Source of the DNA: Hyphomicrobium denitrificans 1NES1
GTDB lineage: Bacteria; Pseudomonadota; Alphaproteobacteria; Rhizobiales; Hyphomicrobiaceae
Direction of reading: 5' to 3'
Length of the DNA: 64,000 nt
Assembly: GCF_000230975.2 (NCBI RefSeq)
Contig: NC_021172.1
Location: 3,658,001 to 3,722,000, forward strand
The notes beneath the pieces were generated by a model. That model made no database searches and was not told where the DNA came from. It was given only the letters and a program-made list of their open reading frames with translations. Both the position numbers and the translations under genes were made by a program. This document shows, one piece after another, positions 1-64,000 of the stretch (its first letter is position 1; every line of letters begins with the position of its first letter).

Positions 1-1
1 T

Positions 2-388
2 ACGACGCTTTCTGTTCCGGCGCTGACAGGCGCGATCATGTGCATGGGTGTCGCGACGGCGAACGCCGTGCTTGTCGTCAGCTTTGCGCGCGAACGGCTT
101 GCAGAGCACGGCGATCCGATCATTGCGGCGGTTGAATCAGGCTACATTCGTATTCGCCCGGTGTTGATGGCGGCGCTGGCCATGATCATCGGCATGGCGC
201 CGATGGCGCTCGGTCTGGGTGAAGGTGGCGAGCAGAACGCACCTCTCGGGCGCGCCGTGATCGGCGGTCTCATTTTCGCGACGGCCGCAACATTATTTGT
301 TGTTCCTGTCGTTTTCAGCCTGATGCATCGGCGCAAGGCAGCAGCTTCGCCAAGCGATTTCATTCCGGGAGATTACAATGTCGCCTGA
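2..388 (+). CDS. RND efflux transporter, C-terminal part (5' end outside window)
   Basis: This is the last ~128 residues of an AcrB/MexB-type inner-membrane resistance-nodulation-division pump, which exports substrates using the proton gradient. Visible are the last transmembrane helices of the second bundle (GAIMCMGVATANAVLVVSFA, then PVLMAALAMIIGMAPMALGL, then GGLIFATAATLFVVPVVFSL) and the family's RPVLMAALAMI pattern that follows the amphipathic helix. The reading frame is open from base 2. It overlaps the downstream adaptor gene by 11 bases, so the two are one operon in the order pump then adaptor. The substrate cannot be told from this fragment. Confidence 0.9.
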   Translation, partial: TTLSVPALTGAIMCMGVATANAVLVVSFARERLAEHGDPIIAAVESGYIRIRPVLMAALAMIIGMAPMALGLGEGGEQNAPLGRAVIGGLIFATAATLFVVPVVFSLMHRRKAAASPSDFIPGDYNVA

Positions 389-1592
389 GTTGCCCAAAGA
401 GGTGCGGGCACGCTCGCGCTGGAAGATGTCGCTGGCAGCGGTCGTATTTATTAGCGCTACGTCGTTTATAGGTTTCACCGGCATCGAATGCCGGGAGCAA
501 ACGCTGGCGAGCCTCAGGGTAAAATCCGCCGAGCGATCCGTGCCGACGGTGGCCGTATCGACGCCCAATGTGCAGAAGAGCATCGGTACGATCGATCTTC
601 CTGGGCGCCTCGACGCATATTCGCAAGCCGCGATTTTTGCGCGCGTCAGCGGCTACGTCGCGAGCCGAAAGGCGGATATCGGCACCCGAGTCAAGGCAGG
701 AGATCTGCTCGCGGAAATCGATGCGCCAGATCTCGATCAGCAGCTTTTTCAGGCGCAATCCGAACTCAACAACGCCAAGGCCAATGCCGCGTTGGCGAAA
801 GTTACGAATGAACGCTATCAGGCATTGCTGCCGAAGGATTATGTGACGCGCCAGGCGGCCGACGAAAAAGCTGCGGATTTCGAGGCGAAGACGGCGCTCG
901 TCAAGTCGGCGCAAGCCAACGTCGATCGCCTTAAGGCGCTTTCGGAATACAAGCGCATCGTTGCGCCCTTCGATGGTATCGTGACGGTGCGTAACACTGA
1001 TGTCGGCAACTTGATCAATACCGGTAGCGCGACGGGGTCGGAAATGTTCGTCGTCGCCGACATTCACAAACTCCGGCTCTATGTGAACGTGCCGCAAGCT
1101 TACGTGCCGATGGTCACGAACGGCACGACAGCGGTTCTGACGGTTCCCGAGCGGCCCGGCAAACAGTATGAGGCAAAGGTCGAAGCCTCCGCCGGGGCTG
1201 TCGATGTCGCTTCGGGAACGACACGCATGCAGCTTGTGGTCGATAACACGCCTGGTGAATTGATGCCGGGCGCTTATGCAAGCGTGCGTCTGACCGTCGG
1301 CGACAAGCGCGATGTTCTGGTCGTTCCGTCGAGCGCGGTTATTTTCGACAAGGATGGTCTGCATGTCGCGACCGTGACCTCAGATGATCGGGTTTTATTG
1401 AAACACATCACGATCGGACGCGATCTCGGGAGCAAGATCGAAATCGCATCCGGACTCGCGCCAGAAGACAGGGTGATCGAGAGCGCTCCTGATGACATTG
1501 CCGACGGTGACAAGGTGAACGTCAAAGAGCAGTCAAACCCCGCGACTGCACCGTCGTCGTCGAATAGTGTTCATCTGAACAACAAGGGCTGA
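378..1592 (+). CDS. RND efflux periplasmic adaptor (HlyD/MFP family)
   Basis: A 404-residue membrane-fusion protein that links an RND pump to an outer-membrane channel. An N-terminal hydrophobic anchor (about residues 14-34) is followed by the lipoyl/barrel-sandwich half motif (GYVASRKADIGTRVKAGDLL), an alpha-helical hairpin rich in Ala/Lys (about 110-190), the second lipoyl half (YKRIVAPFDGIVTVRNTDVG) and beta-barrel and membrane-proximal domains (PGAYASVRLTVGDKRDVLVV). Length is normal for the family. Its start overlaps the end of the pump gene by 11 bases, which points to translational coupling. The tail is Ser/Asn-rich and of no clear role. Confidence 0.93.
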   Translation: MSPELPKEVRARSRWKMSLAAVVFISATSFIGFTGIECREQTLASLRVKSAERSVPTVAVSTPNVQKSIGTIDLPGRLDAYSQAAIFARVSGYVASRKADIGTRVKAGDLLAEIDAPDLDQQLFQAQSELNNAKANAALAKVTNERYQALLPKDYVTRQAADEKAADFEAKTALVKSAQANVDRLKALSEYKRIVAPFDGIVTVRNTDVGNLINTGSATGSEMFVVADIHKLRLYVNVPQAYVPMVTNGTTAVLTVPERPGKQYEAKVEASAGAVDVASGTTRMQLVVDNTPGELMPGAYASVRLTVGDKRDVLVVPSSAVIFDKDGLHVATVTSDDRVLLKHITIGRDLGSKIEIASGLAPEDRVIESAPDDIADGDKVNVKEQSNPATAPSSSNSVHLNNKG

Positions 1593-1664
1593 TCTCTCTT
1601 CCAGGAACGCCAGAGCAGCCGGGCGCGTTTTCCTTCTATCCAGTGATAGAGGAGTTTGCCTCGC

Positions 1665-1985
1665 ATGCGGAAATTGCTTCTGACTGGTGCATCTGTGGTG
1701 TTCTTCGGCGTGTCGACGGTGGTCGCACAATCCGATCCTGGTGGCACCGCCCCGGAAAACTCCGAACCCGGTGCGAGGAACGCTGAGCAGGTCGAGCCAG
1801 GAAAAGTCGGCCCCGGCAGCGAAAAGAATTCGCGGGTTTCGCCCACGTCACCTGATATTCCGGCGCACGCGCAGCCGCCTCCAGACATCAATCTGCCAGC
1901 CGATTCCGGGTCATCGGGCAGCGGTGGTGGCGAACAAGGGCAATCCAACAAGAACTCCACTGCGCCGCATCCCGGGTCGCGTTAA
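1665..1985 (+). CDS. small exported Pro/Gly/Ser-rich protein
   Basis: About 106 residues. It begins with a clear Sec signal peptide (MRKLLLTGASVVFFGVSTVVA, cleavage probably after VVA) and continues as a low-complexity acidic chain rich in Pro, Gly, Ser and Glu with no recognisable domain. I chose the ATG at 1665 because a GAGGAG ribosome-binding sequence lies at 1649-1654. A TTG three codons upstream is the alternative. It follows the efflux adaptor by 72 bases and may be the last gene of that operon. Function unknown; a periplasmic disordered protein is the most that can be said. Confidence 0.6.
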   Translation: MRKLLLTGASVVFFGVSTVVAQSDPGGTAPENSEPGARNAEQVEPGKVGPGSEKNSRVSPTSPDIPAHAQPPPDINLPADSGSSGSGGGEQGQSNKNSTAPHPGSR

Positions 1986-2282
1986 GGCGTGTCCTTCGTG
2001 AGCTGGCCACCGTCCGTCTTGTGGATCTCCGAAGCAATGAAAGTGAGAATGGTGGTTAGATTGGCAGCTAGGCTCACGGCGATGTAAACTGGATACAATG
2101 GTGGGGAAAACTATCCGCACGCATTTCTTTCACTTGGCATTGCCACAAACGAGAGATTTGCTGCTGCCGTCGTCCGCAGCAGTTTGTGTATTTGTGTAGC
2201 CGCTGCAATCGCTATTCGCCAATCTAGCGAGGGTGACAGCCACAGAATGCCTTCGGTGTTCTGAAAAAAAGGCAAAGGCCTG

Positions 2283-2315
2283 GGAGCGATGGCAAAACCG
2301 TCGCTCCTTTTTCTT
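2283..2315 (+). terminator. Rho-independent terminator
   Basis: GGAGCGATGG at 2283-2292 pairs with CCGTCGCTCC at 2298-2307 across a CAAAA loop (one G-U pair), followed by TTTTTCTTT. It probably ends the efflux operon transcript, or an unannotated transcript, about 300 bases after the last gene. Confidence 0.8.
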
Positions 2316-2457
2316 TATTGCGTTCAGCTACATCTATTGTGACTTGTTCATGACGGCAGTATTAGCTACCGCTCAGGATAGCGGGAAGAGCATCGCTGCT
2401 TGCTAGGTCGGACGAGCGGGACCGAAACCGGCAGACGTGAGGGTGGTGCAGTCCTGT

Positions 2458-2490
2458 AAGCCCTGCTGCCAATCAGCAGGGCTTCTTATT
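2458..2490 (+). terminator. hairpin, probable terminator
   Basis: AAGCCCTGCTG (2458-2468) and CAGCAGGGCTT (2474-2484) form a perfect 11-bp stem with a five-base loop. The following bases are only moderately T-rich (CTTATTGATTTTT). No open frame lies between this hairpin and the terminator at 2283-2315, so it may end a short RNA transcribed from about 2320. Confidence 0.6.
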
Positions 2491-2985
2491 GATTTTTCGC
2501 TACAATAAATGGAACTTGGCGGTGCGGTAAGGCGCGCACTACATGCACTGAAGATCTTTGATGGATCGGGGGTGGGAATTTGGCTTCTCAGTATGAAGCG
2601 GCAGAAGAGATTAGATTTGAATCTCTTTCATTTTCGTCGCTTCGGCTTTCCGTTTCGCCTTAGGATATCTTTTTTCATATGAGGAACATCTTGCGCCTTG
2701 TCTACCGTCACAATTCTCCACGTGGCGCGAACTGATAGAACGGTAGCTGCTTTGCATACACGGGAGGCATATTGTCGTAGTAGTGCAAGAGGATTGAAAA
2801 AAGCAAACAGGCCCAAAAGCGATACTGCGATAAGAAAAACTGCGCATATCCAGGAGGCCTAATTGCGCGATCCAATGTTTAGACGTTATGCCACGTCCAA
2901 TTTATAACGCAGGTTGTGCCCCAATATTGCCGCCCGAGCCCCTGAAATGGGTGGTTCGATTTGTCGTTAAATAGAGGATGGCTAC

Positions 2986-3219
2986 GTGAATCGCCTTTCA
3001 AAAGAGATACTTGAGACGGACACAGCGGTTGGTCGGCGCGTTCGCGATCTTCGAATGGCTGCGAACAAACCAAAGGCGGACGTGGCCGCCCACTCTCAAA
3101 TGTCGCTGGCTGACTATGCCATGTCCGAACGGGGAGAACGTCGGTTTCGCGCTATCGAGCTTTTCGGGATCGCGAAGTGCCTCGACGTTCGGATGAAGGA
3201 CATTATGTCCGGCATCTAA
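2986..3219 (+). CDS. XRE-type helix-turn-helix regulator, copy 1
   Basis: A 77-residue protein that is essentially one lambda-repressor-like HTH domain: VGRRVRDLRMAANKPKADVA, then MSLADYAMSERGERRFRAIE, then LFGIAKCLDVRMKDIM. This is the five-helix pattern of small XRE regulators, where the conserved Glu-Arg-Gly-Glu-Arg block sits before helix 4. The start is GTG with an AGAGGA sequence 10 bases upstream. A second, related gene follows at 3386. Likely role: DNA-binding repressor or antitoxin-like regulator; its target is unknown. Confidence 0.7.
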   Translation: MNRLSKEILETDTAVGRRVRDLRMAANKPKADVAAHSQMSLADYAMSERGERRFRAIELFGIAKCLDVRMKDIMSGI

Positions 3220-3385
3220 AGCAGGGGGTTGGCAACAAGTTGAAATTGCGCAGTGTAGTATTTAAGCCGTATTTTCCCCACATATATAAAGTCAAATTCG
3301 AACTATTCTCCATAGTCTATTTTAGCTTGACCGGGCGGTTGCGCGCCGCGCTTTGCGGAGATGAAGTAGGGTAACGCGAGACTAC

Positions 3386-3625
3386 TTGCGCGCACATCGG
3401 CGGAGACGTGTCATTACCAACATCTGCAAGCTGATTGGCGAACGAGTGGGAGATCTTCGAACGAAAGCTAACATGACAGCCGAGACCGTAGCTGAAGCTG
3501 CGAAGATGGACGTGTCAGATTACGTGCGGAGCGAAGCAGGCGAACGCAGATTCAGAACGTCTGAACTCTATCTCATTGCAAAGACGTTAGGGGTTGAATT
3601 GAAGGACATTGTGTCAACCTTATAA
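3386..3625 (+). CDS. XRE-type helix-turn-helix regulator, copy 2
   Basis: A 79-residue paralogue of the gene at 2986. The two align over about 63 residues with the same GERRFR block and a similar C-terminus (TLGVELKDIVSTL against CLDVRMKDIMSGI). The only usable start I see is TTG at 3386; upstream bases give no strong ribosome-binding site, so the true N-terminus is uncertain. Its stop overlaps by six bases the end of a convergent gene at 3620. The pair probably arose by tandem duplication. Confidence 0.6.
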   Translation: MRAHRRRRVITNICKLIGERVGDLRTKANMTAETVAEAAKMDVSDYVRSEAGERRFRTSELYLIAKTLGVELKDIVSTL

Positions 3626-3805
3626 TGTCGACCTGAATCCCTCAGCTTTCGCGTCGATCAAAACAGCCGTTTGCACGAGCAAGTTCTTTATCGCTTCGTA
3701 CGTTTGCTTGTCTCGTGTTTGCGACGCTGCATCAAGCGCGTCCATTAACGTATCGCACACATCAAATAGCAGACTCGTCGTTTCGTCGGGCTCGAAATAA
3801 GACAT
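3620..3805 (-). CDS. hypothetical 61-residue protein
   Basis: A short helical protein (MSYFEPDETTSLLFDVCDTL, then a mostly helical stretch ending DAKAEGFRSTL). The frame stays open further upstream, but the N-terminal extension looks like random sequence, so I start it at the ATG at 3805. It converges on the second XRE gene. No domain was recognised. It could regulate or partner the XRE pair, but nothing in the sequence proves it. Confidence 0.4.
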   Translation of the reverse strand: MSYFEPDETTSLLFDVCDTLMDALDAASQTRDKQTYEAIKNLLVQTAVLIDAKAEGFRSTL

Positions 3806-4149
3806 GAATTGCCGGCACATTCGCGTACCCCTACATGGCAGCACAAGCGCTAGAACTGACGGGGTTGCTACTATCTCGCGAGTGAGATGATCTGGTGGAC
3901 GACTCTGAAACGAAAGGAACACCCCTCCGTTCCTTTTGACACATGTGTTTATACTCAACATCATGCGCCCGTTACGCACCCACTATGCGATAGAACAGCC
4001 AAATGAGGCCAAGCCCCCGCTCCCTCAACGGAACGTTAGTATAAGCTTGTCCTTAGGTCGAGAGTAACTGTACACAAATATCACAACGGAACGATGTCCG
4101 GCGCCTCACTCGAAAAGCGATAGTCTTCTTAGGAGCACCGATGGTGGTC
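3806..4149. other. intergenic, nothing recognised
   Basis: About 340 bases of AT-richer sequence between two minus-strand genes. I see no convincing open frame, RNA gene or strong hairpin. Confidence 0.5.
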
Positions 4150-4809
4150 TCAGGGGCGAATAGCTTGGTTTGCGGTGCTTGGGCGGGTTGAGATTGACGT
4201 GTGCGTTCGTTTCCCGTCGCGTTGCCGTGCCCCGTATTGTTGCTCGTCTGAGGTTTGGCGTGGAACCAGAATTGTTGTCAGGGGCGGAGGGCCGTCCGGC
4301 AGCGCTTGTGTTCCCGTGCTCGAAATCGCAGTCATTCGGATTGTCGAGTATGGCGACGACATTTTCGCACGAAGATACGTCCTGGCAATCAATATTGCTG
4401 CTCTGCGGTATTTATCCTGCGAGACTGTTATGATGTGTAGTTCTTCGTCCACGCAACGAAGGCTCGCATCCAAGCACTGCAGTAGAATGCGCGCGCCTGA
4501 ACCCATGATCTCATCAGGTTCGCCGTCCGGTGGCCAAATCTCTTCTGACAGCAACAGACAATCGACGCGATGGAAACGCGCATGTGCTTTTTTGAAAAAT
4601 GCTGCGGCTTGCTTTGGAGAAGATCGGTCGAACTCTTCGCAGTGCACATTCTCCTGACCAAGGAACTTTGCCTTGAGTGCGGACAGATGTTCTCGGGGCG
4701 CACCGAGAAACAAGCGCGCCCCGTCGCACAATGCCGTTTTGGCGGAGCCCAAGACGCAGTCGGAGACCGCCACGGGAATGACGATCACTTTATTGTCCAT
4801 TGATCCCAT
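4150..4809 (-). CDS. degenerate short-chain dehydrogenase-like protein
   Basis: 219 residues. The first ~110 follow the plan of the SDR Rossmann fold: VIVIPVAVSDCVLGSAKTAL in place of the glycine-rich dinucleotide loop, then EEFDRSSPKQAAAFFKKAHA and RFHRVDCLLLSEE, which match the usual D-v-x-D, helix and v-D-x-L-v-N-N-A-G segments. The TGxxxGxG loop and the NNAG motif are missing, and only a poor YxxxK-like region remains (DKYRRAAILIARTYL). The last ~50 residues are low-quality sequence rich in Thr/Arg. It is either a non-catalytic SDR relative or a decaying gene. Position between other remnants supports decay. Confidence 0.45.
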   Translation of the reverse strand: MGSMDNKVIVIPVAVSDCVLGSAKTALCDGARLFLGAPREHLSALKAKFLGQENVHCEEFDRSSPKQAAAFFKKAHARFHRVDCLLLSEEIWPPDGEPDEIMGSGARILLQCLDASLRCVDEELHIITVSQDKYRRAAILIARTYLRAKMSSPYSTIRMTAISSTGTQALPDGPPPLTTILVPRQTSDEQQYGARQRDGKRTHTSISTRPSTANQAIRP

Positions 4810-4989
4810 GGCGATCCCTGCAATCTAAGCGTGTATATCAGTATGAATGCACGTCAGCGGACACAATTCAATCGTGTGCCGGCGATTGCTGAATCATTCT
4901 GTGGATTGGCGGCCGCTGCCCAGCATCCGCCGCCGCTCGCCAATTTGCGGGGTTGCAAGCATAGCCAACACATAACAGCGCCGCGCGAG

Positions 4990-5170
4990 GGCGTCCGCAG
5001 AGCCTAATCGCACCGACGACCTTAGACCGCAGAAAGTGCGTGGCTCACTCGGTGGTCGGCAACGAGCACAGCTCGCGCTCAACAAGCCTTTGCCACGCGC
5101 GTTGTTTGACAGTCTAGAGCTTGGGGATTTGGCGTATCAGCATGAAGTGAGCGAAGGTGACGAGACTTGA
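4990..5170 (+). pseudogene. decayed copy of the element gene at 10266-10562
   Basis: Reading 5051-5170 in frame gives a chain ending KPLPRALFDSLELGDLAYQH and then EVSEGDET before a stop. This matches the C-terminus of the intact gene at 10266-10562 (KPLPRALFDGSDLGDLKYQY, EVRDGDEV) almost residue for residue. A further match (DDLR) lies just upstream at about 5014. The frame is broken by stops and shifts before about 5000 and no start remains. A related element or module therefore once lay to the left of the present element. Confidence 0.75.
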
Positions 5171-5177
5171 GGCCATT

Positions 5178-5250
5178 TATTTTCGGCGCATCTTGCCGCC
5201 CACGCTTCGGCTTGTTTTCCAGCTCGATAAACTCCCACCAAACCGCGCTG
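5178..5250 (-). pseudogene. decayed fragment of the element gene at 11001-11216
   Basis: The minus strand encodes EFIELENKPKRGRQ, which corresponds to EFMEPKDRPKWGGK at the C-terminus of the intact gene at 11001-11216. Upstream similarity (a Phe-x-x-Arg-Phe-Gly-Gly equivalent) continues only after a one-base shift. Order and orientation relative to the preceding fragment match the intact element, but the DUF4279 gene that separates them there is absent here. Confidence 0.65.
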
Positions 5251-5407
5251 AAGGGACCATATCTGTGAGCGCGCTTTCACTCCACGTACCTGTTAGCGGA
5301 AAATGAGGTTCGCAACTGGCGACACTGTGGAAGTTTGGGAGAATGCATGTTGTGTCAAGTACCTGCCTTGTGGTTGAAAGCCCGGCACCTCTTCAAATGG
5401 TTCCATA

Positions 5408-7301
5408 ATGGCTAGTGGCACTTCGCGAATCCCCTCCATAGATGGACTGCGAGCAATTGCTGTGCTGGCGGTCCTTCTTTTTCACGTCGATCACAAACTA
5501 CTGCCAGGTGGCTATCTCGGCGTAGATTTATTTTTTGTGATTTCTGGATTTGTCGTCACCAAATCCCTGGCTGAAAATAAGCTTCGCTACCGCGAGTTCT
5601 TGCTTAGGCGCTTCTATCGATTATTTCCCGCGGGAGCGACGACCATTCTCGTCACGCTTCTTGCTTTTGAGTTTGCGGGACACGGCTTGCTGTCGAAGCA
5701 GCATGTCCATTCGGCTATTGCTTCGTTCACTGCCACGTCGAACTTCTACTTCATGCGGCACAGTGGTTACTTCGACACAGCCTTACAGGGGAACCCCTTT
5801 CTACATTTTTGGTCGCTTAGCGTAGAAGAGCAATTTTATCTGGTTTGGCCCTGGCTCATAATTCTCATATCTGCTTGGCGCTTCTTCGCGAAAGCCGCAT
5901 TTTTGATCGTCCTCGCTATTATGTCCGCTGCGATCTTTTGGTGGGCGCCTGTTGAGGCTTTTTACCTGATGCCGGCAAGAGCCTTTCAATTCGGGGCGGG
6001 CGCATTGGCATACTTCGTCTTAGGCCAGTATCGGCTTCTACTTCCAAGCATCGGAATATATGCGATGCTTGGATCGTCTATTATTCTGTTTTTCACGCAT
6101 GACGGTACGCAATCGTGGTCGACAGCAATTCTATTGCCAACGGTAATTTTTGCGAGTCTCGTGTTACTGGCTGCGAACCAACCTTTGGATCGGCTTCTAC
6201 TGCTGTTTCCAATTCAATATTTAGGGCTGGCGTCTTATTCCATATACTTGGCTCATTGGCCTATCATCGTCTACAGCAACATCGTTTACGATGCTGGTAT
6301 TCAGACCAAGGTATTAGCTTTTTTGCTATCGATCGTGGCCGGAGTTGCTCTCCATTATGCGATTGAACGGCCGCTTAATTTTCGTATTTCCCAAAAAACT
6401 GCGCGTAAAAAGAGCCGCTTCTTTGTGATCTTCGGCGGGCCGGTGATTGCTGCGACAACGGCGTGCGTAATGGCCGTCATATTCGCTCAGATTCACGCGT
6501 CTGCAATGCCAAGCTCGCTTACCGCAAGTCGACAGGATAGCGATCTGGACGAGGCTGAGAAAATTTATGCGCAAACCGAAACGATACGGGCTGCAGCGAT
6601 TAAGAAGTCCTGGGCATGTAACACCTTCGAACCTGGGAGGCTCAATGGCAATAAAAAATATAAATTGCTGGATGATCTGAACCTTGGCGAATGCCTGAAA
6701 GGAAAAAACTTACTTCTTGCCGACAGCACCGCTGAAGTTGCCGTCTATCTCCTTGCGACCACAGGCAAAGCCGACAGCTTGGCGCAACTCGATAGTGCTG
6801 GTTGCTCTTTCTTACTTTCTACGACTGCACCGGACTGCACTAAGATGAATGCACTCCGATTGACGCTCATAACAAATACGAGTTGCGCGTATTCAACCAT
6901 CTATCTGGCTTTCAGCTGGGCAAAATATAAGCCCGACGATCTTCGTGCTCTTTTTGCATTGGTGGCAAAATCACCCTGCAGTTTTGTCATTTTAAGCCAG
7001 CTTCCATCTTTTACGGTAAACCCAGAGCAAGCATTGCGCGCCAATAATTCGAACAACGTAGATTTTACTTTCGAAAGTGAGCGAGAATGCCCGAAAGGCA
7101 ACGGGTCTCATTGATGAGGTCTCGCGAGATCAGCCAAATGTTCAAATGCTTCGCTGGTCGCCTCTCGACAATCCCCATCCCGAACTTCCCGTTCTAACGC
7201 CAAAGAGTGAAATCATTTATCGCGACAGCTATCACTACACGGACGCGGGGAAGAGATGGCTCATGTTACAATACCTACGGGCGAAGGCGGGCGCGTCATG
7301 A
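5408..7301 (+). pseudogene. OafA/YrhL-type membrane acyltransferase, frameshifted
   Basis: Residues 1-330 form an acyltransferase-3 domain with about ten transmembrane helices. They start with the classic SIDGLRAIAVLAVLLFH and GGYLGVDLFFVISGF motifs and contain FLHFWSLSVEEQFYLVWPWL. Such proteins acylate surface glycans or lipids. A C-terminal SGNH-like domain follows: KNLLLADSTAE stands in for the GDSH block, and YRDSYHYTDAGKRWL is the terminal Asp-x-x-His block. The first frame stops at 7114, but the SGNH C-terminus continues in the +1 frame (7077-7301), so one base was gained or lost near 7076-7090. Full length would be ~630 residues, normal for the family. Either a pseudogene, a phase-variable gene or a sequencing error. 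Confidence 0.8.
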
Positions 7302-7392
7302 CAGCCTTACAGCTTGTCTGTGGGCCGGAATCGATTGCTCAGAGCCTGCCAGCAGTTGGCAAGTAAGCGACGCTCGCGCAAGGTTTCCAGGC

Positions 7393-8364
7393 TCAGAACG
7401 TCGGTAATTGAACCATCAACTGCCGCTGTTCGGGCGTGCCGTGCCAGTCTTTTATGTATGTTCCCGGCCGCTCGACTATCTGATGCAGATCGGCGTCTAG
7501 AGGCAGTGGCCGTTGCGAGGCGCGGAACCGATAGACGGCTTTGACGCGGTTCGACATCAGCAAGAGAGCCGGGGCGAAGCTGCCAGCTCCGATGCAGACG
7601 ATCGACGCGCTGATGATCGTTCGCGCATCGGACACGAAGCCGAGAGACGTGCACTTCCAATTCAATTTTGTGGTGGCAAGCCATTCTTCCAATGCCGAAA
7701 CGCAGGGGTTTGACCTGTCCTCGAAAACGACATGGACGGCATTGACGCCATAGCGTTGAACGGCATCACGGATCGCGACCTGATAGTAGCTGAGCGGCGG
7801 TTGCGTGTATCCGGGATGAGGCACTGCGTCAGTGAAGATGTCCCCGGCCTTGATATGAATGACCATCTTGCGGGGCCTCGGACCTTCGCGGCCGATATCT
7901 TTCAGAACGTAGTTCGATCCCAGCGATTTGGTTAGGGTAATCCGCTCTGCCGCTGTTGGCGCAAAGTCCTCGAAGCCTGCAAGGTGGAAGAACGTGCCTG
8001 AGAGCGTCGTCTCGCGCGAGGCCGACCTTGAGGCGATCAATTCGATACCGTCGAAAGTCCCGTCCTTGAGAACGAGATCGGGCGGCATATCGAGGTTGCC
8101 GACGTGGATGCGCTTGATCCCGCAACGTTTTGCGATGTGGACCGCGTTGACGAGTTGGATTACGGCGTTACCGAACCTCCCGCCTTTCTTGATGCTGAAA
8201 GCCGTGATTGGCGAAGCGCCGCAGTTCGTAATCTGCCATCGGTCGTTCGCGACCTGGTTCCGCGCCCCTGAGGCCACGAACTGCGCGCACGCGCCTAGAA
8301 AGCCAGTGTTCCGCATTGATGCTCCCCGTGCGAACATTATTCTCGCGGCTTTCCGTGTTGCCAT
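7393..8364 (-). CDS. fucosyltransferase-like glycosyltransferase
   Basis: A 323-residue protein. Residues ~60-80 (GGRFGNAVIQLVNAVHIAKR) resemble the GR-x-GNQ-x-x-Q motif at the N-terminus of GT11/protein O-fucosyltransferase-type enzymes. VIHIKAGDIF near residue 170 resembles the HxRxGD loop that binds GDP-sugar. A later segment (FVSDARTIISASIVCIGAGSFAPALLLMS) fits the third conserved motif with a Ser/Gly-rich nucleotide-binding loop. It converges on the acyltransferase gene, so both probably served surface-polysaccharide decoration. The exact sugar is not determinable. The start could be an internal Met (residue 10 or 17). Confidence 0.55.
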   Translation of the reverse strand: MATRKAARIMFARGASMRNTGFLGACAQFVASGARNQVANDRWQITNCGASPITAFSIKKGGRFGNAVIQLVNAVHIAKRCGIKRIHVGNLDMPPDLVLKDGTFDGIELIASRSASRETTLSGTFFHLAGFEDFAPTAAERITLTKSLGSNYVLKDIGREGPRPRKMVIHIKAGDIFTDAVPHPGYTQPPLSYYQVAIRDAVQRYGVNAVHVVFEDRSNPCVSALEEWLATTKLNWKCTSLGFVSDARTIISASIVCIGAGSFAPALLLMSNRVKAVYRFRASQRPLPLDADLHQIVERPGTYIKDWHGTPEQRQLMVQLPTF

Positions 8365-8615
8365 GCGAAAATCTACCCCCGCTCAATCCTGCTAGCCGAA
8401 CCTGACTTCAGCAAGACTGTTTCCCAGCACTCCCTTGTTGAGTGTCCGCGGTGTTCCTCGTCAGGACCTCTTGAGCGAATGCGTAGTAAAGGAGCAAGCG
8501 ACCGAGCGTCGAGTACAGCAGGAACCGGGGTGCATCTGGTGATATTAGGCGGGATCAAACCGGGGATCGTGGTGTAGGTGTACGTGTGACTTGAGCGCCA
8601 ACTTATTGATATTAT
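8365..8615. other. intergenic between surface gene and attL, nothing recognised
   Basis: About 250 bases upstream of the glycosyltransferase start. This should contain its promoter, but I could not pick out a convincing one. The integration point of the element follows directly. Confidence 0.4.
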
Positions 8616-8661
8616 TGGTGCCGCTTGTGTGACTCGAACACACGACCCCGTCATTACGAAT
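8616..8661 (-). repeat. attL: partial tRNA-Thr 3' half (direct repeat with 32644-32689)
   Basis: Matches the 3' half of the intact tRNA-Thr gene at 44 of 46 positions, from the CCA end through the T arm and variable loop to the 3' side of the anticodon loop. Homology stops at 8662, so no complete tRNA exists here. The two differences (8628 and its partner about 14 bases on) are on opposite strands of the T stem and keep it paired. This is the usual scar left when a tyrosine integrase inserts an element into a tRNA 3' end. Confidence 0.9.
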
Positions 8662-8796
8662 TACAAGGTCTTGCTATTTCATCAGTTTTTCTTTGCGAAT
8701 TTTTCTCCGTCGGTTGTAGCTGAATCAATGTGTTTAGCGCTCTAATTCAACCAATGACTCCGATCCTGTTCTCGTGTCAGGACAGGGAAGCGCGGG

Positions 8797-8851
8797 TTTA
8801 TGTGCTAGGGATGTGCTAGCGGCCATTGAAAATGAACATCGCATGTGCTAG
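8797..8851 (+). repeat. left arm-type repeats (ATGTGCTAG units)
   Basis: A 26-bp sequence at 8797-8822 holds two copies of the TGTGCTAG unit 11 bases apart and recurs without any change at 32534-32559, inside the other end of the element. A third ATGTGCTAG lies at 8843-8851. Position between attL and the integrase gene, and recurrence at both ends, fit binding sites for the N-terminal arm-binding domain of the integrase. They may also serve integrase autoregulation, since they lie just before its start. Confidence 0.75.
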
Positions 8852-8884
8852 AAGTGACGTGTTCTTATCTGGGGCACGGGGCAC

Positions 8885-10174
8885 ATGGCGGGGAAATCTC
8901 AACACGTATTGCCGTTCAACAGTCAGGCCGTCGAAAAGGCGGGCACGAGAGACGGCAAGCAAACGGAATGGCGCATTGACGGGGTGCGCGGGCTGACCCT
9001 GATCGTCACTGAAGGCGGGGTGGCCACCTATGCCTATCGCTATCAGGTGAAGCAGGGGAAGAAGCGCAAGTTCAGGACGATCAAGCTAGGCCGTCGCGAT
9101 GCAATCACCCTGCACGACGCGAGGAAAGCTTGCGAGGAACACAGGCGCGAAGTCGAGAAAGGAACCGACGTAGCGTTAGAACGCACCCTGAAGGCGCAAG
9201 AGTTCACGCTTCGGGAGTTGTTTGAAGAGCGCAAAGCCAAAGAAGACAGGCGCGCTGCCTCAACTATGAAGGGCTACGAAGAGATTTTAAAGGCCGATGT
9301 ATTCCCGACCTTGGGCGACATTCCCGCCGCTGACATTAAGCCGGAACAGATTGTCGGGGTTCTGGCGGCAATCGAGGAACGGTCGAAATCCTTAGCACAT
9401 CGGGCACGGTCTGCGCTGGGGTCAACATACCGATTCGGCCTGAAGCGACGGCTCGTAAAGCTCAATCCAACAGCGGGCCTTGGTTTCATCCATGTGTCCA
9501 AGCCTCGGAAGCGCGTGCTGAAGGACAAAGAGATTCGCGCTATCTGGAATGGCCTTAGCGCGTGTGTCGAAGTGTCAGAGCGTATGGCGCTGTTGCTGAA
9601 GTTTTGCCTGCTTACTGGGCAGCGCGAGGCGGAATGTGCTGGAGCACAGTTGAGTGAGTTCAAGCTAGGCACCGCAAATCCGCGCTGGGTTATTCCCGCA
9701 AACCGCATGAAGCGCAAAGAGCGGGATCAGTATGTGCCGCTCAACTCTGAAGCCGTCGCAGTGATCGAAGCCGCAAAGAAACTCGGAACGCGTGGCGGTT
9801 ATCTGTTTCCGGCCGACACGGACAAGATAAAGCTGATCGAAGACGAGAGCGGCAAGATCGCACGGAAGAAGCCAAGAACTCCGCACATCAACCGCGAGAG
9901 CATGTCCCGAGCAATGGCGCGGCTAACGTCGAAGCTCAAAATCAACGACGCACACGGACACGACTTCCGCAAAGCTCTAACAACTTGGATACGCGAGAAC
10001 GGACATTCCAAGGACGTGAGCGATTTGATTTTGCACCACGCCAGCGGAAGCGTAACGGGCTCACACTATGACTTCGCGGTTCTCGACGGGCCGGTGAGAA
10101 AGGCACTTCAAGCATGGGCAACACACGTAACGACACCACGTCAGAGCGCCGAAATCAGAAAGTTGACAGCATAA
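8885..10174 (+). CDS. tyrosine integrase of the element (P4-like, DUF4102 N-terminus)
   Basis: A 429-residue site-specific recombinase that inserts and excises the element at tRNA-Thr. Residues ~10-100 form the DUF4102 arm-binding domain (IDGVRGLTLIVTEGG, YRYQVKQGKKRKFRTIKLGR), followed by a core-binding SAM-like domain (LRELFEERKAKEDRRAASTM) and a catalytic domain. The catalytic set is visible: Arg247 in LLTGQREAE, HxxR at His359-Arg362 (GHDFRKAL), His in LILHHASGS and the nucleophile Tyr395 in SHYDFAV. The start is the ATG at 8885. It is the first gene inside attL, as usual for this class, and reads inwards. Confidence 0.95.
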   Translation: MAGKSQHVLPFNSQAVEKAGTRDGKQTEWRIDGVRGLTLIVTEGGVATYAYRYQVKQGKKRKFRTIKLGRRDAITLHDARKACEEHRREVEKGTDVALERTLKAQEFTLRELFEERKAKEDRRAASTMKGYEEILKADVFPTLGDIPAADIKPEQIVGVLAAIEERSKSLAHRARSALGSTYRFGLKRRLVKLNPTAGLGFIHVSKPRKRVLKDKEIRAIWNGLSACVEVSERMALLLKFCLLTGQREAECAGAQLSEFKLGTANPRWVIPANRMKRKERDQYVPLNSEAVAVIEAAKKLGTRGGYLFPADTDKIKLIEDESGKIARKKPRTPHINRESMSRAMARLTSKLKINDAHGHDFRKALTTWIRENGHSKDVSDLILHHASGSVTGSHYDFAVLDGPVRKALQAWATHVTTPRQSAEIRKLTA

Positions 10175-10265
10175 GTATACTTTTTAGGCCAACATTCTTT
10201 GAGTGCAGGACCATTTCGACGCTCCGCACGTAGGTTTTGCCCACAATTTATTTGGAAAATTTGAA

Positions 10266-10562
10266 ATGGAAGTTCTGAAAACTATCGTCAACACGGCCGA
10301 AGATGGCAGGTTCTATTTAGTCGATACCGTTGAGAAAGACGGGAAGCTTTGGCTCGTCACAGCGTGGCTTGAAAAAGGGTTCTTGCCGGAACGAATGGTG
10401 AGAATTGATGACCTGCGAGCGTGCAAAGCAACCCCCTCCCCGGATGGTCGCCAACGAGCGCACTACGCACTTGATAAGCCGTTGCCACGAGCATTGTTTG
10501 ATGGTTCCGATCTTGGCGATTTGAAGTATCAGTATGAAGTAAGGGACGGGGACGAAGTTTAG
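10266..10562 (+). CDS. hypothetical protein, family with a decayed copy at 5.0 kb
   Basis: 98 residues starting MEVLKTIVNTAEDGRFYLVD and ending LKYQYEVRDGDEV. It looks like a small mixed alpha/beta protein without signal peptide or membrane segment. I start it at the ATG at 10266; the frame is open from 10203 but the extra residues look random. A pseudogene of the same family lies at 4990-5170 outside the element, so this gene belongs to a mobile family. Five bases separate it from the DUF4279 gene, suggesting co-transcription. Function unknown. Confidence 0.65.
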   Translation: MEVLKTIVNTAEDGRFYLVDTVEKDGKLWLVTAWLEKGFLPERMVRIDDLRACKATPSPDGRQRAHYALDKPLPRALFDGSDLGDLKYQYEVRDGDEV

Positions 10563-10567
10563 AGCAT

Positions 10568-10984
10568 ATGGCTGAGGTACACGAAACCGCTGCATCTCTT
10601 CGTTTTCATGGTGACGACCTCGATCCGGAGGAAATATCACGTGTGCTCGGTGCTCAGCCGACGCGCTGCAGAAAGAAGGGCGGGATTTGGATTACGCCTA
10701 GTGGCAAAGAGAAAATTGCCCGTACAGGTTCGTGGAATTTCGCCGCCAAAAAAGAACCTCCGTGTGACCTCGACAAGCAGATAAACAGAATCTTCTCTGA
10801 CCTTAGTGACGATATCAACGCTTGGAAGGTCATTGCATCACGGTATCGAGGCAACATATTCGTTGGTCTGTTCCTATCCAGCTTGAATGAAGGACTAACT
10901 CTTTCTCCGACCACACTCAGTGCCATCGGATCGCGCGGGCTTGTGCTTGGCTTCGATATTTATAGCGGTGATGGCAAAGAGTAA
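10568..10984 (+). CDS. DUF4279 domain protein
   Basis: 138 residues. AASLRFHGDDLDPEEISRVL followed by GAQPTRCRKKGG is the typical start of DUF4279, a small family with a ferredoxin-like arrangement found in many genomic islands and often near immunity or toxin-associated genes. A central TGSWNF and the C-terminal SRGLVLGFDIYSGD segment also fit the family. No biochemical function is established. It follows the previous gene by five bases and is absent between the two decayed fragments at 5 kb, so it may have been inserted later or lost there. Confidence 0.7.
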   Translation: MAEVHETAASLRFHGDDLDPEEISRVLGAQPTRCRKKGGIWITPSGKEKIARTGSWNFAAKKEPPCDLDKQINRIFSDLSDDINAWKVIASRYRGNIFVGLFLSSLNEGLTLSPTTLSAIGSRGLVLGFDIYSGDGKE

Positions 10985-11000
10985 GAGACACATTGAGGTA

Positions 11001-11216
11001 TTAGCGCTTCGACTTCCCACCCCACTTCGGTCTATCCTTCGGCTCCATAAACTCCCCGCCGAACCGCGTCTGAAATTTCTCGACGTCGTCTCTCGTTCCA
11101 AAGCACCACACATTCCACCACTCGTCGTCGCGCACGAATGAGTGGCCGCGCCGTGCAAGTGATAGGTCTTCGCAGAACTCGCGAACCGCCTTTCCGACCG
11201 TCACGCTCTGACGCAA
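11001..11216 (-). CDS. hypothetical 71-residue protein
   Basis: A small, Trp/Arg-rich protein: REFCEDLSLARRGHSFVRDD, WWNVWCFGTRDDVEKF, then FGGEFMEPKDRPKWGGK. No domain recognised. Evidence that it is real comes from the decayed homologue on the same strand at 5178-5250, next to a decayed homologue of the gene at 10266. It converges with the DUF4279 gene. Confidence 0.55.
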   Translation of the reverse strand: MRQSVTVGKAVREFCEDLSLARRGHSFVRDDEWWNVWCFGTRDDVEKFQTRFGGEFMEPKDRPKWGGKSKR

Positions 11217-11548
11217 CGCGATCTAGTAAGGCCAAAAACCGTCGATTTGTCGTGAAGTGATTTGGCCTTTGCGTCCAACCACCCACATGGGCGGAGAAAA
11301 CCTCACTTCAGTATACCAGCAGTATATCTTTGGATTATAGACTATAAGTGGCATAAAATTCTCGGTATACTTCGCGTTGCTCAAATTTTTTAGATGTGCT
11401 TCGTTTGTAAAATTCTACGATTTATTTTTATTTTTACGTGGAAATTCTTGATTAGAACACTATTGATGCTTACATCGCTAGATAGATGATTTGAATAATC
11501 AGTGTTCTCATCGTTCTTTTTCTAGAAATATTTAAGGATTTTTCCCTC
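11217..11548. other. very AT-rich intergenic, nothing recognised
   Basis: About 330 bases with the lowest apparent GC content in the window, containing several short GTATAC/TATACC-like palindromes but no gene. It probably holds the promoter for the rightward gene at 11549. Confidence 0.4.
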
Positions 11549-11740
11549 ATGGCAGACGCCAACAAAACATCCGGCATGCGTTCTGAAATCGCGAACAAGT
11601 GGTCGAAAATCAGCGCTCAGGAAGTCTCGGCGCTCAAAACGACAGACGATCTCGTCTCGCAGGTTCAGTCCAAGTATCAGCTGGATAAAGCCCAGGCGCA
11701 AAAGGACGTAGATGCCTTTGCCAATGGTCGACAGCTCTAG
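11549..11740 (+). CDS. CsbD-like small protein
   Basis: 63 residues: MRSEIANKWSKISAQEVSAL, then KTTDDLVSQVQSKYQLDKAQ and AQKDVDAFANG. The pattern of a Trp-Ser-Lys-Ile-Ser block, a Leu/Val spaced helix and a Tyr followed by a Lys-Ala-rich helix fits the CsbD/YjbJ family of small stress-associated proteins of unknown mechanism. The start is ATG with AAGGA about 11 bases upstream. It opens a run of small same-strand genes (11549-12698) that look like an accessory operon. Confidence 0.6.
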   Translation: MADANKTSGMRSEIANKWSKISAQEVSALKTTDDLVSQVQSKYQLDKAQAQKDVDAFANGRQL

Positions 11741-11821
11741 TTCTGCGTCGCTGTTGACACGTCGCTCCTAGCATCAGCTCTAGGGGCGGCGAAGACCGCT
11801 CAAAACACCTCGGAGGCTGTC

Positions 11822-12106
11822 GTGCAGGAGCGAACAACGCGCAAGTCCGTTACGTTTCTGCATCCTTTCTCACTGTCTGGCATCGATGAGAAATTGGAAG
11901 CCGGAACTTACGAGATCGAAACCTGCGAAGAACTTATCGACGGATTGTCGTTCGTTGCCTATCGGCGCGTATCAACGACGATAGTCATAGCGGCGAATGG
12001 ATACGGGCATGGCGCAAGACAAGTGGTAGCCATCGATCCGTTGGACCTCGAAGTCGCCCAGCAGATTGACGCCCTCGAAGCGAGCATGACGCCGAACTTT
12101 GCGTAG
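11822..12106 (+). CDS. hypothetical 94-residue protein
   Basis: Starts at GTG with GGAGG five bases upstream. The chain (TFLHPFSLSGIDEKLEAGTY, EIETCEELIDGLSFVAYRR, then ARQVVAIDPLDLEVAQQIDA) looks like a compact beta-rich domain with a C-terminal helix. It resembles uncharacterised small proteins widespread in Rhizobiales accessory regions, but no function is known. Confidence 0.65.
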   Translation: MQERTTRKSVTFLHPFSLSGIDEKLEAGTYEIETCEELIDGLSFVAYRRVSTTIVIAANGYGHGARQVVAIDPLDLEVAQQIDALEASMTPNFA

Positions 12107-12144
12107 TGTTTCGCCCGCTAATTAGCGCTTAAGGAGCTTTGATA

Positions 12145-12372
12145 GTGGAAAGTGAATACATCCTGGTAACCAAAGGACCAGAGCGGGCGTGGACCGTAGT
12201 CCAAGAGCCGCGCCGACGAAATATGTTGAGCTTCGAGGTAAAATCACACGCCGTTGCGTTTGCACGTGCAGTTTCTTTTTCCCGCAAACTCACGCTCTTC
12301 ATAGATGATGCATCTGGAGTTTCGATCCGTCAGTCGTCGGCTAGTCTGACCTATCCGACAGTTCTAAATTAA
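12145..12372 (+). CDS. DUF2188-like small protein
   Basis: 75 residues from GTG 12145, which has AAGGAG eight bases upstream; a TTG at 12139 would be too close to it. The layout VTKGPERAWTVVQE, then SHAVAFARAVSFSRKL, then LFIDDASGVSIRQ matches the DUF2188-type plan (a strand with Trp, a helix rich in Ala, and a last strand with an Asp/Gly turn). Function unknown. Confidence 0.5.
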   Translation: MESEYILVTKGPERAWTVVQEPRRRNMLSFEVKSHAVAFARAVSFSRKLTLFIDDASGVSIRQSSASLTYPTVLN

Positions 12373-12437
12373 TGCGTGTGCGCGGTAGAAATTGATAGCG
12401 GGGGATCGCATCTTTTGACACGGAGTATCCGTACGCT

Positions 12438-12698
12438 ATGTGGGATTACCCGAAGAGCGCTGCGCATCAGGCGGCAATTAATGCGATGAAACCAGAACGG
12501 GACATTGCAGCAGCTAAGGCCATGGCGGCTCAGAGCAAACTCCAGCGGGCTCGCGACGCCGTGGCAGCTTTGAAAGAGCGCGAGGCCGAAATAGTCGCCA
12601 CCCGCGAAAAGACGGCCCGTTTGCGAGCCGCACGGTTAGCTCGCGAGGCCAAGGATCAAGTGGAAGCTAAGCCATCACAGCTTGCTGCTCGCCGCTAA
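12438..12698 (+). CDS. hypothetical coiled-coil protein
   Basis: 86 residues, highly charged and Ala-rich, almost entirely predicted as one long helix (AAAKAMAAQSKLQRARDAVA, then ALKEREAEIVATREKTARLR). No signal peptide or known domain. It follows the other small genes in the same direction. Confidence 0.55.
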   Translation: MWDYPKSAAHQAAINAMKPERDIAAAKAMAAQSKLQRARDAVAALKEREAEIVATREKTARLRAARLAREAKDQVEAKPSQLAARR

Positions 12699-12753
12699 GC
12701 CCCGTTCCTCAAGGTCACCACTCGATTGAAGTAAGGGCCGCGCGCTTCGCCCG

Positions 12754-12957
12754 TCAGCGGTCCAGTTTTTCCAATTTCCGTAGACGTTCGAGCCTGTCCA
12801 AGAGCAGTGATGGAAGCTCATCGTTTTCGTTCGCCATCACTTTACGCAACAGTGGTGCCGCTCGCTTCGCAAATTCGACAGCCCACAAATCATCCGCCAT
12901 CGCCCGCCTTATTGCAATCTTTGCGTCATCATCCATACGGAGCCAACCTCTGCTCAT
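12754..12957 (-). CDS. hypothetical 67-residue protein
   Basis: Helical chain: DDDAKIAIRRAMADDLWAVE, then FAKRAAPLLRKVMANENDEL, ending in a Leu/Arg/Lys-rich helix. I use the ATG at 12957; an upstream ATG in the same frame (13047) adds 30 residues of doubtful quality. It converges with the operon that ends at 12698. No domain recognised. Confidence 0.4.
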   Translation of the reverse strand: MSRGWLRMDDDAKIAIRRAMADDLWAVEFAKRAAPLLRKVMANENDELPSLLLDRLERLRKLEKLDR

Positions 12958-13129
12958 GGGTTCAGTTCCAGCTTGGTCCGATTTCGAATGGCCAAAGTGC
13001 GTTAAGATGCGAAGCTGCTGACGTATCTTCACACTTCGCCGATGCATGAAGTAATCGCATGTGCCCAGCGGTACAGGAACGAATGCCGCGCTAGGCTAGG
13101 TCCGCTTCAGCCGTAAGGAGGCGGCGGAT

Positions 13130-13315
13130 ATGGCGGACATGGAAGCGAAGTGCGACTATCCTTACTTGCTATCGACGCGCACACGGTTCTTGAATTTTGT
13201 TTTCAAGGGCGCGCGCCCGCTCGGCATGTCCTGGAAAGAATTCAACGGACGCCGCGAGCAACGAGAGATAGCGCTCGCAGCAACTCGCAAATTACCGGGC
13301 CAAGCGGCGGGATAA
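13130..13315 (+). CDS. hypothetical 61-residue protein
   Basis: Begins at ATG with a perfect AAGGAGG ribosome-binding site upstream. The chain (RTRFLNFVFKGARPLGMSWK, then EFNGRREQREIALAATRKLP) is basic and has no recognised domain. The strong ribosome-binding site is the main reason for accepting it. Confidence 0.5.
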   Translation: MADMEAKCDYPYLLSTRTRFLNFVFKGARPLGMSWKEFNGRREQREIALAATRKLPGQAAG

Positions 13316-13531
13316 ATCGGCGCGGCGGCCGAAGCCAAACGAAAAAAGGGGCACCGCTGATGGCACCCCTTCCGGTATCAAGGAGGTTTGGGTTACGCAG
13401 AGTAAGGGTATGAGCAATGTGCCTTTGATGCCCCGTCTTCCGACCAGGACGATTGACGCTAGGCTGATTCTGCTCCGTCTGTCTCAAACGGCCAACGTTC
13501 AATTATGCGAATTATTTCGCGGTGCAGCCGT

Positions 13532-13666
13532 TCAGCGTTTGCTCCCGGGCTTCTGGGATTTTGCGAACGTAGCCAAGACAGAGCCCGACCCGGCCGGGGG
13601 CTTCTGTGCGGGGACCTTCTTCGGCTTGCGTTTTTCTCTATTGGAATGCTGTTGGCCTTTGGCCAT
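13532..13666 (-). CDS. small basic Lys/Pro-rich protein
   Basis: 44 residues: MAKGQQHSNREKRKPKKVPA followed by a Pro/Gly-rich stretch ending SQKPGSKR. Short proteins starting MAKGQ-x-x-SNRE-x-KKPKK are widespread and conserved in Rhizobiales, often annotated only as hypothetical. An AGAGG sequence lies seven bases before the ATG. It is too short for most gene callers. Role unknown; the basic, disordered chain suggests nucleic-acid binding, which is inference. Confidence 0.6.
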   Translation of the reverse strand: MAKGQQHSNREKRKPKKVPAQKPPAGSGSVLATFAKSQKPGSKR

Positions 13667-13840
13667 GGAAACCTCTTTGGGTTATGGAACGCGACCTTGC
13701 TATCCGGCGCGTCGCGTCGAGTGTTGCATACTGTCTATATGATCGCGAGCAATACCGAGAGAGGCACGGGCCAAATCCGGCTCGGTTCAAATGGCGGGCG
13801 GCCACCGTAGTCAGGTTCTTTTTCGTAGCCGGACGGCATT

Positions 13841-14128
13841 TGCACTACCTGTACTACCCCTGCACTACCTTGGTTTTGGGGGTAGTGCAGTAGATTACTG
13901 ATTTATTTCAATATGCTATAAGCATTTACACTACCTGCACTACGTTTTCGACGTTTTTCACTTCGCCCGGCGCGCACAGCACGCACGCTGCACGCCACAC
14001 GCATATTACACATACATATCCATACGATTTAAAAAGGTAGTGTAGGTAGTGTAGGTAGTGAGCAGGCCCGTATTTATTGGGCTTTTTGCATGCACTACCT
14101 CAAAACCAAGGTAGTGTAGGTAGTGCAG
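13841..14128. repeat. iteron-like repeat region, candidate replication origin
   Basis: Nine-base GGTAGTGYA units occur about twelve times on both strands. Minus-strand units lie at 13841-13870, 13927-13944 and 14091-14100. Plus-strand units lie at 13881-13890, 14036-14061 (three in tandem) and 14109-14128. CTGCACTACC at 13860-13869 and GGTAGTGCAG at 13881-13890 form a perfect inverted repeat. A 16-bp segment at 13863-13878 is repeated exactly in inverted orientation at 14101-14116, so the whole block is flanked by long inverted copies. The centre is partly AT-rich. The replication genes follow downstream, as for origins of P4-like elements. Confidence 0.6.
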
Positions 14129-14477
14129 CCCAACCGCGCGCTCATCCGTGCACCCGTGCATCTGCGCCCAACCACGCGCAATCGAACAGAAACGGGGTCC
14201 ACAGACTCATTTGCGAATTGGACGGGGAAATGCCAGCCGAATTAAACCAGCCGCCCACGACTCTCCTATTGCGAATATGAATCGCAAATACAACGAGTGG
14301 ACAATTCTGTTGCTGCCGAATCACATTCGACGCGCCAATTCGGGCAGCGGGCGTAAATGTCCCCGACTTATCACCGGAAGCGCGTTATATATTAGGAATG
14401 GATTAACGGCACAGCAAATCACACCCCGCGATTAACGGGGCGATATACGGGTCACTTTCACAACAAGTCACGGGGAT

Positions 14478-15584
14478 ATGTCAAGTCACATAAGAAAGAA
14501 AATTGAGGCCATGGATGGAGAGGCCCGCGAAGAATTACTTCGCTTCGCTCAACATCCGTTTCGTGCAAAGGCGGATGCGCGTATTTGGCCAGCGTTTTTG
14601 TATAGAGAGTACAGGGCAGCTAAAGAGCGGTTGAAAGTAGCGAAACGTCGCTCGCGAATTGGTCTAGCTACGAAAGAGGTTGTCGATAAAAACGAGCGGG
14701 ACGTAGCCACCACTATTTCAAACGCAAATGCTTATTGGGTAGAAGCACGCACCTTACTGCCGGTAGACAAATTGAAGCGCAGTCCGCCCGGAGTTCGCGG
14801 TAGGCACAAGACGCTTATTGCTGACCCTTCTTACCAAAATGGAGCAGTAGGCAAAATTGGCGGTGGTAGTGCGGGTCAAAAAATAGACCGTAGTCGTGGC
14901 ATCGCGGGTATCTTAGTTCGGACGCGCCAGCTTTCAGAGCTTGATCTTACCTCACCACAGTTGGCTGAGCAGGTAGCGGAATTTATCCGGGCGGATCGGG
15001 TAACACTTAAGAATTTTGGTTTTGGTGCAGCGGTCGGGGACGGGCGCGCACATACCAATCTCCCCAAATCATTCTACGACGATTCCTTTCGTATAACCGA
15101 ATGGCCAGATGCGAATGCGCATGTGCTGGCTTGGAAACGTCAACAACAGCGAGTGCGACATGTACCAGACAGGTCCACCGCGCGTATAACTTACCCAAAG
15201 CTTCATCCTGATCAGCCCGTTTGGGCCAAACAGGGTTCTACCCCGGGAAAGACTGTTAGCAAGGCGTATTGGGAAGAACGACACGCGGCACGAGTCGCGG
15301 AAGACTTGGCTCGTGCTGAAAGGCACCATGACGATTTTGTACGCTTTCTCGCTCGCAGGGATTTGCTCCGCGCTCTCAAATCTCGTGGCTACAAAATCAG
15401 AAAAGTGCCTAAGCGCCGAGTATACAAGCCAGCCGTATCCGGCAAATGGTTTCCCAAAATAGCGGATCGGCTTTGCAGTTCGGTCACGCCAAGTTTGGCT
15501 CCCCGCATGAGCACTCACACACAAGGAGAAGAAGAACGTATTGGTTTCCTACTCTATCATAACCCAAACAGACGTAGGCTTTAA
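14478..15584 (+). CDS. unknown 368-residue basic protein, next to the iteron region
   Basis: No known family recognised. The first half is helical and charged (IEAMDGEAREELLRFAQHPF, then AKERLKVAKRRSRIGLATKE). A Gly/Lys-rich loop follows near residue 130 (GAVGKIGGGSAGQKIDRSRG), and the C-terminal third is strongly basic with many Arg and Lys (LRALKSRGYKIRKVPKRRVY). No signal peptide or membrane segment. It is the first gene after the repeat block and lies upstream of the primase, so an origin-binding or initiator role is possible but unproven. Confidence 0.6.
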   Translation: MSSHIRKKIEAMDGEAREELLRFAQHPFRAKADARIWPAFLYREYRAAKERLKVAKRRSRIGLATKEVVDKNERDVATTISNANAYWVEARTLLPVDKLKRSPPGVRGRHKTLIADPSYQNGAVGKIGGGSAGQKIDRSRGIAGILVRTRQLSELDLTSPQLAEQVAEFIRADRVTLKNFGFGAAVGDGRAHTNLPKSFYDDSFRITEWPDANAHVLAWKRQQQRVRHVPDRSTARITYPKLHPDQPVWAKQGSTPGKTVSKAYWEERHAARVAEDLARAERHHDDFVRFLARRDLLRALKSRGYKIRKVPKRRVYKPAVSGKWFPKIADRLCSSVTPSLAPRMSTHTQGEEERIGFLLYHNPNRRRL

Positions 15585-15594
15585 CAGGAGTAAA

Positions 15595-15813
15595 ATGGAA
15601 AAAAGACATGGACTGCCCGCTGACTAGTGGCTTTCAACGAAGCAACTTGCAGCGGTCTACGGTGTTGCTACCGGCACCGTGAATATTTGGCGTTATCTGC
15701 GGGGCTTTCCTGAAACCGCAGTACAGAAATTTGAAGGTCGCGTTTTTTATTATAAGCCTGCCATTGACGAGTGGCGCAAGACTCGACCCCGCGCAACTGC
15801 CCGCGTAGCGTAA
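15595..15813 (+). pseudogene. AlpA/MerR-like HTH gene with an in-frame amber codon
   Basis: A 72-codon frame starts at ATG 15595 with AGGAG in the right place. Codon 11 is TAG (15625-15627). After it the frame continues as WLSTKQLAAVYGVATGTVNI, then WRYLRGFPETAVQKFEGRVF and YYKPAIDEWRK, the standard pattern of excisionase/AlpA-type HTH proteins that bind DNA. No alternative start keeps the first HTH helix. Either the gene is inactivated, or the amber codon is suppressed, or the base is an error. Neighbouring genes use TAG as a normal stop (for example 10562), so general recoding is unlikely. Confidence 0.7.
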
Positions 15814-15915
15814 CGGTCAACAACAACACTACCCCCCAATTAGAGACTTCCAAACTTGGCGTGCCATCCCGGTCCGTCGGGTGATGTGCGTTGTCACGAA
15901 TAAAGGACTTACGAA

Positions 15916-16299
15916 GTGCCACTGATTGCAATTGATACTAATCAGAATGCTCCAAACGTTACTACGGAAACGGTGCAGTCATCGGGCTTTACAGTGCCCA
16001 AAGTGCTGCAAGAAATATTAGACAAAGAAGGGCCCGATGTTCCGAGGCTCGTGAGAGTACGGCGTCGAGTTGATAGGGTTATGACCCAGGTTGTTGCTCT
16101 AGCCTTAAAGGACGGCGGCGGCGGCGTTGTGCTCAATTTCGAAGATGATGGAGCATTGTTTGGGCTTCATCGCCGACCGGGCATGACAATCACCGCACAT
16201 GGGCTAACGCCACAACGGTTGCGTCGTGTACTGATGGTTGCTTGCGATGCACTTGCGAAAGCCCAAGAGGAAATTTCCAACGAAGGCTTGCGCGCGTAA
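15916..16299 (+). CDS. hypothetical 127-residue protein
   Basis: GTG start with AAGGA upstream. The chain contains a basic helix (RLVRVRRRVDRVMTQVVALA), a Gly stretch (KDGGGGVVLNFEDD) and a C-terminal helix (RRVLMVACDALAKAQEEISN). No domain was recognised. It lies two bases before the primase-helicase gene and is surely co-transcribed with it. Confidence 0.6.
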   Translation: MPLIAIDTNQNAPNVTTETVQSSGFTVPKVLQEILDKEGPDVPRLVRVRRRVDRVMTQVVALALKDGGGGVVLNFEDDGALFGLHRRPGMTITAHGLTPQRLRRVLMVACDALAKAQEEISNEGLRA

Positions 16300-16301
16300 C
16301 A

Positions 16302-18752
16302 ATGCAAACAGAAAAAGTAAAAGTCACGAGTTCGTTAAACGGCGAAGCTCAGCGTTTCCTTGCATTGCTCGCGCCTGAAGCCAAGGAGTTTGATTGGCGG
16401 TTCATTTTACCCGATAGCCGATTAGACGATATCGGAACCGGCCTGAAGATCATCAATCAGCGGGGAAGTGCAAGATTTTCGAAAACTGCGGCACAGACTG
16501 CAAACGAAAAGGGATATGGCGTCTTCGTCACTGTGAACGAAACAGACGGCGCGGGTATCAAGGCGAAGAACATAACGCGTGTAAGAGCAGTCTTTGCGGA
16601 CTTCGACGACGGTCTTCCCGATCAGTTTCCATTGCAGCCGTCTATGATTGTGCAAACGTCGCCCGGCAAAGCGCAAGTCTATTGGCTGGTCGAAGACGAT
16701 ATGGCTCCGGCGCAATTCGCGAGCATAGAAGCGCGCCTTGTTCAAACTTATAACGCTGACAAGAACGCCAAAGACATAGCGCGTGTCCTTCGCGTACCGG
16801 GGTTCATGCATACAAAAGGCGAACCATTCCCCGTCAAACTTGTTTCTCCAAAGAACGGCAAGAACGCGAAGCGATACAATACTCGCCAACTTCTTGATGC
16901 CTTTCCAGCAGTTGCCACGGAACGGAATAGCCAGCGTCCGCGCAATATTGAAAAGTTCGCCATAACGCTGGGCGTCAATGCTTTCGATACCGAGAAAGTT
17001 CAGGCCGCTCTCGCCTTCATTCCTAACGGTGACCGTGACGAGTGGCTTAAGGTCGGCATGGCTTTGCACCATGAAACGGGTGGTAGCGAACAGGCTTACG
17101 ATTTTTGGGTGCAATGGTCGCGAACTTCGCCCAAATTCAATGAAACTGATCAGCGTGCAAAGTGGCTATCGTTCAATCCTGAAAACTACGACGGCCAGTT
17201 GATGAAGCTCGGGACGCTGTTTGCGTTGGCAAAAGAGCACGGATGGAAGCCGCCACAACGGCGCGAACTTATAATTGTCCCTCTCGAAGTTTCTGAGAAA
17301 GTCGCCTTCGACGAAAGCGCATTGGAGTGGGGAACCAAGCTTTGCCGCGAGAAGGCTGAAACCAAAGGCGATTGGGACGCAGACGAGCTTGGCGAACTCA
17401 TGCAGCGTATGAACGCGGACCATTCCGTTGTTGATATCGGCGGCAAGGTTCTCGTCACAAAGGCGGAAGCAAATCCGCTTATTGGAAATCAGATTGTATT
17501 CATGTCTACGGAGGCCGCTCGCCAGAAATATGGTGCGGTGGTTGTCGGTGGCACGGAAAATAGGCCGATCACTGCATTCAATAAATGGGAGCGTTGGCCC
17601 GGGCGGCGCTACTACGAAGGCGTTGGGATGTTTCCGGGTTCGTCTGTGAAACCATCAATCGTCCAGAGAAATTATCTAAACCTTTGGGGTGGCCTTCGGA
17701 TCACGCCGCGTAAGGGTGATTGGTCGCTTGTCAAACAGCACATGCTGATGATGTGCAGCGGTAATGAAGACCATTTCAATTGGCTTCTTGATTGGAATGC
17801 GCAGCTTATACAAGAGCCACAGAGGAAGCCGGGTTCTGCAATCGTGCTGCGATCCGCTCAGAAGGGCACAGGCAAATCTATGTTTGCAGGCTTCTGGCAG
17901 AAAATCTATGGGATGCAACACGTCGCCACGGTAACGAATTCTGATCAGATTGTTGGCCGGTTCAACGCCGTCATTGGGCAAAGCGTGTTGGTGTTTCTTG
18001 AAGAAGCGAGCTGGGGCGGTTCGCGCGCAAGTGGCAACGCTTTAAAGGAACGCATTACCGGTGCGACGACGACGTTGGAACGGAAGGGATTAGACCCGAT
18101 CACGCAGCCGAACTATGCGCGACACTGGTTCAATAGTAACGAGGATTGGATTGTTCCGGCTGGCACGGATGAGCGGCGCTACTTCATTGCCGACTTCAAC
18201 TTTGACCGCGCTAACGACCGTTCCTACTTCGACCCAATCTTTCGACAGATGTATGACGACGCCGGTGTTGAGGCGATGGCGCATGAACTGCTGGATCGAA
18301 AAATTGAGAGCGATTTGTACACACCGCCTGCCACCGCTGGACTTGAACGGCAACGGGAGTTCTCATTGAGCGGTGTTGAGCGGTTCTTGTTCGAAACGGC
18401 GAAGTCCGGGCAGATACCAAGAGACGATCTTTCAAGTTTTGCCCATGACCTCGGAACTTCTTCAACCGTCGTTTCCACAACCGCCGTTCAAAACACGGCG
18501 CGAGGTTATTGCGATGAATACGAGGGGCGTGCGCTCGATACTCGCCTTGGTATGATCCTCTCGGAAGTGGGTGTGCTGAAAAGCATGAGAATGGCTAGCG
18601 GTATGCGACGTTACCACTATGTCTTCCCGCCAATTGATGAGTTCAGAGCACGAGTTTCCAAGAAACTAAATTTGCCGATCACAATTTGTGAACCATTAGG
18701 GCATGAGGCTAACTTACGTGGCTCGAACGAAAACCAACGTGATCAACTTTGA
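16302..18752 (+). CDS. RepB-type primase fused to SF3-like helicase (DUF5906)
   Basis: 816 residues; the element's replication enzyme. Residues ~40-220 form a RepB/AEP-type primase domain (RVRAVFADFDDGLPDQF with the metal-binding Asp pair, PSMIVQTSPGKAQVYWLVED, DIARVLRVPGFMHTKGE). A PriCT-2-like domain follows at ~225-305 (ALAFIPNGDRDEWLKVGMAL). The C-terminal helicase has Walker A (QKGTGKSMFAG, about residue 520), Walker B (SVLVFLEEASW) and a sensor-like HWFNSNEDWIVPAGTDERR. Start at ATG 16302; an upstream in-frame ATG would overlap the previous gene. The architecture resembles P4-alpha and NrS-1-like proteins. Confidence 0.9.
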   Translation: MQTEKVKVTSSLNGEAQRFLALLAPEAKEFDWRFILPDSRLDDIGTGLKIINQRGSARFSKTAAQTANEKGYGVFVTVNETDGAGIKAKNITRVRAVFADFDDGLPDQFPLQPSMIVQTSPGKAQVYWLVEDDMAPAQFASIEARLVQTYNADKNAKDIARVLRVPGFMHTKGEPFPVKLVSPKNGKNAKRYNTRQLLDAFPAVATERNSQRPRNIEKFAITLGVNAFDTEKVQAALAFIPNGDRDEWLKVGMALHHETGGSEQAYDFWVQWSRTSPKFNETDQRAKWLSFNPENYDGQLMKLGTLFALAKEHGWKPPQRRELIIVPLEVSEKVAFDESALEWGTKLCREKAETKGDWDADELGELMQRMNADHSVVDIGGKVLVTKAEANPLIGNQIVFMSTEAARQKYGAVVVGGTENRPITAFNKWERWPGRRYYEGVGMFPGSSVKPSIVQRNYLNLWGGLRITPRKGDWSLVKQHMLMMCSGNEDHFNWLLDWNAQLIQEPQRKPGSAIVLRSAQKGTGKSMFAGFWQKIYGMQHVATVTNSDQIVGRFNAVIGQSVLVFLEEASWGGSRASGNALKERITGATTTLERKGLDPITQPNYARHWFNSNEDWIVPAGTDERRYFIADFNFDRANDRSYFDPIFRQMYDDAGVEAMAHELLDRKIESDLYTPPATAGLERQREFSLSGVERFLFETAKSGQIPRDDLSSFAHDLGTSSTVVSTTAVQNTARGYCDEYEGRALDTRLGMILSEVGVLKSMRMASGMRRYHYVFPPIDEFRARVSKKLNLPITICEPLGHEANLRGSNENQRDQL

Positions 18753-19050
18753 GTCCGTAGCAGCATCGATCAGAAAGAAGTATTCCGCCGAAGCGGTCAC
18801 ACAGCGCGAGCGGGAGTTGCGATTTAAGGCGCTCGTCCATAAGCAGCAGAGACACCCGCTCGCGAACGTGACGGCTGATGAGCTTATTGCCGAAATCGAA
18901 GCATGGCATCAGATCGCAGATACGGTAAGCGGTACTGCAAAAATCTGGCGCAAACTTTATCGGCAAACCGGCCGTCAACTTCGATCAGCAAACAAGAAAA
19001 TCGCGCGACTCGAAAAGAAGCTTGAGACGTTGCGGAAGCGTTCTGCGTAG
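18703..19050 (+). CDS. hypothetical coiled-coil protein overlapping the primase
   Basis: 115 residues, mostly helical and basic, ending in a clear heptad-like coiled coil (LRSANKKIARLEKKLETLRK). It overlaps the end of the primase gene by 50 bases in another frame; GTG at 18718 is an alternative start. Similar small coiled-coil genes often follow phage replication genes. Function unknown. Confidence 0.55.
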   Translation: MRLTYVARTKTNVINFESVAASIRKKYSAEAVTQRERELRFKALVHKQQRHPLANVTADELIAEIEAWHQIADTVSGTAKIWRKLYRQTGRQLRSANKKIARLEKKLETLRKRSA

Positions 19051-19205
19051 TCCGCTTAGTGAAGGGCGTAGGTTATCCCGCTGACCGAAACGAGCGGTTC
19101 AAACGTAAACGAGGGAAAGTTCGCCCGTGAATGCACGATAAGCTTTTGCCCGTGCGAGTAGCGGCAAGGCGTAAGATGCCGAGTTAGTATTTTTAGTGTC
19201 AGAGA

Positions 19206-19544
19206 ATGTTTGAAACACCGGAAGAATTTGTCCGAGCCGTCGAAGAAACGATGGCGCGCGACTCGTCAAAAGAAAAGGATCGCGGGCATGGGGACCTAAT
19301 TCACTATGGCCGTGCCTGCTATCGCGAGTTCGCAGATCACTTCAAACGACTTGCAGCGCCAGACGAAGAACTCACTTTTGAGAACTACATAAAACGCTGC
19401 ATCGCTATCGATTTCGTGTGGGCTAAGCGTGGGAATTACCCGCCATCACACGTAGTCGGAACGCTTGGCAAATTGTTCAACGTCACGCCATCTGTCGTCG
19501 CAAAAGAAGAAGCTCTTTATTACGCCGACTATATGGCTGCGTAA
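19206..19544 (+). CDS. hypothetical 112-residue protein
   Basis: Starts MFETPEEFVRAVEETMARDS; helical throughout, with LFNVTPSVVAKEEALYYADY at the end. No known domain, signal or membrane segment. Its position after the replication gene and orientation fit the element's main rightward operon. Confidence 0.6.
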   Translation: MFETPEEFVRAVEETMARDSSKEKDRGHGDLIHYGRACYREFADHFKRLAAPDEELTFENYIKRCIAIDFVWAKRGNYPPSHVVGTLGKLFNVTPSVVAKEEALYYADYMAA

Positions 19545-19610
19545 CGGATAGGCTAATATGAATTGGCGGCGGGAAATAGCTAATCTCGTCGCCAATTTAG
19601 CAGTGAAAAG

Positions 19611-19622
19611 TACAGTACTGTA
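19611..19622. promoter_or_regulatory. 12-bp perfect palindrome TACAGTACTGTA
   Basis: TACAGTACTGTA reads the same on both strands. It sits between the genes at 19206 and 19753, with a near repeat (AAACTGTACT) about 18 bases downstream and AT-rich flanks. This is the layout of an operator for a dimeric repressor, but no repressor can be assigned. Confidence 0.35.
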
Positions 19623-19752
19623 TACATACCGTAATACAAACTGTACTAACATATTGATTTTATTTCCTATTTACCGAACTCGCAAATCAGCCCATTTTCT
19701 CGAATGTCACGGAATGGGCGTTTCGTGATTTTATTCAGAGAGGGCAGAAACA

Positions 19753-20103
19753 ATGATTATTCATCCACAAGAAGTTGAGCGGCTTCCGAAATGGGCGCGA
19801 GTTCTTTCTACGGCGTTTAATAAATGGACACCGCAATCAATCCGAGAGGCAATAGACGACTGTGCGCGTGAGGTTTTCGATAACTGCGTCGGTCTTGGTC
19901 GGCTTCCTCAAAAGCTCAGCCACAACCTTGAAGCGCTCGTTACTTGGTGGTGGCGCTTGAAAATGGGCGAACGCGAGTGGGCAAATTGGATGCGGGAGAT
20001 TGCCGAAGACGATGCCTACGAGGCGGAATGCGAAATAGACAATATCGGATTTGGCTTCGGGCAGGATGCGCGCGCATTTGAGGGGAATTTAATTTTCGCG
20101 TAA
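19753..20103 (+). CDS. hypothetical 116-residue protein
   Basis: Starts MIIHPQEVERLPKWARVLST and contains a Trp-rich central segment (LVTWWWRLKMGEREWANWMR) and an acidic C-terminus. No domain recognised. A GAGAGGG sequence lies upstream. It is followed by a hairpin that may end this transcript. Confidence 0.55.
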   Translation: MIIHPQEVERLPKWARVLSTAFNKWTPQSIREAIDDCAREVFDNCVGLGRLPQKLSHNLEALVTWWWRLKMGEREWANWMREIAEDDAYEAECEIDNIGFGFGQDARAFEGNLIFA

Positions 20104-20132
20104 CCGAAACGAATCAGACTCCCAAAAAGCAC

Positions 20133-20163
20133 GAGGGCCGGATGCTGGAAACATCCGACCCTC
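20133..20163 (+). terminator. hairpin between genes 19753 and 20202
   Basis: GAGGGCCGGATG (20133-20144) pairs with CATCCGACCCTC (20152-20163) with one mismatch and a seven-base loop. The sequence after it (ATTTGATT) is only weakly T-rich, so termination is plausible rather than certain. The hairpin lies before the ribosome-binding site of the next gene and rules out an upstream start for it. Confidence 0.5.
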
Positions 20164-20201
20164 ATTTGATTCAACCCCTGTCTCAAGCAGGAGCTAAACC
20201 C

Positions 20202-21371
20202 ATGACTCTTCCTAGTAACATTGCGTTAACTTGGCAAGCTAAAACGGCTTACGCTTGCACTGCACTTTTCTCGCTCGCATCGATCAGCACGAACGCCGTT
20301 TACGGTTGGTCTAAGGGCGACACGCTGCCATCACAAATCATTTGGGCAGTCCTTGCTATTGCGGTTGGCACGACTCTTTTGCTTGCGACCGCTGCACTTT
20401 TCAAAGCCTTGGCCGCTAAGAGCTACGGGCACGCGACCTTCATTGCGTTGGGCCTTGCGCTCTGTGCCACCTATAGTGTGGTTGCGGCTGTCGGTTCGGC
20501 CACGGGTCAAAGAATGTCTGCGGCTCTTTCCGAAGATAGCGCCGCAAGCCATCGTACAGACTCACAGAAGGCCATTAGTGAAGCTACCGCTCACCTATCG
20601 CAGCTCCCTGAGAAACGGCCTAGCAGCGCAATAGATGCTGAAATACAGGGCATCCTGATAGACCCGAAGCTTGAAGGCTGCAAAGAAATCAACGGGCCTC
20701 GCACAAGGGAGAAATGTCCCCATGTTGCGGAGCTTCGGAAAGACCTTGCGGAAGCCCAAGCGACAGAGATTGAGCAACGGGATTGGCAAGGCAAGCTCGA
20801 TACGGCTCGGACTGAACTAGCCGCACTCCCGCCGCCCCGCGTCGTGAACAGCGATGCGCGGACCCTTGTCTCGTTCTTGGCAGCACTTGGCTATTCCGTA
20901 ACGGTCGCACAGGTGAACACGGCGTTGGCTCTGTTGTCAGTGCTACTTATCGAATTGGGCGGCTCGGTGAGCTTGGCAGTCGGGATGGCCCTAAGTCTTC
21001 CTGAAGGGGATTTCGGAAAGCCTGTTTCCCAAGAGTCCGCGAAGGAAGCACAAGTCCCCTCGTCGTCCGCTACGCCCTTGTTATCGCAGGCACGCAATGC
21101 TGACGGCTCTTTGAAGGGGCTTCAGGAAGTCGAACGACAAGCCCCTGTCACTCCCTTGCTGAGCGTTCGCGAGAGACTTTTGTCAGAAGTTAACACTGCA
21201 AAGGGTGGATTGCGTTCAACGTATGAAGGGCTTGGGAAGCGATACGGAGTCACTGCAACTCGTATTGGCCAGATCGTTCGGGACTTAAAGAGGGACGGAG
21301 TTGTCCGCGTCAGAAGTTCGCGGAACGGGACGACGATTGTGCCCGCTCTCGGGATCGTAACAGCGGTCTAA
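20202..21371 (+). CDS. membrane protein with C-terminal winged-helix DNA-binding domain
   Basis: 389 residues from ATG 20202, which has AGGAG eight bases upstream. The N-terminal ~115 residues hold three to four membrane helices (AYACTALFSLASISTNAVYG, IIWAVLAIAVGTTLLLATAA, ATFIALGLALCATYSVVAAV). A charged helical segment follows, then another hydrophobic stretch (ALLSVLLIELGGSVSLAVGM). The last ~70 residues form a winged helix (LGKRYGVTATRIGQIVRDLK, then RDGVVRVRSSRNGTTIVP). A membrane-bound DNA-binding protein could tether the element's DNA or sense the envelope. No family name known to me. Confidence 0.65.
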   Translation: MTLPSNIALTWQAKTAYACTALFSLASISTNAVYGWSKGDTLPSQIIWAVLAIAVGTTLLLATAALFKALAAKSYGHATFIALGLALCATYSVVAAVGSATGQRMSAALSEDSAASHRTDSQKAISEATAHLSQLPEKRPSSAIDAEIQGILIDPKLEGCKEINGPRTREKCPHVAELRKDLAEAQATEIEQRDWQGKLDTARTELAALPPPRVVNSDARTLVSFLAALGYSVTVAQVNTALALLSVLLIELGGSVSLAVGMALSLPEGDFGKPVSQESAKEAQVPSSSATPLLSQARNADGSLKGLQEVERQAPVTPLLSVRERLLSEVNTAKGGLRSTYEGLGKRYGVTATRIGQIVRDLKRDGVVRVRSSRNGTTIVPALGIVTAV

Positions 21372-21376
21372 ATCAC

Positions 21377-21637
21377 CTAGTCGCGGACGGCGTGCAAAAG
21401 ATTATCACTGAGCATCTGAGATAGACCGACTAGCTCGTGCATCCCAGTGTTGCCGCCTTGAAGCACGCCCAATGTTACGCTCTCACCGTCATTGTCGATA
21501 GTGGCATAACACATGGCTCTGAGTTCGCCGCTTTCCGCTTTCGCTAATAATTCCTGAAGGCCGGTAACAAGTCTTTGCCGTTGTTCTTCGGATTTTTTGG
21601 CGCGCTCTTCACTAATCAAAACCAGATTGGCGGTCAT
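21377..21637 (-). CDS. hypothetical 86-residue protein
   Basis: Helical start (VLISEERAKKSEEQRQRLVT) followed by a likely beta-rich half (MCYATIDNDGESVTLGVLQG) and a short C-terminal helix. No signal or domain. It converges on the membrane-HTH gene, five bases away. It is one of very few leftward genes in this part of the element. Confidence 0.5.
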   Translation of the reverse strand: MTANLVLISEERAKKSEEQRQRLVTGLQELLAKAESGELRAMCYATIDNDGESVTLGVLQGGNTGMHELVGLSQMLSDNLLHAVRD

Positions 21638-21812
21638 AGCAGCTTACCTCTCGTGCAAAAACGAACAGGCATCACGCGTCCCGATAAGCCATCTGATTTG
21701 GACGGCTTCTGTCAACTCAACGACGGCAGAGGGAATTGAGTTCCTGCGCGCTGAGTCATTGCCGACACACACGCATGCTAAAACATTGTAATTCTGAACA
21801 TAGAAGGATTGG

Positions 21813-22196
21813 ATGAAATCAATTGAAGTTCTGAGAACGAGAGGTTTACCGTTCTCGCTGATGACGACTACGCATGATTTGCTTGTCGTGGCAGACGCAG
21901 AAAACAACGACCTCTTCACCTACTGTCCGAAAAAAGGAGTGATGCTTGGCCTTGGTGACTTTGACGACCGGCCTAGAATGTACACTCCAAAATGTCTTCA
22001 GCTTTTTATTGCGCCTATTGAAGACTTGCGCAGAATGAAACGGGAGTGGAAGGAAGCGGCGGCACGAGATAGTGGTAACGCTCTTCCCTTCATACCTGCT
22101 CTGACTGAGCCGGTGTACGTTGACGAAAGCCACAGTACAATGATTGCCAAGTTTGGTAAGTCGTGTCGCGAAATAGAAATGGAGGGGGAAGATTGA
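21813..22196 (+). CDS. hypothetical 127-residue protein
   Basis: MKSIEVLRTRGLPFSLMTTT followed by DLLVVADAENNDLFTYCPKK and a Met/Arg-rich helix. AGGA lies upstream of the ATG. No domain recognised. Its stop overlaps the next start in a TGATG arrangement, so the two are translationally coupled. Confidence 0.6.
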   Translation: MKSIEVLRTRGLPFSLMTTTHDLLVVADAENNDLFTYCPKKGVMLGLGDFDDRPRMYTPKCLQLFIAPIEDLRRMKREWKEAAARDSGNALPFIPALTEPVYVDESHSTMIAKFGKSCREIEMEGED

Positions 22197-22633
22197 TGAC
22201 TCGGCAGATCACATCAGCAAGCGATAGATTGGACGAGTCGATTGCTAGGCTTGTGGCATTCGCTAACGAGCCCGCACAATCGGCTATTGCGGAAGTGCCA
22301 GAAGACATTCTTTCGCTAATTGAGCGTCATTCTGGCCCACTAACTGCCTGTGCTTACGATCAACTCGCGAAACCTGAAGCGCAGCGGAGATTGCTGTATG
22401 TTCAGCACATTGTCTCCGAACGAAAGATGGAAAAGCAGCGTAGCGGTACACGCGTTCAAAAGGCTTTCGCAACTTTCAAGTGGGCGTGTGGCCTTGACGT
22501 GCCGCCTGCTCATAAATCGTTAGGTGATGCTGAGAATGACCGCTTCAGCATACGGTTCATGGCGGTGATGACTCTGATTCCCGTTGGCGCTTTGGCGCTT
22601 ATGATAATCACCGCCGTTATGAAACATCAGTAA
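22196..22633 (+). CDS. hypothetical protein with C-terminal membrane helix
   Basis: 145 residues from the ATG in TGATG, preceded by GGAGGGGGAAG. The soluble part is helical (LDESIARLVAFANEPAQSAI, VPEDILSLIERHSGPL). The last ~22 residues form a single membrane anchor (FMAVMTLIPVGALALMIITA). It lies 99 bases before the very large protein and could form a membrane partner for it. It is not a typical holin in length or layout. Confidence 0.55.
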   Translation: MTRQITSASDRLDESIARLVAFANEPAQSAIAEVPEDILSLIERHSGPLTACAYDQLAKPEAQRRLLYVQHIVSERKMEKQRSGTRVQKAFATFKWACGLDVPPAHKSLGDAENDRFSIRFMAVMTLIPVGALALMIITAVMKHQ

Positions 22634-22732
22634 GTCGCGCAAACGCGAACACGTAATCTTTCATACAGACATCTAATGTTGCTCCGTGGCCATTCGGTCG
22701 CGCGAGCTTTTTTGCTTTCAGACACAGGGAAG

Positions 22733-25700
22733 ATGACAGACAACGTAGACAAACTACCGGGCGAACTCGCTCGCAATCTCGCAAAGTACCAAGAAGACAT
22801 GACACCCGAAGAGGGCGCGCTTATCCTTGCGCCAACTAATCCCGACGAACTGATTGAAGCGCACAATACCGTAGCGTGGGCTGCTCATTCACTCAGTCAA
22901 GCAGCGATGACTCCCGAAGACCTTGACCCTTCATTTGCTGAAATCGTCGGCGCAGAGTTTCGCCAGCACAACACTATCGGCTCGATATTTTCGAGCAAGG
23001 CGCTCGCAAATGCTTTGTCGGAACAGGACGACTCCCGGCCGTTAACGCACCACGATATTGTGCAGAAGGTGGAAGCCCAAAACTTCCAACCGTACTTCGA
23101 CTATTTCAAAGGTGCGCGGACTGAAGCGGAATTTGATGCCATTCATGCTGACATTGAACGCGAACTTGAAGACAAGCGCATTCAGCAGGCATCGGGTTGG
23201 ACGGGAGCAGCGTTAGGATTTGCTGCCGGTCTAGCCGACGTTCCGACGTTGCTGCCGGGCGGCATTGCGGTGAAAGGCGCGGCCAAGCTCGGAAGCGCAG
23301 CCCGTGCGGCGTTAGAAACTGCGTTGGCCGGTACGCTTGCGAGCACAGTTGGGGAAATCCCGCTTCAAGCGTCGCAGCAACTTCGAACCAAAGAAGACGC
23401 GGCTCTATCTATCGGCTCTGCAACGATCCTGAGCGGCGTTCTTGGCGCAAGCGTACATGGCATCCTTGGCGGCGAAGCTACGAAAGCCATTGATCGCCTC
23501 GATAATGTGAGAGCGGACGCAGCGACGGGCTTCAAGCAAGCGACGACTGCCGGTGCTAAGCAACTCGACATTTACGAACAGACGGCGGCTCGCGGGCTAG
23601 ATGGTCCTGACCGTCTCTTTTCTGGCGGCGCGTTCGAGTCGTTAGAGAAGCTTGGCAACGTTCCGTTCGTCGGTGATCTTCTTCGCAATCCTCGCATCGA
23701 TTCCGAGGGCAGTATGTCCGGTGCCGTTCGTGACATCATTGCCAGGATGACGAACAACCCTTCCATCTCGTCTCAGAATGCAGCGGGCATTGCGTCGAAG
23801 GAAAGCGTTCAAGCAATCATCGGCCGCTATCATGGCGAGTGGGCGCAGGCTGTTCGCGAAGTCAACGAGATTTGGCGTAAGAATAAAGCCGCATACGGTA
23901 ACGACCGCGAAGCCTTCAATGACAAGATTGCCACCTCTCTCGCCAATGGTCAGATGTTCGAAGACCCGGTTATCAATCAGGCCGCACAGGTCATGCATGA
24001 TAGGATTTTCGAGCCGATCAAGAACGACCTAATCAAGAACGGCATGTTCACAGAAGACCTTCAGCCGAAGAACTCGATTGGCTACTTCCCTATTGTGTAC
24101 GACGCCAATCAGGTCATGGCTCAGAAGGGTGACTTTCTATCGTACCATGCTGGCGCTTATCAAAGGGAAATAGAAGACCAAGCCCGGCAAGCACTGATCG
24201 CGAAGGGCGTTAAGGCATCCGATGTTGAAGATGCGAAGATTGCGAACCTTGGCGTTTCCAAAAAGGTGCTGAAAGTTGATGAGAACGGCGCACCTGTAAT
24301 CAATCCGAAGACCGGCAAGCAAGCCATAGAAACTCAGGTTGTGACACCTGGCACTGTTGGCGAAACGCGGGTGGAAGCGTGGAAGGCATTTCAAGCTGAC
24401 TCTGCGCGCATCACTGGCGAACGAGACAAGGCGTTAGAGAGCTTCGATAAGGACGAGGCAGCACCGGCCCCGACCATTGACGCTGAAGGCAACACCGTCT
24501 CCGATCTTCGCCCACATTTTGAGCAGCGCGACAAGATCAAAGATGCGAGGATTAATGCGACGGTTGTTCGGGACGAGAAGCTTCAGGACATTGCCGCACA
24601 GCGCCAGAAGGACGTTGACGAGGTTCAGGATGCTTGGCGTCAGAAGAATATTGAAGGCAGTCTGACTCGCGATCAACGTAGAATAGCAACGCTGGAGCGT
24701 GACAAGCAAATCTCGCGTATCGATGCAGCGGCGGAAAAGGAAGCCGGTCGCGTTCGGAGAGAGACAGAGAAGGAAATTAGGAAGTTTGACGGCCAGCTAA
24801 AGGAAGTACGGAAGACGGTTGTTGAAGAACACGCCGTACGGATCGATGCCTCCCGCACTGAACGTGACAGGCTCATTGCGGAAGCTGAAGACGAAGGGCG
24901 AGCCAATGTCCTAGCCGCTCGCGGCGTGAAGCTCGAAGACGGTGTTGAGAACACACTTAGAAAGTACACTCGAAATGGTGCGATTGATGCTGAGCGTGTT
25001 GCCAAGGATGCAGAAGCGCGAGCACAGGGTCTTTACGACGCCATAACGGGAAAGACGCGGTACATTTTTGGTCACGAGCTTCCAGGTTCGACACGCGGTT
25101 ACTTCAAAGCTCGCAAAAATCCAGCCTACCATACTGACTTGATGGACCGGCGTTGGGTTGTTCGCGATCCTATGAAGCTTTCGGAAATGTACGTTCATGC
25201 TGCCGGTACTGACGCCGCGCTCGGAACGATCTTCAAGAAGTCTGTGCCGAAGATAGGTGATGACGGGAAGAAGCTCGTTGATGAGGCAGGCAAACCCGTC
25301 ATGCACGAAGTTGGTGACGTTGGATTGTCCGAAGCGCTTAAAAAAGTCACGGCCGAATACGACAACTTGCTTTCCAATGTGACGGTGCCAAAGGAAGTCC
25401 AGGCGAAGCTCGAAAAGAAATACCACAACGATCCGGCCAAGCTTGCTGAGAACATGAACGTTGCCCGTCGTGAAGCTGAGAAGAATATTCAGTATCGCCG
25501 TGACAGGGACATTGCAAACATTGAGCTACTTCGCGACTTTGCCCGTGGCGTCCAAAAGAACCCGAGCCCGGCAAGCATCACTCGTGCAGCCGAAGCGGTG
25601 GGCATCTTCAACTACGTCACGAAAATGGGCGGTACGGTTCTTTCGTCTCTCGGTGATCCGATTAACATTGCTCTGTCGCAGGGTTTCGGAAATGCAGTGA

Positions 25701-26902
25701 AGTTCGGGTTGCTCCCCTTAGTTCGCGATATGCGGAAGGCGTTGTTGAGCGGTGACGATGATTTGCGCAGGCTGTCTCGTCTGTCTGCTGCGAACATGGA
25801 ACTTGAGTTTAACTCTCGCATGGCGGCAATGGGCGATCTTGGGAACGTCTATTCCCAGGCGGACCCAATGTACAAAATGCGTCGGATGGCAGAAGAGTTT
25901 TCAAAGTATTCAGGCATCACGTATTGGAACACCTTCGTCAAACAGGTTGCCTACAACACAACGCAGGCTCGGATTGTTCAGAATGCTATGGCCGGTTGGG
26001 CAAAGGCATCTAAGGGCGAACGAGCTTGGATGGCGTCTCTTGGAATTGACGAGGGGCGATTAGCGCAGTTCCGCGATCACTACCTTACGCAGCCTGACAA
26101 CCGGAAACTTGCTGCCGGTATTCCCGTAGCTCATTGGGATACGTGGGCAGATAAGAAGGTTGGTGAGGCATTCCGTCAAGCCGTCTACAACGAGAGCTTC
26201 AACACGATTACGACGCCGACGTTTTCTGATCGCATAGCTTGGGCAGGTTCGCCAGTCGGTCGCACAGTGCTTCAGTTCCGAAACTTTATGATCGCTCAGC
26301 AAATGCGGCTGATCGGGCGAAACGTGCAGCTTGCTTCAATCGACAAACAGTACGCCGCTAACGTCTACACCGGACTTATGGGCCTCGTGTTCATGGGTGC
26401 TCTGATCGATGCAACGAAGCGAGTTGTGAACGACCAAGGTTTGACCGGCACTCGGGGTGAAGACGGCGCTTGGGAAAAGTACGTTCAGGAGTGGCACGAT
26501 AAACCGTCTCAGCAACTTTATAATGCCCTAGATCGTTCGAGCGTGTTTGGTGTTCTGTTCGAGGGCTCAAACATTCTCGACAAGCTCGGCCTTCCCTCTA
26601 TCCAGTCTGCCGGTCGGTTTGTAACTGGCGAAGACAAGGACGAATTGGGCGGGACTTCACGAACTCGGAATGTGAGCACGGCGGGAGTCTTGTTTGGTCC
26701 GAGCCTTGGGCAGTTGGACGATTTGCAGAAGACACTTCGTTCCGTGAGCGACGGTGTGTTTGATCCTGACCACCAGTTGACGAGGCAGGATTACAGGCGG
26801 GCTATGCGTATGATCCCCGGCAGTTCAATCTTCTGGTTGAAGCCTGTCTTGAACGAAGGAGAGCGATACGTCGGGAACGTGATGGATTGGCCACGAAATT
26901 AA
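22733..26902 (+). CDS. very large phage-type ejection/internal-virion or polyvalent protein
   Basis: 1,389 residues from ATG 22733. Residues ~150-250 are Gly/Ala-rich and hydrophobic (GWTGAALGFAAGLADVPTLL, ATILSGVLGASVHGILGG). Residues ~560-745 form a long, charged coiled coil. The C-terminal third (~930-1300) has segments typical of large podovirus internal-virion or LPD38-like polyvalent proteins (YSQADPMYKMRRMAEEFSKY, RIAWAGSPVGRTVLQFRNFM). Such proteins travel in the capsid and enter the recipient cell with the DNA, some forming an envelope channel. No Cys-, Ser- or Zn-protease or lytic motif is obvious. It takes up one sixth of the element although no other virion gene is recognisable. 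Confidence 0.6.
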   Translation: MTDNVDKLPGELARNLAKYQEDMTPEEGALILAPTNPDELIEAHNTVAWAAHSLSQAAMTPEDLDPSFAEIVGAEFRQHNTIGSIFSSKALANALSEQDDSRPLTHHDIVQKVEAQNFQPYFDYFKGARTEAEFDAIHADIERELEDKRIQQASGWTGAALGFAAGLADVPTLLPGGIAVKGAAKLGSAARAALETALAGTLASTVGEIPLQASQQLRTKEDAALSIGSATILSGVLGASVHGILGGEATKAIDRLDNVRADAATGFKQATTAGAKQLDIYEQTAARGLDGPDRLFSGGAFESLEKLGNVPFVGDLLRNPRIDSEGSMSGAVRDIIARMTNNPSISSQNAAGIASKESVQAIIGRYHGEWAQAVREVNEIWRKNKAAYGNDREAFNDKIATSLANGQMFEDPVINQAAQVMHDRIFEPIKNDLIKNGMFTEDLQPKNSIGYFPIVYDANQVMAQKGDFLSYHAGAYQREIEDQARQALIAKGVKASDVEDAKIANLGVSKKVLKVDENGAPVINPKTGKQAIETQVVTPGTVGETRVEAWKAFQADSARITGERDKALESFDKDEAAPAPTIDAEGNTVSDLRPHFEQRDKIKDARINATVVRDEKLQDIAAQRQKDVDEVQDAWRQKNIEGSLTRDQRRIATLERDKQISRIDAAAEKEAGRVRRETEKEIRKFDGQLKEVRKTVVEEHAVRIDASRTERDRLIAEAEDEGRANVLAARGVKLEDGVENTLRKYTRNGAIDAERVAKDAEARAQGLYDAITGKTRYIFGHELPGSTRGYFKARKNPAYHTDLMDRRWVVRDPMKLSEMYVHAAGTDAALGTIFKKSVPKIGDDGKKLVDEAGKPVMHEVGDVGLSEALKKVTAEYDNLLSNVTVPKEVQAKLEKKYHNDPAKLAENMNVARREAEKNIQYRRDRDIANIELLRDFARGVQKNPSPASITRAAEAVGIFNYVTKMGGTVLSSLGDPINIALSQGFGNAVKFGLLPLVRDMRKALLSGDDDLRRLSRLSAANMELEFNSRMAAMGDLGNVYSQADPMYKMRRMAEEFSKYSGITYWNTFVKQVAYNTTQARIVQNAMAGWAKASKGERAWMASLGIDEGRLAQFRDHYLTQPDNRKLAAGIPVAHWDTWADKKVGEAFRQAVYNESFNTITTPTFSDRIAWAGSPVGRTVLQFRNFMIAQQMRLIGRNVQLASIDKQYAANVYTGLMGLVFMGALIDATKRVVNDQGLTGTRGEDGAWEKYVQEWHDKPSQQLYNALDRSSVFGVLFEGSNILDKLGLPSIQSAGRFVTGEDKDELGGTSRTRNVSTAGVLFGPSLGQLDDLQKTLRSVSDGVFDPDHQLTRQDYRRAMRMIPGSSIFWLKPVLNEGERYVGNVMDWPRN

Positions 26903-26923
26903 AAACAACGCGGGGAGAACCGC

Positions 26924-28006
26924 CTAAGGCTGCCTTAACTCCGGAACGCTGTTTATTGGGTAGTCGGTCGTTCTAATAAATTTAAGGGACTCGACTCGGA
27001 TGCCATTCGAGCGATCATCAAGGGTTCGCAACTCAAGTTCAAACTTGTTCGCTGTTTCGGATGATGATTTGGCGAGATCATCAGCTATTTTTTGGAGATC
27101 GGCAGTTGATTTCGCCGAATCGATTTCAGGAGTTGCGTCAGCACCCAACGATGTTTTTAGCATGGAGGCCTGTGAGGCCAGCGTTAAAGCAGAGGCGATC
27201 ACTGTCAAAGTTTGTGAGGCCGCTTGAGCCCGACGCGACCGCTCCAATGCAGCCTGTAGCTGGTTTTCGATTTCGTGAACTTTACTTTCAGTCTCTGCCT
27301 GTTGCCTTTGCAGTTCAGTAATGCGAGCGCGTTCTTCGGCGCTTTTCACCTTATTTTGCATCTGTACCACAGCAAGCTCTAGTGCCCGTGTCTGAGCGGC
27401 TTTGTTTTCAGCGTCTAATAATTTTTCATCGGCAAATCGACGTGCCGTGTCGTTTATAAGTTGTGTAGCTGGTATAGTTGATGCCTTAATTTTGTTCCCC
27501 TCTTTCGAGAACCACAGGAAGTAGGACATCGACCTATCTATTGTTGCCCCGGTGCTCGGAGCAGGGGCAATCGTGTCTTGTTGTTGGGCGGCTGTGTTTA
27601 CAGAAAGTGGCGATGTTCCTGCTCCTACCAGTTGGACGCCGTCGCCAACCACGGAATAAAAGGGCGTTTCACCTTCAACTTTTTGAATATCAACTCGGTA
27701 TAAAACTCCAGTTTGGCCCGTCGTTTTCAAAAGTTCTGCAATATTGTTGTCTTCGTGTTTTAGGTACTTTTGAATGACGTGGCTCAAACCCCACTTATTA
27801 AATGCTCCGGCGGCGGATTGTGCCAACGAAGCGGCGGCTGAAGCTGTGGTGGCACGGGCTGTCATTGATGAAGGCACAGCAAGGCCGTACGGATCAGGAG
27901 GGCCGCTGCCAGTTCCGGAAGTAGCGGCAAAACATGCGTGGGGCGGACCGGCAATAGTGGCAATGAGCACGAAGACGGCAAGCTTAGATGGAGAATAAAT
28001 CATCAC
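26924..28006 (-). CDS. exported coiled-coil protein (Sec), partner of the Tat-exported protein
   Basis: 360 residues. Clear Sec signal peptide (LAVFVLIATIAGPPHACFA), cleavage likely after CFA. The mature part has a beta-rich region (VLYRVDIQKVEGETPFYSVV), a Pro/Thr linker, a long coiled coil (~205-275; AEERARITELQRQQAETESK) and a hydrophobic helix (TLTVIASALTLASQASML). Its start overlaps the stop of the upstream gene by four bases, so the pair is translationally coupled. No family recognised. Exported helical pairs with a hydrophobic segment include two-component pore-forming proteins, but that is only an analogy. Confidence 0.6.
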   Translation of the reverse strand: MMIYSPSKLAVFVLIATIAGPPHACFAATSGTGSGPPDPYGLAVPSSMTARATTASAAASLAQSAAGAFNKWGLSHVIQKYLKHEDNNIAELLKTTGQTGVLYRVDIQKVEGETPFYSVVGDGVQLVGAGTSPLSVNTAAQQQDTIAPAPSTGATIDRSMSYFLWFSKEGNKIKASTIPATQLINDTARRFADEKLLDAENKAAQTRALELAVVQMQNKVKSAEERARITELQRQQAETESKVHEIENQLQAALERSRRAQAASQTLTVIASALTLASQASMLKTSLGADATPEIDSAKSTADLQKIADDLAKSSSETANKFELELRTLDDRSNGIRVESLKFIRTTDYPINSVPELRQP

Positions 28007-29385
28007 GAATACCTTCTAAGTAACTCGTGTAAATTCTGAATACCAACCTCCGCTGCGACGACTGCGTTACTGCCGAGCGCAATCCGGCTCCTTTCAAAGT
28101 TGATTTGATCAATAATTAAGCTCAGGGCATCGAACGTAGCTGACATATCAGTTCGTCTCTTCATCGCTTGCATATGTGCGAGTCTTGCATTCGCGTCAGG
28201 GATACTTGCGGTGTCAATTTGACAAAGCGAATCTGAAGGGACAGCGGGATCACCAGCGTTTGCCCTCCTGTCTGATGCTTTCTCCAAAACAAAATTTAGA
28301 ATTCCCGTCGGCTTGCCGTCAATTTTTAGTTCTTCCTCTTTCAATGTTACATCGAGTGCGAGCCGATCATGGGCTCCGTCGCGAGCGTTTCTTATTTTTA
28401 GACTTCCGTGGCACATCCTTCGCGCGACTTGGTTTGGCTCAGTGAGCGGTGCTGATTGCGGGCGAGAGTCAATCGGATCGAACGAAGCAGCTGGTTTGAC
28501 TAAATTATAAGGTGCCAACTCATTGAATTGATAGCAACCTATATCATCGTTCAGCCACTCTGCGTCGTCGTGGTCATTCACCCCAGTACAAGCAAGTAAC
28601 ACGGAACTGGGGACCATTTTTAGGGACGCTCCGATAGGATTGAGCGATGCAGCCTTCATTTGGTCAGTTAGTCTGTTTTTTGCACTCATAGCGTATGACA
28701 TGGCAGAGTTAGGATTGCTTGGATCAACTACGCTATTGAGCCATGGAAGATAAACTTCGCGTATCGTAGAAGTGATTTCAAAGTTATTGTACCCAAGCAG
28801 GTTTTTTAGGTTCGTCTCTACAAACCCCAAAGGGCAAGCGACAAGAGCTGTTACGGGGTCTGTTAAATTTAAGACATTGACCTGTTGCCGGGCTGATTCG
28901 AGTCGAAAGAGAAGTTGTGAGAACACACGTTGAGTATTCGGATTTGTTCGCCACTGCTCATCGCTGATGGAGGGGTCATGCGATTTAAGCAATTCGACAT
29001 AACCTCTGATAACCGCAAGCAATTCTGTTTGCAGTCGTCGTGTGTCTTGCTGCTTTAGTAACTGATCTATTTGATCCGGCAACTCGTCCAATTTTGTTAG
29101 GACGGCGGCTAGTTCCGTTTGAATCTCGGTGAGCTTCTGAAGCGCAACCTTCAAAAGCTGATAATTGGCGCTGATAATTTCACCAATTCCGCCGTCGCTA
29201 CGATTATTGGCGGCGACCATGCTTGCCACCATCGAAGCAACCGCAATTGCAACTTGGACCCAAGCTTGCGCGAGAGAAGGGAAGAGTGTGAGAAGGGGAG
29301 TACCAACGAAAGCTGCTTTACCAATTGTGCGAGCCGAAAAAATTAACACGGTACTCTTCAGAAACTTTCGGCGGTCCATCGTCAT
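28003..29385 (-). CDS. exported protein with twin-arginine signal, first gene of a coupled pair
   Basis: 460 residues from the ATG at 29385. The frame is open further upstream, but the signal peptide fixes the start: MTMDRRKFLKSTVLIFS carries the Tat motif (Arg-Arg-Lys-Phe-Leu-Lys), with a hydrophobic core and a likely cleavage near SLAQAWV. A short hydrophobic stretch follows (VQVAIAVASMVASMVAA), then helices with heptad spacing (LTKLDELPDQIDQLLKQQDT). The rest is mixed and unrecognised, with four or more Cys residues. Tat export implies folding in the cytoplasm before transport. Cargo gene of unknown role; no toxin or enzyme motif is visible. Confidence 0.6.
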   Translation of the reverse strand: MTMDRRKFLKSTVLIFSARTIGKAAFVGTPLLTLFPSLAQAWVQVAIAVASMVASMVAANNRSDGGIGEIISANYQLLKVALQKLTEIQTELAAVLTKLDELPDQIDQLLKQQDTRRLQTELLAVIRGYVELLKSHDPSISDEQWRTNPNTQRVFSQLLFRLESARQQVNVLNLTDPVTALVACPLGFVETNLKNLLGYNNFEITSTIREVYLPWLNSVVDPSNPNSAMSYAMSAKNRLTDQMKAASLNPIGASLKMVPSSVLLACTGVNDHDDAEWLNDDIGCYQFNELAPYNLVKPAASFDPIDSRPQSAPLTEPNQVARRMCHGSLKIRNARDGAHDRLALDVTLKEEELKIDGKPTGILNFVLEKASDRRANAGDPAVPSDSLCQIDTASIPDANARLAHMQAMKRRTDMSATFDALSLIIDQINFERSRIALGSNAVVAAEVGIQNLHELLRRYS

Positions 29386-29428
29386 GCGATTTTGACCCGC
29401 AAAATAATCGAAGCATTCGAATCGGCGT

Positions 29429-30388
29429 GTGGGGCACTTGAGCCTTTGCCCAGACTTATGGAAAAATAGAAACAAAGTTGTGACTTGTAAAGCAACACCG
29501 ATAACGTCTGAAATCGTGCGGTCAGCGTTAGGAAAAAAGCACATCTTCTCGCTTCGACAACTCGCCAAAGCCATTGGCGTACACCGCGAAAAGCTCCGAA
29601 GAGTCATCAAGGCTGATCCCGCGCTTGCCCGTTTGACCGACCCCATCAGAGGTTGGAACGGGCCACGCGGCGGGCGAACCATTGAAGACCGTGTTGCGAT
29701 AATTGAAGAAGCAAAGCGCGCGGGCAAGGTCCGAACAGTGGCCGACGCACTTATAATCTCGGACATTCATTGGGTTCGGTACAATCAGTATCTAAAACAG
29801 TCCGAGGCATGGCGGCGTGCTTTTGGTGGCATACCGTTCCCTGATCCTCCGCACGCTGTGTATGGCACGGGGCATAGGGCACACGTTCTCTATACGAAAT
29901 ATGTTCGCGAGAACGAGGCCAAGGGGATTGCTCAGCCGGAAGCGTCTTGGGGTGCGCTCGACAAGGCCATGAGGGCCGTTGAAAAACACATAAAGAAGAA
30001 GAACGCTGAATGCCGAAAGCTGAAGTGGGGTGACGCTTCAATCGATGTGCAGAAGAGAAAGCGGCGAGGAAGGAAGCAAAAGTTTTTCACGAAGAAGGAC
30101 GCGGACAAGATCGCGAAGAGAAGATTATCGCACTTCTCAACTTACAACCTCCTTCGCTATCTCGCGGCTAGTTCGGGGAAGACTGTTGACGAGGTGGCAG
30201 CAGAAGGGGCAACGACGGCTCTAAGGAAGAAGTACTTCGCTGCGATTGCCGAAATGCGAGACAAGAAGTCGTTCAAGGAAGCGGTGGTACGGACTGCGCA
30301 GAAAAAGAAAGAACGTGCAGAGCTAGAAGCTAAGGCGGCAAAGTTCAGGAAGAGGCCGGATTTAGTTCGCCATCAATTTTCTTGTTAG
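29429..30388 (+). CDS. putative HTH DNA-binding protein, basic C-terminus
   Basis: Up to 319 residues. IFSLRQLAKAIGVHREKLRR near the N-terminus looks like a helix-turn-helix. The middle has a Trp/Tyr-rich segment (DIHWVRYNQYLKQSEAWRRA), and the last 120 residues are strongly basic (KKKNAECRKLKWGD, KRKRRGRKQKFFTKKDADKI). GTG at 29429 is the longest start; GTG at 29480 is an alternative. It is divergent from the exported pair, with a short shared promoter region, and its stop overlaps the convergent TIR gene by four bases. It may regulate either neighbour. Confidence 0.5.
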   Translation: MGHLSLCPDLWKNRNKVVTCKATPITSEIVRSALGKKHIFSLRQLAKAIGVHREKLRRVIKADPALARLTDPIRGWNGPRGGRTIEDRVAIIEEAKRAGKVRTVADALIISDIHWVRYNQYLKQSEAWRRAFGGIPFPDPPHAVYGTGHRAHVLYTKYVRENEAKGIAQPEASWGALDKAMRAVEKHIKKKNAECRKLKWGDASIDVQKRKRRGRKQKFFTKKDADKIAKRRLSHFSTYNLLRYLAASSGKTVDEVAAEGATTALRKKYFAAIAEMRDKKSFKEAVVRTAQKKKERAELEAKAAKFRKRPDLVRHQFSC

Positions 30389-31330
30389 AAGGGAATTTCG
30401 TCGTCAATATTTACGGGTTCGTCGTGGTCGCCAACCGGGGCTATTCCGGCCAAGACTAGTGCTTTGTTGAGCTTATCTACGAATGATTTATCACCCATCA
30501 GTGCGGGGTACGCCGGTACGTTTTGACGAACTGTTTCCCAGGCATCGCGAGGCACATTCTCTATCGAAGCGAGTTTATCGACCCGAAAAGAAGCAAACGT
30601 AGAGTCCGCTGACGCCGCGATTGTTTTTGATAGACACTCAATTATGCGGTCGCGCGTTTTTGGGCTATCCTTTATCGCTGTAAAGACCTTCTCGGCAACT
30701 TCTACGGCATCGCCGCCAGTCTTCTCAGCTTGAAGCTCTCCTATAAAACCATAGGGGGCCGCGCCTTTGTCGAGAGGAATAATCAATACATCACGGCAAA
30801 CAGCAATTCCTACTTCTTGATCGGTCCAATTGCTCTGGCTGAAGTCCTTCGTAATAATGGCAACAAAGGCATCCATCGAATGCAGCGACCGTAAGATTTC
30901 ATCGCGCCACTTTGCAGACACTTTGATGTCATCGTGCGCGACGAACGAAGAAATGCCATAACGCTTGAGCACTTCCCGCAAATTGTGCGCGCTAGTCTTT
31001 GCGGTGTGAACGTGGCTGATGAAAACTCGGAGATGATCAGTTAGCCAATATTTGCTTTCACCAATCGAGGGCGTATCTGGGCAACGGCCCCTTGATGGTA
31101 TCAAGGCCAAGCTGCTTGGCGACATCAAACAATTGGTCTTCAGTGCAACTGTCCAAGAAATAGCGCGCAAGGCTTTCAGCGTAATAATTTCCGATGTTTT
31201 TTGGTGTGGCCAATCCCATCATTGTGAAGAACGTCAGCACGTCGTCGCGTGTCATTTCTTCGGCAATGGTATGCTGTGCTTGATTGATAGCTCGAACGCG
31301 ATCAATAGGGCGCATTATGCGAAACTGCAC
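30385..31330 (-). pseudogene. TIR-domain protein, frameshifted between N-terminal domain and TIR domain
   Basis: The first frame (GTG at 31330) encodes an ~85-residue helical domain ending GPLPRYA and then stops at 31058. The TIR domain continues in another frame: HLRVFISHVHTAKTSAHNLR, YGISSFVAHDDIKVSAKWRD, FSQSNWTDQEVGIAVCRDVL. In related proteins I recall, the chain runs PRYA-x-x-G-x-x-KYW directly into FLSH, so a single base in the CCC run near 31063 separates the frames. Many bacterial TIR proteins cleave NAD+ in antiphage defence, and Glu in WTDQE is in the expected place. Either decayed, phase-variable, programmed +1 frameshift, or an error. Confidence 0.75.
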
Positions 31331-31827
31331 CTTTTCCCCCTTTAGAAATGCGAGCAGGAATCAGAAGTCGTAAGATATGCCAAATACTGCATGCACAACC
31401 AAAATTGCGTATGATGTAAACTGAAAAAATGCAAAGTTCGCCCTGCGATCCTGATAGCTAACTAGAGTCTCATACGCGTTTTTGCCCACCCCGCCTCGAA
31501 GCACCCACCCCCTCGTTTTCGCGGACCACTACCCCACCCCCTCGCATTTCCGCAGCACATTAGCCCCCACATACGAAGCACGCGTTTGCGGAACGTCCCA
31601 TGATCCGTGCACACGGCGTGACTCGAACAAGCTAGCGTTGCTCGCGTTTGTCTGCGGCTGCGTCGTTGTTGTGCGATTAGATCGTACAAGGAGCGCAATG
31701 CTCAATCGCAATGAACCGCGTCAAAGTGGGGCGGCAAGCAGTATATTCGGCAACAACTCGTTCATCGGGGGTTCAGTGGGCCGTGGTACGTTTCCAGCAT
31801 TGAGGGGAACGGCATTCGAGCTTCACG
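31331..31827. other. intergenic, no supported gene
   Basis: About 500 bases between the TIR gene start and a small frame at 31828. It contains two imperfect CACCCCCTCG direct copies near 31505 and 31534, and should hold the TIR promoter near the right end. The open frames here look like noise. Confidence 0.4.
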
Positions 31828-32001
31828 ATGGAAAAGTTTAAAGTTGTTCTGTGGGATGACTCGTGGGCGGCCAAAAGCTGGTACGGTGGCCAAGAAGAGT
31901 GTTTGCCTTCGATCCCTTGCTCGGAATACGCAGTAGCACCGAAGCGGCACGAAGCCGACGACTGCGACGAACTATCGGCACGCGCGGGCGAAGGCGACTG
32001 A
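31828..32001 (+). CDS. possible 57-residue protein
   Basis: Starts MEKFKVVLWDDSWAAKSWYG and ends acidic (EADDCDELSARAGEGD). The Trp-rich start looks protein-like, but there is no good ribosome-binding site and no known relative. It may be a small element gene; doubtful. Confidence 0.3.
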   Translation: MEKFKVVLWDDSWAAKSWYGGQEECLPSIPCSEYAVAPKRHEADDCDELSARAGEGD

Positions 32002-32074
32002 CTTTTAGGCCTGCCTCAGCATATAGGGGCTCATGGCTAGCGACCCTCTTCCGTGGGGCACTGTTTATACGCAG

Positions 32075-32461
32075 CTAGCGGTCCTTACCTGTCAGCTTCT
32101 TTATATCGGCGTAGCGGTGCCCAATCCGACGCTCACTGATCTGCACGGGTTTGGGAAGGCGACCGTCCTGAACCATGCGCTTGACGGTAGCGACTGAGGA
32201 CCCAAGCATCCTCGCAACCTCTTCGTGCGATAGAAGCTGTTGGGCTGTTTGCTCGCGGGTTTCTGCGGTCAGGTATTCCCCGAGCTTCCGCCACGACGCA
32301 TCGTATGAATTTGCGAGTTCGGCGGCTTTCTCGTCTAACAGGTGATCAAGCACGGGGCGTATGGCTTCGCCGTACTGTTTGATAATCCGCGCTTCGTCTT
32401 GTGCCGGGAGAAGCTTCTCCCGAACCGTTGTCGTCCGCTGCTTATTCCAATCGATCCCCAT
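32075..32461 (-). CDS. AlpA/excisionase-like HTH protein at the right end
   Basis: 128 residues from ATG 32461. The C-terminal 55 residues form a MerR/AlpA-type HTH (LLSHEEVARMLGSSVATVKR, then MVQDGRLPKPVQISERRIGH and RYADIKKLTG). The N-terminal half is helical and of unknown role. Proteins of this type control excision or early transcription in P4-like elements. Its location beside the right arm-type repeats (32534-32559) fits a recombination directionality factor or regulator. The gene reads inwards. Confidence 0.75.
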   Translation of the reverse strand: MGIDWNKQRTTTVREKLLPAQDEARIIKQYGEAIRPVLDHLLDEKAAELANSYDASWRKLGEYLTAETREQTAQQLLSHEEVARMLGSSVATVKRMVQDGRLPKPVQISERRIGHRYADIKKLTGKDR

Positions 32462-32533
32462 GCCCAAAGACTCGGTGATTTGCTCAACTCGAACAAGTCA
32501 GGACGGCTTGATTCAGAAGGGGGTTTTCAGCAC

Positions 32534-32559
32534 TTTATGTGCTAGGGATGTGCTAGCGG
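32534..32559 (+). repeat. right arm-type repeat (identical to 8797-8822)
   Basis: Twenty-six bases identical to 8797-8822 and in the same orientation, with two TGTGCTAG units 11 bases apart. It lies 85 bases inside the right attachment core. Together with the left copies this is the expected set of integrase arm sites (and possibly directionality-factor sites) flanking the core in attP. Confidence 0.75.
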
Positions 32560-32643
32560 AGCAATTTGCAAGCGACGATAGTGAGGGAAATTTAAGTCTC
32601 TGATATGCTCGTAACTATCTGATTTTATTGCAATTAATTGCAA

Positions 32644-32689
32644 TGGTGCCGCTTGGGTGACTCGAACACCCGACCCCGTCATTACGAAT
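32644..32689 (-). repeat. attR: 3' half of tRNA-Thr
   Basis: Direct repeat partner of 8616-8661 (44 of 46 identical). It restores a complete tRNA gene after integration. The crossover must lie inside this segment, most likely in or near the anticodon stem-loop, as is usual for integrases targeting tRNA genes. Confidence 0.9.
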
Positions 32690-32719
32690 GACGTGCTCTA
32701 CCGGCTGAGCTAAAGCGGC
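32644..32719 (-). tRNA. tRNA-Thr (anticodon CGT), integration target
   Basis: Read on the minus strand it folds fully. The 7-bp acceptor stem is GCCGCTT/AAGCGGC, the D arm GCTCAGCCGGTAGAGC, the anticodon stem CGTCA/TGACG with loop TTCGTAA, the T stem GGGTG/CACCC with loop TTCGAGT, and the CCA is encoded. Anticodon CGT reads threonine codon ACG. The 3' half (32644-32689) is the right attachment site; the 5' half is original chromosome, while the 3' half was supplied by the element. Confidence 0.95.
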
Positions 32720-32859
32720 AAACCGTCCCGAGGATTGGACCACGCGGGAAGGCGCGAGGGATACCCTCACCGGTTCGGAATTGCAAGCGCCTCCAGCAGC
32801 GCCCGATGCGATCGCTGGCGGCTCCAAGAGCCGCATAATATGCGACCTTTCGTGACGAT

Positions 32860-34581
32860 CTAGCTGACCGCCCTAAAGCTGCGCCTCGCAATCGGCTGTT
32901 CCGGCTCGGGCGCAGGCGGTTCCGTTCCGGGATCGTCGGGGGCACGCGGCGCGACGAAAAGCTTCGTATCGTCCTTTTGAATGGATTGAACGGGCCGTAT
33001 CTCGCGTTGCGCCTGAGCCGGCGGGATGTCGGTCGCTGTGGCTTTCGCGGCGGTGGCGAGCTTAGCGGCCTCGGCCGGCACAGTCTGTTCGGACGGCTCG
33101 TCCGATACGGCAGCCGTGTTTGCGCTTGCCGCTTCCGGCGTGGGCTTCACCGTGACCGTCACAGGCTCCGCGTCGATGACGTCGTCCTGTGTTGCGCTGG
33201 CTCTATCGGGGTTTGGGGTTGCAGGCGTCTCAGCCGGTGCCTCGATTGCAATCAGCTCCTCAAGCCGCCGCGCCAGGATTTCAGTGCGTGTCGCGTCGCG
33301 TGTCTCAACGGGGACACGCCACTGGAAGGCATCAAGCCTGCCGTCGACTGGCGAGATCGGCTCCCAGTGATCGGAGATGACGCCGTCGGCGATCCACGCC
33401 GGATCACGGGCGGCGTTCATCGCACGTGCCAGCCATTCGCGGACGCGGCCTTTCTCGCCGTTCTCGCCGGCTTCGATCCGCGCCATCAACGTCGCGACGC
33501 GCTGGGTCAGGCGCTCAGGCAGCAACGGCTCGAGAACGCGGCGGGCTTCGTCGTACATTCGAGCCTCGATCGCGGCCGTTGCGACGGCAATCGGGCTTTC
33601 GATCGAATGCGGGTTGAGCGCCGCGAGCTGACGTTCGCGATCGAATCGATCGCGCGTGCTATCGCCGACGCGCGCATAGGCATAGGCAGCTGCGAGATCG
33701 GGATGCGGTGACTTCGCCCACGTCTTCTGCAGCACCTTGGCGGCCTTGGAGGTGTTGCCGCGGGATGCGAGAATGCGTCCGGCAATTGCCGCGGCGGGCA
33801 CCAAGTCCGATGCCAGACCATGCGCTTCCAGCGCCAACGCGAGAGCTTTGTCCGGCGAATCTTCCTCAACGTTCTGGGCCTTGGCGGTGAGAAGGACGGC
33901 GCGCTTGCGGTCGGCTTCGGCCTTGGCGATGTGTCCGTTCTTCCTGGCGTGGTCCAACGTCTGGAGGGCCGCCGTCCAATCCTTCTGTTTGCACTGCTGC
34001 TCGAACAGTGCGGTAGCGGACCAGCCGAGCTTCGGGTTGGCCTTCAGCGCGCGGCTCGCGAATTGACGTGCCGCCTCGCCCGCGCCTTGGCGCTCTGCCT
34101 CAAGGAAAAGTCCGCGTAAGCCGAGCTGCTCCGTTTCGGGCGATGCGAGCATCGCTTCGTAGATACGCCGCGCGGTCGCACGGTCGCCGGACAGTTCCGC
34201 CGACTGGGCGCGCAGGAGGTGCGTCAGCGGCTCGTGTGGCAGCGATTTTCGGGCCTGCAACGCGAAGCGCGAGGCCAGCATGCTGTCGCCCGCGCCGACT
34301 GCGATCAGGCCACTCGATACTGCATCGAGCCCTTTGCGCTGGCGCCGTTGGACGAGCCGGTCCCCGATGGCCGCGGGGCTGTTCCAGAGTGCGCGGAACA
34401 CCGACCACAAGAAGACGATCGAAGCGATTGCCGCGGCGAGGAGCACGACGGCGCGGAACACCGATGTTTCTATATCGTACCCCTGCCAAACGATCTGCAG
34501 CGTCCCAGGGCGATCGGCAAGCCAGGCAAGACCCGACGCGATCAATGCGATTGTGAGCAGATAGACTACGAGGCGCACCAT
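32860..34581 (-). CDS. hemY: HemY-like membrane TPR protein
   Basis: 573 residues from ATG 34581 (MVRLVVYLLTIALIASGLAW); the frame extends upstream but the extra residues are not protein-like. Two N-terminal membrane helices (second: VVLLAAAIASIVFLWSVFRA) precede the HemY N-terminal domain and TPR repeats (~100-400; for example TARRIYEAMLASPETEQLGL). The C-terminal region is Pro/Glu/Ala-rich. HemY is encoded in the haem-synthesis clusters of many proteobacteria and is thought to support late tetrapyrrole synthesis at the membrane. It lies downstream of mic60, hemD and hemC in one leftward cluster. Confidence 0.85.
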   Translation of the reverse strand: MVRLVVYLLTIALIASGLAWLADRPGTLQIVWQGYDIETSVFRAVVLLAAAIASIVFLWSVFRALWNSPAAIGDRLVQRRQRKGLDAVSSGLIAVGAGDSMLASRFALQARKSLPHEPLTHLLRAQSAELSGDRATARRIYEAMLASPETEQLGLRGLFLEAERQGAGEAARQFASRALKANPKLGWSATALFEQQCKQKDWTAALQTLDHARKNGHIAKAEADRKRAVLLTAKAQNVEEDSPDKALALALEAHGLASDLVPAAAIAGRILASRGNTSKAAKVLQKTWAKSPHPDLAAAYAYARVGDSTRDRFDRERQLAALNPHSIESPIAVATAAIEARMYDEARRVLEPLLPERLTQRVATLMARIEAGENGEKGRVREWLARAMNAARDPAWIADGVISDHWEPISPVDGRLDAFQWRVPVETRDATRTEILARRLEELIAIEAPAETPATPNPDRASATQDDVIDAEPVTVTVKPTPEAASANTAAVSDEPSEQTVPAEAAKLATAAKATATDIPPAQAQREIRPVQSIQKDDTKLFVAPRAPDDPGTEPPAPEPEQPIARRSFRAVS

Positions 34582-34600
34582 GACGCAAACCCTTCGCTGA

Positions 34601-36331
34601 TTAAGGCGCTGACTTAGCCGTGGGCGCGGAGCCCGGAGCAATCGACGATTTGAGCTGTGCCTCGAGTTGGGCGAGCGTACTGTCGACGCCGACACGTGCA
34701 TTCAGTCTGTCGAGGAAGGGGCGGGCTGCATCTTGCGCTGTCTGCGACAGGTCTTTCGACATTTCAAGAACGTCGCCCAGGCGGCCATCGTTAAGTGCAA
34801 CCTGCATGCGGCCGAGAACTGCTTCCGTGCTCTTGTCGTCGGGTTTCAGATCGATACGGCGGACGCGAACCACGGACTTTGCTTCCGACCACAGACGATC
34901 CATGACGCCGGTATTCTGGGCTTCGGATTCGGCGTCCATTGCGGCATTGGCGGCTGGGCGGAACTCATTCTTGAGGTCGGCAAGCGTCGGAGCTCCGGTA
35001 TTCTGCAAGTCTTTCAGCGCACTTAAATCGAGCGAACTGCCGGCGAGACTTTCAATATCGGCGAGTTGCGTTGAATATTTCTGGCCGCCGTCGATGAGCC
35101 GTTTCAGGTTCTGAAGCTGGAGAGCCAGGACGACCTGCTCGGCGGTTTTTTGTCGGGCGCCTTCGCTCTGGACGACCTGCTGAATGCTTTTTTCGAGGGC
35201 AGCGGTGCGCTCCGCGATCGGTGCGACGGAGGCTGCGATCTCGGCCGGTTTTGCGACGTTCGCTTTAAGAGCGTCGAGCGCCGTCGCTACCTGAGCCGTT
35301 TGGTCCTGGGCGGTTTTGAGATCGGCGGCGATGCGGGCGGTTGCATCCTTGTTGGCATTCACGTTTGCTTCGATCCGAGCTGCGTCGGTCTTGAGGCTCG
35401 CGACATCCTTGTCGAGCCGTAGCGAGCCTGCCTGTGCGGTCTCGCTGGCGGCCGTTGCGACCTGGACCCGGCTATCGACATCCTTCGTCACGCTCGCGCG
35501 CAAGGCGGCAAGCTGCGTCGACAGGCTGGTTTCGAGGTCCGTGACTTTTGCGGTCAGGCCCGCAAGTTGCTCGATGCGGGTGGGGTTCGGATCGTTAGCG
35601 CCGGCATCGGCCAGAGCCTTGAGCTTGTCTTCGAGTTTGCCGACGCGCTCTATGAGCTGCGTCGAGCCGGTATCCGATGCCGCCGAAGCAAGTGCGGCTT
35701 TGGTTTCTGCGATGAGGCGTTTCTGGCTGTCGGTCAGCGCGGGTATCGTCTGCGCGGTTTTTTCGAGATCCGCGACACGATTTGCGATGACGCTTAGATC
35801 GGAAGCCGACGCGTCTTGCGAGACTTTCTTTTCAAGCGCTCCGACGCGTTCGGAAAGCGATGCCGTGTCGTTGACGAAGCGCGACGATGTTGTTTCAAGC
35901 CCAAGCTCCGGTATCGCCCATTGCAACGCCAGGAATGATAGAACGCCGCCAACGATACCGGCGACGAGATGGCTGAAAAAGCCGCCGCGCCGGTCGACGA
36001 CGACTCTTGCGTCTGCCGGTTTGCCTGTTGCCGAAGAGGAGGACCTCGCCTGTTCGGACTTTTGGGGTTCGGCTTGCATCCTGGCCTCAGAGTTCGATTG
36101 GGTGCGTGTGCTCGCTGACGCCGCGTACGTCGAAGCAGCGGCAGGAAGGGGAACTTGTTGTTCCGATAAAGGGGTGGTGCGGGAAGCGCCCTTCGATGTC
36201 GCGGACTCCGTGCCTTTTGCGACCGGCGTGATCTTGATCTCGGTCGCTTTCAGATCGAGCGTCGCGTAGGGCCGTTTGGCTGGGCCGCCGGGGGTGCTGC
36301 CCGTACCTTTACTCGATTTGTCGTCTGCCAT
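34601..36331 (-). CDS. Mic60/mitofilin homologue
   Basis: 576 residues. A Pro/Ser/Thr-rich cytoplasmic N-terminus (~1-110) leads to one membrane helix (LVAGIVGGVLSFLALQWAIP), then a long coiled coil (~145-430; RVGALEKKVSQDASASDLSV) and a C-terminal mitofilin-type domain (LQLQNLKRLIDGGQKYSTQL to the end). Alphaproteobacterial Mic60 shapes inner or intracytoplasmic membranes and is the ancestor of the mitochondrial cristae organiser. Its location between hemD and hemY is the described arrangement for this group. Length and layout are normal. Confidence 0.85.
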   Translation of the reverse strand: MADDKSSKGTGSTPGGPAKRPYATLDLKATEIKITPVAKGTESATSKGASRTTPLSEQQVPLPAAASTYAASASTRTQSNSEARMQAEPQKSEQARSSSSATGKPADARVVVDRRGGFFSHLVAGIVGGVLSFLALQWAIPELGLETTSSRFVNDTASLSERVGALEKKVSQDASASDLSVIANRVADLEKTAQTIPALTDSQKRLIAETKAALASAASDTGSTQLIERVGKLEDKLKALADAGANDPNPTRIEQLAGLTAKVTDLETSLSTQLAALRASVTKDVDSRVQVATAASETAQAGSLRLDKDVASLKTDAARIEANVNANKDATARIAADLKTAQDQTAQVATALDALKANVAKPAEIAASVAPIAERTAALEKSIQQVVQSEGARQKTAEQVVLALQLQNLKRLIDGGQKYSTQLADIESLAGSSLDLSALKDLQNTGAPTLADLKNEFRPAANAAMDAESEAQNTGVMDRLWSEAKSVVRVRRIDLKPDDKSTEAVLGRMQVALNDGRLGDVLEMSKDLSQTAQDAARPFLDRLNARVGVDSTLAQLEAQLKSSIAPGSAPTAKSAP

Positions 36332-36456
36332 TAGAAACTCACGACTCCGTACGAAACTCGCGATGAATTCCGGGGTGGATTAAACTCCGGGCAAAAATTG
36401 ATTGAGCCTGCTGGACTTTCCCGCCGGACTTCGAATTCGCTCCTGCGTTCGCCTTC

Positions 36457-37197
36457 TTACTCCGCTTCCGGACGTGCTGCGAGACGTTTCAGCACGATAA
36501 ATATTTCTTCGAGATTGGGGCGGTCGGCAATTATGATGTTTTGCGTTCCCAGGCGCAACCTTAGGACGTTCGCCACGGCCTCGGAGATGCATGCGTAGCT
36601 TATTCCGGAAAGATCGTTCGGTTTTGCGACGTCGGGGGCAACACTGGCCCAGGTTTCGGCCGTTTTCGGTGACATTAAAACGACGACATCGATAACACCT
36701 TCGCGAAGCGCTTCGGCAATGCGCGGCGATAACGTTTCCGCTGCAACAGAACGATAGGCGACGACCCGCCGGATATTCACGCCTTGTTCGGTGAGAACTG
36801 CCGGGAGGTCGAAGGCTAATTTATCGCCCGCAAGGTAAACGAACGTTCCTCCGTCCGCTTTCGATTTGCGGACGATTTCCGGGGCAAGCTCGGCGCCGGT
36901 ACCGGGGCCTTCGAAAACGTCCTTGAAGCCCAATTCAAGCGCCAAGGCTGCGGTTCCCGGTCCGACGGCCATCAGCGGCAACATCGTTGCCGGCACGAGC
37001 GCGGCGGACGCTGACAGCGTTTTGAGGGCGTTACGGCTTGTCACGATCAATGTCGATGCGCCATCGATCGCGCTCGGAGGAATCTCGTTCGGTACGATGC
37101 GGATCAGCGGTTCAAGGCTGACCTCCCAGCCAAGCTGCTCAAGCTGCGCCTTCAGCTTTTCTCCGTCGCCTTTGGGGCGCGTGACGAGGACGTGCAT
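36457..37197 (-). CDS. hemD: uroporphyrinogen-III synthase
   Basis: 246 residues. It closes and isomerises hydroxymethylbilane to uroporphyrinogen III. Typical features are the N-terminal VLVTRPKGDGEKLKAQLEQL, the central STLIVTSRNALKTL, the GPGTAALALELGF turn and the second-domain VVAYRSVAAETLSPRIAEAL with VVLMSPKTAETW. It overlaps hemC by one base, so the two are translationally coupled, and lies 125 bases before mic60. Confidence 0.92.
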   Translation of the reverse strand: MHVLVTRPKGDGEKLKAQLEQLGWEVSLEPLIRIVPNEIPPSAIDGASTLIVTSRNALKTLSASAALVPATMLPLMAVGPGTAALALELGFKDVFEGPGTGAELAPEIVRKSKADGGTFVYLAGDKLAFDLPAVLTEQGVNIRRVVAYRSVAAETLSPRIAEALREGVIDVVVLMSPKTAETWASVAPDVAKPNDLSGISYACISEAVANVLRLRLGTQNIIIADRPNLEEIFIVLKRLAARPEAE

Positions 37198-38129
37198 CAG
37201 GCGCTCGAACGGGCAAGAATGGCGGGATCTGCGTTGCTCAAGACTTCGTCCGCGGCGGCAAGGCCGATTTCGTGGGCCGTATTCGACGGACCGGTGCGCG
37301 AGACGTCATATCTCTGCCTGCCATCGACGGAGAGAACCTGTCCGCGGAACGATAGCCGGTCGCCGTCAATGACGGCATATCCGGCGATCGGCGTTCGGCA
37401 CGAGCCTTCGAGACGGGCAAGGAACGCGCGTTCCGCCGTGACGGCGAGCGCTGTCGGGGCATCGTTCAGCGGTGCGACGAGCGCCGCTGCCCCTTGATCG
37501 CCGGCGCGAATTTCAAGTCCGATTGCTCCCTGCGCGGCAGCCGGAAGCATGTCTTCCGCCGGCACAATCGCAGTAATCCGATCTGCCAGGCCAAGCCGGT
37601 TCAATCCGGCGACGGCGAGGAATGTTGCTTCGGCGACGCCGTCTTTGAGCTTGCGCAATCGCGTCTCGACGTTCCCGCGAAAATCAATGACGCTGAGATC
37701 GGGGCGCACACTGAGCACTTGCGATTTGCGCCGGAGGGATGACGTTCCGACGACCGCTCCCCGAGGCAGCGCGCCGATGTTGGCGTGCTTCAATGAGATG
37801 AAGGCATCGCGCGGGTCCTCGCGCGGCAATGTCGCGCCGATGGCAAGCCCGTCCGGCAGCGCAGTCTGCATGTCTTTCATCGAGTGTACGGCGACATCGA
37901 TTTCGTTTGCGAACAGCGCGTCTTCGATCTCTTTCGTAAACAGGCCTTTGCCGCCGATGTCGGAGAGCGGCCGGTCGGTCACACGGTCGCCGGTGGTCTT
38001 GATAATCGTGATCGCGATGGCGTCCTCGGGAAGACCGTGGGCTTTGGCAAGCCTGTCGCGGACCTCATGGGCCTGGGCAAGCGCCAACGGCGAGCCACGT
38101 GTCCCGATACGAATGCGGGCAGCTTGCAA
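37197..38129 (-). CDS. hemC: hydroxymethylbilane synthase (porphobilinogen deaminase)
   Basis: 310 residues. It polymerises four porphobilinogen units. It starts RIGTRGSPLALAQAHEVRDR and contains IDVAVHSMKDMQTALPDGL, SSLRRKSQVLSVRPDLSV and FRGNVETRLRKL. The dipyrromethane cofactor attaches to Cys in LEGSCRTPIAGYA at about residue 243. It is divergent from tsaD with only 60 bases between start codons, so both promoters overlap there. Confidence 0.95.
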   Translation of the reverse strand: MQAARIRIGTRGSPLALAQAHEVRDRLAKAHGLPEDAIAITIIKTTGDRVTDRPLSDIGGKGLFTKEIEDALFANEIDVAVHSMKDMQTALPDGLAIGATLPREDPRDAFISLKHANIGALPRGAVVGTSSLRRKSQVLSVRPDLSVIDFRGNVETRLRKLKDGVAEATFLAVAGLNRLGLADRITAIVPAEDMLPAAAQGAIGLEIRAGDQGAAALVAPLNDAPTALAVTAERAFLARLEGSCRTPIAGYAVIDGDRLSFRGQVLSVDGRQRYDVSRTGPSNTAHEIGLAAADEVLSNADPAILARSSA

Positions 38130-38189
38130 AAGGGTTTCTCCGGATGCTAGGCGGGGCTCTCGGCCCGCTGGCCAGTTCGGGCGACATTA

Positions 38190-39344
38190 ATGCTCCAAAG
38201 GAACGCGAATTCCAACCTCGCCCATCAAGAACTTAACGAGATGATGCCGCACGTCGATTCCGCCCAGGGTTTGTCGCTTGTTCTCGGCATCGAGACGAGC
38301 TGCGACGAAACGGCTGCTGCCGTCGTCGAGCGGCGCGCCAACGGGCAGGGCCGAGTTCTGTCCAACGTCGTTCTTTCGCAATTCGACAAGCACGCGATCT
38401 ACGGCGGCGTCGTTCCCGAAATTGCCGCCCGCGCGCATACCGATTGCCTTGACCGGCTCGTTCATGCTGCTTTGGCGGAGGCAAAAATCGGACTTTCCGA
38501 TCTTTCCGGAATCGCGGCGGCGTCGGGGCCGGGACTTATCGGCGGTCTCATCGTCGGGGCAACCACCGCCAAGGCGCTGGCGCTCGCGACCGGCAAACCG
38601 TTTCTTGCGATCAATCATCTTGAGGCGCATGCGCTGACCGTCGGTCTGACTGACGGCGTCAGGCCGCCCTATTTGATGCTTCTCGTGTCGGGCGGGCATA
38701 CACAACTGCTGCTGGTGGAAGACGTCGGCCGTTATCGCCGGCTTGCAACCACGATCGACGATGCGCTTGGGGAAGCTTACGACAAGACGGCGAAGCTGTT
38801 AGGCCTGTCGATGCCGGGCGGTCCGGCAGTCGAGAAAGCTGCGCTCAGCGGCAACCCCCACCGGTTCGATCTGCCGCGACCCATGGCCGGGCGCGACGAT
38901 CCGCATTTCTCGTTCGCCGGTCTGAAAACAGCCGTGCGGCATGCGGCGATGAAAATCGCGCCTTTGTCGCAGGCCGACGTTGTCGATCTCTGCGCATCGT
39001 TCCAGGCGGCGGTTTGCGAAAGCGTCGTGGATCGTGTGCAGCGTGCAATGCGCGCCGTTCTTCCGTCTCTTCCCGAAGGACGGCCGAAACCTTTTGTCGT
39101 TGCCGGGGGGGTTGCGGCGAATAAGGTCTTGCGCACGGCCCTTGTCGGCATCTCGGAGGAATTCGGATTCGCATTTCATGCGCCGCCGCTCGGCTTATGC
39201 ACCGATAACGGCGCGATGATTGCCTGGGCCGGAGCAGAACGGCTGGCACTGGGATTTATCGACGGACTTCAGGCGCCCGTCCGGCCGCGATGGCCGCTCG
39301 ATCCCGACGCCGTGAAGGCGGCCGGTGCCGGGATCAAGGCATAA
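38190..39344 (+). CDS. tsaD: tRNA threonylcarbamoyl-adenosine transferase TsaD
   Basis: 384 residues. It transfers the threonylcarbamoyl group from the adenylate made by TsaC to A37 of ANN-decoding tRNAs, working with TsaB and TsaE. Motifs: [19 protein letters not shown], iron/zinc-binding [13 protein letters not shown] (HxxxH), [19 protein letters not shown] and [13 protein letters not shown], with the last metal ligand in [13 protein letters not shown]. The start is uncertain: ATG 38190 is the longest, and ATG 38241/38244 would give a more usual N-terminus. gpsA follows nine bases after the stop. Confidence 0.95.
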
Positions 39345-39353
39345 GTCTGAAGC

Positions 39354-40400
39354 ATGCATCATAATGGCGTGCTAAGCTTTGCCGATATCGGAGTGGGGGA
39401 AGCGTCTTTGCAGTTGCGGTCAGTCAGCATCATTGGCGGAGGAGCTTGGGGGACGGCGCTTGCGCAAACGCTCTCGCACGATACCGTGGTCACGCTCTGG
39501 GTGCGCGAGCCCGAGATCGTCGAAGATATCAACGCGCGTCACGTCAACCGCGTCTTTCTGCCGGGCGTTGACCTCAACCATTCCGTTCACGCCACAGGAG
39601 ATCTTGCGAGCGTCGCGACCGCAGATGTAATTCTTGCCGTAGCTCCGGCGCAGCATTTACGTGGTGTGCTGGTAAATCTTGCGCGGCACCTGACGAACGG
39701 TGTTCCCATCGTCATTTGCTCGAAGGGGATCGAGCAAGAGACCGGCAAGTTCATGGGCGACGTCCTCGAAGACATCGTGCCGCAAGCGACCCGGGCGGTG
39801 CTTTCCGGTCCGAGCTTTGCCGCCGACGTGGCCCGCGGATTGCCGTCGGCACTTACTCTTGCATGCCGCAACGAAGCCGTGGGGCGGGCTCTTGCGGCAT
39901 TTCTATCGTCGCGGCAAATGCGACTTTATTGGTCGAGCGACGTGATCGGCGCCGAACTCGGGGGTGCCGTCAAGAACGTGCTGGCAATTGCGGCCGGCAT
40001 TGTCGAAGGGCGAGGGCTTGGCACCAGCGCGCACGCAGCCATCGTGACGCGGGGCTTTGCCGAATTGAGACGCTTCGGAGAGGCGATGGGCGCGCGGCCG
40101 GAAACGCTGCTCGGATTGTCGGGGCTCGGCGATCTCATCCTAACGTGCGGCAGTACGCAGTCGCGCAATATGTCGCTTGGCCGCGCATTGGGCGAAGGAC
40201 GATCGCTTTCAGAGATTCTCGGGGCGCGGTCGGCCGTTACCGAAGGCGTCTATACGGCTGCTGCACTCGTTCGCCTGGCGCGCAAAAAGAATGTCGAGAT
40301 GCCGATTGCGGAAGCCGTGCATGAGATCATCGAGGGGCGACTTGGCGTCGACGAGGCGATCACTGGGCTGATGCAACGTCCGCTCAAGGCTGAGGATTGA
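39354..40400 (+). CDS. gpsA: glycerol-3-phosphate dehydrogenase [NAD(P)+]
   Basis: 348 residues. It reduces dihydroxyacetone phosphate to sn-glycerol 3-phosphate for phospholipid synthesis. The Rossmann motif VSIIGGGAWGTALAQTLS is near residue 25; VICSKGIEQETGKFMGDVL, VLSGPSFAADVARGLPSAL and the catalytic-Lys segment GGAVKNVLAIAAGIVEG (about residue 206) are intact. The annotated start adds about 20 residues before the Rossmann motif, so a later start (TTG near 39408) is possible. It is co-transcribed with tsaD and ends before a strong terminator. Confidence 0.94.
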   Translation: MHHNGVLSFADIGVGEASLQLRSVSIIGGGAWGTALAQTLSHDTVVTLWVREPEIVEDINARHVNRVFLPGVDLNHSVHATGDLASVATADVILAVAPAQHLRGVLVNLARHLTNGVPIVICSKGIEQETGKFMGDVLEDIVPQATRAVLSGPSFAADVARGLPSALTLACRNEAVGRALAAFLSSRQMRLYWSSDVIGAELGGAVKNVLAIAAGIVEGRGLGTSAHAAIVTRGFAELRRFGEAMGARPETLLGLSGLGDLILTCGSTQSRNMSLGRALGEGRSLSEILGARSAVTEGVYTAAALVRLARKKNVEMPIAEAVHEIIEGRLGVDEAITGLMQRPLKAED

Positions 40401-40547
40401 GCAGACCGTTCGCGTCGCTTAACGGAATTGATGACGGCGCCTTTACCGAATTTCAAGAGAGTTTCGGCAAGATGTCTCTATCCGGCGACCGCGATCCTCC
40501 AGGTCCAGGCGCCACGCTGTAGAAGCGTCCCTTGTCGTGTCGCGTCC

Positions 40548-40587
40548 AAAGACCCCGTGCTTGCTGAGCATGGGGTCTTTGATTTTT
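40548..40587 (+). terminator. Rho-independent terminator after gpsA
   Basis: AAAGACCCCGTGC (40548-40560) pairs with GCATGGGGTCTTT (40568-40580) across a seven-base loop with one G-T pair, followed by GATTTTT. It ends the tsaD-gpsA transcript about 150 bases after the gpsA stop. Confidence 0.9.
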
Positions 40588-40654
40588 AGACGGGTTGAGC
40601 GGTTTCGCGTTTCACGCTACGCAACATTTAGGTGGTTCGCGAAGGCGCCTGCAC

Positions 40655-41092
40655 ATGCCTGCTTATTGGCTATTGAAGTCGGAGCCCGATGCGTTCTCGT
40701 GGGATGACCTTGTGTCGCGAGGAGCGAAGGGCGAATCCTGGGATGGCGTGCGCAACTATCAGGCGCGTAATAATATGCGCGCCATGAAGGTCGGCGATCT
40801 CGGCTTCTTCTATCATTCGAATGAGGGAAAAGACGTCGTCGGCATCTGCCGCATCATCGCGCTGGCGCATCCCGAGGCCAAGGACGAAACGGGTAAATGG
40901 GAGTGTGTCGACGTCGCGGCCGTCGCGCCGGTGCCAAAGCCCGTAACGCTCGACGCCATCAAGGCCAATCCGAAACTTGCAGAGATGGTGCTCGTCAACA
41001 ATTCTCGCCTCTCGGTTCAGCCGGTTTCGGCCGATGAATGGAAAGAAGTGTGCCGCATGGGTGGGGTCGATCCACGGAAGCTCAAGGTGTGA
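40655..41092 (+). CDS. EVE domain protein
   Basis: 145 residues from ATG 40655. It starts with the family signature MPAYWLLKSEPDAFSWDDL and continues WDGVRNYQARNNMRAMKVGD, LGFFYHSNEGKDVVGICRI and LVNNSRLSVQPVSADEW. EVE proteins are PUA-like readers of modified bases in DNA or RNA, related to human THYN1. The true cellular target in bacteria is not settled. It is coupled by a four-base overlap to the methyltransferase gene that follows. Confidence 0.9.
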   Translation: MPAYWLLKSEPDAFSWDDLVSRGAKGESWDGVRNYQARNNMRAMKVGDLGFFYHSNEGKDVVGICRIIALAHPEAKDETGKWECVDVAAVAPVPKPVTLDAIKANPKLAEMVLVNNSRLSVQPVSADEWKEVCRMGGVDPRKLKV

Positions 41093-41760
41093 GCAGCGAA
41101 CGTCTCGACCAGGCCGACCCTCAGGCGCTCGCCCATTTCATCGAAGCAAACACCGAAATGCTGGCGCCGCCGCTGGTCCCGGAAATTGTCCTGCATCTCG
41201 CTGCCGAGTCGCTGCCGATCTGGCAAAAGACGGAAGACGAACTGGGGGAAATGAACGTGCCGCCTCCTTATTGGGCCTTTGCGTGGGCCGGAGGGCAGGC
41301 GATGGCGCGCTACCTGATTGACACCCCCGATATCTGCCGGGATCGGCCTGTGCTCGACCTGGGCTCTGGGTCCGGGATCTCCGCGATCGCTGCCGCAAAG
41401 GTCGGGGCAAGATATGTTCTTGCCGCCGACATCGACCCTCTCGCACTCGCGGCGATCGAGCTTAATGGTAAAGCCAATGACGTGCCTATCGAGACGACGG
41501 GGGACGATCTTCTGGCTCAGCCGGGTCCGCGAGAAGGCGTCGTGATCATCGGCGATCTCTTTTACGAGCGCGAACTTGCCGATGGGGTCCTCGGGTTCAT
41601 TGATTCCGCGAAAGCGGCGGGCTGTACCGTCTTGATCGGCGACCCGCAACGGAGTTATTTCCCGCGCGGTCGCTTCGAAAAGCTCTTTGAATATCAGGTC
41701 CCCGTAACTCGCGAGCTCGAGGACGCAGAGATCAAGCGCACGGCCGTCTGGCGTGCCTGA
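41089..41760 (+). CDS. class I SAM-dependent methyltransferase (ETFB-KMT/Nnt1-like)
   Basis: 223 residues from GTG 41089, inside GTGTGA, where the EVE gene stops. SAM-binding motif VLDLGSGSGISAIAAAKVGA, acidic strand end YVLAADIDPLALAAIEL and post-motif GVVIIGDLFYERELADGVL. The NVPPPYWAFAWAGGQAMAR segment before motif I is typical of the electron-transfer-flavoprotein beta lysine methyltransferase and nicotinamide N-methyltransferase-like group. Substrate probably a protein lysine; not provable here. Confidence 0.8.
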   Translation: MSSERLDQADPQALAHFIEANTEMLAPPLVPEIVLHLAAESLPIWQKTEDELGEMNVPPPYWAFAWAGGQAMARYLIDTPDICRDRPVLDLGSGSGISAIAAAKVGARYVLAADIDPLALAAIELNGKANDVPIETTGDDLLAQPGPREGVVIIGDLFYERELADGVLGFIDSAKAAGCTVLIGDPQRSYFPRGRFEKLFEYQVPVTRELEDAEIKRTAVWRA

Positions 41761-41883
41761 ATTTGTTGAGATTCGGTATCTTCTTCGGTTCTACCTTCGA
41801 GCATGTTGTGGGGCACTGATTGTCGCATCATAATGTGGTGAATAGTGGCCGCACCCTAGACGGCTAGCCGGAGGAACGCACGA

Positions 41884-43830
<1,947 letters not shown>

Positions 43831-43831
43831 C

Positions 43832-44053
43832 CTAGAAATCGGAGGCGATGCCGCCTTTTTCCCAATCTCCGAAGCGGGTCGGCTCAGGGCCGTCCCGCCC
43901 GCCGACCTCAGACGGTCTTGGCTGATTGGCAGCCTGCTGGCGGCGCGCTTCGGCCTCCGCCAGGGCTCGGCGTGCCTCCGGCGTCAGCGGGCGCGCCTCG
44001 TTTTCCGCCTCGGCTGCTTTGGCGCCATCGCCTCGATTAGGATCCGTGTTCAC
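43832..44053 (-). CDS. succinate dehydrogenase assembly factor 4 (DUF1674)
   Basis: 73 residues. A charged, Ala/Glu-rich N-terminal part is followed by the family signature [23 protein letters not shown] at the very end. Such proteins bind the flavoprotein subunit of succinate dehydrogenase and protect it during assembly; related genes are found across alphaproteobacteria and mitochondria. It converges on acs, one base away, and is divergent from htpX. Confidence 0.9.
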
Positions 44054-44187
44054 TATCGGTGTGCCTTCAATTGCAGGCGGAGCCTGGTTCTTTCAGCCCT
44101 TTATACGATCTTGACGTGACCATATATATGCTGCGGTCAGCCGCAGAAAGGCCTGCGGCCGTTTTATGGGAACCGTCACGAATGCCG

Positions 44188-45177
44188 ATGAACTATGCCA
44201 GGACTGCGCTTCTTCTGGCTGTGCTTACCGCGATTTTCGTGGCGCTTGGCGCTGCGGTCGGAGGTAAGTCCGGCCTCGTCGTCGCGTTCTTCGCGGCGAT
44301 GGTTATGAACGCGTTCAGCCTTTGGAAGTCTGACACGGCCGTATTGCACATGTTCAATGCACAGGAGGTCGACGGCAGAACCGCGCCCGAATTTGTGCAA
44401 CTGGTTCGCGATCTCGCTAAGCGGGCGGCGCTGCCAATGCCGCGGGTCTACGTCATGAACAATCCGCAGCCCAATGCATTTGCGACGGGGCGCAATCCGT
44501 CGAATGCCGCAGTCTGTGCGTCGACAGGGCTGCTTGAGACCCTGAACAGGGGCGAGCTTGCGGGCGTGATGGCGCACGAGCTTTCGCACATTAAAAATCG
44601 TGACACGCTGACAATGGCCGTCGCGGCCACGATCGGCGGCGCGGTTTCGATGTTCGCGCAATATTTGCAATTCGGGATGCTGTTCGGGGGCGGCCGTAGC
44701 GATGATCGCGGCGGTCTTGGCATTCTCGGTACCCTTGCCGCCATTATCATCGCACCGATGGCGGCAGGGCTCGTGCAGATGGCGATCAGCCGATCGCGCG
44801 AATATCAGGCCGATCGCATGGGCGCGATGATTTGCGGTAATCCGCTTTGGCTCGCATCGGCGCTCAGGAAGATCGACAGGTCGGCGCGGCGAATTGAAAA
44901 CCCCGAGGCGGAATCCGTTCCGGCCGCCGCGCACATGTTCATCATCAATCCGCTCAACGGGCACGGTGTCGATAACCTTTTCTCGACACATCCCAACGTT
45001 GAGAACCGTATCGCTGCGCTCGAAGCATTGGCGCGTGAGATGGGTGTAACGGCAGGTACGCGCGGCGAGGCAGAATCCTCAGATTGGGATGCGATGCCCG
45101 ATTCTTCGGACGACAGCCGCGGCGAGGTCTGGATCGGCGGCCAAAGATACACGAAACCTCCGAGCCCTTGGGGGTGA
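44188..45177 (+). CDS. htpX: M48 family membrane metalloprotease HtpX
   Basis: 329 residues from the second of two close ATGs (44182/44188). Two N-terminal membrane helices ([20 protein letters not shown] and [17 protein letters not shown]), then the zinc motif [18 protein letters not shown] (His-Glu-x-x-His, about residue 130), two more helices, and the third zinc ligand Glu in [13 protein letters not shown]. It degrades damaged inner-membrane proteins together with FtsH. rsmB follows after 13 bases, so the two are probably one operon. Confidence 0.94.
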
Positions 45178-45190
45178 CGTGTCGAAAGCA

Positions 45191-46579
45191 ATGACTAACA
45201 ACCGGCGCGCCAGGGGTGCGCCGATGCATGATGCTCGCACCCGACTCAAATCATCTGCTTCACGAGCGGGTAGCGATGGATTGCCGGCGCGTGACGTTGC
45301 CGTTTCGGCGCTGTTTTCCGTGCTTATTGAAAAGCGCCCGTTCGACGATGTCTTTGCAAAGGCCACGGCGACACGGGCGCTCGCGGCGCGCGATCGCGCT
45401 TTTGCGCGGCTGATCGCGACGACAGTTCTGCGCAACCGCGGTTCGCTGCAGGCGGTGCTCAAAACGTACCTTGAGAAGCCCTTGCCCGAGCATCTCGGCC
45501 GGCTTGAACAGATCCTTCTCGCGGCTGCTGCGCAATTGCTGCTCCTTCAAACGCCTCCGCATGCCGCCATTTCACTCGCGGTCGATCAGTGCCGGGCCGA
45601 TCGCAATGGGCGGCGCTTCGGCAATCTCGTCAACGCGGTGCTCCGGCGGTTGAGCGAAAGCGGCAGCGGGCGTCTCGCTTCCCTCGACAATATTATGCTG
45701 ACGTTTCCGGATTGGCTGCTTGACAGGTGGAGTCGGACTTATGGAGTTGCCGAGGCGCGGCAGATCGCGCGCGCTTCGCTCTCCGAGCCGCCGCTCGACA
45801 TCACTGTCAAATCCGACGCGGAGGAGTGGGCGTCGCGTCTCAACGGCATCACCTTGCCGACGGGGTCTGTGCGCTGCTCACATGTCGGACGCATCGAAGA
45901 TCTCGAGGGTTATGCAGATGGCGCGTGGTGGGTACAGGACGCTGCCGCTGCCTTGCCGGTTAAGCTCCTCGGAGACGTGACCGGGTTGTCCGTGCTCGAT
46001 CTTTGCGCTGCGCCCGGCGGGAAAACGGCGCAGCTTGCGGCGGGTGGCGCGCGCATTCTCGCCGTCGACAAATCGGCGGGACGGTTGGCGCGTCTTCAGG
46101 AAAATCTTCGACGCCTCGGGCTCTCCGCGGACGTTTCGGTAGCAGACGCGCAAAGCTTTACCAGCGAGACGATGTTCGATGTCGTTCTTCTCGATGCGCC
46201 GTGTACCGCGACAGGGACGATCCGCCGTCATCCCGATATCCTTTACTTGAAGCGCTCGGAGGATATTGCCGCACTCGCCGCATTGCAGGCGAAGCTGCTG
46301 CGGCAGGCGGCTCGGCTCGTTAGGCCTGGCGGCACGCTGCTCTACTGCACGTGCTCGCTTGAACCTGAAGAAGGCGAGCATCAGATCGCAGCCTTTCTTA
46401 CCGAGCGCAGTGATTTCCGGCGCCAGCCGATTCAACTCGATGAGACGGTTATTCCACTGCTGTGGCGGACGGCCGATGGCGATCTCAGGACGCTTCCCTC
46501 TTATTTTTCGGAGCTTCCCGAAGGGATTCGTGGACTTGACGGTTTTTACGCGGCGACGCTTGTGAAATCCGATTGTTAA
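45191..46579 (+). CDS. rsmB: 16S rRNA (cytosine-C5) methyltransferase, RsmB/Sun family
   Basis: 462 residues from ATG 45191 (GTG 45179 and ATG 45224 are alternatives). N-terminal NusB-like domain (~30-160; RDVAVSALFSVLIEKRPFDD) and C-terminal methyltransferase with LDLCAAPGGKTAQLAAGG, AVDKSAGRLARLQENLRRLG, the proton-handling Cys in VLLDAPCTATGTIRRHPD and the catalytic Cys in TLLYCTCSLEPEEGEHQI. Target C967 of 16S rRNA in E. coli numbering. Followed by the heparinase-like gene, an order I recall from other Rhizobiales. Confidence 0.93.
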   Translation: MTNNRRARGAPMHDARTRLKSSASRAGSDGLPARDVAVSALFSVLIEKRPFDDVFAKATATRALAARDRAFARLIATTVLRNRGSLQAVLKTYLEKPLPEHLGRLEQILLAAAAQLLLLQTPPHAAISLAVDQCRADRNGRRFGNLVNAVLRRLSESGSGRLASLDNIMLTFPDWLLDRWSRTYGVAEARQIARASLSEPPLDITVKSDAEEWASRLNGITLPTGSVRCSHVGRIEDLEGYADGAWWVQDAAAALPVKLLGDVTGLSVLDLCAAPGGKTAQLAAGGARILAVDKSAGRLARLQENLRRLGLSADVSVADAQSFTSETMFDVVLLDAPCTATGTIRRHPDILYLKRSEDIAALAALQAKLLRQAARLVRPGGTLLYCTCSLEPEEGEHQIAAFLTERSDFRRQPIQLDETVIPLLWRTADGDLRTLPSYFSELPEGIRGLDGFYAATLVKSDC

Positions 46580-46660
46580 CCGATACCTGATCGTCACGCC
46601 TTGTTTTCGCGCCGGTGCAAGGTTAGGTCGAAAGTGACCGTGCACCAGTCAGGGAAACGC

Positions 46661-48373
46661 ATGTCGAGCCTCAACGTCACTGAGCGTTTGAAAATTCGCT
46701 CGCTGTCCGTCGAGCGCCTGCGTCGCCGGGCTCTGACGCGCACGCTTTCTTCCCCAATTTTTCGCTGGCGTTACGCCGGGGCTGGTGCCGACCAAATTCT
46801 TATTGTGCCGCAAGAGCTGCGCGCTGCCGATCCGAGTTTCTGGAGCGAGGTCGCGCATGGCCACTTCGGCCTTGCGTCACAAATCGCGGATCTCAAGGGT
46901 GCTTCGCCGTTTCGTGTCGAGCCCCCGAGCCTTGCCTGGGCGCGCGAGCTTCATGGTTTCGGCTGGCTTCGCCACCTCGCGGCAACGGAAGAAGAGGAAG
47001 CCGCCGCTGCGGCGCGTGATCTGGTTCTCGATTGGATCGCGCTGCGGCGTACCCCGAGCGGCATCGCATACGAACCGGAAATCGTCGGCCGCCGGCTCAT
47101 TTCCTGGATCGCACAGGCGGGCATGCTGCTCGAAAGTCTCGATGCGCGGTCGTACTCGGCAGTCATGTCGAGCATCGGTCAGCAGATCGTCACGTTGAAG
47201 GCGACGTGGCGCAATGCGCCGGACGGGATTCCACGACTGGTCTGTCTGATCGCGCTCGTCCTATCCGATCTCGCCGTCTCGGGTCACGACCGGCAGCTCA
47301 AGGACGCACAGGATGCGCTCATCGAGGAATTGAGCCGGCAAATCCTTGATGATGGCGGGCACGTGAGCCGCAGCGCCAGCGTCTTGGCCGACCTGATCCT
47401 CGATTTGCTTCCGCTCGGCCAATGCTTCCATTCGCGGGGTCGCCAGCCGCCCGAAGAGATCAGCGCCTCGGTCAAGAAATCGCTGGGCTTCCTGCGATTC
47501 ATGCGTCTCGGCGACGGTATGCTGGCGCGTTTCAACGGCGTCAGCACCGGTTCGCCGGCAACGGTTGCGACCGTTCTTGGGTACTCTAGCGGCGATCTCG
47601 AAATGCCCTCTGCCGCTCGCGCCTCCGGTTACGTCCGTCTGGAGCGCGGCGATACGACGATCGTCGCTGACATCGGCGTGCCGCCGCCGCTCGAAATGGC
47701 GACCGAGGCCCAGGCGGGCGCGCTCTCTTTCGAAATGTCGTCGCGGCAATATCTCGTTCTGGCGAATGGTGGATTTCCGGGGCCAGCCGATCAAAGCTGG
47801 GTTTCTGCCGCGCGTGCTACCGCAAGCCATAACACGCTCGTTCTCGCTGAAGCATCGTCGTCGCGGCTCGTGCGGCATCCGCAGTTGGAGGCGATGATCG
47901 GAGGGCTGCCGATCAGAGGTCCTGATAACATCTTCTCGGAATATGGCGACGAGAATGGCCAGGCTGTCCTCAATGCCAATCACGACGGCTATCTGAAGCG
48001 CTTCGGGCTGATCCATTCCCGTCGCCTTTCTCTATCTGCTGTCGGCGACACGCTCGAAGGCGTTGATGCGCTGAGGCCGCCCAAGGGCCAGCTTCGGCTT
48101 AAGACTGATTTACCCTATGCGATCCATTTCCATCTGCATCCGGATTGCCGTTGCACGCTCGGCGACCGGACCGTCTGCCGTGTGAAGCTGCCGGACGGGC
48201 GTTTCTGGATTTTCAGTGCCAAGGATGTGTCGCTGTCGATCGAGGAAAGCATTTTTTACGTCGATAGCGCTGGGCCGAGACCGTCGCTCCAGATCGTGCT
48301 TCGCGGCACGACATTCGGCGAAACGGACGTTCACTGGTCGATGCGGGCCGAGTCCTCGGATATACTCAGTTAA
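46661..48373 (+). CDS. heparinase II/III-like protein
   Basis: 570 residues from ATG 46661. An all-alpha N-terminal domain (~60-300; WARELHGFGWLRHLAATEEE, RLISWIAQAGMLLESLDARS) and a beta-sandwich C-terminal domain containing RATASHNTLVLAEASSSRLV, which holds the His/Asn region typical of the family, and NANHDGYLKRFGLIHSRRLS. No signal peptide is seen, unlike classical secreted heparinases. Its substrate in alphaproteobacteria is unknown; envelope glycan processing is plausible. It lies between rsmB and purH in the same direction. Confidence 0.85.
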   Translation: MSSLNVTERLKIRSLSVERLRRRALTRTLSSPIFRWRYAGAGADQILIVPQELRAADPSFWSEVAHGHFGLASQIADLKGASPFRVEPPSLAWARELHGFGWLRHLAATEEEEAAAAARDLVLDWIALRRTPSGIAYEPEIVGRRLISWIAQAGMLLESLDARSYSAVMSSIGQQIVTLKATWRNAPDGIPRLVCLIALVLSDLAVSGHDRQLKDAQDALIEELSRQILDDGGHVSRSASVLADLILDLLPLGQCFHSRGRQPPEEISASVKKSLGFLRFMRLGDGMLARFNGVSTGSPATVATVLGYSSGDLEMPSAARASGYVRLERGDTTIVADIGVPPPLEMATEAQAGALSFEMSSRQYLVLANGGFPGPADQSWVSAARATASHNTLVLAEASSSRLVRHPQLEAMIGGLPIRGPDNIFSEYGDENGQAVLNANHDGYLKRFGLIHSRRLSLSAVGDTLEGVDALRPPKGQLRLKTDLPYAIHFHLHPDCRCTLGDRTVCRVKLPDGRFWIFSAKDVSLSIEESIFYVDSAGPRPSLQIVLRGTTFGETDVHWSMRAESSDILS

Positions 48374-48477
48374 GCGTCCGCTCTGTTAACGCGGCACAAT
48401 CGCGCGTTTCTCCGCGGGTAGGATGGTCTTGCCGGTAAGAGCATGATAACCGCCTTTCGCAACCATGCGGGGTGACT

Positions 48478-50061
48478 ATGGCCGATCCGAAAATACGACG
48501 TGCGCTGCTCTCGGTTTCCGACAAGTCCGGGCTTCTTCCCTTTGCCAGTGCATTGGCCGAGCGCGGCGTGGAGATCATTTCAACCGGCGGTACGGCGGCG
48601 GCTCTCAAGTCTGCCGGACTTAAGGTGATCGATGTTTCGGAATTGACCGGCTTTCCCGAAATGATGGATGGCCGGGTGAAGACGCTGCATCCGCGCGTCC
48701 ACGGCGGTCTTCTCGGCATTCGCGGCAACCCGGACCATGAAAAATCTGCGAGCGATCATGGCATCGTGCCGATCGATCTTCTTGTCGTGAATCTCTATCC
48801 GTTCGAGGCGACGGTCGCGAAGGGCGCCTGCTACGAAGATTGCGTTGAAAATATCGACGTGGGCGGTCCTGCGATGATTCGCGCCGCTGCGAAAAATCAT
48901 GAAAGTGTCGCGGTCATCGTCGAGACCGAAGACTATGCGCGGCTGCTTTCAGAGCTTTCCGAACACGGCGGCGCGACGACGTTGGCATTTCGCAAGGAGC
49001 TCGCGGCCAAAGCATTTGCGCGTTCGGCGGCCTACGATGCGGCGATCGGCAATTGGTTTGCGGGCGTCCTCGAAACTCCCGCGCCGGAGTGGCGCGCATT
49101 CGGCGGCAAGCTCACGCAATCTCTCCGCTATGGAGAGAACGCGCATCAGTCGGCGGCGCTTTATGTTTCAGATCGCCGCCGTGCCGGTGTCGCGACGTCA
49201 CGGCAACTGCAGGGCAAGGAACTCTCTTACAACAACATCAACGATACGGATGCGGCTTTCGAGCTGGTGTCGGAGTTCGATGCGAAGTCTCCGGCGGTCG
49301 CGATCATAAAGCATTCCAATCCGTGCGGCGTGGCGATCGGCGGTTCGCTCAAGGATGCTTATTTGAAGGCGCTTGCGTCGGATTCCGTTAGCGCGTTTGG
49401 CGGCATCGTGGCGCTCAACCAGCCGATCGACAAAAATGCGGCCGAAGAGATCACGAAAATCTTCACCGAGGTCGTCATCGCGCCTGATGCGGCTGAGGAT
49501 GCGAAAGCTGTTTTTGCGGCTAAGAAAAATCTGCGGCTGTTGCTGACGGGCGGGCTTGCCGATTCCCGCGCGGCGGGCTTGCTGGTCAAATCGGTTGCGG
49601 GTGGGTTCCTCGTGCAAACGCGCGATGACAAGAATTCCGATGATCTTGATCTGAAGGTCGTTACGAAGCGCGCGCCTTCGCCCGCTGAGCTCGCTGATTT
49701 GAAATTCGCGTTCAAGGTCGCAAAACACGTCAAGTCGAACGCCATTGTTTACGCGAAAGGCGGCGCAACGGTCGGCGTCGGGGCTGGTCAAATGAGCCGA
49801 GTCGACTCGGCGCGCATTGCAGCCTGGAAGGCGGCGGAAGCTGCGAAGGCGCAAGGCTTAGACGCGCCGCTGACGGTCGGTTCGGTCGTCGCCTCCGATG
49901 CCTTCTTCCCCTTCGCCGATGGCTTGATCACGGCGGCGGAGGCGGGCGTGACGGCGGTCATCCAGCCCGGTGGGTCGATGCGCGACGACGAGGTGATCAA
50001 GGCTGCCGATGAGCGTGGTCTGGCGATGGTCTTCACCGGAGTCCGCCACTTCCGGCATTGA
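48478..50061 (+). CDS. purH: bifunctional AICAR formyltransferase/IMP cyclohydrolase
   Basis: 527 residues from ATG 48478 (a GTG two codons upstream is less likely). It performs the last two steps of purine synthesis. The N-terminal cyclohydrolase has [20 protein letters not shown] and [18 protein letters not shown]. The C-terminal transformylase has [19 protein letters not shown], the catalytic [36 protein letters not shown] and [19 protein letters not shown]. It ends 70 bases before a strong GC-rich hairpin. Confidence 0.96.
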
Positions 50062-50132
50062 CGCTGGCTCACTCGGCTATACCAAGCAAGTGCCGCAAAA
50101 TCATTGAGCGTTGCTTGGCCGCCCACCCCTGA

Positions 50133-50157
50133 CCCCTCCCCGCGAAGGGGGGAGGGG
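50133..50157. terminator. GC-rich hairpin between purH and the convergent MFS gene
   Basis: CCCCTCCCC (50133-50141) pairs with GGGGAGGGG (50149-50157) around a short GCGAA-containing loop. The stem is very strong, with no long T tract. Similar CCCTCCCCGCGAAGGGG units recur as small intergenic repeats in many alphaproteobacteria. Likely a two-way transcription barrier between convergent genes. Confidence 0.6.
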
Positions 50158-50174
50158 AATTTGTGGTTGCTGCG

Positions 50175-51638
50175 CTATTTCGCGTGCTCCTTAGTCCTGA
50201 CGAACAGCATCAGGACGACGCCGATCAGCAGGAACGCGAGAACGGCCGACATGCCGATGCGCTGGCTGCCGGTTTCCTGCGTGAGAAATGCGACGGCGAA
50301 GGGTGCGAGGAAGGCTGTCACCTTTCCGGAGAAGGCGAAGAGGCCGAAGTATTGCGTCATCTTCTCGGCTGGTGCGAGGCGGGCGAGAAGCGAGCGGCTG
50401 GCGGCCTGTACGGGTGCCGCGACGAGGCCGACAAGAATGGCGAATGCGAGGAAGACTTGCTCGCCCGTCGAGGAGAACGGCTTCGAGCCCACCATTTTTT
50501 CGGCGACCTCGATCGTAAACAGTACGTGCGTTTTGTCGACTGAGAGAATTCCTATTGCTCCTGCGACGAGGGCCAGTAGCGCGCAAATGATCACGGTTTT
50601 TGGGCCGAGCCGGTCATCGAAACGGCCACCGATCAGCGCGCCGAACGCACCGACCAGCGTCAAGATGATTCCGAAGATGCCAAGCTCCAGCGGTCCCCAA
50701 CCGAAGACTGACGCGCCGTAGATACCGCCGAACGCAAAGATCGCCGTCAGGCCATCGGTAAAGATCATGCGTGCGATGAGGAAGATCATCAGGCTCGGCA
50801 TCGACGGCAGCGACTTGACGGTGTGCCAAAGTTCGGCCGCAGCTGAGCGCTGCGGTTGTGCTGAACCGTTCGCCGCTCTCCGGTCCGGAACGAACAGGAA
50901 GAACGGAATGATGAAGATCGCGAACCAGACGGCTGCGAACGGTCCGGTGATGCGGTCGCTTTGATGCGAGGCGCTATCGAGGGTCAACAGCGGATCGAGG
51001 CCGAGGAGCGTTTTCGTCTCGCCCGGCATCGGCACCAGGAAGCCCGCGACGAGAGCCAAGCTCACCAGGCCGCCGAAATAGCCGACGGCCCAGCCCGTCC
51101 CAGACAGGCGTCCGAGTTCGCCCTTCGGCACGAGGCCGGTCATGATCGCGTTAGAAAAGACGGCCATCAGCTCGGCCGCTAACGTCGCCGCGACGAAGCC
51201 TGCGAGCACCAACAGGATAGTCATCAAGGGCGCGCCGGGCGTTCCGAGCCAGAGCGCACTCAAGCCTGCGAGAAAGACGAGCGAGAGTGCGGCCATCCAT
51301 GGTTTGCGTGCGCCACGACCGTCTGCCGCGGCACCGAGGAAGGGGCTCAAAACGGCGATCAGAAGACCGGCGACCGAGGCGGCGTAGCCCCAGAGCGCCT
51401 GTCCGCAGGCTGCCTTCTCGCTGCCTTCCGCGATCAGCGTGCCGCAGACCGGATTCTGAACGATGGCGTTGGCAAAATAGGGGGCGAAAAGGAATGTCTG
51501 CACGAGGGTGTAGTGTGGCTGCGTCGCCCAGTCGAACAGCATCCATGAAACGAGCGCGCGTGCCGGTGCGCGTCTTATCGGGAGACCTGCCGCCAGTGCT
51601 CCGCTCGCGGCGGCGCCGCCGAGATCGACTGTCGCCAT
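50175..51638 (-). CDS. MFS transporter, UMF1/Atg22-like family
   Basis: 487 residues with about twelve membrane helices. The start (VSWMLFDWATQPHYTLVQTF) is the signature of the UMF1 family, whose members have the Asp-Trp-Ala segment in helix 1 and are related to yeast Atg22. Further family features are AVLSPFLGAAADGRGARKPW and FDDRLGPKTVIICALLALVA. Substrate unknown; amino-acid or small-molecule export is typical of characterised relatives. Monocistronic, convergent with purH. Confidence 0.88.
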   Translation of the reverse strand: MATVDLGGAAASGALAAGLPIRRAPARALVSWMLFDWATQPHYTLVQTFLFAPYFANAIVQNPVCGTLIAEGSEKAACGQALWGYAASVAGLLIAVLSPFLGAAADGRGARKPWMAALSLVFLAGLSALWLGTPGAPLMTILLVLAGFVAATLAAELMAVFSNAIMTGLVPKGELGRLSGTGWAVGYFGGLVSLALVAGFLVPMPGETKTLLGLDPLLTLDSASHQSDRITGPFAAVWFAIFIIPFFLFVPDRRAANGSAQPQRSAAAELWHTVKSLPSMPSLMIFLIARMIFTDGLTAIFAFGGIYGASVFGWGPLELGIFGIILTLVGAFGALIGGRFDDRLGPKTVIICALLALVAGAIGILSVDKTHVLFTIEVAEKMVGSKPFSSTGEQVFLAFAILVGLVAAPVQAASRSLLARLAPAEKMTQYFGLFAFSGKVTAFLAPFAVAFLTQETGSQRIGMSAVLAFLLIGVVLMLFVRTKEHAK

Positions 51639-51701
51639 GCTTTTCCCCTTTATCGGTGCTGCAGCGCGCGTGCCCGCGAGCGCCTCAGCACATTTCGGTC
51701 G

Positions 51702-52352
51702 TTAGTTTCGTAGAACGATCAGGTGGTCTGGAAGCTCGTTCGGGTCGATTGATCCAGGCGGGAAGTGCTCGGAAAGATGTGCGCCGATCCGTTCTATCGC
51801 GCGAACAAAGCCATCCAGTGCCCTGCCGGCGCCGATCTCGCTCGTGAATTCATCGACAATCGATTGCCATGTTCCTTTTGGAACGCGCGTATCGATGCCG
51901 CTGTCGGCGATGATCTCGACGCGTTGTTCGGCGACGGAGACAAAGATCAGGACGCCCGTGCGGCCGGTCGTCGTGTGCAGGTTTTGGGCGAGGAACTGCT
52001 CGGCGGCGCGACGCCTGGTATTGGCATTCAGGATCGAACGCGGGACGAGCGCCATTCGTACCTTCGGATGCCAGGTGAGAAAGAACAGCGCCAGAAAAAC
52101 GATCAGTTGAATGAGAAAGATAATCTGCACCTTCATCCAGGTGAAGTAGATCAGCGGCCAGGGGACGATCAGCGCCAAGAGTGCCGCCCACATAAGCGGG
52201 ATATGCTGATAGCGGCTGCTCTGATCCGCGACCACGGCAACGATCTCGCCCGACGTTTTCCGCTCGGCCTTTGTGATCGCCTCAGAGATCAGCTCAGCGT
52301 CCTTGCTGCTGATGAAGCTCATAGCTCGCAACCGTTCTGTTTGTTTCGTCAT
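51702..52352 (-). CDS. TPM domain membrane protein
   Basis: 216 residues from ATG 52352; the frame extends upstream only as a shadow of the Gly-rich neighbour. TPM domain: AELISEAITKAERKTSGEIV at the start and LHTTTGRTGVLIFVSVAEQR with VEIIADSGIDTRVPKGTWQS further on. Two membrane helices lie between (MWAALLALIVPWPLIYF, IIFLIQLIVFLALFFLTW). TPM proteins occur with LemA and in photosystem II repair in plants; the bacterial role is undefined. Third gene of the lemA unit. Confidence 0.85.
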   Translation of the reverse strand: MTKQTERLRAMSFISSKDAELISEAITKAERKTSGEIVAVVADQSSRYQHIPLMWAALLALIVPWPLIYFTWMKVQIIFLIQLIVFLALFFLTWHPKVRMALVPRSILNANTRRRAAEQFLAQNLHTTTGRTGVLIFVSVAEQRVEIIADSGIDTRVPKGTWQSIVDEFTSEIGAGRALDGFVRAIERIGAHLSEHFPPGSIDPNELPDHLIVLRN

Positions 52353-52357
52353 TAGCG

Positions 52358-53194
52358 CTACCAGCTTCCCGAAGCACCGCCGCCGCCAAAACTGCCGCCG
52401 CCACCGGACCAGCCCCCACCTCCTCCGCCACCGGACCAGCCGCCGCCCCAGCTGCCGGAGCCGCCTGGGATGATGATGATACCGCCGCGTCGTCGTGGTC
52501 CACCCGGCACGCCCGTCTGCATGGATCTGGCGTTGTTGTAGGAGACCCACAGAATGAATGCGACGAACAGCAGGAAGACGAGCAACTGAAACATCTCTGC
52601 CGAATCGCCCTGGGGCGGCTGACCGCCTTGCGCCCGGCGCCTGACCTCTTCGGGATCGCCCAGAACGACCGTCTTGATGTCGCGTACGGCATCCTTGATG
52701 CCGCCTGCATAGTCGCCGCGCCGGAACTTCGGCAGGATCGCATTCTGGATGATGAGCGCCGACATCGTGTCGGTCATGTACGGTTCGAGACGGCGGCCGA
52801 CCTCAATGCGCACCTTGCGGTCGTTCGGCGCGACGATGAGCAGGATGCCGTTATCCTTGCCCTTCTGGCCGATGCCCCATTTGCGCGCGAGGCCGATGCC
52901 GTAGTCCTCGATCGCGTAGCCATCGAGCGATTTGACCGTGACGACGGCGATCTGGTCGGTCGAAGTCTGCTCGAGTTCGGCGAGGGCGCGTTCGATGTCC
53001 ACCTTCTCCTCCGGCGAGAGAAGTCCGGCCTGATCGGTGATGCGGCCGGCAAGCTCAGGATAGTTCGGAGCTGCGTAAACCGGGGCGATGAAAAATGCAC
53101 ACGCCGCCAGCAGGCTGAGCAGCGCGAGACGCACGCCCGCCCAGGGCTCGCGACGTGGCATCAAGGACCGAGCGGCGATTGCTGCGCCAGTCAT
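52358..53194 (-). CDS. YgcG-type TPM domain protein with Gly-rich tail
   Basis: 278 residues from ATG 53194. Signal-anchor LALLSLLAACAFFIAPVYAA, then a periplasmic TPM domain (GRITDQAGLLSPEEKVDIER, IAVVTVKSLDGYAIEDYGIG, NGILLIVAPNDRKVRIEVGR), one membrane helix (FQLLVFLLFVAFILWVSY) and a C-terminal tail made of Gly, Ser and Trp (for example SGGGGSFGGGGASGSW). The layout is the classical one of YgcG. It is five bases upstream of the second TPM gene and follows lemA. Confidence 0.9.
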   Translation of the reverse strand: MTGAAIAARSLMPRREPWAGVRLALLSLLAACAFFIAPVYAAPNYPELAGRITDQAGLLSPEEKVDIERALAELEQTSTDQIAVVTVKSLDGYAIEDYGIGLARKWGIGQKGKDNGILLIVAPNDRKVRIEVGRRLEPYMTDTMSALIIQNAILPKFRRGDYAGGIKDAVRDIKTVVLGDPEEVRRRAQGGQPPQGDSAEMFQLLVFLLFVAFILWVSYNNARSMQTGVPGGPRRRGGIIIIPGGSGSWGGGWSGGGGGGGWSGGGGSFGGGGASGSW

Positions 53195-53228
53195 CGGGCG
53201 GATTCCGTCAAGTTTGAAACCGTCGCCG

Positions 53229-53849
53229 TTACGGTTTGCTGAAATCGACCTTCGGCACCTTCTGTTCCTCGGCGGTAATATCGAACGTCGCCATTTCCTT
53301 GGCCGAGGGATAAAGAGCGGTTTTCCAGAGGCGTCCGGGGAACGTGGTGATCTCCGTATTGTAGGCGCGGACGGCATCGATGTAGTCGCGGCGCGCGATG
53401 GCGATGCGGTTCTCGGTGCCCGCGAGTTCGCTCTGGAGCGCCAGGAAGTTCTGCCCCGACTTGATGTCGGGGTAGCGTTCGACGACGGCCATCAGCCGGC
53501 CGAGCGCACCGCCGAGCGTCGATTGCGCATCCTGAAATTTCTTCATGGCTTCGGGATTAGTCAGGATGTCGGGCGGGATCTGAACGTTCGTCGCTTGCTT
53601 GCGTGCTTCGGTGACTTCAGTGAGCACCGACTTCTCCTGGTCGGCGAAGCCCTTCACAGACTCGACGAGATTCGGGATAAGATCGCTACGCCGCTTGTAT
53701 TGGTTGAGCACCTCACTCCAGGCCGCTTTTGCCTGCTGCTCATATGTTGGAATCGTATTGATGCCGCAGCCCGCCATTGCAAGCGCAGCTCCGAGGATCG
53801 CGAGAAACGCGAGCGGCCGTACGACGAACATTCTGGTGATGGCAGTCAT
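53229..53849 (-). CDS. LemA family protein
   Basis: 206 residues. N-terminal lipoprotein-like signal (LAFLAILGAALAMAGCGINT; Cys in AGCG suits a lipobox) followed by the LemA helical bundle: AWSEVLNQYKRRSDLIPNLV, ESVKGFADQEKSVLTEVTEA, RYPDIKSGQNFLALQSELAG, and TENRIAIARRDYIDAVRAYN. LemA proteins are envelope-bound and usually encoded with TPM genes as here. Function still unclear. Confidence 0.92.
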   Translation of the reverse strand: MTAITRMFVVRPLAFLAILGAALAMAGCGINTIPTYEQQAKAAWSEVLNQYKRRSDLIPNLVESVKGFADQEKSVLTEVTEARKQATNVQIPPDILTNPEAMKKFQDAQSTLGGALGRLMAVVERYPDIKSGQNFLALQSELAGTENRIAIARRDYIDAVRAYNTEITTFPGRLWKTALYPSAKEMATFDITAEEQKVPKVDFSKP

Positions 53850-54513
53850 GGCGCGGATCGTCCCTGTTCTGGCGCCTCATAGGCGCACACGCAGTGAGCT
53901 TCGCAAGGCCGTTACGGCCCGCTCCTTTCCTATGAGCTTCCATTACCGCGTTCAAGTGACGGAACGGAGAAGCAACCGTCTCTACAACGATTAATGCGCT
54001 TGGCAATTGTTTTACCACGCGTGCGTCCGGCGGGCTTGGTCGTCTTTTCGCATCCGCCTGTCGTCGGCGCAACGCGCGAACAGCTCTGATCCGCCCGGCG
54101 GATATGCTTGGGTTCGTTCGCCCCGGCGCGGCCGATCGCTGATGAAGCGGCGCAGCCATTTACGACAAAGGCCGCATTCCAGTGCGGCCTTTTCAATTCC
54201 AGCTGGGTTCGCGCTAGGTCGGCAGATTTTTATTCGCAGGCTGATGAATTGGGAATAGCTGCTTCCAACGCGATAGCGATACATCGACGTGTATCGGGAA
54301 GGCCATAGCAAATAAGGGAACGCTGAATACCATGGCCACCATAATCATACATGCGAGTGTCGCCTGCATGACTTGAATGATGTGCTTCAATCGAATGCAC
54401 CCTTCTTTGACATTGCGAGTGCATTATGGCGATTGAGTATGGCGCCAGGTTGGCGCCTCTGCGGCGCAGAAAAGGAAGTGCGGCGAGCGGAACGTCGCCG
54501 CACTCGGAATAGC
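53850..54513. other. 660-base intergenic with one terminator
   Basis: No supported gene. The lemA promoter should lie in the first ~150 bases. A strong hairpin with T tract lies at 54167-54195 (listed separately). The rest shows nothing I can name. Confidence 0.5.
54167..54195 (+). terminator. Rho-independent terminator-like hairpin
   Basis: AAAGGCCGCA (54167-54176) and TGCGGCCTTT (54183-54192) form a perfect 10-bp stem with a six-base loop; T residues follow on the plus strand and A residues precede it, so it could work in both directions. No gene is recognised just upstream on the plus strand. Confidence 0.75.
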
Positions 54514-54726
54514 TTACCACCAGCGGCAAAAGCGACGGCCGTGCCTCCACCAGCAGTGACGGTGGTGGCGATGGTGCCAGCGGCGCCAATACACATCTTG
54601 TGTCGGCGATGCTTGCTTGGAGATCAGGTTCAGTGTGTGAACGTTCCCGTTGACGGTTGCGCTGGCGTATCCTCCACCAAGCACCATCGCGGCAGCAACA
54701 ATTGCTACCCCCAATGTCGTCCTCAT
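54514..54726 (-). CDS. small exported protein with C-terminal WRHGRRFCR motif (1 of 3)
   Basis: 70 residues. Signal peptide (VAIVAAAMVLGGGYASA) followed by a short mature chain ending in a run of Trp, His and Arg: YWRRWHHRHHRH, then CWWRHGRRFCRWW. The two Cys in C-x8-C spacing may form a disulfide. It shares the WRHGRRFCR ending with the gene at 55361 and belongs to a local set of three small exported proteins on the same strand. Function unknown; similar short proteins are frequent in Hyphomicrobiales. Confidence 0.6.
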   Translation of the reverse strand: MRTTLGVAIVAAAMVLGGGYASATVNGNVHTLNLISKQASPTQDVYWRRWHHRHHRHCWWRHGRRFCRWW

Positions 54727-54899
54727 TTCTGTCGTCTCCTTGGTTTTTGGCGCCGCCTTGACGCCGGGAGCGACTATAGTGAGTGGCTTTCCTCCATCTC
54801 TATACGGATTCGTAAAGTGGGATGTTTTCGGATGCGGGATGCAATTGGGCTACGCTCATGCAGGTATGAACGAAATAAATTGTGTTCCGCGATCGAGGC

Positions 54900-55220
54900 T
54901 CACCAACGAAGCCATTCGAGAGATTTCGGCCCGCGGCAGAAATCTTGGTGGTGCAAATAATAGCAGCGGCGGCCATCGAAATAATCGTCGCTGTAGAATG
55001 GATCGCCCGCGTATGTCGAAAAGCCGAAACGATATCCGTAGAGAGGTCCGGGGCGCGAATAGCCTTTATGCAGGTAGGCGTTGTGCTTATGGTGGGTTTT
55101 GACATGCGCCTTGTGTGAATGGCGCGAATGCTGGTGGTAGGTCGTGTTCGCGTCGGCGCCGGGTGCAAGCATCGCCAGTGCGGCCGCCGCCATGGCAAGT
55201 GCGCTTATGCTCTTCTTCAT
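54900..55220 (-). CDS. small exported His-rich protein (2 of 3)
   Basis: 106 residues from ATG 55220. Signal peptide (SALAMAAAALAMLAPGADA), then a His-rich part (YHQHSRHSHKAHVKTHHKHN), an aromatic part (RFGFSTYAGDPFYSDDYFDG) and a terminal Cys pair (RRCYYLHHQDFCRG). The Cys spacing repeats that of its two neighbours, so the three probably share ancestry. The His-rich part could bind metal ions; this is inference. Confidence 0.6.
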   Translation of the reverse strand: MKKSISALAMAAAALAMLAPGADANTTYHQHSRHSHKAHVKTHHKHNAYLHKGYSRPGPLYGYRFGFSTYAGDPFYSDDYFDGRRCYYLHHQDFCRGPKSLEWLRW

Positions 55221-55360
55221 GTGCTGCCTCTCGGTGTGATCCCGCGCATACCTTCGCGGCTCTGCAAGGATAGATGTCACCGGGCTCTTGCGCGCAAGAA
55301 TGGCTCCGGACGGTTAAATCCGGAGCCAGGTTCAAGGGAGCTTGGGTTTATAGTTGCAGT

Positions 55361-55753
55361 CTAGTAGCGGCAGAAACGGCGTCCGTGTCGCCAATAGCAG
55401 TCCGCATAGTCATAGTCGTAGTCATAATAGTCGTCGTAGTATGGATCGCCGAAATAAATAGCCGGGCCCCAGCCATACCAGCCGCCGCCTCGCCAATGGC
55501 CGCCGTGGCCACCGTGCCATCCCCCATGGTGGCCGCCTCCGAAATTGCGAGCCATGCGGGAACCGCCAAAGCTTCCGCCTCTTGCTGCGAAGCCGCCGCC
55601 GGCATGACCGCCACCGCTGAAACCGCCACCGCCGTGACCGCCGGCTGAGAACCCGCCTCCGCCACCTACATGCGCGGCGTCAGCCGCCGGAACGAAGGCC
55701 GCCAAAGACAACGCTGCGCCGAGCGCAGCCAGTGCGCTTATATGCTTTCTCAT
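55361..55753 (-). CDS. small exported Gly/His-rich protein (3 of 3)
   Basis: 130 residues from ATG 55753. Signal peptide (ISALAALGAALSLAAFVPAA) followed by a Gly/His-rich low-complexity region (GGHHGGWHGGHGGHWRGGG), an acidic Tyr/Asp stretch (DPYYDDYYDYDYDYAD) and the terminal CYWRHGRRFCRY motif. The ending is nearly the same as that of the 54514 gene. Probably a cell-surface or periplasmic structural or metal-interacting protein. Confidence 0.65.
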   Translation of the reverse strand: MRKHISALAALGAALSLAAFVPAADAAHVGGGGGFSAGGHGGGGFSGGGHAGGGFAARGGSFGGSRMARNFGGGHHGGWHGGHGGHWRGGGWYGWGPAIYFGDPYYDDYYDYDYDYADCYWRHGRRFCRY

Positions 55754-56032
55754 GTGGACCTCTGTGCTTTTTGAGCCGCGTTCGATGTTCCGCTGGTCTC
55801 GAAGCCGCCGGCTCTCCATGCATGAGCAACGCGCCTTCCGGACGAAGGTTGCCCGGACTGTGAGTGTCTCGGTTGGGCCCGTGAGATTCGAGCGCCCCGG
55901 GGCGAGAATCGCCCGCAAATACGGGCGTCGGCTCGGAAATATGGGCTGCGGTCACGCTGACGCACGGCGCCTGCTAGGCGGCTTTTCAGCGATCAAGCGA
56001 TTGGCGACAGGGTGGGGTGGCCCTGGAACGTC

Positions 56033-56107
<75 letters not shown>

Positions 56108-56264
56108 AATTCCGTGACGTTCGGCACCTTGCGGCGCCGAGAGACACGCCTTATGGCGCATGTGCTAACCCATTGCAAGGGGCCGATCGCGGCTGGCCAT
56201 GACGCCGCAGGATCGTTGATGTGGGAAGGCTGTAACGGCTTTGCAGCGAAAGAAGAATGTCGAT

Positions 56265-56780
56265 ATGCCTCTCAACCGCGACGACCTGCTGATCCGTCTC
56301 GGGGAGCTTGATATCAAGACGACGACTGTCGAGCATTCCGCCGTATTCACGGTTGCCGAAAGCCAATCGGTCGAGATCCCGCTGCCAGGAGCGCACACGA
56401 AGAATCTCTTTCTGAAGGACGAGCGGGGCACGCTTGTTCTCGTCATCGCAAAAAGTACGACGGCCGTCGATCTCAAGGCGCTCGCAAAGCGTCTTGGCAT
56501 GGGGCGTTTTTCGTTTGGAAAACCCAGCCTGCTGATGAGCACGCTTGGGGTAACGCCGGGATCGGTGACGGCGTTTGCCGTTGCAAACGATATTGAGGGG
56601 CGTGTCAACGTGGTCATAGACGAGGCGCTGATGGTGCATGACAGCGTGAACTGTCATCCATTGGAGAACACGGCGACGACCAACATTGCGTGCGAGGATC
56701 TTTTGCGGTTCATTCGATCCACTGGCCATGAGCCCAGCGTCATGGCGCTGACCGCCGGAGACATCGCGGCGAGGAGTTGA
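56265..56780 (+). CDS. YbaK/ProX-type prolyl-tRNA deacylase
   Basis: 171 residues from ATG 56265. It hydrolyses mischarged aminoacyl-tRNA (usually Ala-tRNA-Pro). Features: LGELDIKTTTVEHSAVFTVA at the start, PGAHTKNLFLKDERGTLVLV (with the catalytic-region Lys in HTKNLFLKD), LGMGRFSFGKPSLLMSTLGV and TPGSVTAFAVAND. Size and order fit the ProXp-ala/YbaK group. It is followed after five bases by the thioredoxin-like gene. Confidence 0.88.
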   Translation: MPLNRDDLLIRLGELDIKTTTVEHSAVFTVAESQSVEIPLPGAHTKNLFLKDERGTLVLVIAKSTTAVDLKALAKRLGMGRFSFGKPSLLMSTLGVTPGSVTAFAVANDIEGRVNVVIDEALMVHDSVNCHPLENTATTNIACEDLLRFIRSTGHEPSVMALTAGDIAARS

Positions 56781-56785
56781 AACCC

Positions 56786-57700
56786 ATGGAATTCGGTACG
56801 AAAAAATCTGGCCCGGGGACTGCCGGTGCCGGGGACGTCATCAAGGACACGACTTCGGCGTCGTTCAAGTCCGACGTGATCGATGCATCCAAGTCCACGC
56901 CGGTCATCGTCGATTTCTGGGCGTCCTGGTGCGGTCCGTGCAAGCAATTGACGCCGCTGATCGAGAAGGTCGTGCGCAGCTACAGCGGCAAGGTGCGGCT
57001 GGCGAAAGTCAACGTCGATGAAAATCAGGCGATTGCCGCGCAGCTCCGGGTACAGTCGCTGCCGACGGTGCTGGCGTTTCGCGACGGTCAGCCGATTGAC
57101 GGGTTCGTCGGCGCGCAGCCTGAGGGCGCAGTCAAGGCTTTCGTCGACCGTCTGATCGCAGACGACGCCGATCTCGGCCTTGGCGAACTGTTGAAGTCGG
57201 CCGAAGATTTGTTGGAGCAGGGGGATCTGCAGGGCGCCGCGGAGGTTTTCGCGACGGTTCTGCAGGAGGATCGGAGCAATGCCGAGGCGCTGGCTGGTCT
57301 TGCGTCCTGCTATCTGCGCAGCGGCGATACCACCCGGGCCAAACAGACGCTCGCGCTCGTTCCGCCTGACAAACGCGATGTTGCCGCCGTTAGGAGCGTC
57401 GAAGCTGCCGTTCTGCTTGCTGAAAAGGGCTCGACGGCGGGCGATCTTTCGGTTTTGAGACGGCGCCTTGAGGAAAATTCCAAGGATCATCAAACACGTT
57501 TCGACCTTGCCGTCGGACTCGCGGCGAACGGCGAGAGAGGCGAAGCCCTTGATCTTCTGCTTGATCTCGTCAGGATGGACAGCCAATGGAACGACGAAGC
57601 CGCGCGCAAGCAGCTTTTGCAGTTTTTTGACGCTTGGGGTCCGAAGGAACCGCTCGTGAACGAAGGACGCCGCAGGTTGTCGTCGATCTTGTTTCGTTGA
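56786..57700 (+). CDS. CnoX-type thioredoxin with TPR tail
   Basis: 304 residues from ATG 56786, which has GAGGAG upstream. The N-terminal thioredoxin domain has VDFWASWCGPCKQLTPLIEK with an intact Cys-Gly-Pro-Cys (Cys49/Cys52) and QSLPTVLAFRDGQPIDGFVG. The C-terminal half is made of TPR-like helices (LLEQGDLQGAAEVFATVLQE, LAGLASCYLRSGDTTRAKQT). This is the YbbN/CnoX layout: a holdase that shields oxidised proteins and passes them to GroEL and DnaK. E. coli CnoX lacks the first Cys; this one keeps both and may be redox-active. Confidence 0.9.
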   Translation: MEFGTKKSGPGTAGAGDVIKDTTSASFKSDVIDASKSTPVIVDFWASWCGPCKQLTPLIEKVVRSYSGKVRLAKVNVDENQAIAAQLRVQSLPTVLAFRDGQPIDGFVGAQPEGAVKAFVDRLIADDADLGLGELLKSAEDLLEQGDLQGAAEVFATVLQEDRSNAEALAGLASCYLRSGDTTRAKQTLALVPPDKRDVAAVRSVEAAVLLAEKGSTAGDLSVLRRRLEENSKDHQTRFDLAVGLAANGERGEALDLLLDLVRMDSQWNDEAARKQLLQFFDAWGPKEPLVNEGRRRLSSILFR

Positions 57701-57732
57701 GAGAGCGCGTGTGTCCGCGGAGATGAGTTAAT

Positions 57733-58416
57733 TTGACGCTTACCGAACGTTACACGCGGCCGGCCGATTTGCCAGCGAGGATTCCGGTCTTTCCGCTTCG
57801 CGGCGCCATACTGCTGCCACGCGCCACCTTGCCGCTCAATATCTTCGAACCTCGTTATCTGGAAATGATCGATGACGCGATGTCGGGCGCGCGCATCATC
57901 GGCATTCTGCAACCTATTCTCGCGGATGACGATGATCAGGAAAGCCCCCTCGATAAGGCCGCGAAATTGCGCTCCGTCGGTTGCGCGGGCCGGGTAACCT
58001 CATACCAGGAACTCGATGATGGGCGGGTGATCATCACGTTGACCGGCATCACGCGTTTCGAATCCATCGGCGAAGCCGAAACGGACAAGCCGTATCGCAT
58101 TATGAGCGTCAGCTACGACCGGTTTGCGAGCGATTTGACGGAAGGGCTTGGAGAAGAGTTTGTCGATCGGAAGAATTTGCTGCGTGTGCTGAAGACTTAT
58201 CTCGAGGTCAACCGACTCAAGACCGACTGGACAACGATCCAGCGTGCATCGAACGAATTTCTTATTAACGCGCTATCGGTCATGTGTCCTTACGGACCGG
58301 AAGAGAAACAAGCTCTGCTCGAAGCGAAAGATCTTAGATCACGCGCCGAAGTCCTGGTGGCGCTCGCGGAAATCGATCTGGCATCGAACGGCAGCAGCGG
58401 TTCGACGCTGCAATAG
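57733..58416 (+). CDS. Lon N-terminal substrate-binding domain protein
   Basis: 227 residues from TTG 57733. [40 protein letters not shown] and [20 protein letters not shown] are the hallmarks of the LON-N (PUA-like) domain. No ATPase or protease part is present, so it is a standalone family member of unknown partner. It lies between cnoX and the Trm112 gene, an order typical of Rhizobiales. Confidence 0.9.
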
Positions 58417-58447
58417 CGTGCGGCCAATTTGCGGGAGGTTCTTGCAA

Positions 58448-58675
58448 GTGGTCACGGACATAGAAAACGAAGACGAGCAAACGAGTGCAGTCGATCCGAA
58501 GCTGCTTGAACTGCTTGTCTGTCCGCTGACCAAGACGCGGTTAATCTACGATGCATCGGCGCGCGAGTTGATCAGCATGGCGGCTGGTCTGGCTTTTCCG
58601 ATCCGCAACGGCGTTCCATTGATGATAGAGGATGCCGCACGTCCTTTGACGGACGATGATTTCAAAGCACGTTAG
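58448..58675 (+). CDS. Trm112-like/UPF0434 protein
   Basis: 75 residues from GTG 58448, with GGGAGG upstream. [20 protein letters not shown] is the family start (one Cys remains of the zinc knuckle seen in eukaryotic Trm112), then [20 protein letters not shown]. Related eukaryotic proteins activate methyltransferases; the bacterial role is not established. Short spacing to the Lon-N gene suggests one transcript. Confidence 0.9.
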
Positions 58676-58826
58676 GCTTTTGGATTTGTAGTCTCCGTGC
58701 TGATTGCTGCTACGAGTTTAAAGAAATTGGTCATAAAGTTCGATCATTTTTGCTGCTTAACCAAATCTCTTTAGAGTCCATAAAACATGAAGGTCGACTG
58801 TCTCCGCATTTCAGGGGCAGGCAGCT

Positions 58827-60782
58827 TTGTTGCAGAAATTATTTCGTGCGCGATTTGCCGATTGGCGCACTGTGCTGTGTCACGCAATTGCGTTCTGTTG
58901 GCGCTTGTCGAACTCCCGGCGCGTGGCGTTGGTGTTAGCGTCGTCGGGCTTCGTGCTGGCGGTCTTCGGCGTCATTCTCGAATGGCTGACACTACATTCC
59001 GGTATGCCTGGTATTGCCGTAGGCATCGTTCTCCTTTCGCTTGGTTCATTGTTCAGCTTGGCCCAGACAGGTCGCACGGCGCACACGATCGTCTACCCCA
59101 AGAACGATATCTATAGTCATGAAGCAGCGGGCCTCGAAGACGTCAAAGATGCCCATTGGGAGTTTGCGGATCGCGCGTTGCACTACCGCGAGCTTCTCGA
59201 TGTTCAGCGGGATTTCGTTATCCGGCGTTCGGCCGATGGCCGCCTTGTTTTCGCGAACCGTGCATTTTGCGATGCGTTCGGCGTTCGCAGCGAAGCCTTG
59301 CTTGGGTCGACATTCGAGCCGCCCGTTCTTATAGAGGATGAATGGCCGGAGCCTTCAGCTTACGATCGCAGGGTCGTCCAACTGTTGCGAACGCAAAAGG
59401 GAAAACGCTGGATCGCCTGGGATGTCCAGGAGATCAAAGACGAAGAAGGCAGGATCGAATTTCAGAGCGTCGGACGCGACATCACTGTCGAGCGGGGAGT
59501 AGAGCGCGAGCTGAAGGAAGCGCGCAATCAAGCCGAAACGGCGAGCCGCGCCAAGTCCCGATTCCTTGCGTCCATGAGCCATGAAATCCGGACGCCGATG
59601 AACGGCATCCTTGGAATGATCAGCCTCATGCGCGATACACAACTCGATGCCGAGCAACGGACATGTGCGCGCATCGTTGAAGATTCCACCCGAGCGTTAC
59701 TCAATCTTATCGACGATATTCTTGATTTTTCAAAAATCGAGGCGGGTAAACTCGATCTTGCGAGCCGGGCATTCTCGCTTAAAGCCTGTGTCGCGCAGGC
59801 GATGCAGCTATTGGCGCCGAGTGCTGCCGCAAAGCGTCTATCGTTTACCTCGACCGTCACGAACGATGTGCCGGAGTGGGTGCAAGGCGATGAAATGCGT
59901 GTCCGTCAGATTGTGCTCAATCTGCTGTCGAATGCCATCAAGTTTACCGAAAAGGGCGGCATCGGTGTCTGTCTGTCGCTCGTGGACGAGAACCGCAATT
60001 CGGATGGCCGATGCGCAGTTGCAATCAAAGTGACGGATACCGGCGTCGGATTTCCGGCAGAGTTCATGGCGCACCTGTTCGACGAGTTCGAGCAGAGCGC
60101 TGCGACAATGGTCCGTCATCCGGGAGGAACCGGGCTCGGGCTCGCGATCTCCAAGCGGCTTGCGCATGCGATGGGCGGCGATATTTTTGCCGAATCCAAT
60201 CCGGAGCAAGGCGCGTCGTTCACGGTGGTCCTCCGTTTCCATGTTGCGGAGAGACCTGAATCTTATAGCCCGATCGTGCCGGCGCCGAGACTGCCTCTCG
60301 CTTGCAACGACAGCTTGGCAATGGACATATCGGCCGCCTGCAGTGTTGGAGGCAGCTTCAACGTTCTCATTGCCGAAGACAATCCGATCAATGCGCTGCT
60401 CGCTCGAAAGATCGTTGCGCGCGCCGGCGGTACTTCGACCATCGTTGGGGATGGCCGCCTTGCGATTGCGGCGGCGTGGGAGATGCTTCAGCGTCGCCAA
60501 CCTGCCTTCGATCTCATTCTGATGGATGTTTTGATGCCGGGGGTCGATGGCCTGACGGCGGCGAGGTCGATCAAGGAGCTTTTTGACGAGCGCAAGCATT
60601 CCGGGCTTGTTTGCCCGCCTATCGTCGCGTTGACGGCCAATGCTTTTGCGGAAGATCGCGAGCGATGCTACGCGGCCGGGATGGACGATTACCTCGCAAA
60701 GCCCTTTGAAGCCCGTCAGCTTCACGAGGTGCTGTTGCGCTGGATGCCGCAACGGGTGGAGAATGCGTCCCCTGCGGCCTAG
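58827..60782 (+). CDS. hybrid sensor histidine kinase/response regulator
   Basis: 651 residues if started at TTG 58827. Two membrane helices (about 28-50 and 55-75; RVALVLASSGFVLAVFGVIL), then a PAS domain (~110-225; RRSADGRLVFANRAFCDAFG), HisKA with the phosphorylated His252 (FLASMSHEIRTPMNGILG), HATPase (VLNLLSNAIKFTEKGG, DTGVGFP, GGTGLGLAISKRLAHAMGG) and a C-terminal receiver with Asp567 (LILMDVLMPGVDGLTAARS) and the conserved Lys in DYLAKPFEARQL. Stimulus and target regulator are unknown. No response-regulator partner lies next to it. Confidence 0.9.
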   Translation: MLQKLFRARFADWRTVLCHAIAFCWRLSNSRRVALVLASSGFVLAVFGVILEWLTLHSGMPGIAVGIVLLSLGSLFSLAQTGRTAHTIVYPKNDIYSHEAAGLEDVKDAHWEFADRALHYRELLDVQRDFVIRRSADGRLVFANRAFCDAFGVRSEALLGSTFEPPVLIEDEWPEPSAYDRRVVQLLRTQKGKRWIAWDVQEIKDEEGRIEFQSVGRDITVERGVERELKEARNQAETASRAKSRFLASMSHEIRTPMNGILGMISLMRDTQLDAEQRTCARIVEDSTRALLNLIDDILDFSKIEAGKLDLASRAFSLKACVAQAMQLLAPSAAAKRLSFTSTVTNDVPEWVQGDEMRVRQIVLNLLSNAIKFTEKGGIGVCLSLVDENRNSDGRCAVAIKVTDTGVGFPAEFMAHLFDEFEQSAATMVRHPGGTGLGLAISKRLAHAMGGDIFAESNPEQGASFTVVLRFHVAERPESYSPIVPAPRLPLACNDSLAMDISAACSVGGSFNVLIAEDNPINALLARKIVARAGGTSTIVGDGRLAIAAAWEMLQRRQPAFDLILMDVLMPGVDGLTAARSIKELFDERKHSGLVCPPIVALTANAFAEDRERCYAAGMDDYLAKPFEARQLHEVLLRWMPQRVENASPAA

Positions 60783-60861
60783 TTTGGGCGTTATAAATCT
60801 CAAAACTGTCACGGAATCATGCTAGCTCCCACACTGGGAGTCAGGTGAGGAAGGTTCGGCG

Positions 60862-61830
60862 ATGTGGCAGCCGATTGCGGCCCGCGAGAAGCGGCGCGCT
60901 GGATTGCCGGTCAAAATTCTGGCGGGGCTCGGAACACTCGAGGCGCTTAAAGGTTCGTCGCGAGGTCTCAACGTCTTTTCGCGCAACATCGAACCCAAAA
61001 TTTACGGCCGCGTTGGAAATCTCGAAGTTCGCTTGGCGCGGACCTGGTCGGAAATCAAGCTCGCTCAGCGGCTGCGCTATCAGGTCTTTTACGAAGAAAT
61101 GTCGGCTACTCCGACGCGGCTCGCGCAATTCCGCCGCCGTGACGAAGATGCCTACGATGCCATTTGCGATCATCTGCTGGTCATCGATCTCGATCAGACG
61201 AAGCCGGCGCGTGGCGGCCGCCCGGAGCGCCCCAAGGTCGTCGGCACGTACAGAATTCTTCGCCAGGATGTCGCTGAGCGGGGACCTGGATTTTACTCCG
61301 CGAGCGAATACGACATTTCCGTTCTGCTCAACACTAGGTCGCGGACTCACCGCTTCATGGAGCTTGGCCGGTCTTGCGTGCTCGCGCCTTACCGCAGCAA
61401 ACGTTCCGTCGAGCTTCTTTGGCACGGCCTCTGGACGTATGTGCGAGAGAATCGCATCGACGTGATGATTGGATGTGCGAGCTTTGAGGGTACCGACCTC
61501 AAAGAGCACGAGGTGGCGCTCAGTTATCTGCACCACCGCGCACTAGCGCCAAAGGAGTGGCGTTGCCGGGCGCGAGAAGATCTCTATGTTTCGATGGATC
61601 GCTTGCCTTTAGGTGCCATCGATACGAAGGCTGCGTTGAGAGCCATGCCACCGCTGATCAAAGCCTATCTGCGCCTCGGCGCCTACGTCGGAGACGGGGC
61701 GGTGATCGACCGGCAATTCGGCACGACGGACGTGCTGATCATCATGCCGGTCGAAAATATCGATCCGCGGTATTTCGAGCATTACGGCACGCCGGCCGAG
61801 ACCAAGAGTCGAATTGCTGCCGACGCTTGA
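60862..61830 (+). CDS. olsB: L-ornithine N(alpha)-acyltransferase (OlsB)
   Basis: 322 residues. GNAT-fold enzyme that joins a 3-hydroxyacyl chain from acyl-ACP to ornithine, the first step of ornithine-lipid synthesis. VRLARTWSEIKLAQRLRYQV, VVGTYRILRQDVAERGPGFY, ELGRSCVLAPYRSKRSVELL and IGCASFEGTDLKEHEVALSY are typical OlsB segments. N-terminal ~40 residues are basic and probably membrane-associated. No olsA is next to it. Ornithine lipids matter under phosphate limitation. Confidence 0.9.
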   Translation: MWQPIAAREKRRAGLPVKILAGLGTLEALKGSSRGLNVFSRNIEPKIYGRVGNLEVRLARTWSEIKLAQRLRYQVFYEEMSATPTRLAQFRRRDEDAYDAICDHLLVIDLDQTKPARGGRPERPKVVGTYRILRQDVAERGPGFYSASEYDISVLLNTRSRTHRFMELGRSCVLAPYRSKRSVELLWHGLWTYVRENRIDVMIGCASFEGTDLKEHEVALSYLHHRALAPKEWRCRAREDLYVSMDRLPLGAIDTKAALRAMPPLIKAYLRLGAYVGDGAVIDRQFGTTDVLIIMPVENIDPRYFEHYGTPAETKSRIAADA

Positions 61831-62080
61831 ACGGGGACGCGCGAAATTCGTGGCTCGGGCGCGCAAAATGGCAACACTCATCCATTCATGTGGATTAGCG
61901 GGCTGCTTGGCGCCGATAGGGCCTTTGTTTGTGCTGGGAATTACGCAACGGCACCCGGGATAAGCCGGGGCTTGGCTGGTTGCCGTTCGTCCCGCCGCAA
62001 CCTATGCATAGCGCGGGCTTCGACCGGGCTATGGGATTTCGTCCGGGAGGCCGCTGGGGCTAACCGGAACGATTTTCTGA

Positions 62081-64000
62081 ATGTCGAAACACGACGTGCA
62101 ACGCCGGAACCGGCACGTTGAATCTGATGCGCCGTCAACGGAAAAAAGCGCGAACTCAGGTGCCGGGCGCGCGGTTGCGGACGCCACGCCATCGATGGCG
62201 CAATACCTCGAGATCAAAGCCGCGAACCCGAATAGCCTGCTCTGGTACCGCATGGGCGATTTCTACGAGCTGTTTTTCGAGGACGCCGTCGTCGCATCGG
62301 AAGCGCTGTCCATCGTTCTGACGAAGCGCGGTAAGCATCAGGGCCAGGAAATTCCGATGTGCGGCGTGCCCGTCCATCGCGCCGATGAATACCTGCAGAG
62401 GCTCATCAAGCAGGGGTACCGGGTCGCGGTATGCGAGCAGCTTGAAGATCCTGCGGAAGCGCGCAAACGCGGCGCCAAGGCCGTCGTCAAGCGGGACGTC
62501 GTTCGGCTCGTGACGCCCGGCACCGTGACGGAAGAGGCCCTTCTCGACGCCAAGGCGCGCAACTATCTGACGGCAGTGTACTGCGAAACGCCACATGAGA
62601 TCGGAACGACCGATGCCGACGCGCGTCTGGCTCTTGCTTCGCTCGACATTTCGACAGGCGAGTTCGAGGTCGGCGACGTTGCAGGCTCCGATCTCACAGG
62701 GGAACTGATCCGGCTGGCAGCCCGCGAGATTATCGTCGCGGATGGCTTGCTGGGCGATCAAAACTTCGTTCGGGCAGTCGAATATGCGGGCGGCAAAGTG
62801 ACGCCGATCCCGGCTGCCTATTTCAATTCTGCGGCTGGCAGCCGCGATCTGAAGACGTGTCTCGGAGTCGCAGATCTTTCGGGATTCGGTGCGTTTTCGA
62901 CGTCCGAGCTAGCGGCTATCGGCGCGGTTCTGAAATACGTCGACCTCACGCAGATGGGGCGGAAGCCGCTCGTCAATCCGCCGCGTAAAACTGCTGGGGC
63001 GCGGCTTTTCATTGATGCGGCAAGCCGGGCCAGCCTCGAGCTCATCAGAGCCGCGTCGGGCGAGAAATCCTCGACACTGCTCGCTGCGATGGATCGTACG
63101 GTGACGGGTGCCGGCGCACGCGAACTGCAGGCACGGCTGTCGAGCCCGTTGACCGATCCGGCTGCTATCGAGGCGCGGCTCGATGCTGTCGCCTATCTCG
63201 TCGACAATCGTCGCCTTTTAGACGAACTCCGATCGACGCTTCGCTCAGCGCCGGATTTAGCACGTGCACTTCCCCGCCTCGGATTTGGGCGCGGTGGTCC
63301 GCGAGATCTTGCTGCCGTGCGAGACGCGATCGGTGTTGCGCGTCGTGCAACGTCGCTCATCGAGATGTCGGCGCAGCCTTTGGGTTTGCCCGCCGAACTC
63401 AAGTCCGTTTGCGAGCGGCTGACGCAGGTTCCGGGGGATCTCGCAGAAGCTTTGGGTTCGGCGCTCGTCGACGATCCGCCGCTGCTTCGCCGCGATGGCG
63501 GATTCGTGCGGCCCGGATTCAACGGCGATCTCGATGCGGCTCGCACTTTGCGCGACGATAGCCGCAAAGTAATGGCCAAGCACGAAGCGCGCTATATCGA
63601 GGAAACGGGAATTAAGACGCTTCGCGTCCGCCATAACAATATCCTCGGTTTTTTCATCGAGGTGACGCAGCTCAACGCGAAGCCGCTGCTGTCGCCACCG
63701 CTGAGCGATAGGTTCCGGCATCGGCAGACGATGGCGAACGCGGTGCGCTTCGCGACGGCTGAGCTTCTCGATACCGAAGGGATGATCGCTTCGGCAAGCG
63801 AGCGTGCGCTCAATCTCGAACAGGAGATCTTTACCGATCTTGCCGAGCGCATCGGCGCTGCGGCTGCAGCTTTGGGCGCAGCTGCGGCTGCGCTTGCCGA
63901 ACTCGATGTCTTTGCTGCGCTGGCGCATCTTGCACTTGAGCAAGGTTATACTCGGCCGGTGATTGACGCGAGCATGGCATTCGAAATCAGGGGCGGGCGC
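62081..64000 (+). CDS. mutS: DNA mismatch repair ATPase MutS, N-terminal part (runs off window)
   Basis: At least 640 residues from ATG 62081. A variable ~35-residue head is followed by the mismatch-reading domain with MGDFYELFFEDAVVASEALS (Phe-x-Glu that probes the mispair), GQEIPMCGVPVHRADEYLQR and VTPGTVTEEALLDAKARNYL. The connector and lever domains follow (LTQMGRKPLVNPPRKT, STLLAAMDRTVTGAGARELQ), then the clamp (GIKTLRVRHNNILGFFIEVT). The ATPase domain lies beyond the window edge. The 250 bases before it hold no other gene. Confidence 0.95.
   Translation, partial: MSKHDVQRRNRHVESDAPSTEKSANSGAGRAVADATPSMAQYLEIKAANPNSLLWYRMGDFYELFFEDAVVASEALSIVLTKRGKHQGQEIPMCGVPVHRADEYLQRLIKQGYRVAVCEQLEDPAEARKRGAKAVVKRDVVRLVTPGTVTEEALLDAKARNYLTAVYCETPHEIGTTDADARLALASLDISTGEFEVGDVAGSDLTGELIRLAAREIIVADGLLGDQNFVRAVEYAGGKVTPIPAAYFNSAAGSRDLKTCLGVADLSGFGAFSTSELAAIGAVLKYVDLTQMGRKPLVNPPRKTAGARLFIDAASRASLELIRAASGEKSSTLLAAMDRTVTGAGARELQARLSSPLTDPAAIEARLDAVAYLVDNRRLLDELRSTLRSAPDLARALPRLGFGRGGPRDLAAVRDAIGVARRATSLIEMSAQPLGLPAELKSVCERLTQVPGDLAEALGSALVDDPPLLRRDGGFVRPGFNGDLDAARTLRDDSRKVMAKHEARYIEETGIKTLRVRHNNILGFFIEVTQLNAKPLLSPPLSDRFRHRQTMANAVRFATAELLDTEGMIASASERALNLEQEIFTDLAERIGAAAAALGAAAAALAELDVFAALAHLALEQGYTRPVIDASMAFEIRGGR

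Follow-up and report, generated by a model that had tools for sequence, protein, structure and literature searches.

The Element and Its Gene Content

The window, that is, the whole 64,000-nucleotide stretch of Hyphomicrobium denitrificans 1NES1 that was analysed (NC_021172.1, positions 3,658,001 to 3,722,000), contains a 24.0 kb element at a tRNA-Thr gene. The element is delimited by a direct repeat of 49 bp with 46 identical positions (8616-8664 and 32644-32692). Relatives show the tRNA and the host-side flank of the attachment site on one side only. The features assigned were as follows:

8616..8664, no strand: attL, an incomplete copy of the tRNA-Thr 3' part (46/49 identical to 32644-32692)
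8885..10174, + strand: tyrosine integrase, 429 aa (PHROG 1, E 2.2e-43; PF00589, E 1.2e-15; PF13356; PF22022)
16242..18752, + strand: primase-helicase (RepB_primase / PriCT-2 / DUF5906), 836 aa from TTG (PF08707, E 2.2e-18; PF19263, E 5.2e-19; PHROG 1156, E 3.5e-47)
20142..21371, + strand: membrane protein of 409 aa whose C-terminal part resembles a winged helix (both by eye; relatives in sisters G019 and G067)
22733..26902, + strand: predicted internal virion (ejection) protein of the T7 gp16 type, lacking the N-terminal transglycosylase, 1389 aa (PHROG 342, E 1.8e-66; family HMM; T7 region map; cysteine count)
26924..29766, - strand: two ORFs of 360 and 587 aa, regarded as cargo (neither matches Pfam or PHROG; the first has a marginal PADLOC match, E 0.0098)
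30385..31170, - strand: protein of 261 aa with a TIR domain, probably defence cargo (PF13676, E 1.5e-14; PADLOC SAVED_TIR, E 3.4e-8; ThsB, E 1.7e-6)
32075..32467, - strand: excisionase / AlpA-like regulator, 130 aa (PHROG 66, E 3.7e-7; BLASTP to G019, 8e-8, and G067, 5e-5)
32644..32719, - strand: tRNA-Thr(CGT), integration site, with the attR core at 32644-32692 (ARAGORN; repeat)

The 409-aa membrane protein matched two ORFs of G019 (BLASTP, 3e-13 and 2e-24) and one of G067 (5e-17), and its relatedness was also seen in alignment A2. Among the PHROG matches of the excisionase-like ORF, a single weak one (E 5e-4) is named terminase small subunit and ranks below the excisionase matches. No convincing small terminase (TerS) was found in the element.

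An earlier note on this DNA, made from the sequence alone, had called the gene at 22733..26902 the only virion-like gene of the element, and within the limits of our searches this was so. No second virion gene was detected among 32 element ORFs compared with PHROGs, a scan that passed over some overlapping ORFs and some of 60-64 aa. Self-built HMMs, which cover podovirus-type genes only, found no TerL, portal, major capsid protein (MCP), scaffold or either of two tail proteins in six-frame segments of at least 40 aa. Neither these HMMs nor PHROGs revealed capsid genes of the element's own, a trait of cf-PICIs. The element thus combines traits of satellites (an integrase, defined att ends, and its own replication gene) with no detected set of large terminase, portal, and capsid genes.

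A gp16-Type Ejection Protein

The ejection ORF comprises 1,389 codons from an ATG at 22733 to a stop ending at 26902, with no internal stops; a start at the upstream ATG, 22676, would make the protein 19 residues longer. The features that the earlier note had read from it were present. Residues 141-260 are 33% Gly+Ala, and of the five best hydropathy windows three fall here. In residues 561-745, D/E/K/R make up 44% and P+G 6%, a composition that fits a putative coiled coil. The note had also seen internal-virion and LPD38-like segments in the C-terminal third; the former held, as residues 909-1377 match PHROG 342 (E 1.8e-66), and the latter did not, with no Pfam match to LPD38 or to an enzyme domain up to E = 10. 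The protein contains no cysteine (P ~5e-7, given the cysteine frequency in ten other element ORFs). As a full-length homologue of a phage family, cysteine-free over 1,389 residues, the predicted product is beyond chance.

T7 gp16 itself matches PHROG 342 at 1,354.7 bits. On the family HMM, the window protein aligned over residues 1-1387 and T7 gp16 over residues 292-1280. The T7 regions TMH I, gp16-C, and TMH II, taken from the available text of PMC8954989, map to window residues 124-249, 259-1192, and 1193-1354, respectively. Judged by this alignment and by hydropathy, both membrane regions and the central gp16-C core appear to be kept. A transglycosylase domain was not found in the window protein: there was no PHROG or Pfam enzyme match, and T7 residues 1-291 were unaligned. 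According to the part of PMC8954989 available, the N-terminal transglycosylase of T7 is not conserved in P22 or Sf6, and this domain is not required for membership of the wider gp16 family. On sequence grounds, the window protein is a T7 gp16-type ejection or internal virion protein, which bears out the ejection reading of the earlier note and specifies its kind.

Structure searches added little. Models of the window protein were poor (pLDDT 59.8 and 57.6). Against a viral structure library, the C-terminal model yielded 15 matches at E <= 0.001, of which two were named internal (virion) protein D and 11 were uncharacterised or unnamed. The named viral matches were mostly internal virion proteins; they also included a "toxin homologue of phage lysozyme" for the C-terminal model and a "lysozyme" for the N-terminal model. 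Neither model matched any PDB fold at E <= 0.001, and the sequence-profile search of the PDB gave chance-like matches only (the best, at E 0.003, being a ribosomal protein). The earlier note had held that an unrelated enzyme fold would speak against an ejection protein; the viral names point away from such a fold, weakly so given the poor models and the empty PDB search.

Sister Elements without Capsid Genes

Ten further elements with an integrase carry the same protein, and in none of them were terL, portal, capsid, or tail genes detected. Absence in the 11 elements was called with six-frame HMMs (TerL, portal, MCP, scaffold, tail), in the case of G459 on 50 kb of ORFs. In G019, from the same genus, and G067, from the same family, we found an integrase, a primase, and the ejection protein, and detected no capsid, portal, large terminase, or tail gene. 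The same holds for eight further elements, so the sisters are not the complete podovirus modules that, by the earlier note, would have made this element a deletion remnant. Among 25 genomes, nine had capsid-less elements and 10 had capsid- or tail-bearing loci; the remaining six (G150, G296, G391, G441, G450, and G462) were a fragment, at a contig end, or disrupted, and were left out of the counts. Genomes G304 and G339, from Pleomorphomonas strains with the homologues G304a and G339a, each have a second, disrupted locus. In one further search for relatives, four of the seven loci were places already in the set.

Direct-repeat ends were located in 10 of the 11 elements, nine of them at tRNA 3' ends, giving sizes of 12.2-24.0 kb (12.2-22.7 kb in nine sisters); the repeat of G119 was weak (15/17). 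G419 was unbounded, with no credible att, its best repeat being 15 bp with one copy inside the integrase gene. A separate transglycosylase gene was present in six of the 10 sisters, that of L099 being recovered by six-frame search. TerS was found in G442, L099, and, more weakly, G067, and G459 carries a gp14-, gp15-, and gp16-like set. Three sisters have the integrase, primase, transglycosylase, and ejection genes in common, with different genes in between. A small gene (108-112 aa) common to three sisters had a dN/dS of 0.25-0.42, above that of the ejection gene.

Of 34 IMG/VR contigs with the ejection protein, 29 gave terL, portal, MCP, and tail hits to the same podovirus HMM set; near the window's ejection gene the set found none, so that the locus does not qualify as a complete temperate podovirus. 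No close relatives of the window protein were found in IMG/VR; scans with A3 and with the G442 protein returned none, and a scan with the L099 protein returned one locus.

Phylogeny, Selection, and Cysteine Depletion

On the protein tree, the type of carrier changes seven times, at least four of these changes being forced by well-supported branches. The tree was analysed without four unclassifiable rows (G391, G450, G296, and G339b); counting those as phage gave five forced changes. Clustering by carrier type was no better than in 50 of 500 shuffles. The ejection ORF was intact in all 11 capsid-less elements. In the three testable sisters its dN/dS was 0.09-0.24 and was low outside the variable middle, and the gene thus shows signs of persisting selection, as estimated from sequence.

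The 11 proteins, 13,780 aa in all, contain no cysteine, compared with 5.1-8.4 per 1,000 in the portal, tailB, TerL, integrase, and primase proteins of these loci. When evolution was simulated from a cysteine-free ancestor, cysteine-free descendants were obtained in 0 of 200 runs under each of four settings; at an equilibrium of only three cysteines per 1,000 (two settings), they were obtained in one and four of 200 runs. Avoidance in the family is not absolute, with 20 cysteines in 43,580 aa of IMG/VR reads. Phage ancestors already lacked cysteine and passed this trait on, and it points to continued ejection only via this argument from time. Taken together, the low dN/dS, the cysteine-free proteins, and the recurrence speak for proteins that are still being ejected from helper particles, rather than for remnants of deletion.

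These observations bear on the main alternative, a defective prophage: deletions would have stripped a temperate podovirus of its head, tail, and lysis genes and left the ejection gene behind. The protein family does belong to complete podoviruses, met as prophages of the same order and described in the available text of PMC10386132 as vigorous in Rhizobiales. Att sites outlast internal deletions, and broken prophages with an ejection gene exist (G339b, G304b, and G150). However, the at least four label changes would require a two-sided loss sparing the ejection gene, or it and the transglycosylase, several times over, each time taking away the neighbours that the module has in complete phages (by eye, tail genes upstream and a fibre-like gene downstream). 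Leftovers would also hardly be expected to stay intact, constrained, and free of gained cysteines, or to share four genes among three sisters around differing contents. We consider such an origin unlikely.

A Proposed Satellite with Its Own Entry Protein

The explanation that we favour, and hold to be somewhat probable, is that the element is a podovirus satellite bringing its own DNA-entry protein, presumably packaged in helper particles. It would integrate at tRNA-Thr, replicate with its own primase, and depend on a podovirus helper for head, tail, and packaging motor, its sole virion-type product being its gp16-type ejection protein. During helper growth, this protein would be made and placed in assembling heads. 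At infection, it would exit via the portal and tail; its two membrane regions would insert it into the recipient inner membrane, and the gp16-C core would hold the incoming DNA on the cytoplasmic side. The transglycosylase and other ejection proteins would be supplied by the helper. We infer the dependence on a helper, the packaging in its particles, and a benefit that may lie in entry of the satellite or in an edge over the helper's own protein.

Podovirus portals (PF12236) were found in four of 10 searched carrier genomes and in the same-genus G003. None was found in the other six, the window's genome included, so its helper would have to come from outside. That genome has one terminase match, at 1906106, with the portal family absent, and the ORFs around the match look like a gene-transfer-agent cluster.

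The TIR gene in the same element raises a different possibility, that the ejection protein is a domesticated exclusion factor, made in the resident cell to spoil incoming or assembling podoviruses (for example as a decoy ejection subunit) and with no part in transfer. Satellites often carry anti-phage genes, helper virions could be poisoned by an ejection subunit that does not match their own, and such a role is compatible with a satellite, so that both can hold. Set against it are the retention of the membrane regions and gp16-C core, the low dN/dS of the three sisters outside the variable middle, and the separate transglycosylase of six of the 10 sisters, which would be useful for entry; cysteine avoidance, too, would suit a protein ejected from a virion more than one acting in the reducing cytoplasm. 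An exclusion role without transfer seems improbable. Least credible of all is the earlier note's other option, a large polyvalent (DarB/LPD38-type) protein protecting incoming DNA from restriction: the large size and two structure matches of that name (one of the 15 for the C-terminal model, "large polyvalent protein associated domain-containing", rank 13, E 6.1e-4; one for the N-terminal model, E 1.9) would suit it, but the protein aligns over its whole length with gp16-type proteins, and the sequence, with no LPD38 or enzyme-domain match in Pfam up to E = 10, gives this identity no support.

Returning to the satellite explanation, the recurrence of shell-less elements in related bacteria suggests parasites that borrow another virus's shell and bring their own entry part. 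The chances seem to us evenly balanced that they form a new satellite class that arose several times in Hyphomicrobiales, using a stolen podovirus head, tail, and packaging motor with DNA-entry machinery of its own (a gp16-type protein alone, one with a transglycosylase, or the three-protein set of G459), thereby controlling its own entry and perhaps handicapping the helper's. In known satellites, the interference concerns head size, capsid supply, or DNA packaging. If the proposal is true, these parasites act on the last step, DNA entry, by an ejection protein of their own, and what decides which DNA enters a cell becomes testable via one gene. It also offers a search rule for unrecognised satellites: an integrase, a primase, and a cysteine-free ejection protein without capsid genes.

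Comparison with Known Systems

The window protein resembles T7 gp16 (internal virion protein D) and podovirus ejection proteins in PHROG 342 membership, two membrane regions, a central core, and the lack of cysteine. T7 gp16 has an N-terminal transglycosylase and a gp15-binding tape and belongs to a complete phage with gp14 and gp15, whereas the window gene lacks both parts and stands alone. The traits by which we compared the elements with PICI, SaPI, and P4-type satellites are partly general knowledge. Shared with these are an integrase, an AlpA/xis-like regulator, a primase, att sites, a size of 12-24 kb, and the lack of a structural set, with TerS in three of the sisters here (PMC11773190, PMC4936722, as far as their available text goes). 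The elements here encode an ejection protein and none is described for those satellites in the portions of the literature consulted; the word "ejection" does not occur in the available text of PMC4936722, PMC11389934, or PMC11773190. We did not find a satellite with its own DNA-entry protein described in the literature searched.

PhiGT1-like temperate podoviruses of Rhizobiales (PMC10386132) share the host order and might be both the source of the module and helpers. They are complete phages, unlike the capsid-less elements, and the word "satellite" is absent from the available text of that paper. In the available part of PMC13230959, cf-PICIs (capsid-forming PICIs) and cf-PISP satellite-plasmids offer the nearest parallel in that the satellite supplies part of the particle and the helper the rest; their heads are of their own making and their tails come from the helper, whereas the elements described here, without head genes, bring the DNA-entry protein.

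The ejection gene and its element

The ejection gene lies in a 24,028-bp insertion bounded by a 49-bp repeat (46/49 identical). Besides the ejection gene, the element encodes an integrase, a primase-helicase, a protein with membrane and winged-helix parts, and cargo that includes a TIR protein; an excisionase-like gene adjoins tRNA-Thr. The features referred to here are:

8616-8664, copy of the 49-bp repeat
20142-21371, membrane protein ending in a winged-helix-like part
22733-26902, + strand, ejection gene, intact, 1,389 codons
32644-32692, copy of the 49-bp repeat, in the 3' part of tRNA-Thr(CGT)
32644-32719, tRNA-Thr site

No second virion gene was found among 32 ORFs compared with PHROGs or in six frames searched with podovirus HMMs, in agreement with the earlier note, which had described the ejection gene as the element's only virion-like gene. 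The membrane protein was also present in G019 and G067 (same genus and same family as the window, respectively); its G019 counterpart comprises two overlapping ORFs, possibly due to a frameshift. The tRNA-Thr site is apparently occupied by other islands of ~8.6-11.3 kb (L140-L143) in four same-genus genomes (G002, G018, G020, and G003), each with an integrase match, and that of G003 with a primase-like ORF, as judged by eye.

The 1,389-residue protein had no credible Pfam match. In PHROGs, residues 909-1377 matched family 342 (E 1.8e-66), which is annotated as 'internal virion protein with endolysin domain' and against which T7 gp16 itself scores 1,354.7 bits; a second match was phrog_16310 (E 1.3e-61). 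A family HMM, built from loci carrying the ejection gene (T7-like prophage proteins included) and run against a set of seven proteins, matched residues 1-1387 of the window protein, Rhizobium phage Pasto gp51 (6e-104), and residues 292-1280 of T7 gp16 (4e-20). The window protein aligned along its full length with counterparts from three sister elements, one Vibrio phage, one Manatee Spring podovirus, and one prophage-like locus of Paracoccus, at 23-28% identity and with 37 invariant columns; a highly charged stretch (residues 561-745) was largely missing from the other rows. T7 gp16 regions, named as in PMC8954989, were transferred by alignment to the following residues of the window protein:

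124-249, TMH I
259-1192, gp16-C
1193-1354, TMH II

Nothing in the window protein aligned with the T7 transglycosylase (1-156) or with the tape that binds gp15 (157-228).

AlphaFold models of residues 770-1389 (pLDDT 59.8, pTM 0.43) and 52-500 (pLDDT 57.6, pTM 0.37) were weak and mostly helical. At E <= 0.001, the C-terminal model had no match in the PDB and 15 among viral predicted structures. Of these 15, 11 are uncharacterised or unnamed; the remaining four are internal protein D of Bordetella phage BB8, one internal virion protein D, a 'large polyvalent protein associated' entry at rank 13, and a 'toxin homologue of phage lysozyme' at rank 14. The four viral matches of the N-terminal model were a putative internal virion protein, a lysozyme, and two uncharacterised or unnamed proteins. 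The LPD38/DarB-like polyvalent protein proposed as an alternative in the earlier note finds one match by name among 15 and none in Pfam, and the PHROG and family HMM matches identify an ejection protein.

Capsid-less sister elements

The ejection protein was detected in 5/150 relatives (E <= 1e-5), 25/397 genomes of the order (E <= 1e-10, including three of the five relatives), and 3/385 genomes of the class, the window's genome being one; a further search of genome contigs yielded three new loci. The order's 25 carriers comprised nine capsid-less elements, 10 capsid- or tail-bearing loci, and six unclassifiable cases. The capsid-less elements totalled 11: the window's and ten sisters (handles are genomes or loci; a marks one of several loci in a genome). 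Six-frame searches detected integrase and ejection gene in all 11, and no match at E < 0.01 to TerL, portal, MCP, scaffold, tailA, or tailB in any, against the case, raised in the earlier note, that all sister elements carry complete podovirus modules.

Layout, direct-repeat ends, and terminase small subunits of the sister elements
G019: ejection protein alone; 22.7 kb
G067: ejection protein alone; 18.6 kb; terminase small subunit (PHROG 309, 4.6e-15)
G119: separate transglycosylase; 12.2 kb (weak)
G442: separate transglycosylase; 16.3 kb, not at a tRNA; terminase small subunit (PHROG 51, 6.9e-39)
G304a: separate transglycosylase; 14.9 kb
G339a: separate transglycosylase; 15.7 kb
G419: separate transglycosylase; no credible direct-repeat ends found
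L099 (Devosia sp. 67-54 MAG): separate transglycosylase; 15.8 kb; terminase small subunit (PHROG 51, 3.8e-36)
G424: SLT-like N-terminus on ejection protein (by eye); 13.0 kb
G459: SLT-like N-terminus on ejection protein (PHROG 4067); 19.0 kb

The window, G019, and G067 share the ejection protein alone with primase and the membrane/winged-helix gene; separate transglycosylase genes adjoin the ejection gene. G459 additionally encodes gp14-like (PHROG 805, 5.8e-25) and gp15-like (PHROG 23202, 1.1e-8) proteins. L099 has a second peptidoglycan-hydrolase-like ORF downstream of the ejection gene (14210-15850; PHROG 34252, E 1.8e-8).

As a sensitivity control, the same HMM set was run (E < 0.001) on 34 IMG/VR contigs with the ejection protein and found genes that it targets in 29. 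Of the five missed contigs, four have <300 bases of sequence ahead of the ejection ORF; the fifth, L160 (IMGVR_UViG_3300044807_000069), resembles a further capsid-less element. This 13.3-kb contig carries an integrase, a transglycosylase, and the ejection gene, and has no tail or capsid match in its 2.1 kb of upstream sequence, the place of the tail genes in other contigs of the set. Since the MCP HMM on its own misses several complete prophages, the capsid-less assignment is based on the whole HMM set and not on one gene.

Selection and history

Comparison of G304a, G339a, and G419 gave dN/dS values of 0.09-0.24 (ejection protein), 0.13-0.29 (transglycosylase), 0.06-0.10 (integrase and primase), and 0.25-0.42 (one small gene). 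In G304a, the middle part of the ejection protein was diverged or replaced. A tree built from 29 classified C-terminal regions requires seven changes of the capsid-less label (6-7 in bootstrap trees), counted without direction, of which at least four are forced by well-supported branches. Label clustering was modest (50/500 shuffles as low). The window and G019 grouped at 100/99 on long branches of 1.02 and 1.57 (1.21 and 1.56 in an earlier tree), and may both have been capsid-less since their common ancestor. The elements are recurrent, selected, capsid-less carriers of a gp16-type protein.

The ejection proteins were nearly devoid of cysteine: one in 42,207 residues across 33 family proteins, and none in 13,780 residues across the 11 capsid-less elements. 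Rates per 1,000 residues at the same loci were 5.1 for portal, 6.2 for integrase, 7.3 for tailB, 8.0 for primase, 8.4 for terL, and 0.45 for transglycosylase; T7 gp16 and gp15 have none. Stop-to-stop reads of the family in IMG/VR contained 20 cysteines in 43,580 residues (0.46 per 1,000), pointing to strong, though not absolute, avoidance. Simulations along the window and G019 branches (1.21, 1.56, and halves), starting from a cysteine-free ancestor, gained 3.7-14.3 cysteines on average. Cysteine-free outcomes arose in 0/200 runs under each of the four settings at 5 or 8 cysteines per 1,000, and in 1/200 and 4/200 runs at 3 per 1,000. From this we infer ongoing selection, probably for passage through virion and periplasm. 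Cysteine is unmentioned in an ejection-protein review.

Other loci and relatives

Three loci (G304:C23:220000-279999, with L090, L091, and L114; G339:C24:280000-339999, with L080, L081, and L113; G441:C21, with L104, L105, and L117) have tail and transglycosylase/ejection genes split by cargo, by eye type I restriction-like genes in the first and sugar-uptake-like genes in the second. The ejection gene is broken in the G304 and G441 loci. No head, terminase, or integrase match was found within 48-60 kb; further on, at 327882, the G304 contig has a podovirus portal. These loci are either broken prophages or another headless arrangement. In the window's genome, a terminase and its neighbours (G000:C1 ~1898000-1910000, L145) resemble a gene-transfer-agent cluster. 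The ejection protein recurs in a densely populated group of small Vibrio phages (49 records, 31-33 kb among those listed); the listed records name it 'coil containing protein' or simply 'hypothetical protein'. A relative is carried by NZ_OL790812.1, a 4.09-Mb Proteus mirabilis record in a plasmid collection that, judging by its size, is probably a chromosome.

A satellite reading

As outlined in PMC8954989 and PMC11784390, podovirus ejection proteins exit the head, form a trans-envelope channel, and are needed for infectivity, which could allow a head-borrowing satellite to load a copy of its own. Where the ejection protein stands alone (three elements), the transglycosylase would have to come from the helper; six other elements bring this enzyme as a separate protein, and two have it fused to the ejection protein. 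In a search of ten carrier genomes, all but that of L099, podovirus portals occurred elsewhere in four (G304, G339, G419, and G459), and one was also found in same-genus G003; none was found in the window's own genome. These elements are most likely podovirus satellites. The earlier note had proposed a satellite loading its own ejection protein into helper particles: the gp16-type protein and its recurrent, selected, capsid-less carriers partly support this, packaging and helper use being predicted. No satellite with ejection proteins was found in the open-licence literature. Charybdis elements, as described in PMC12324425, differ in being ~4.6 kb long and in having likely archaeal hosts.
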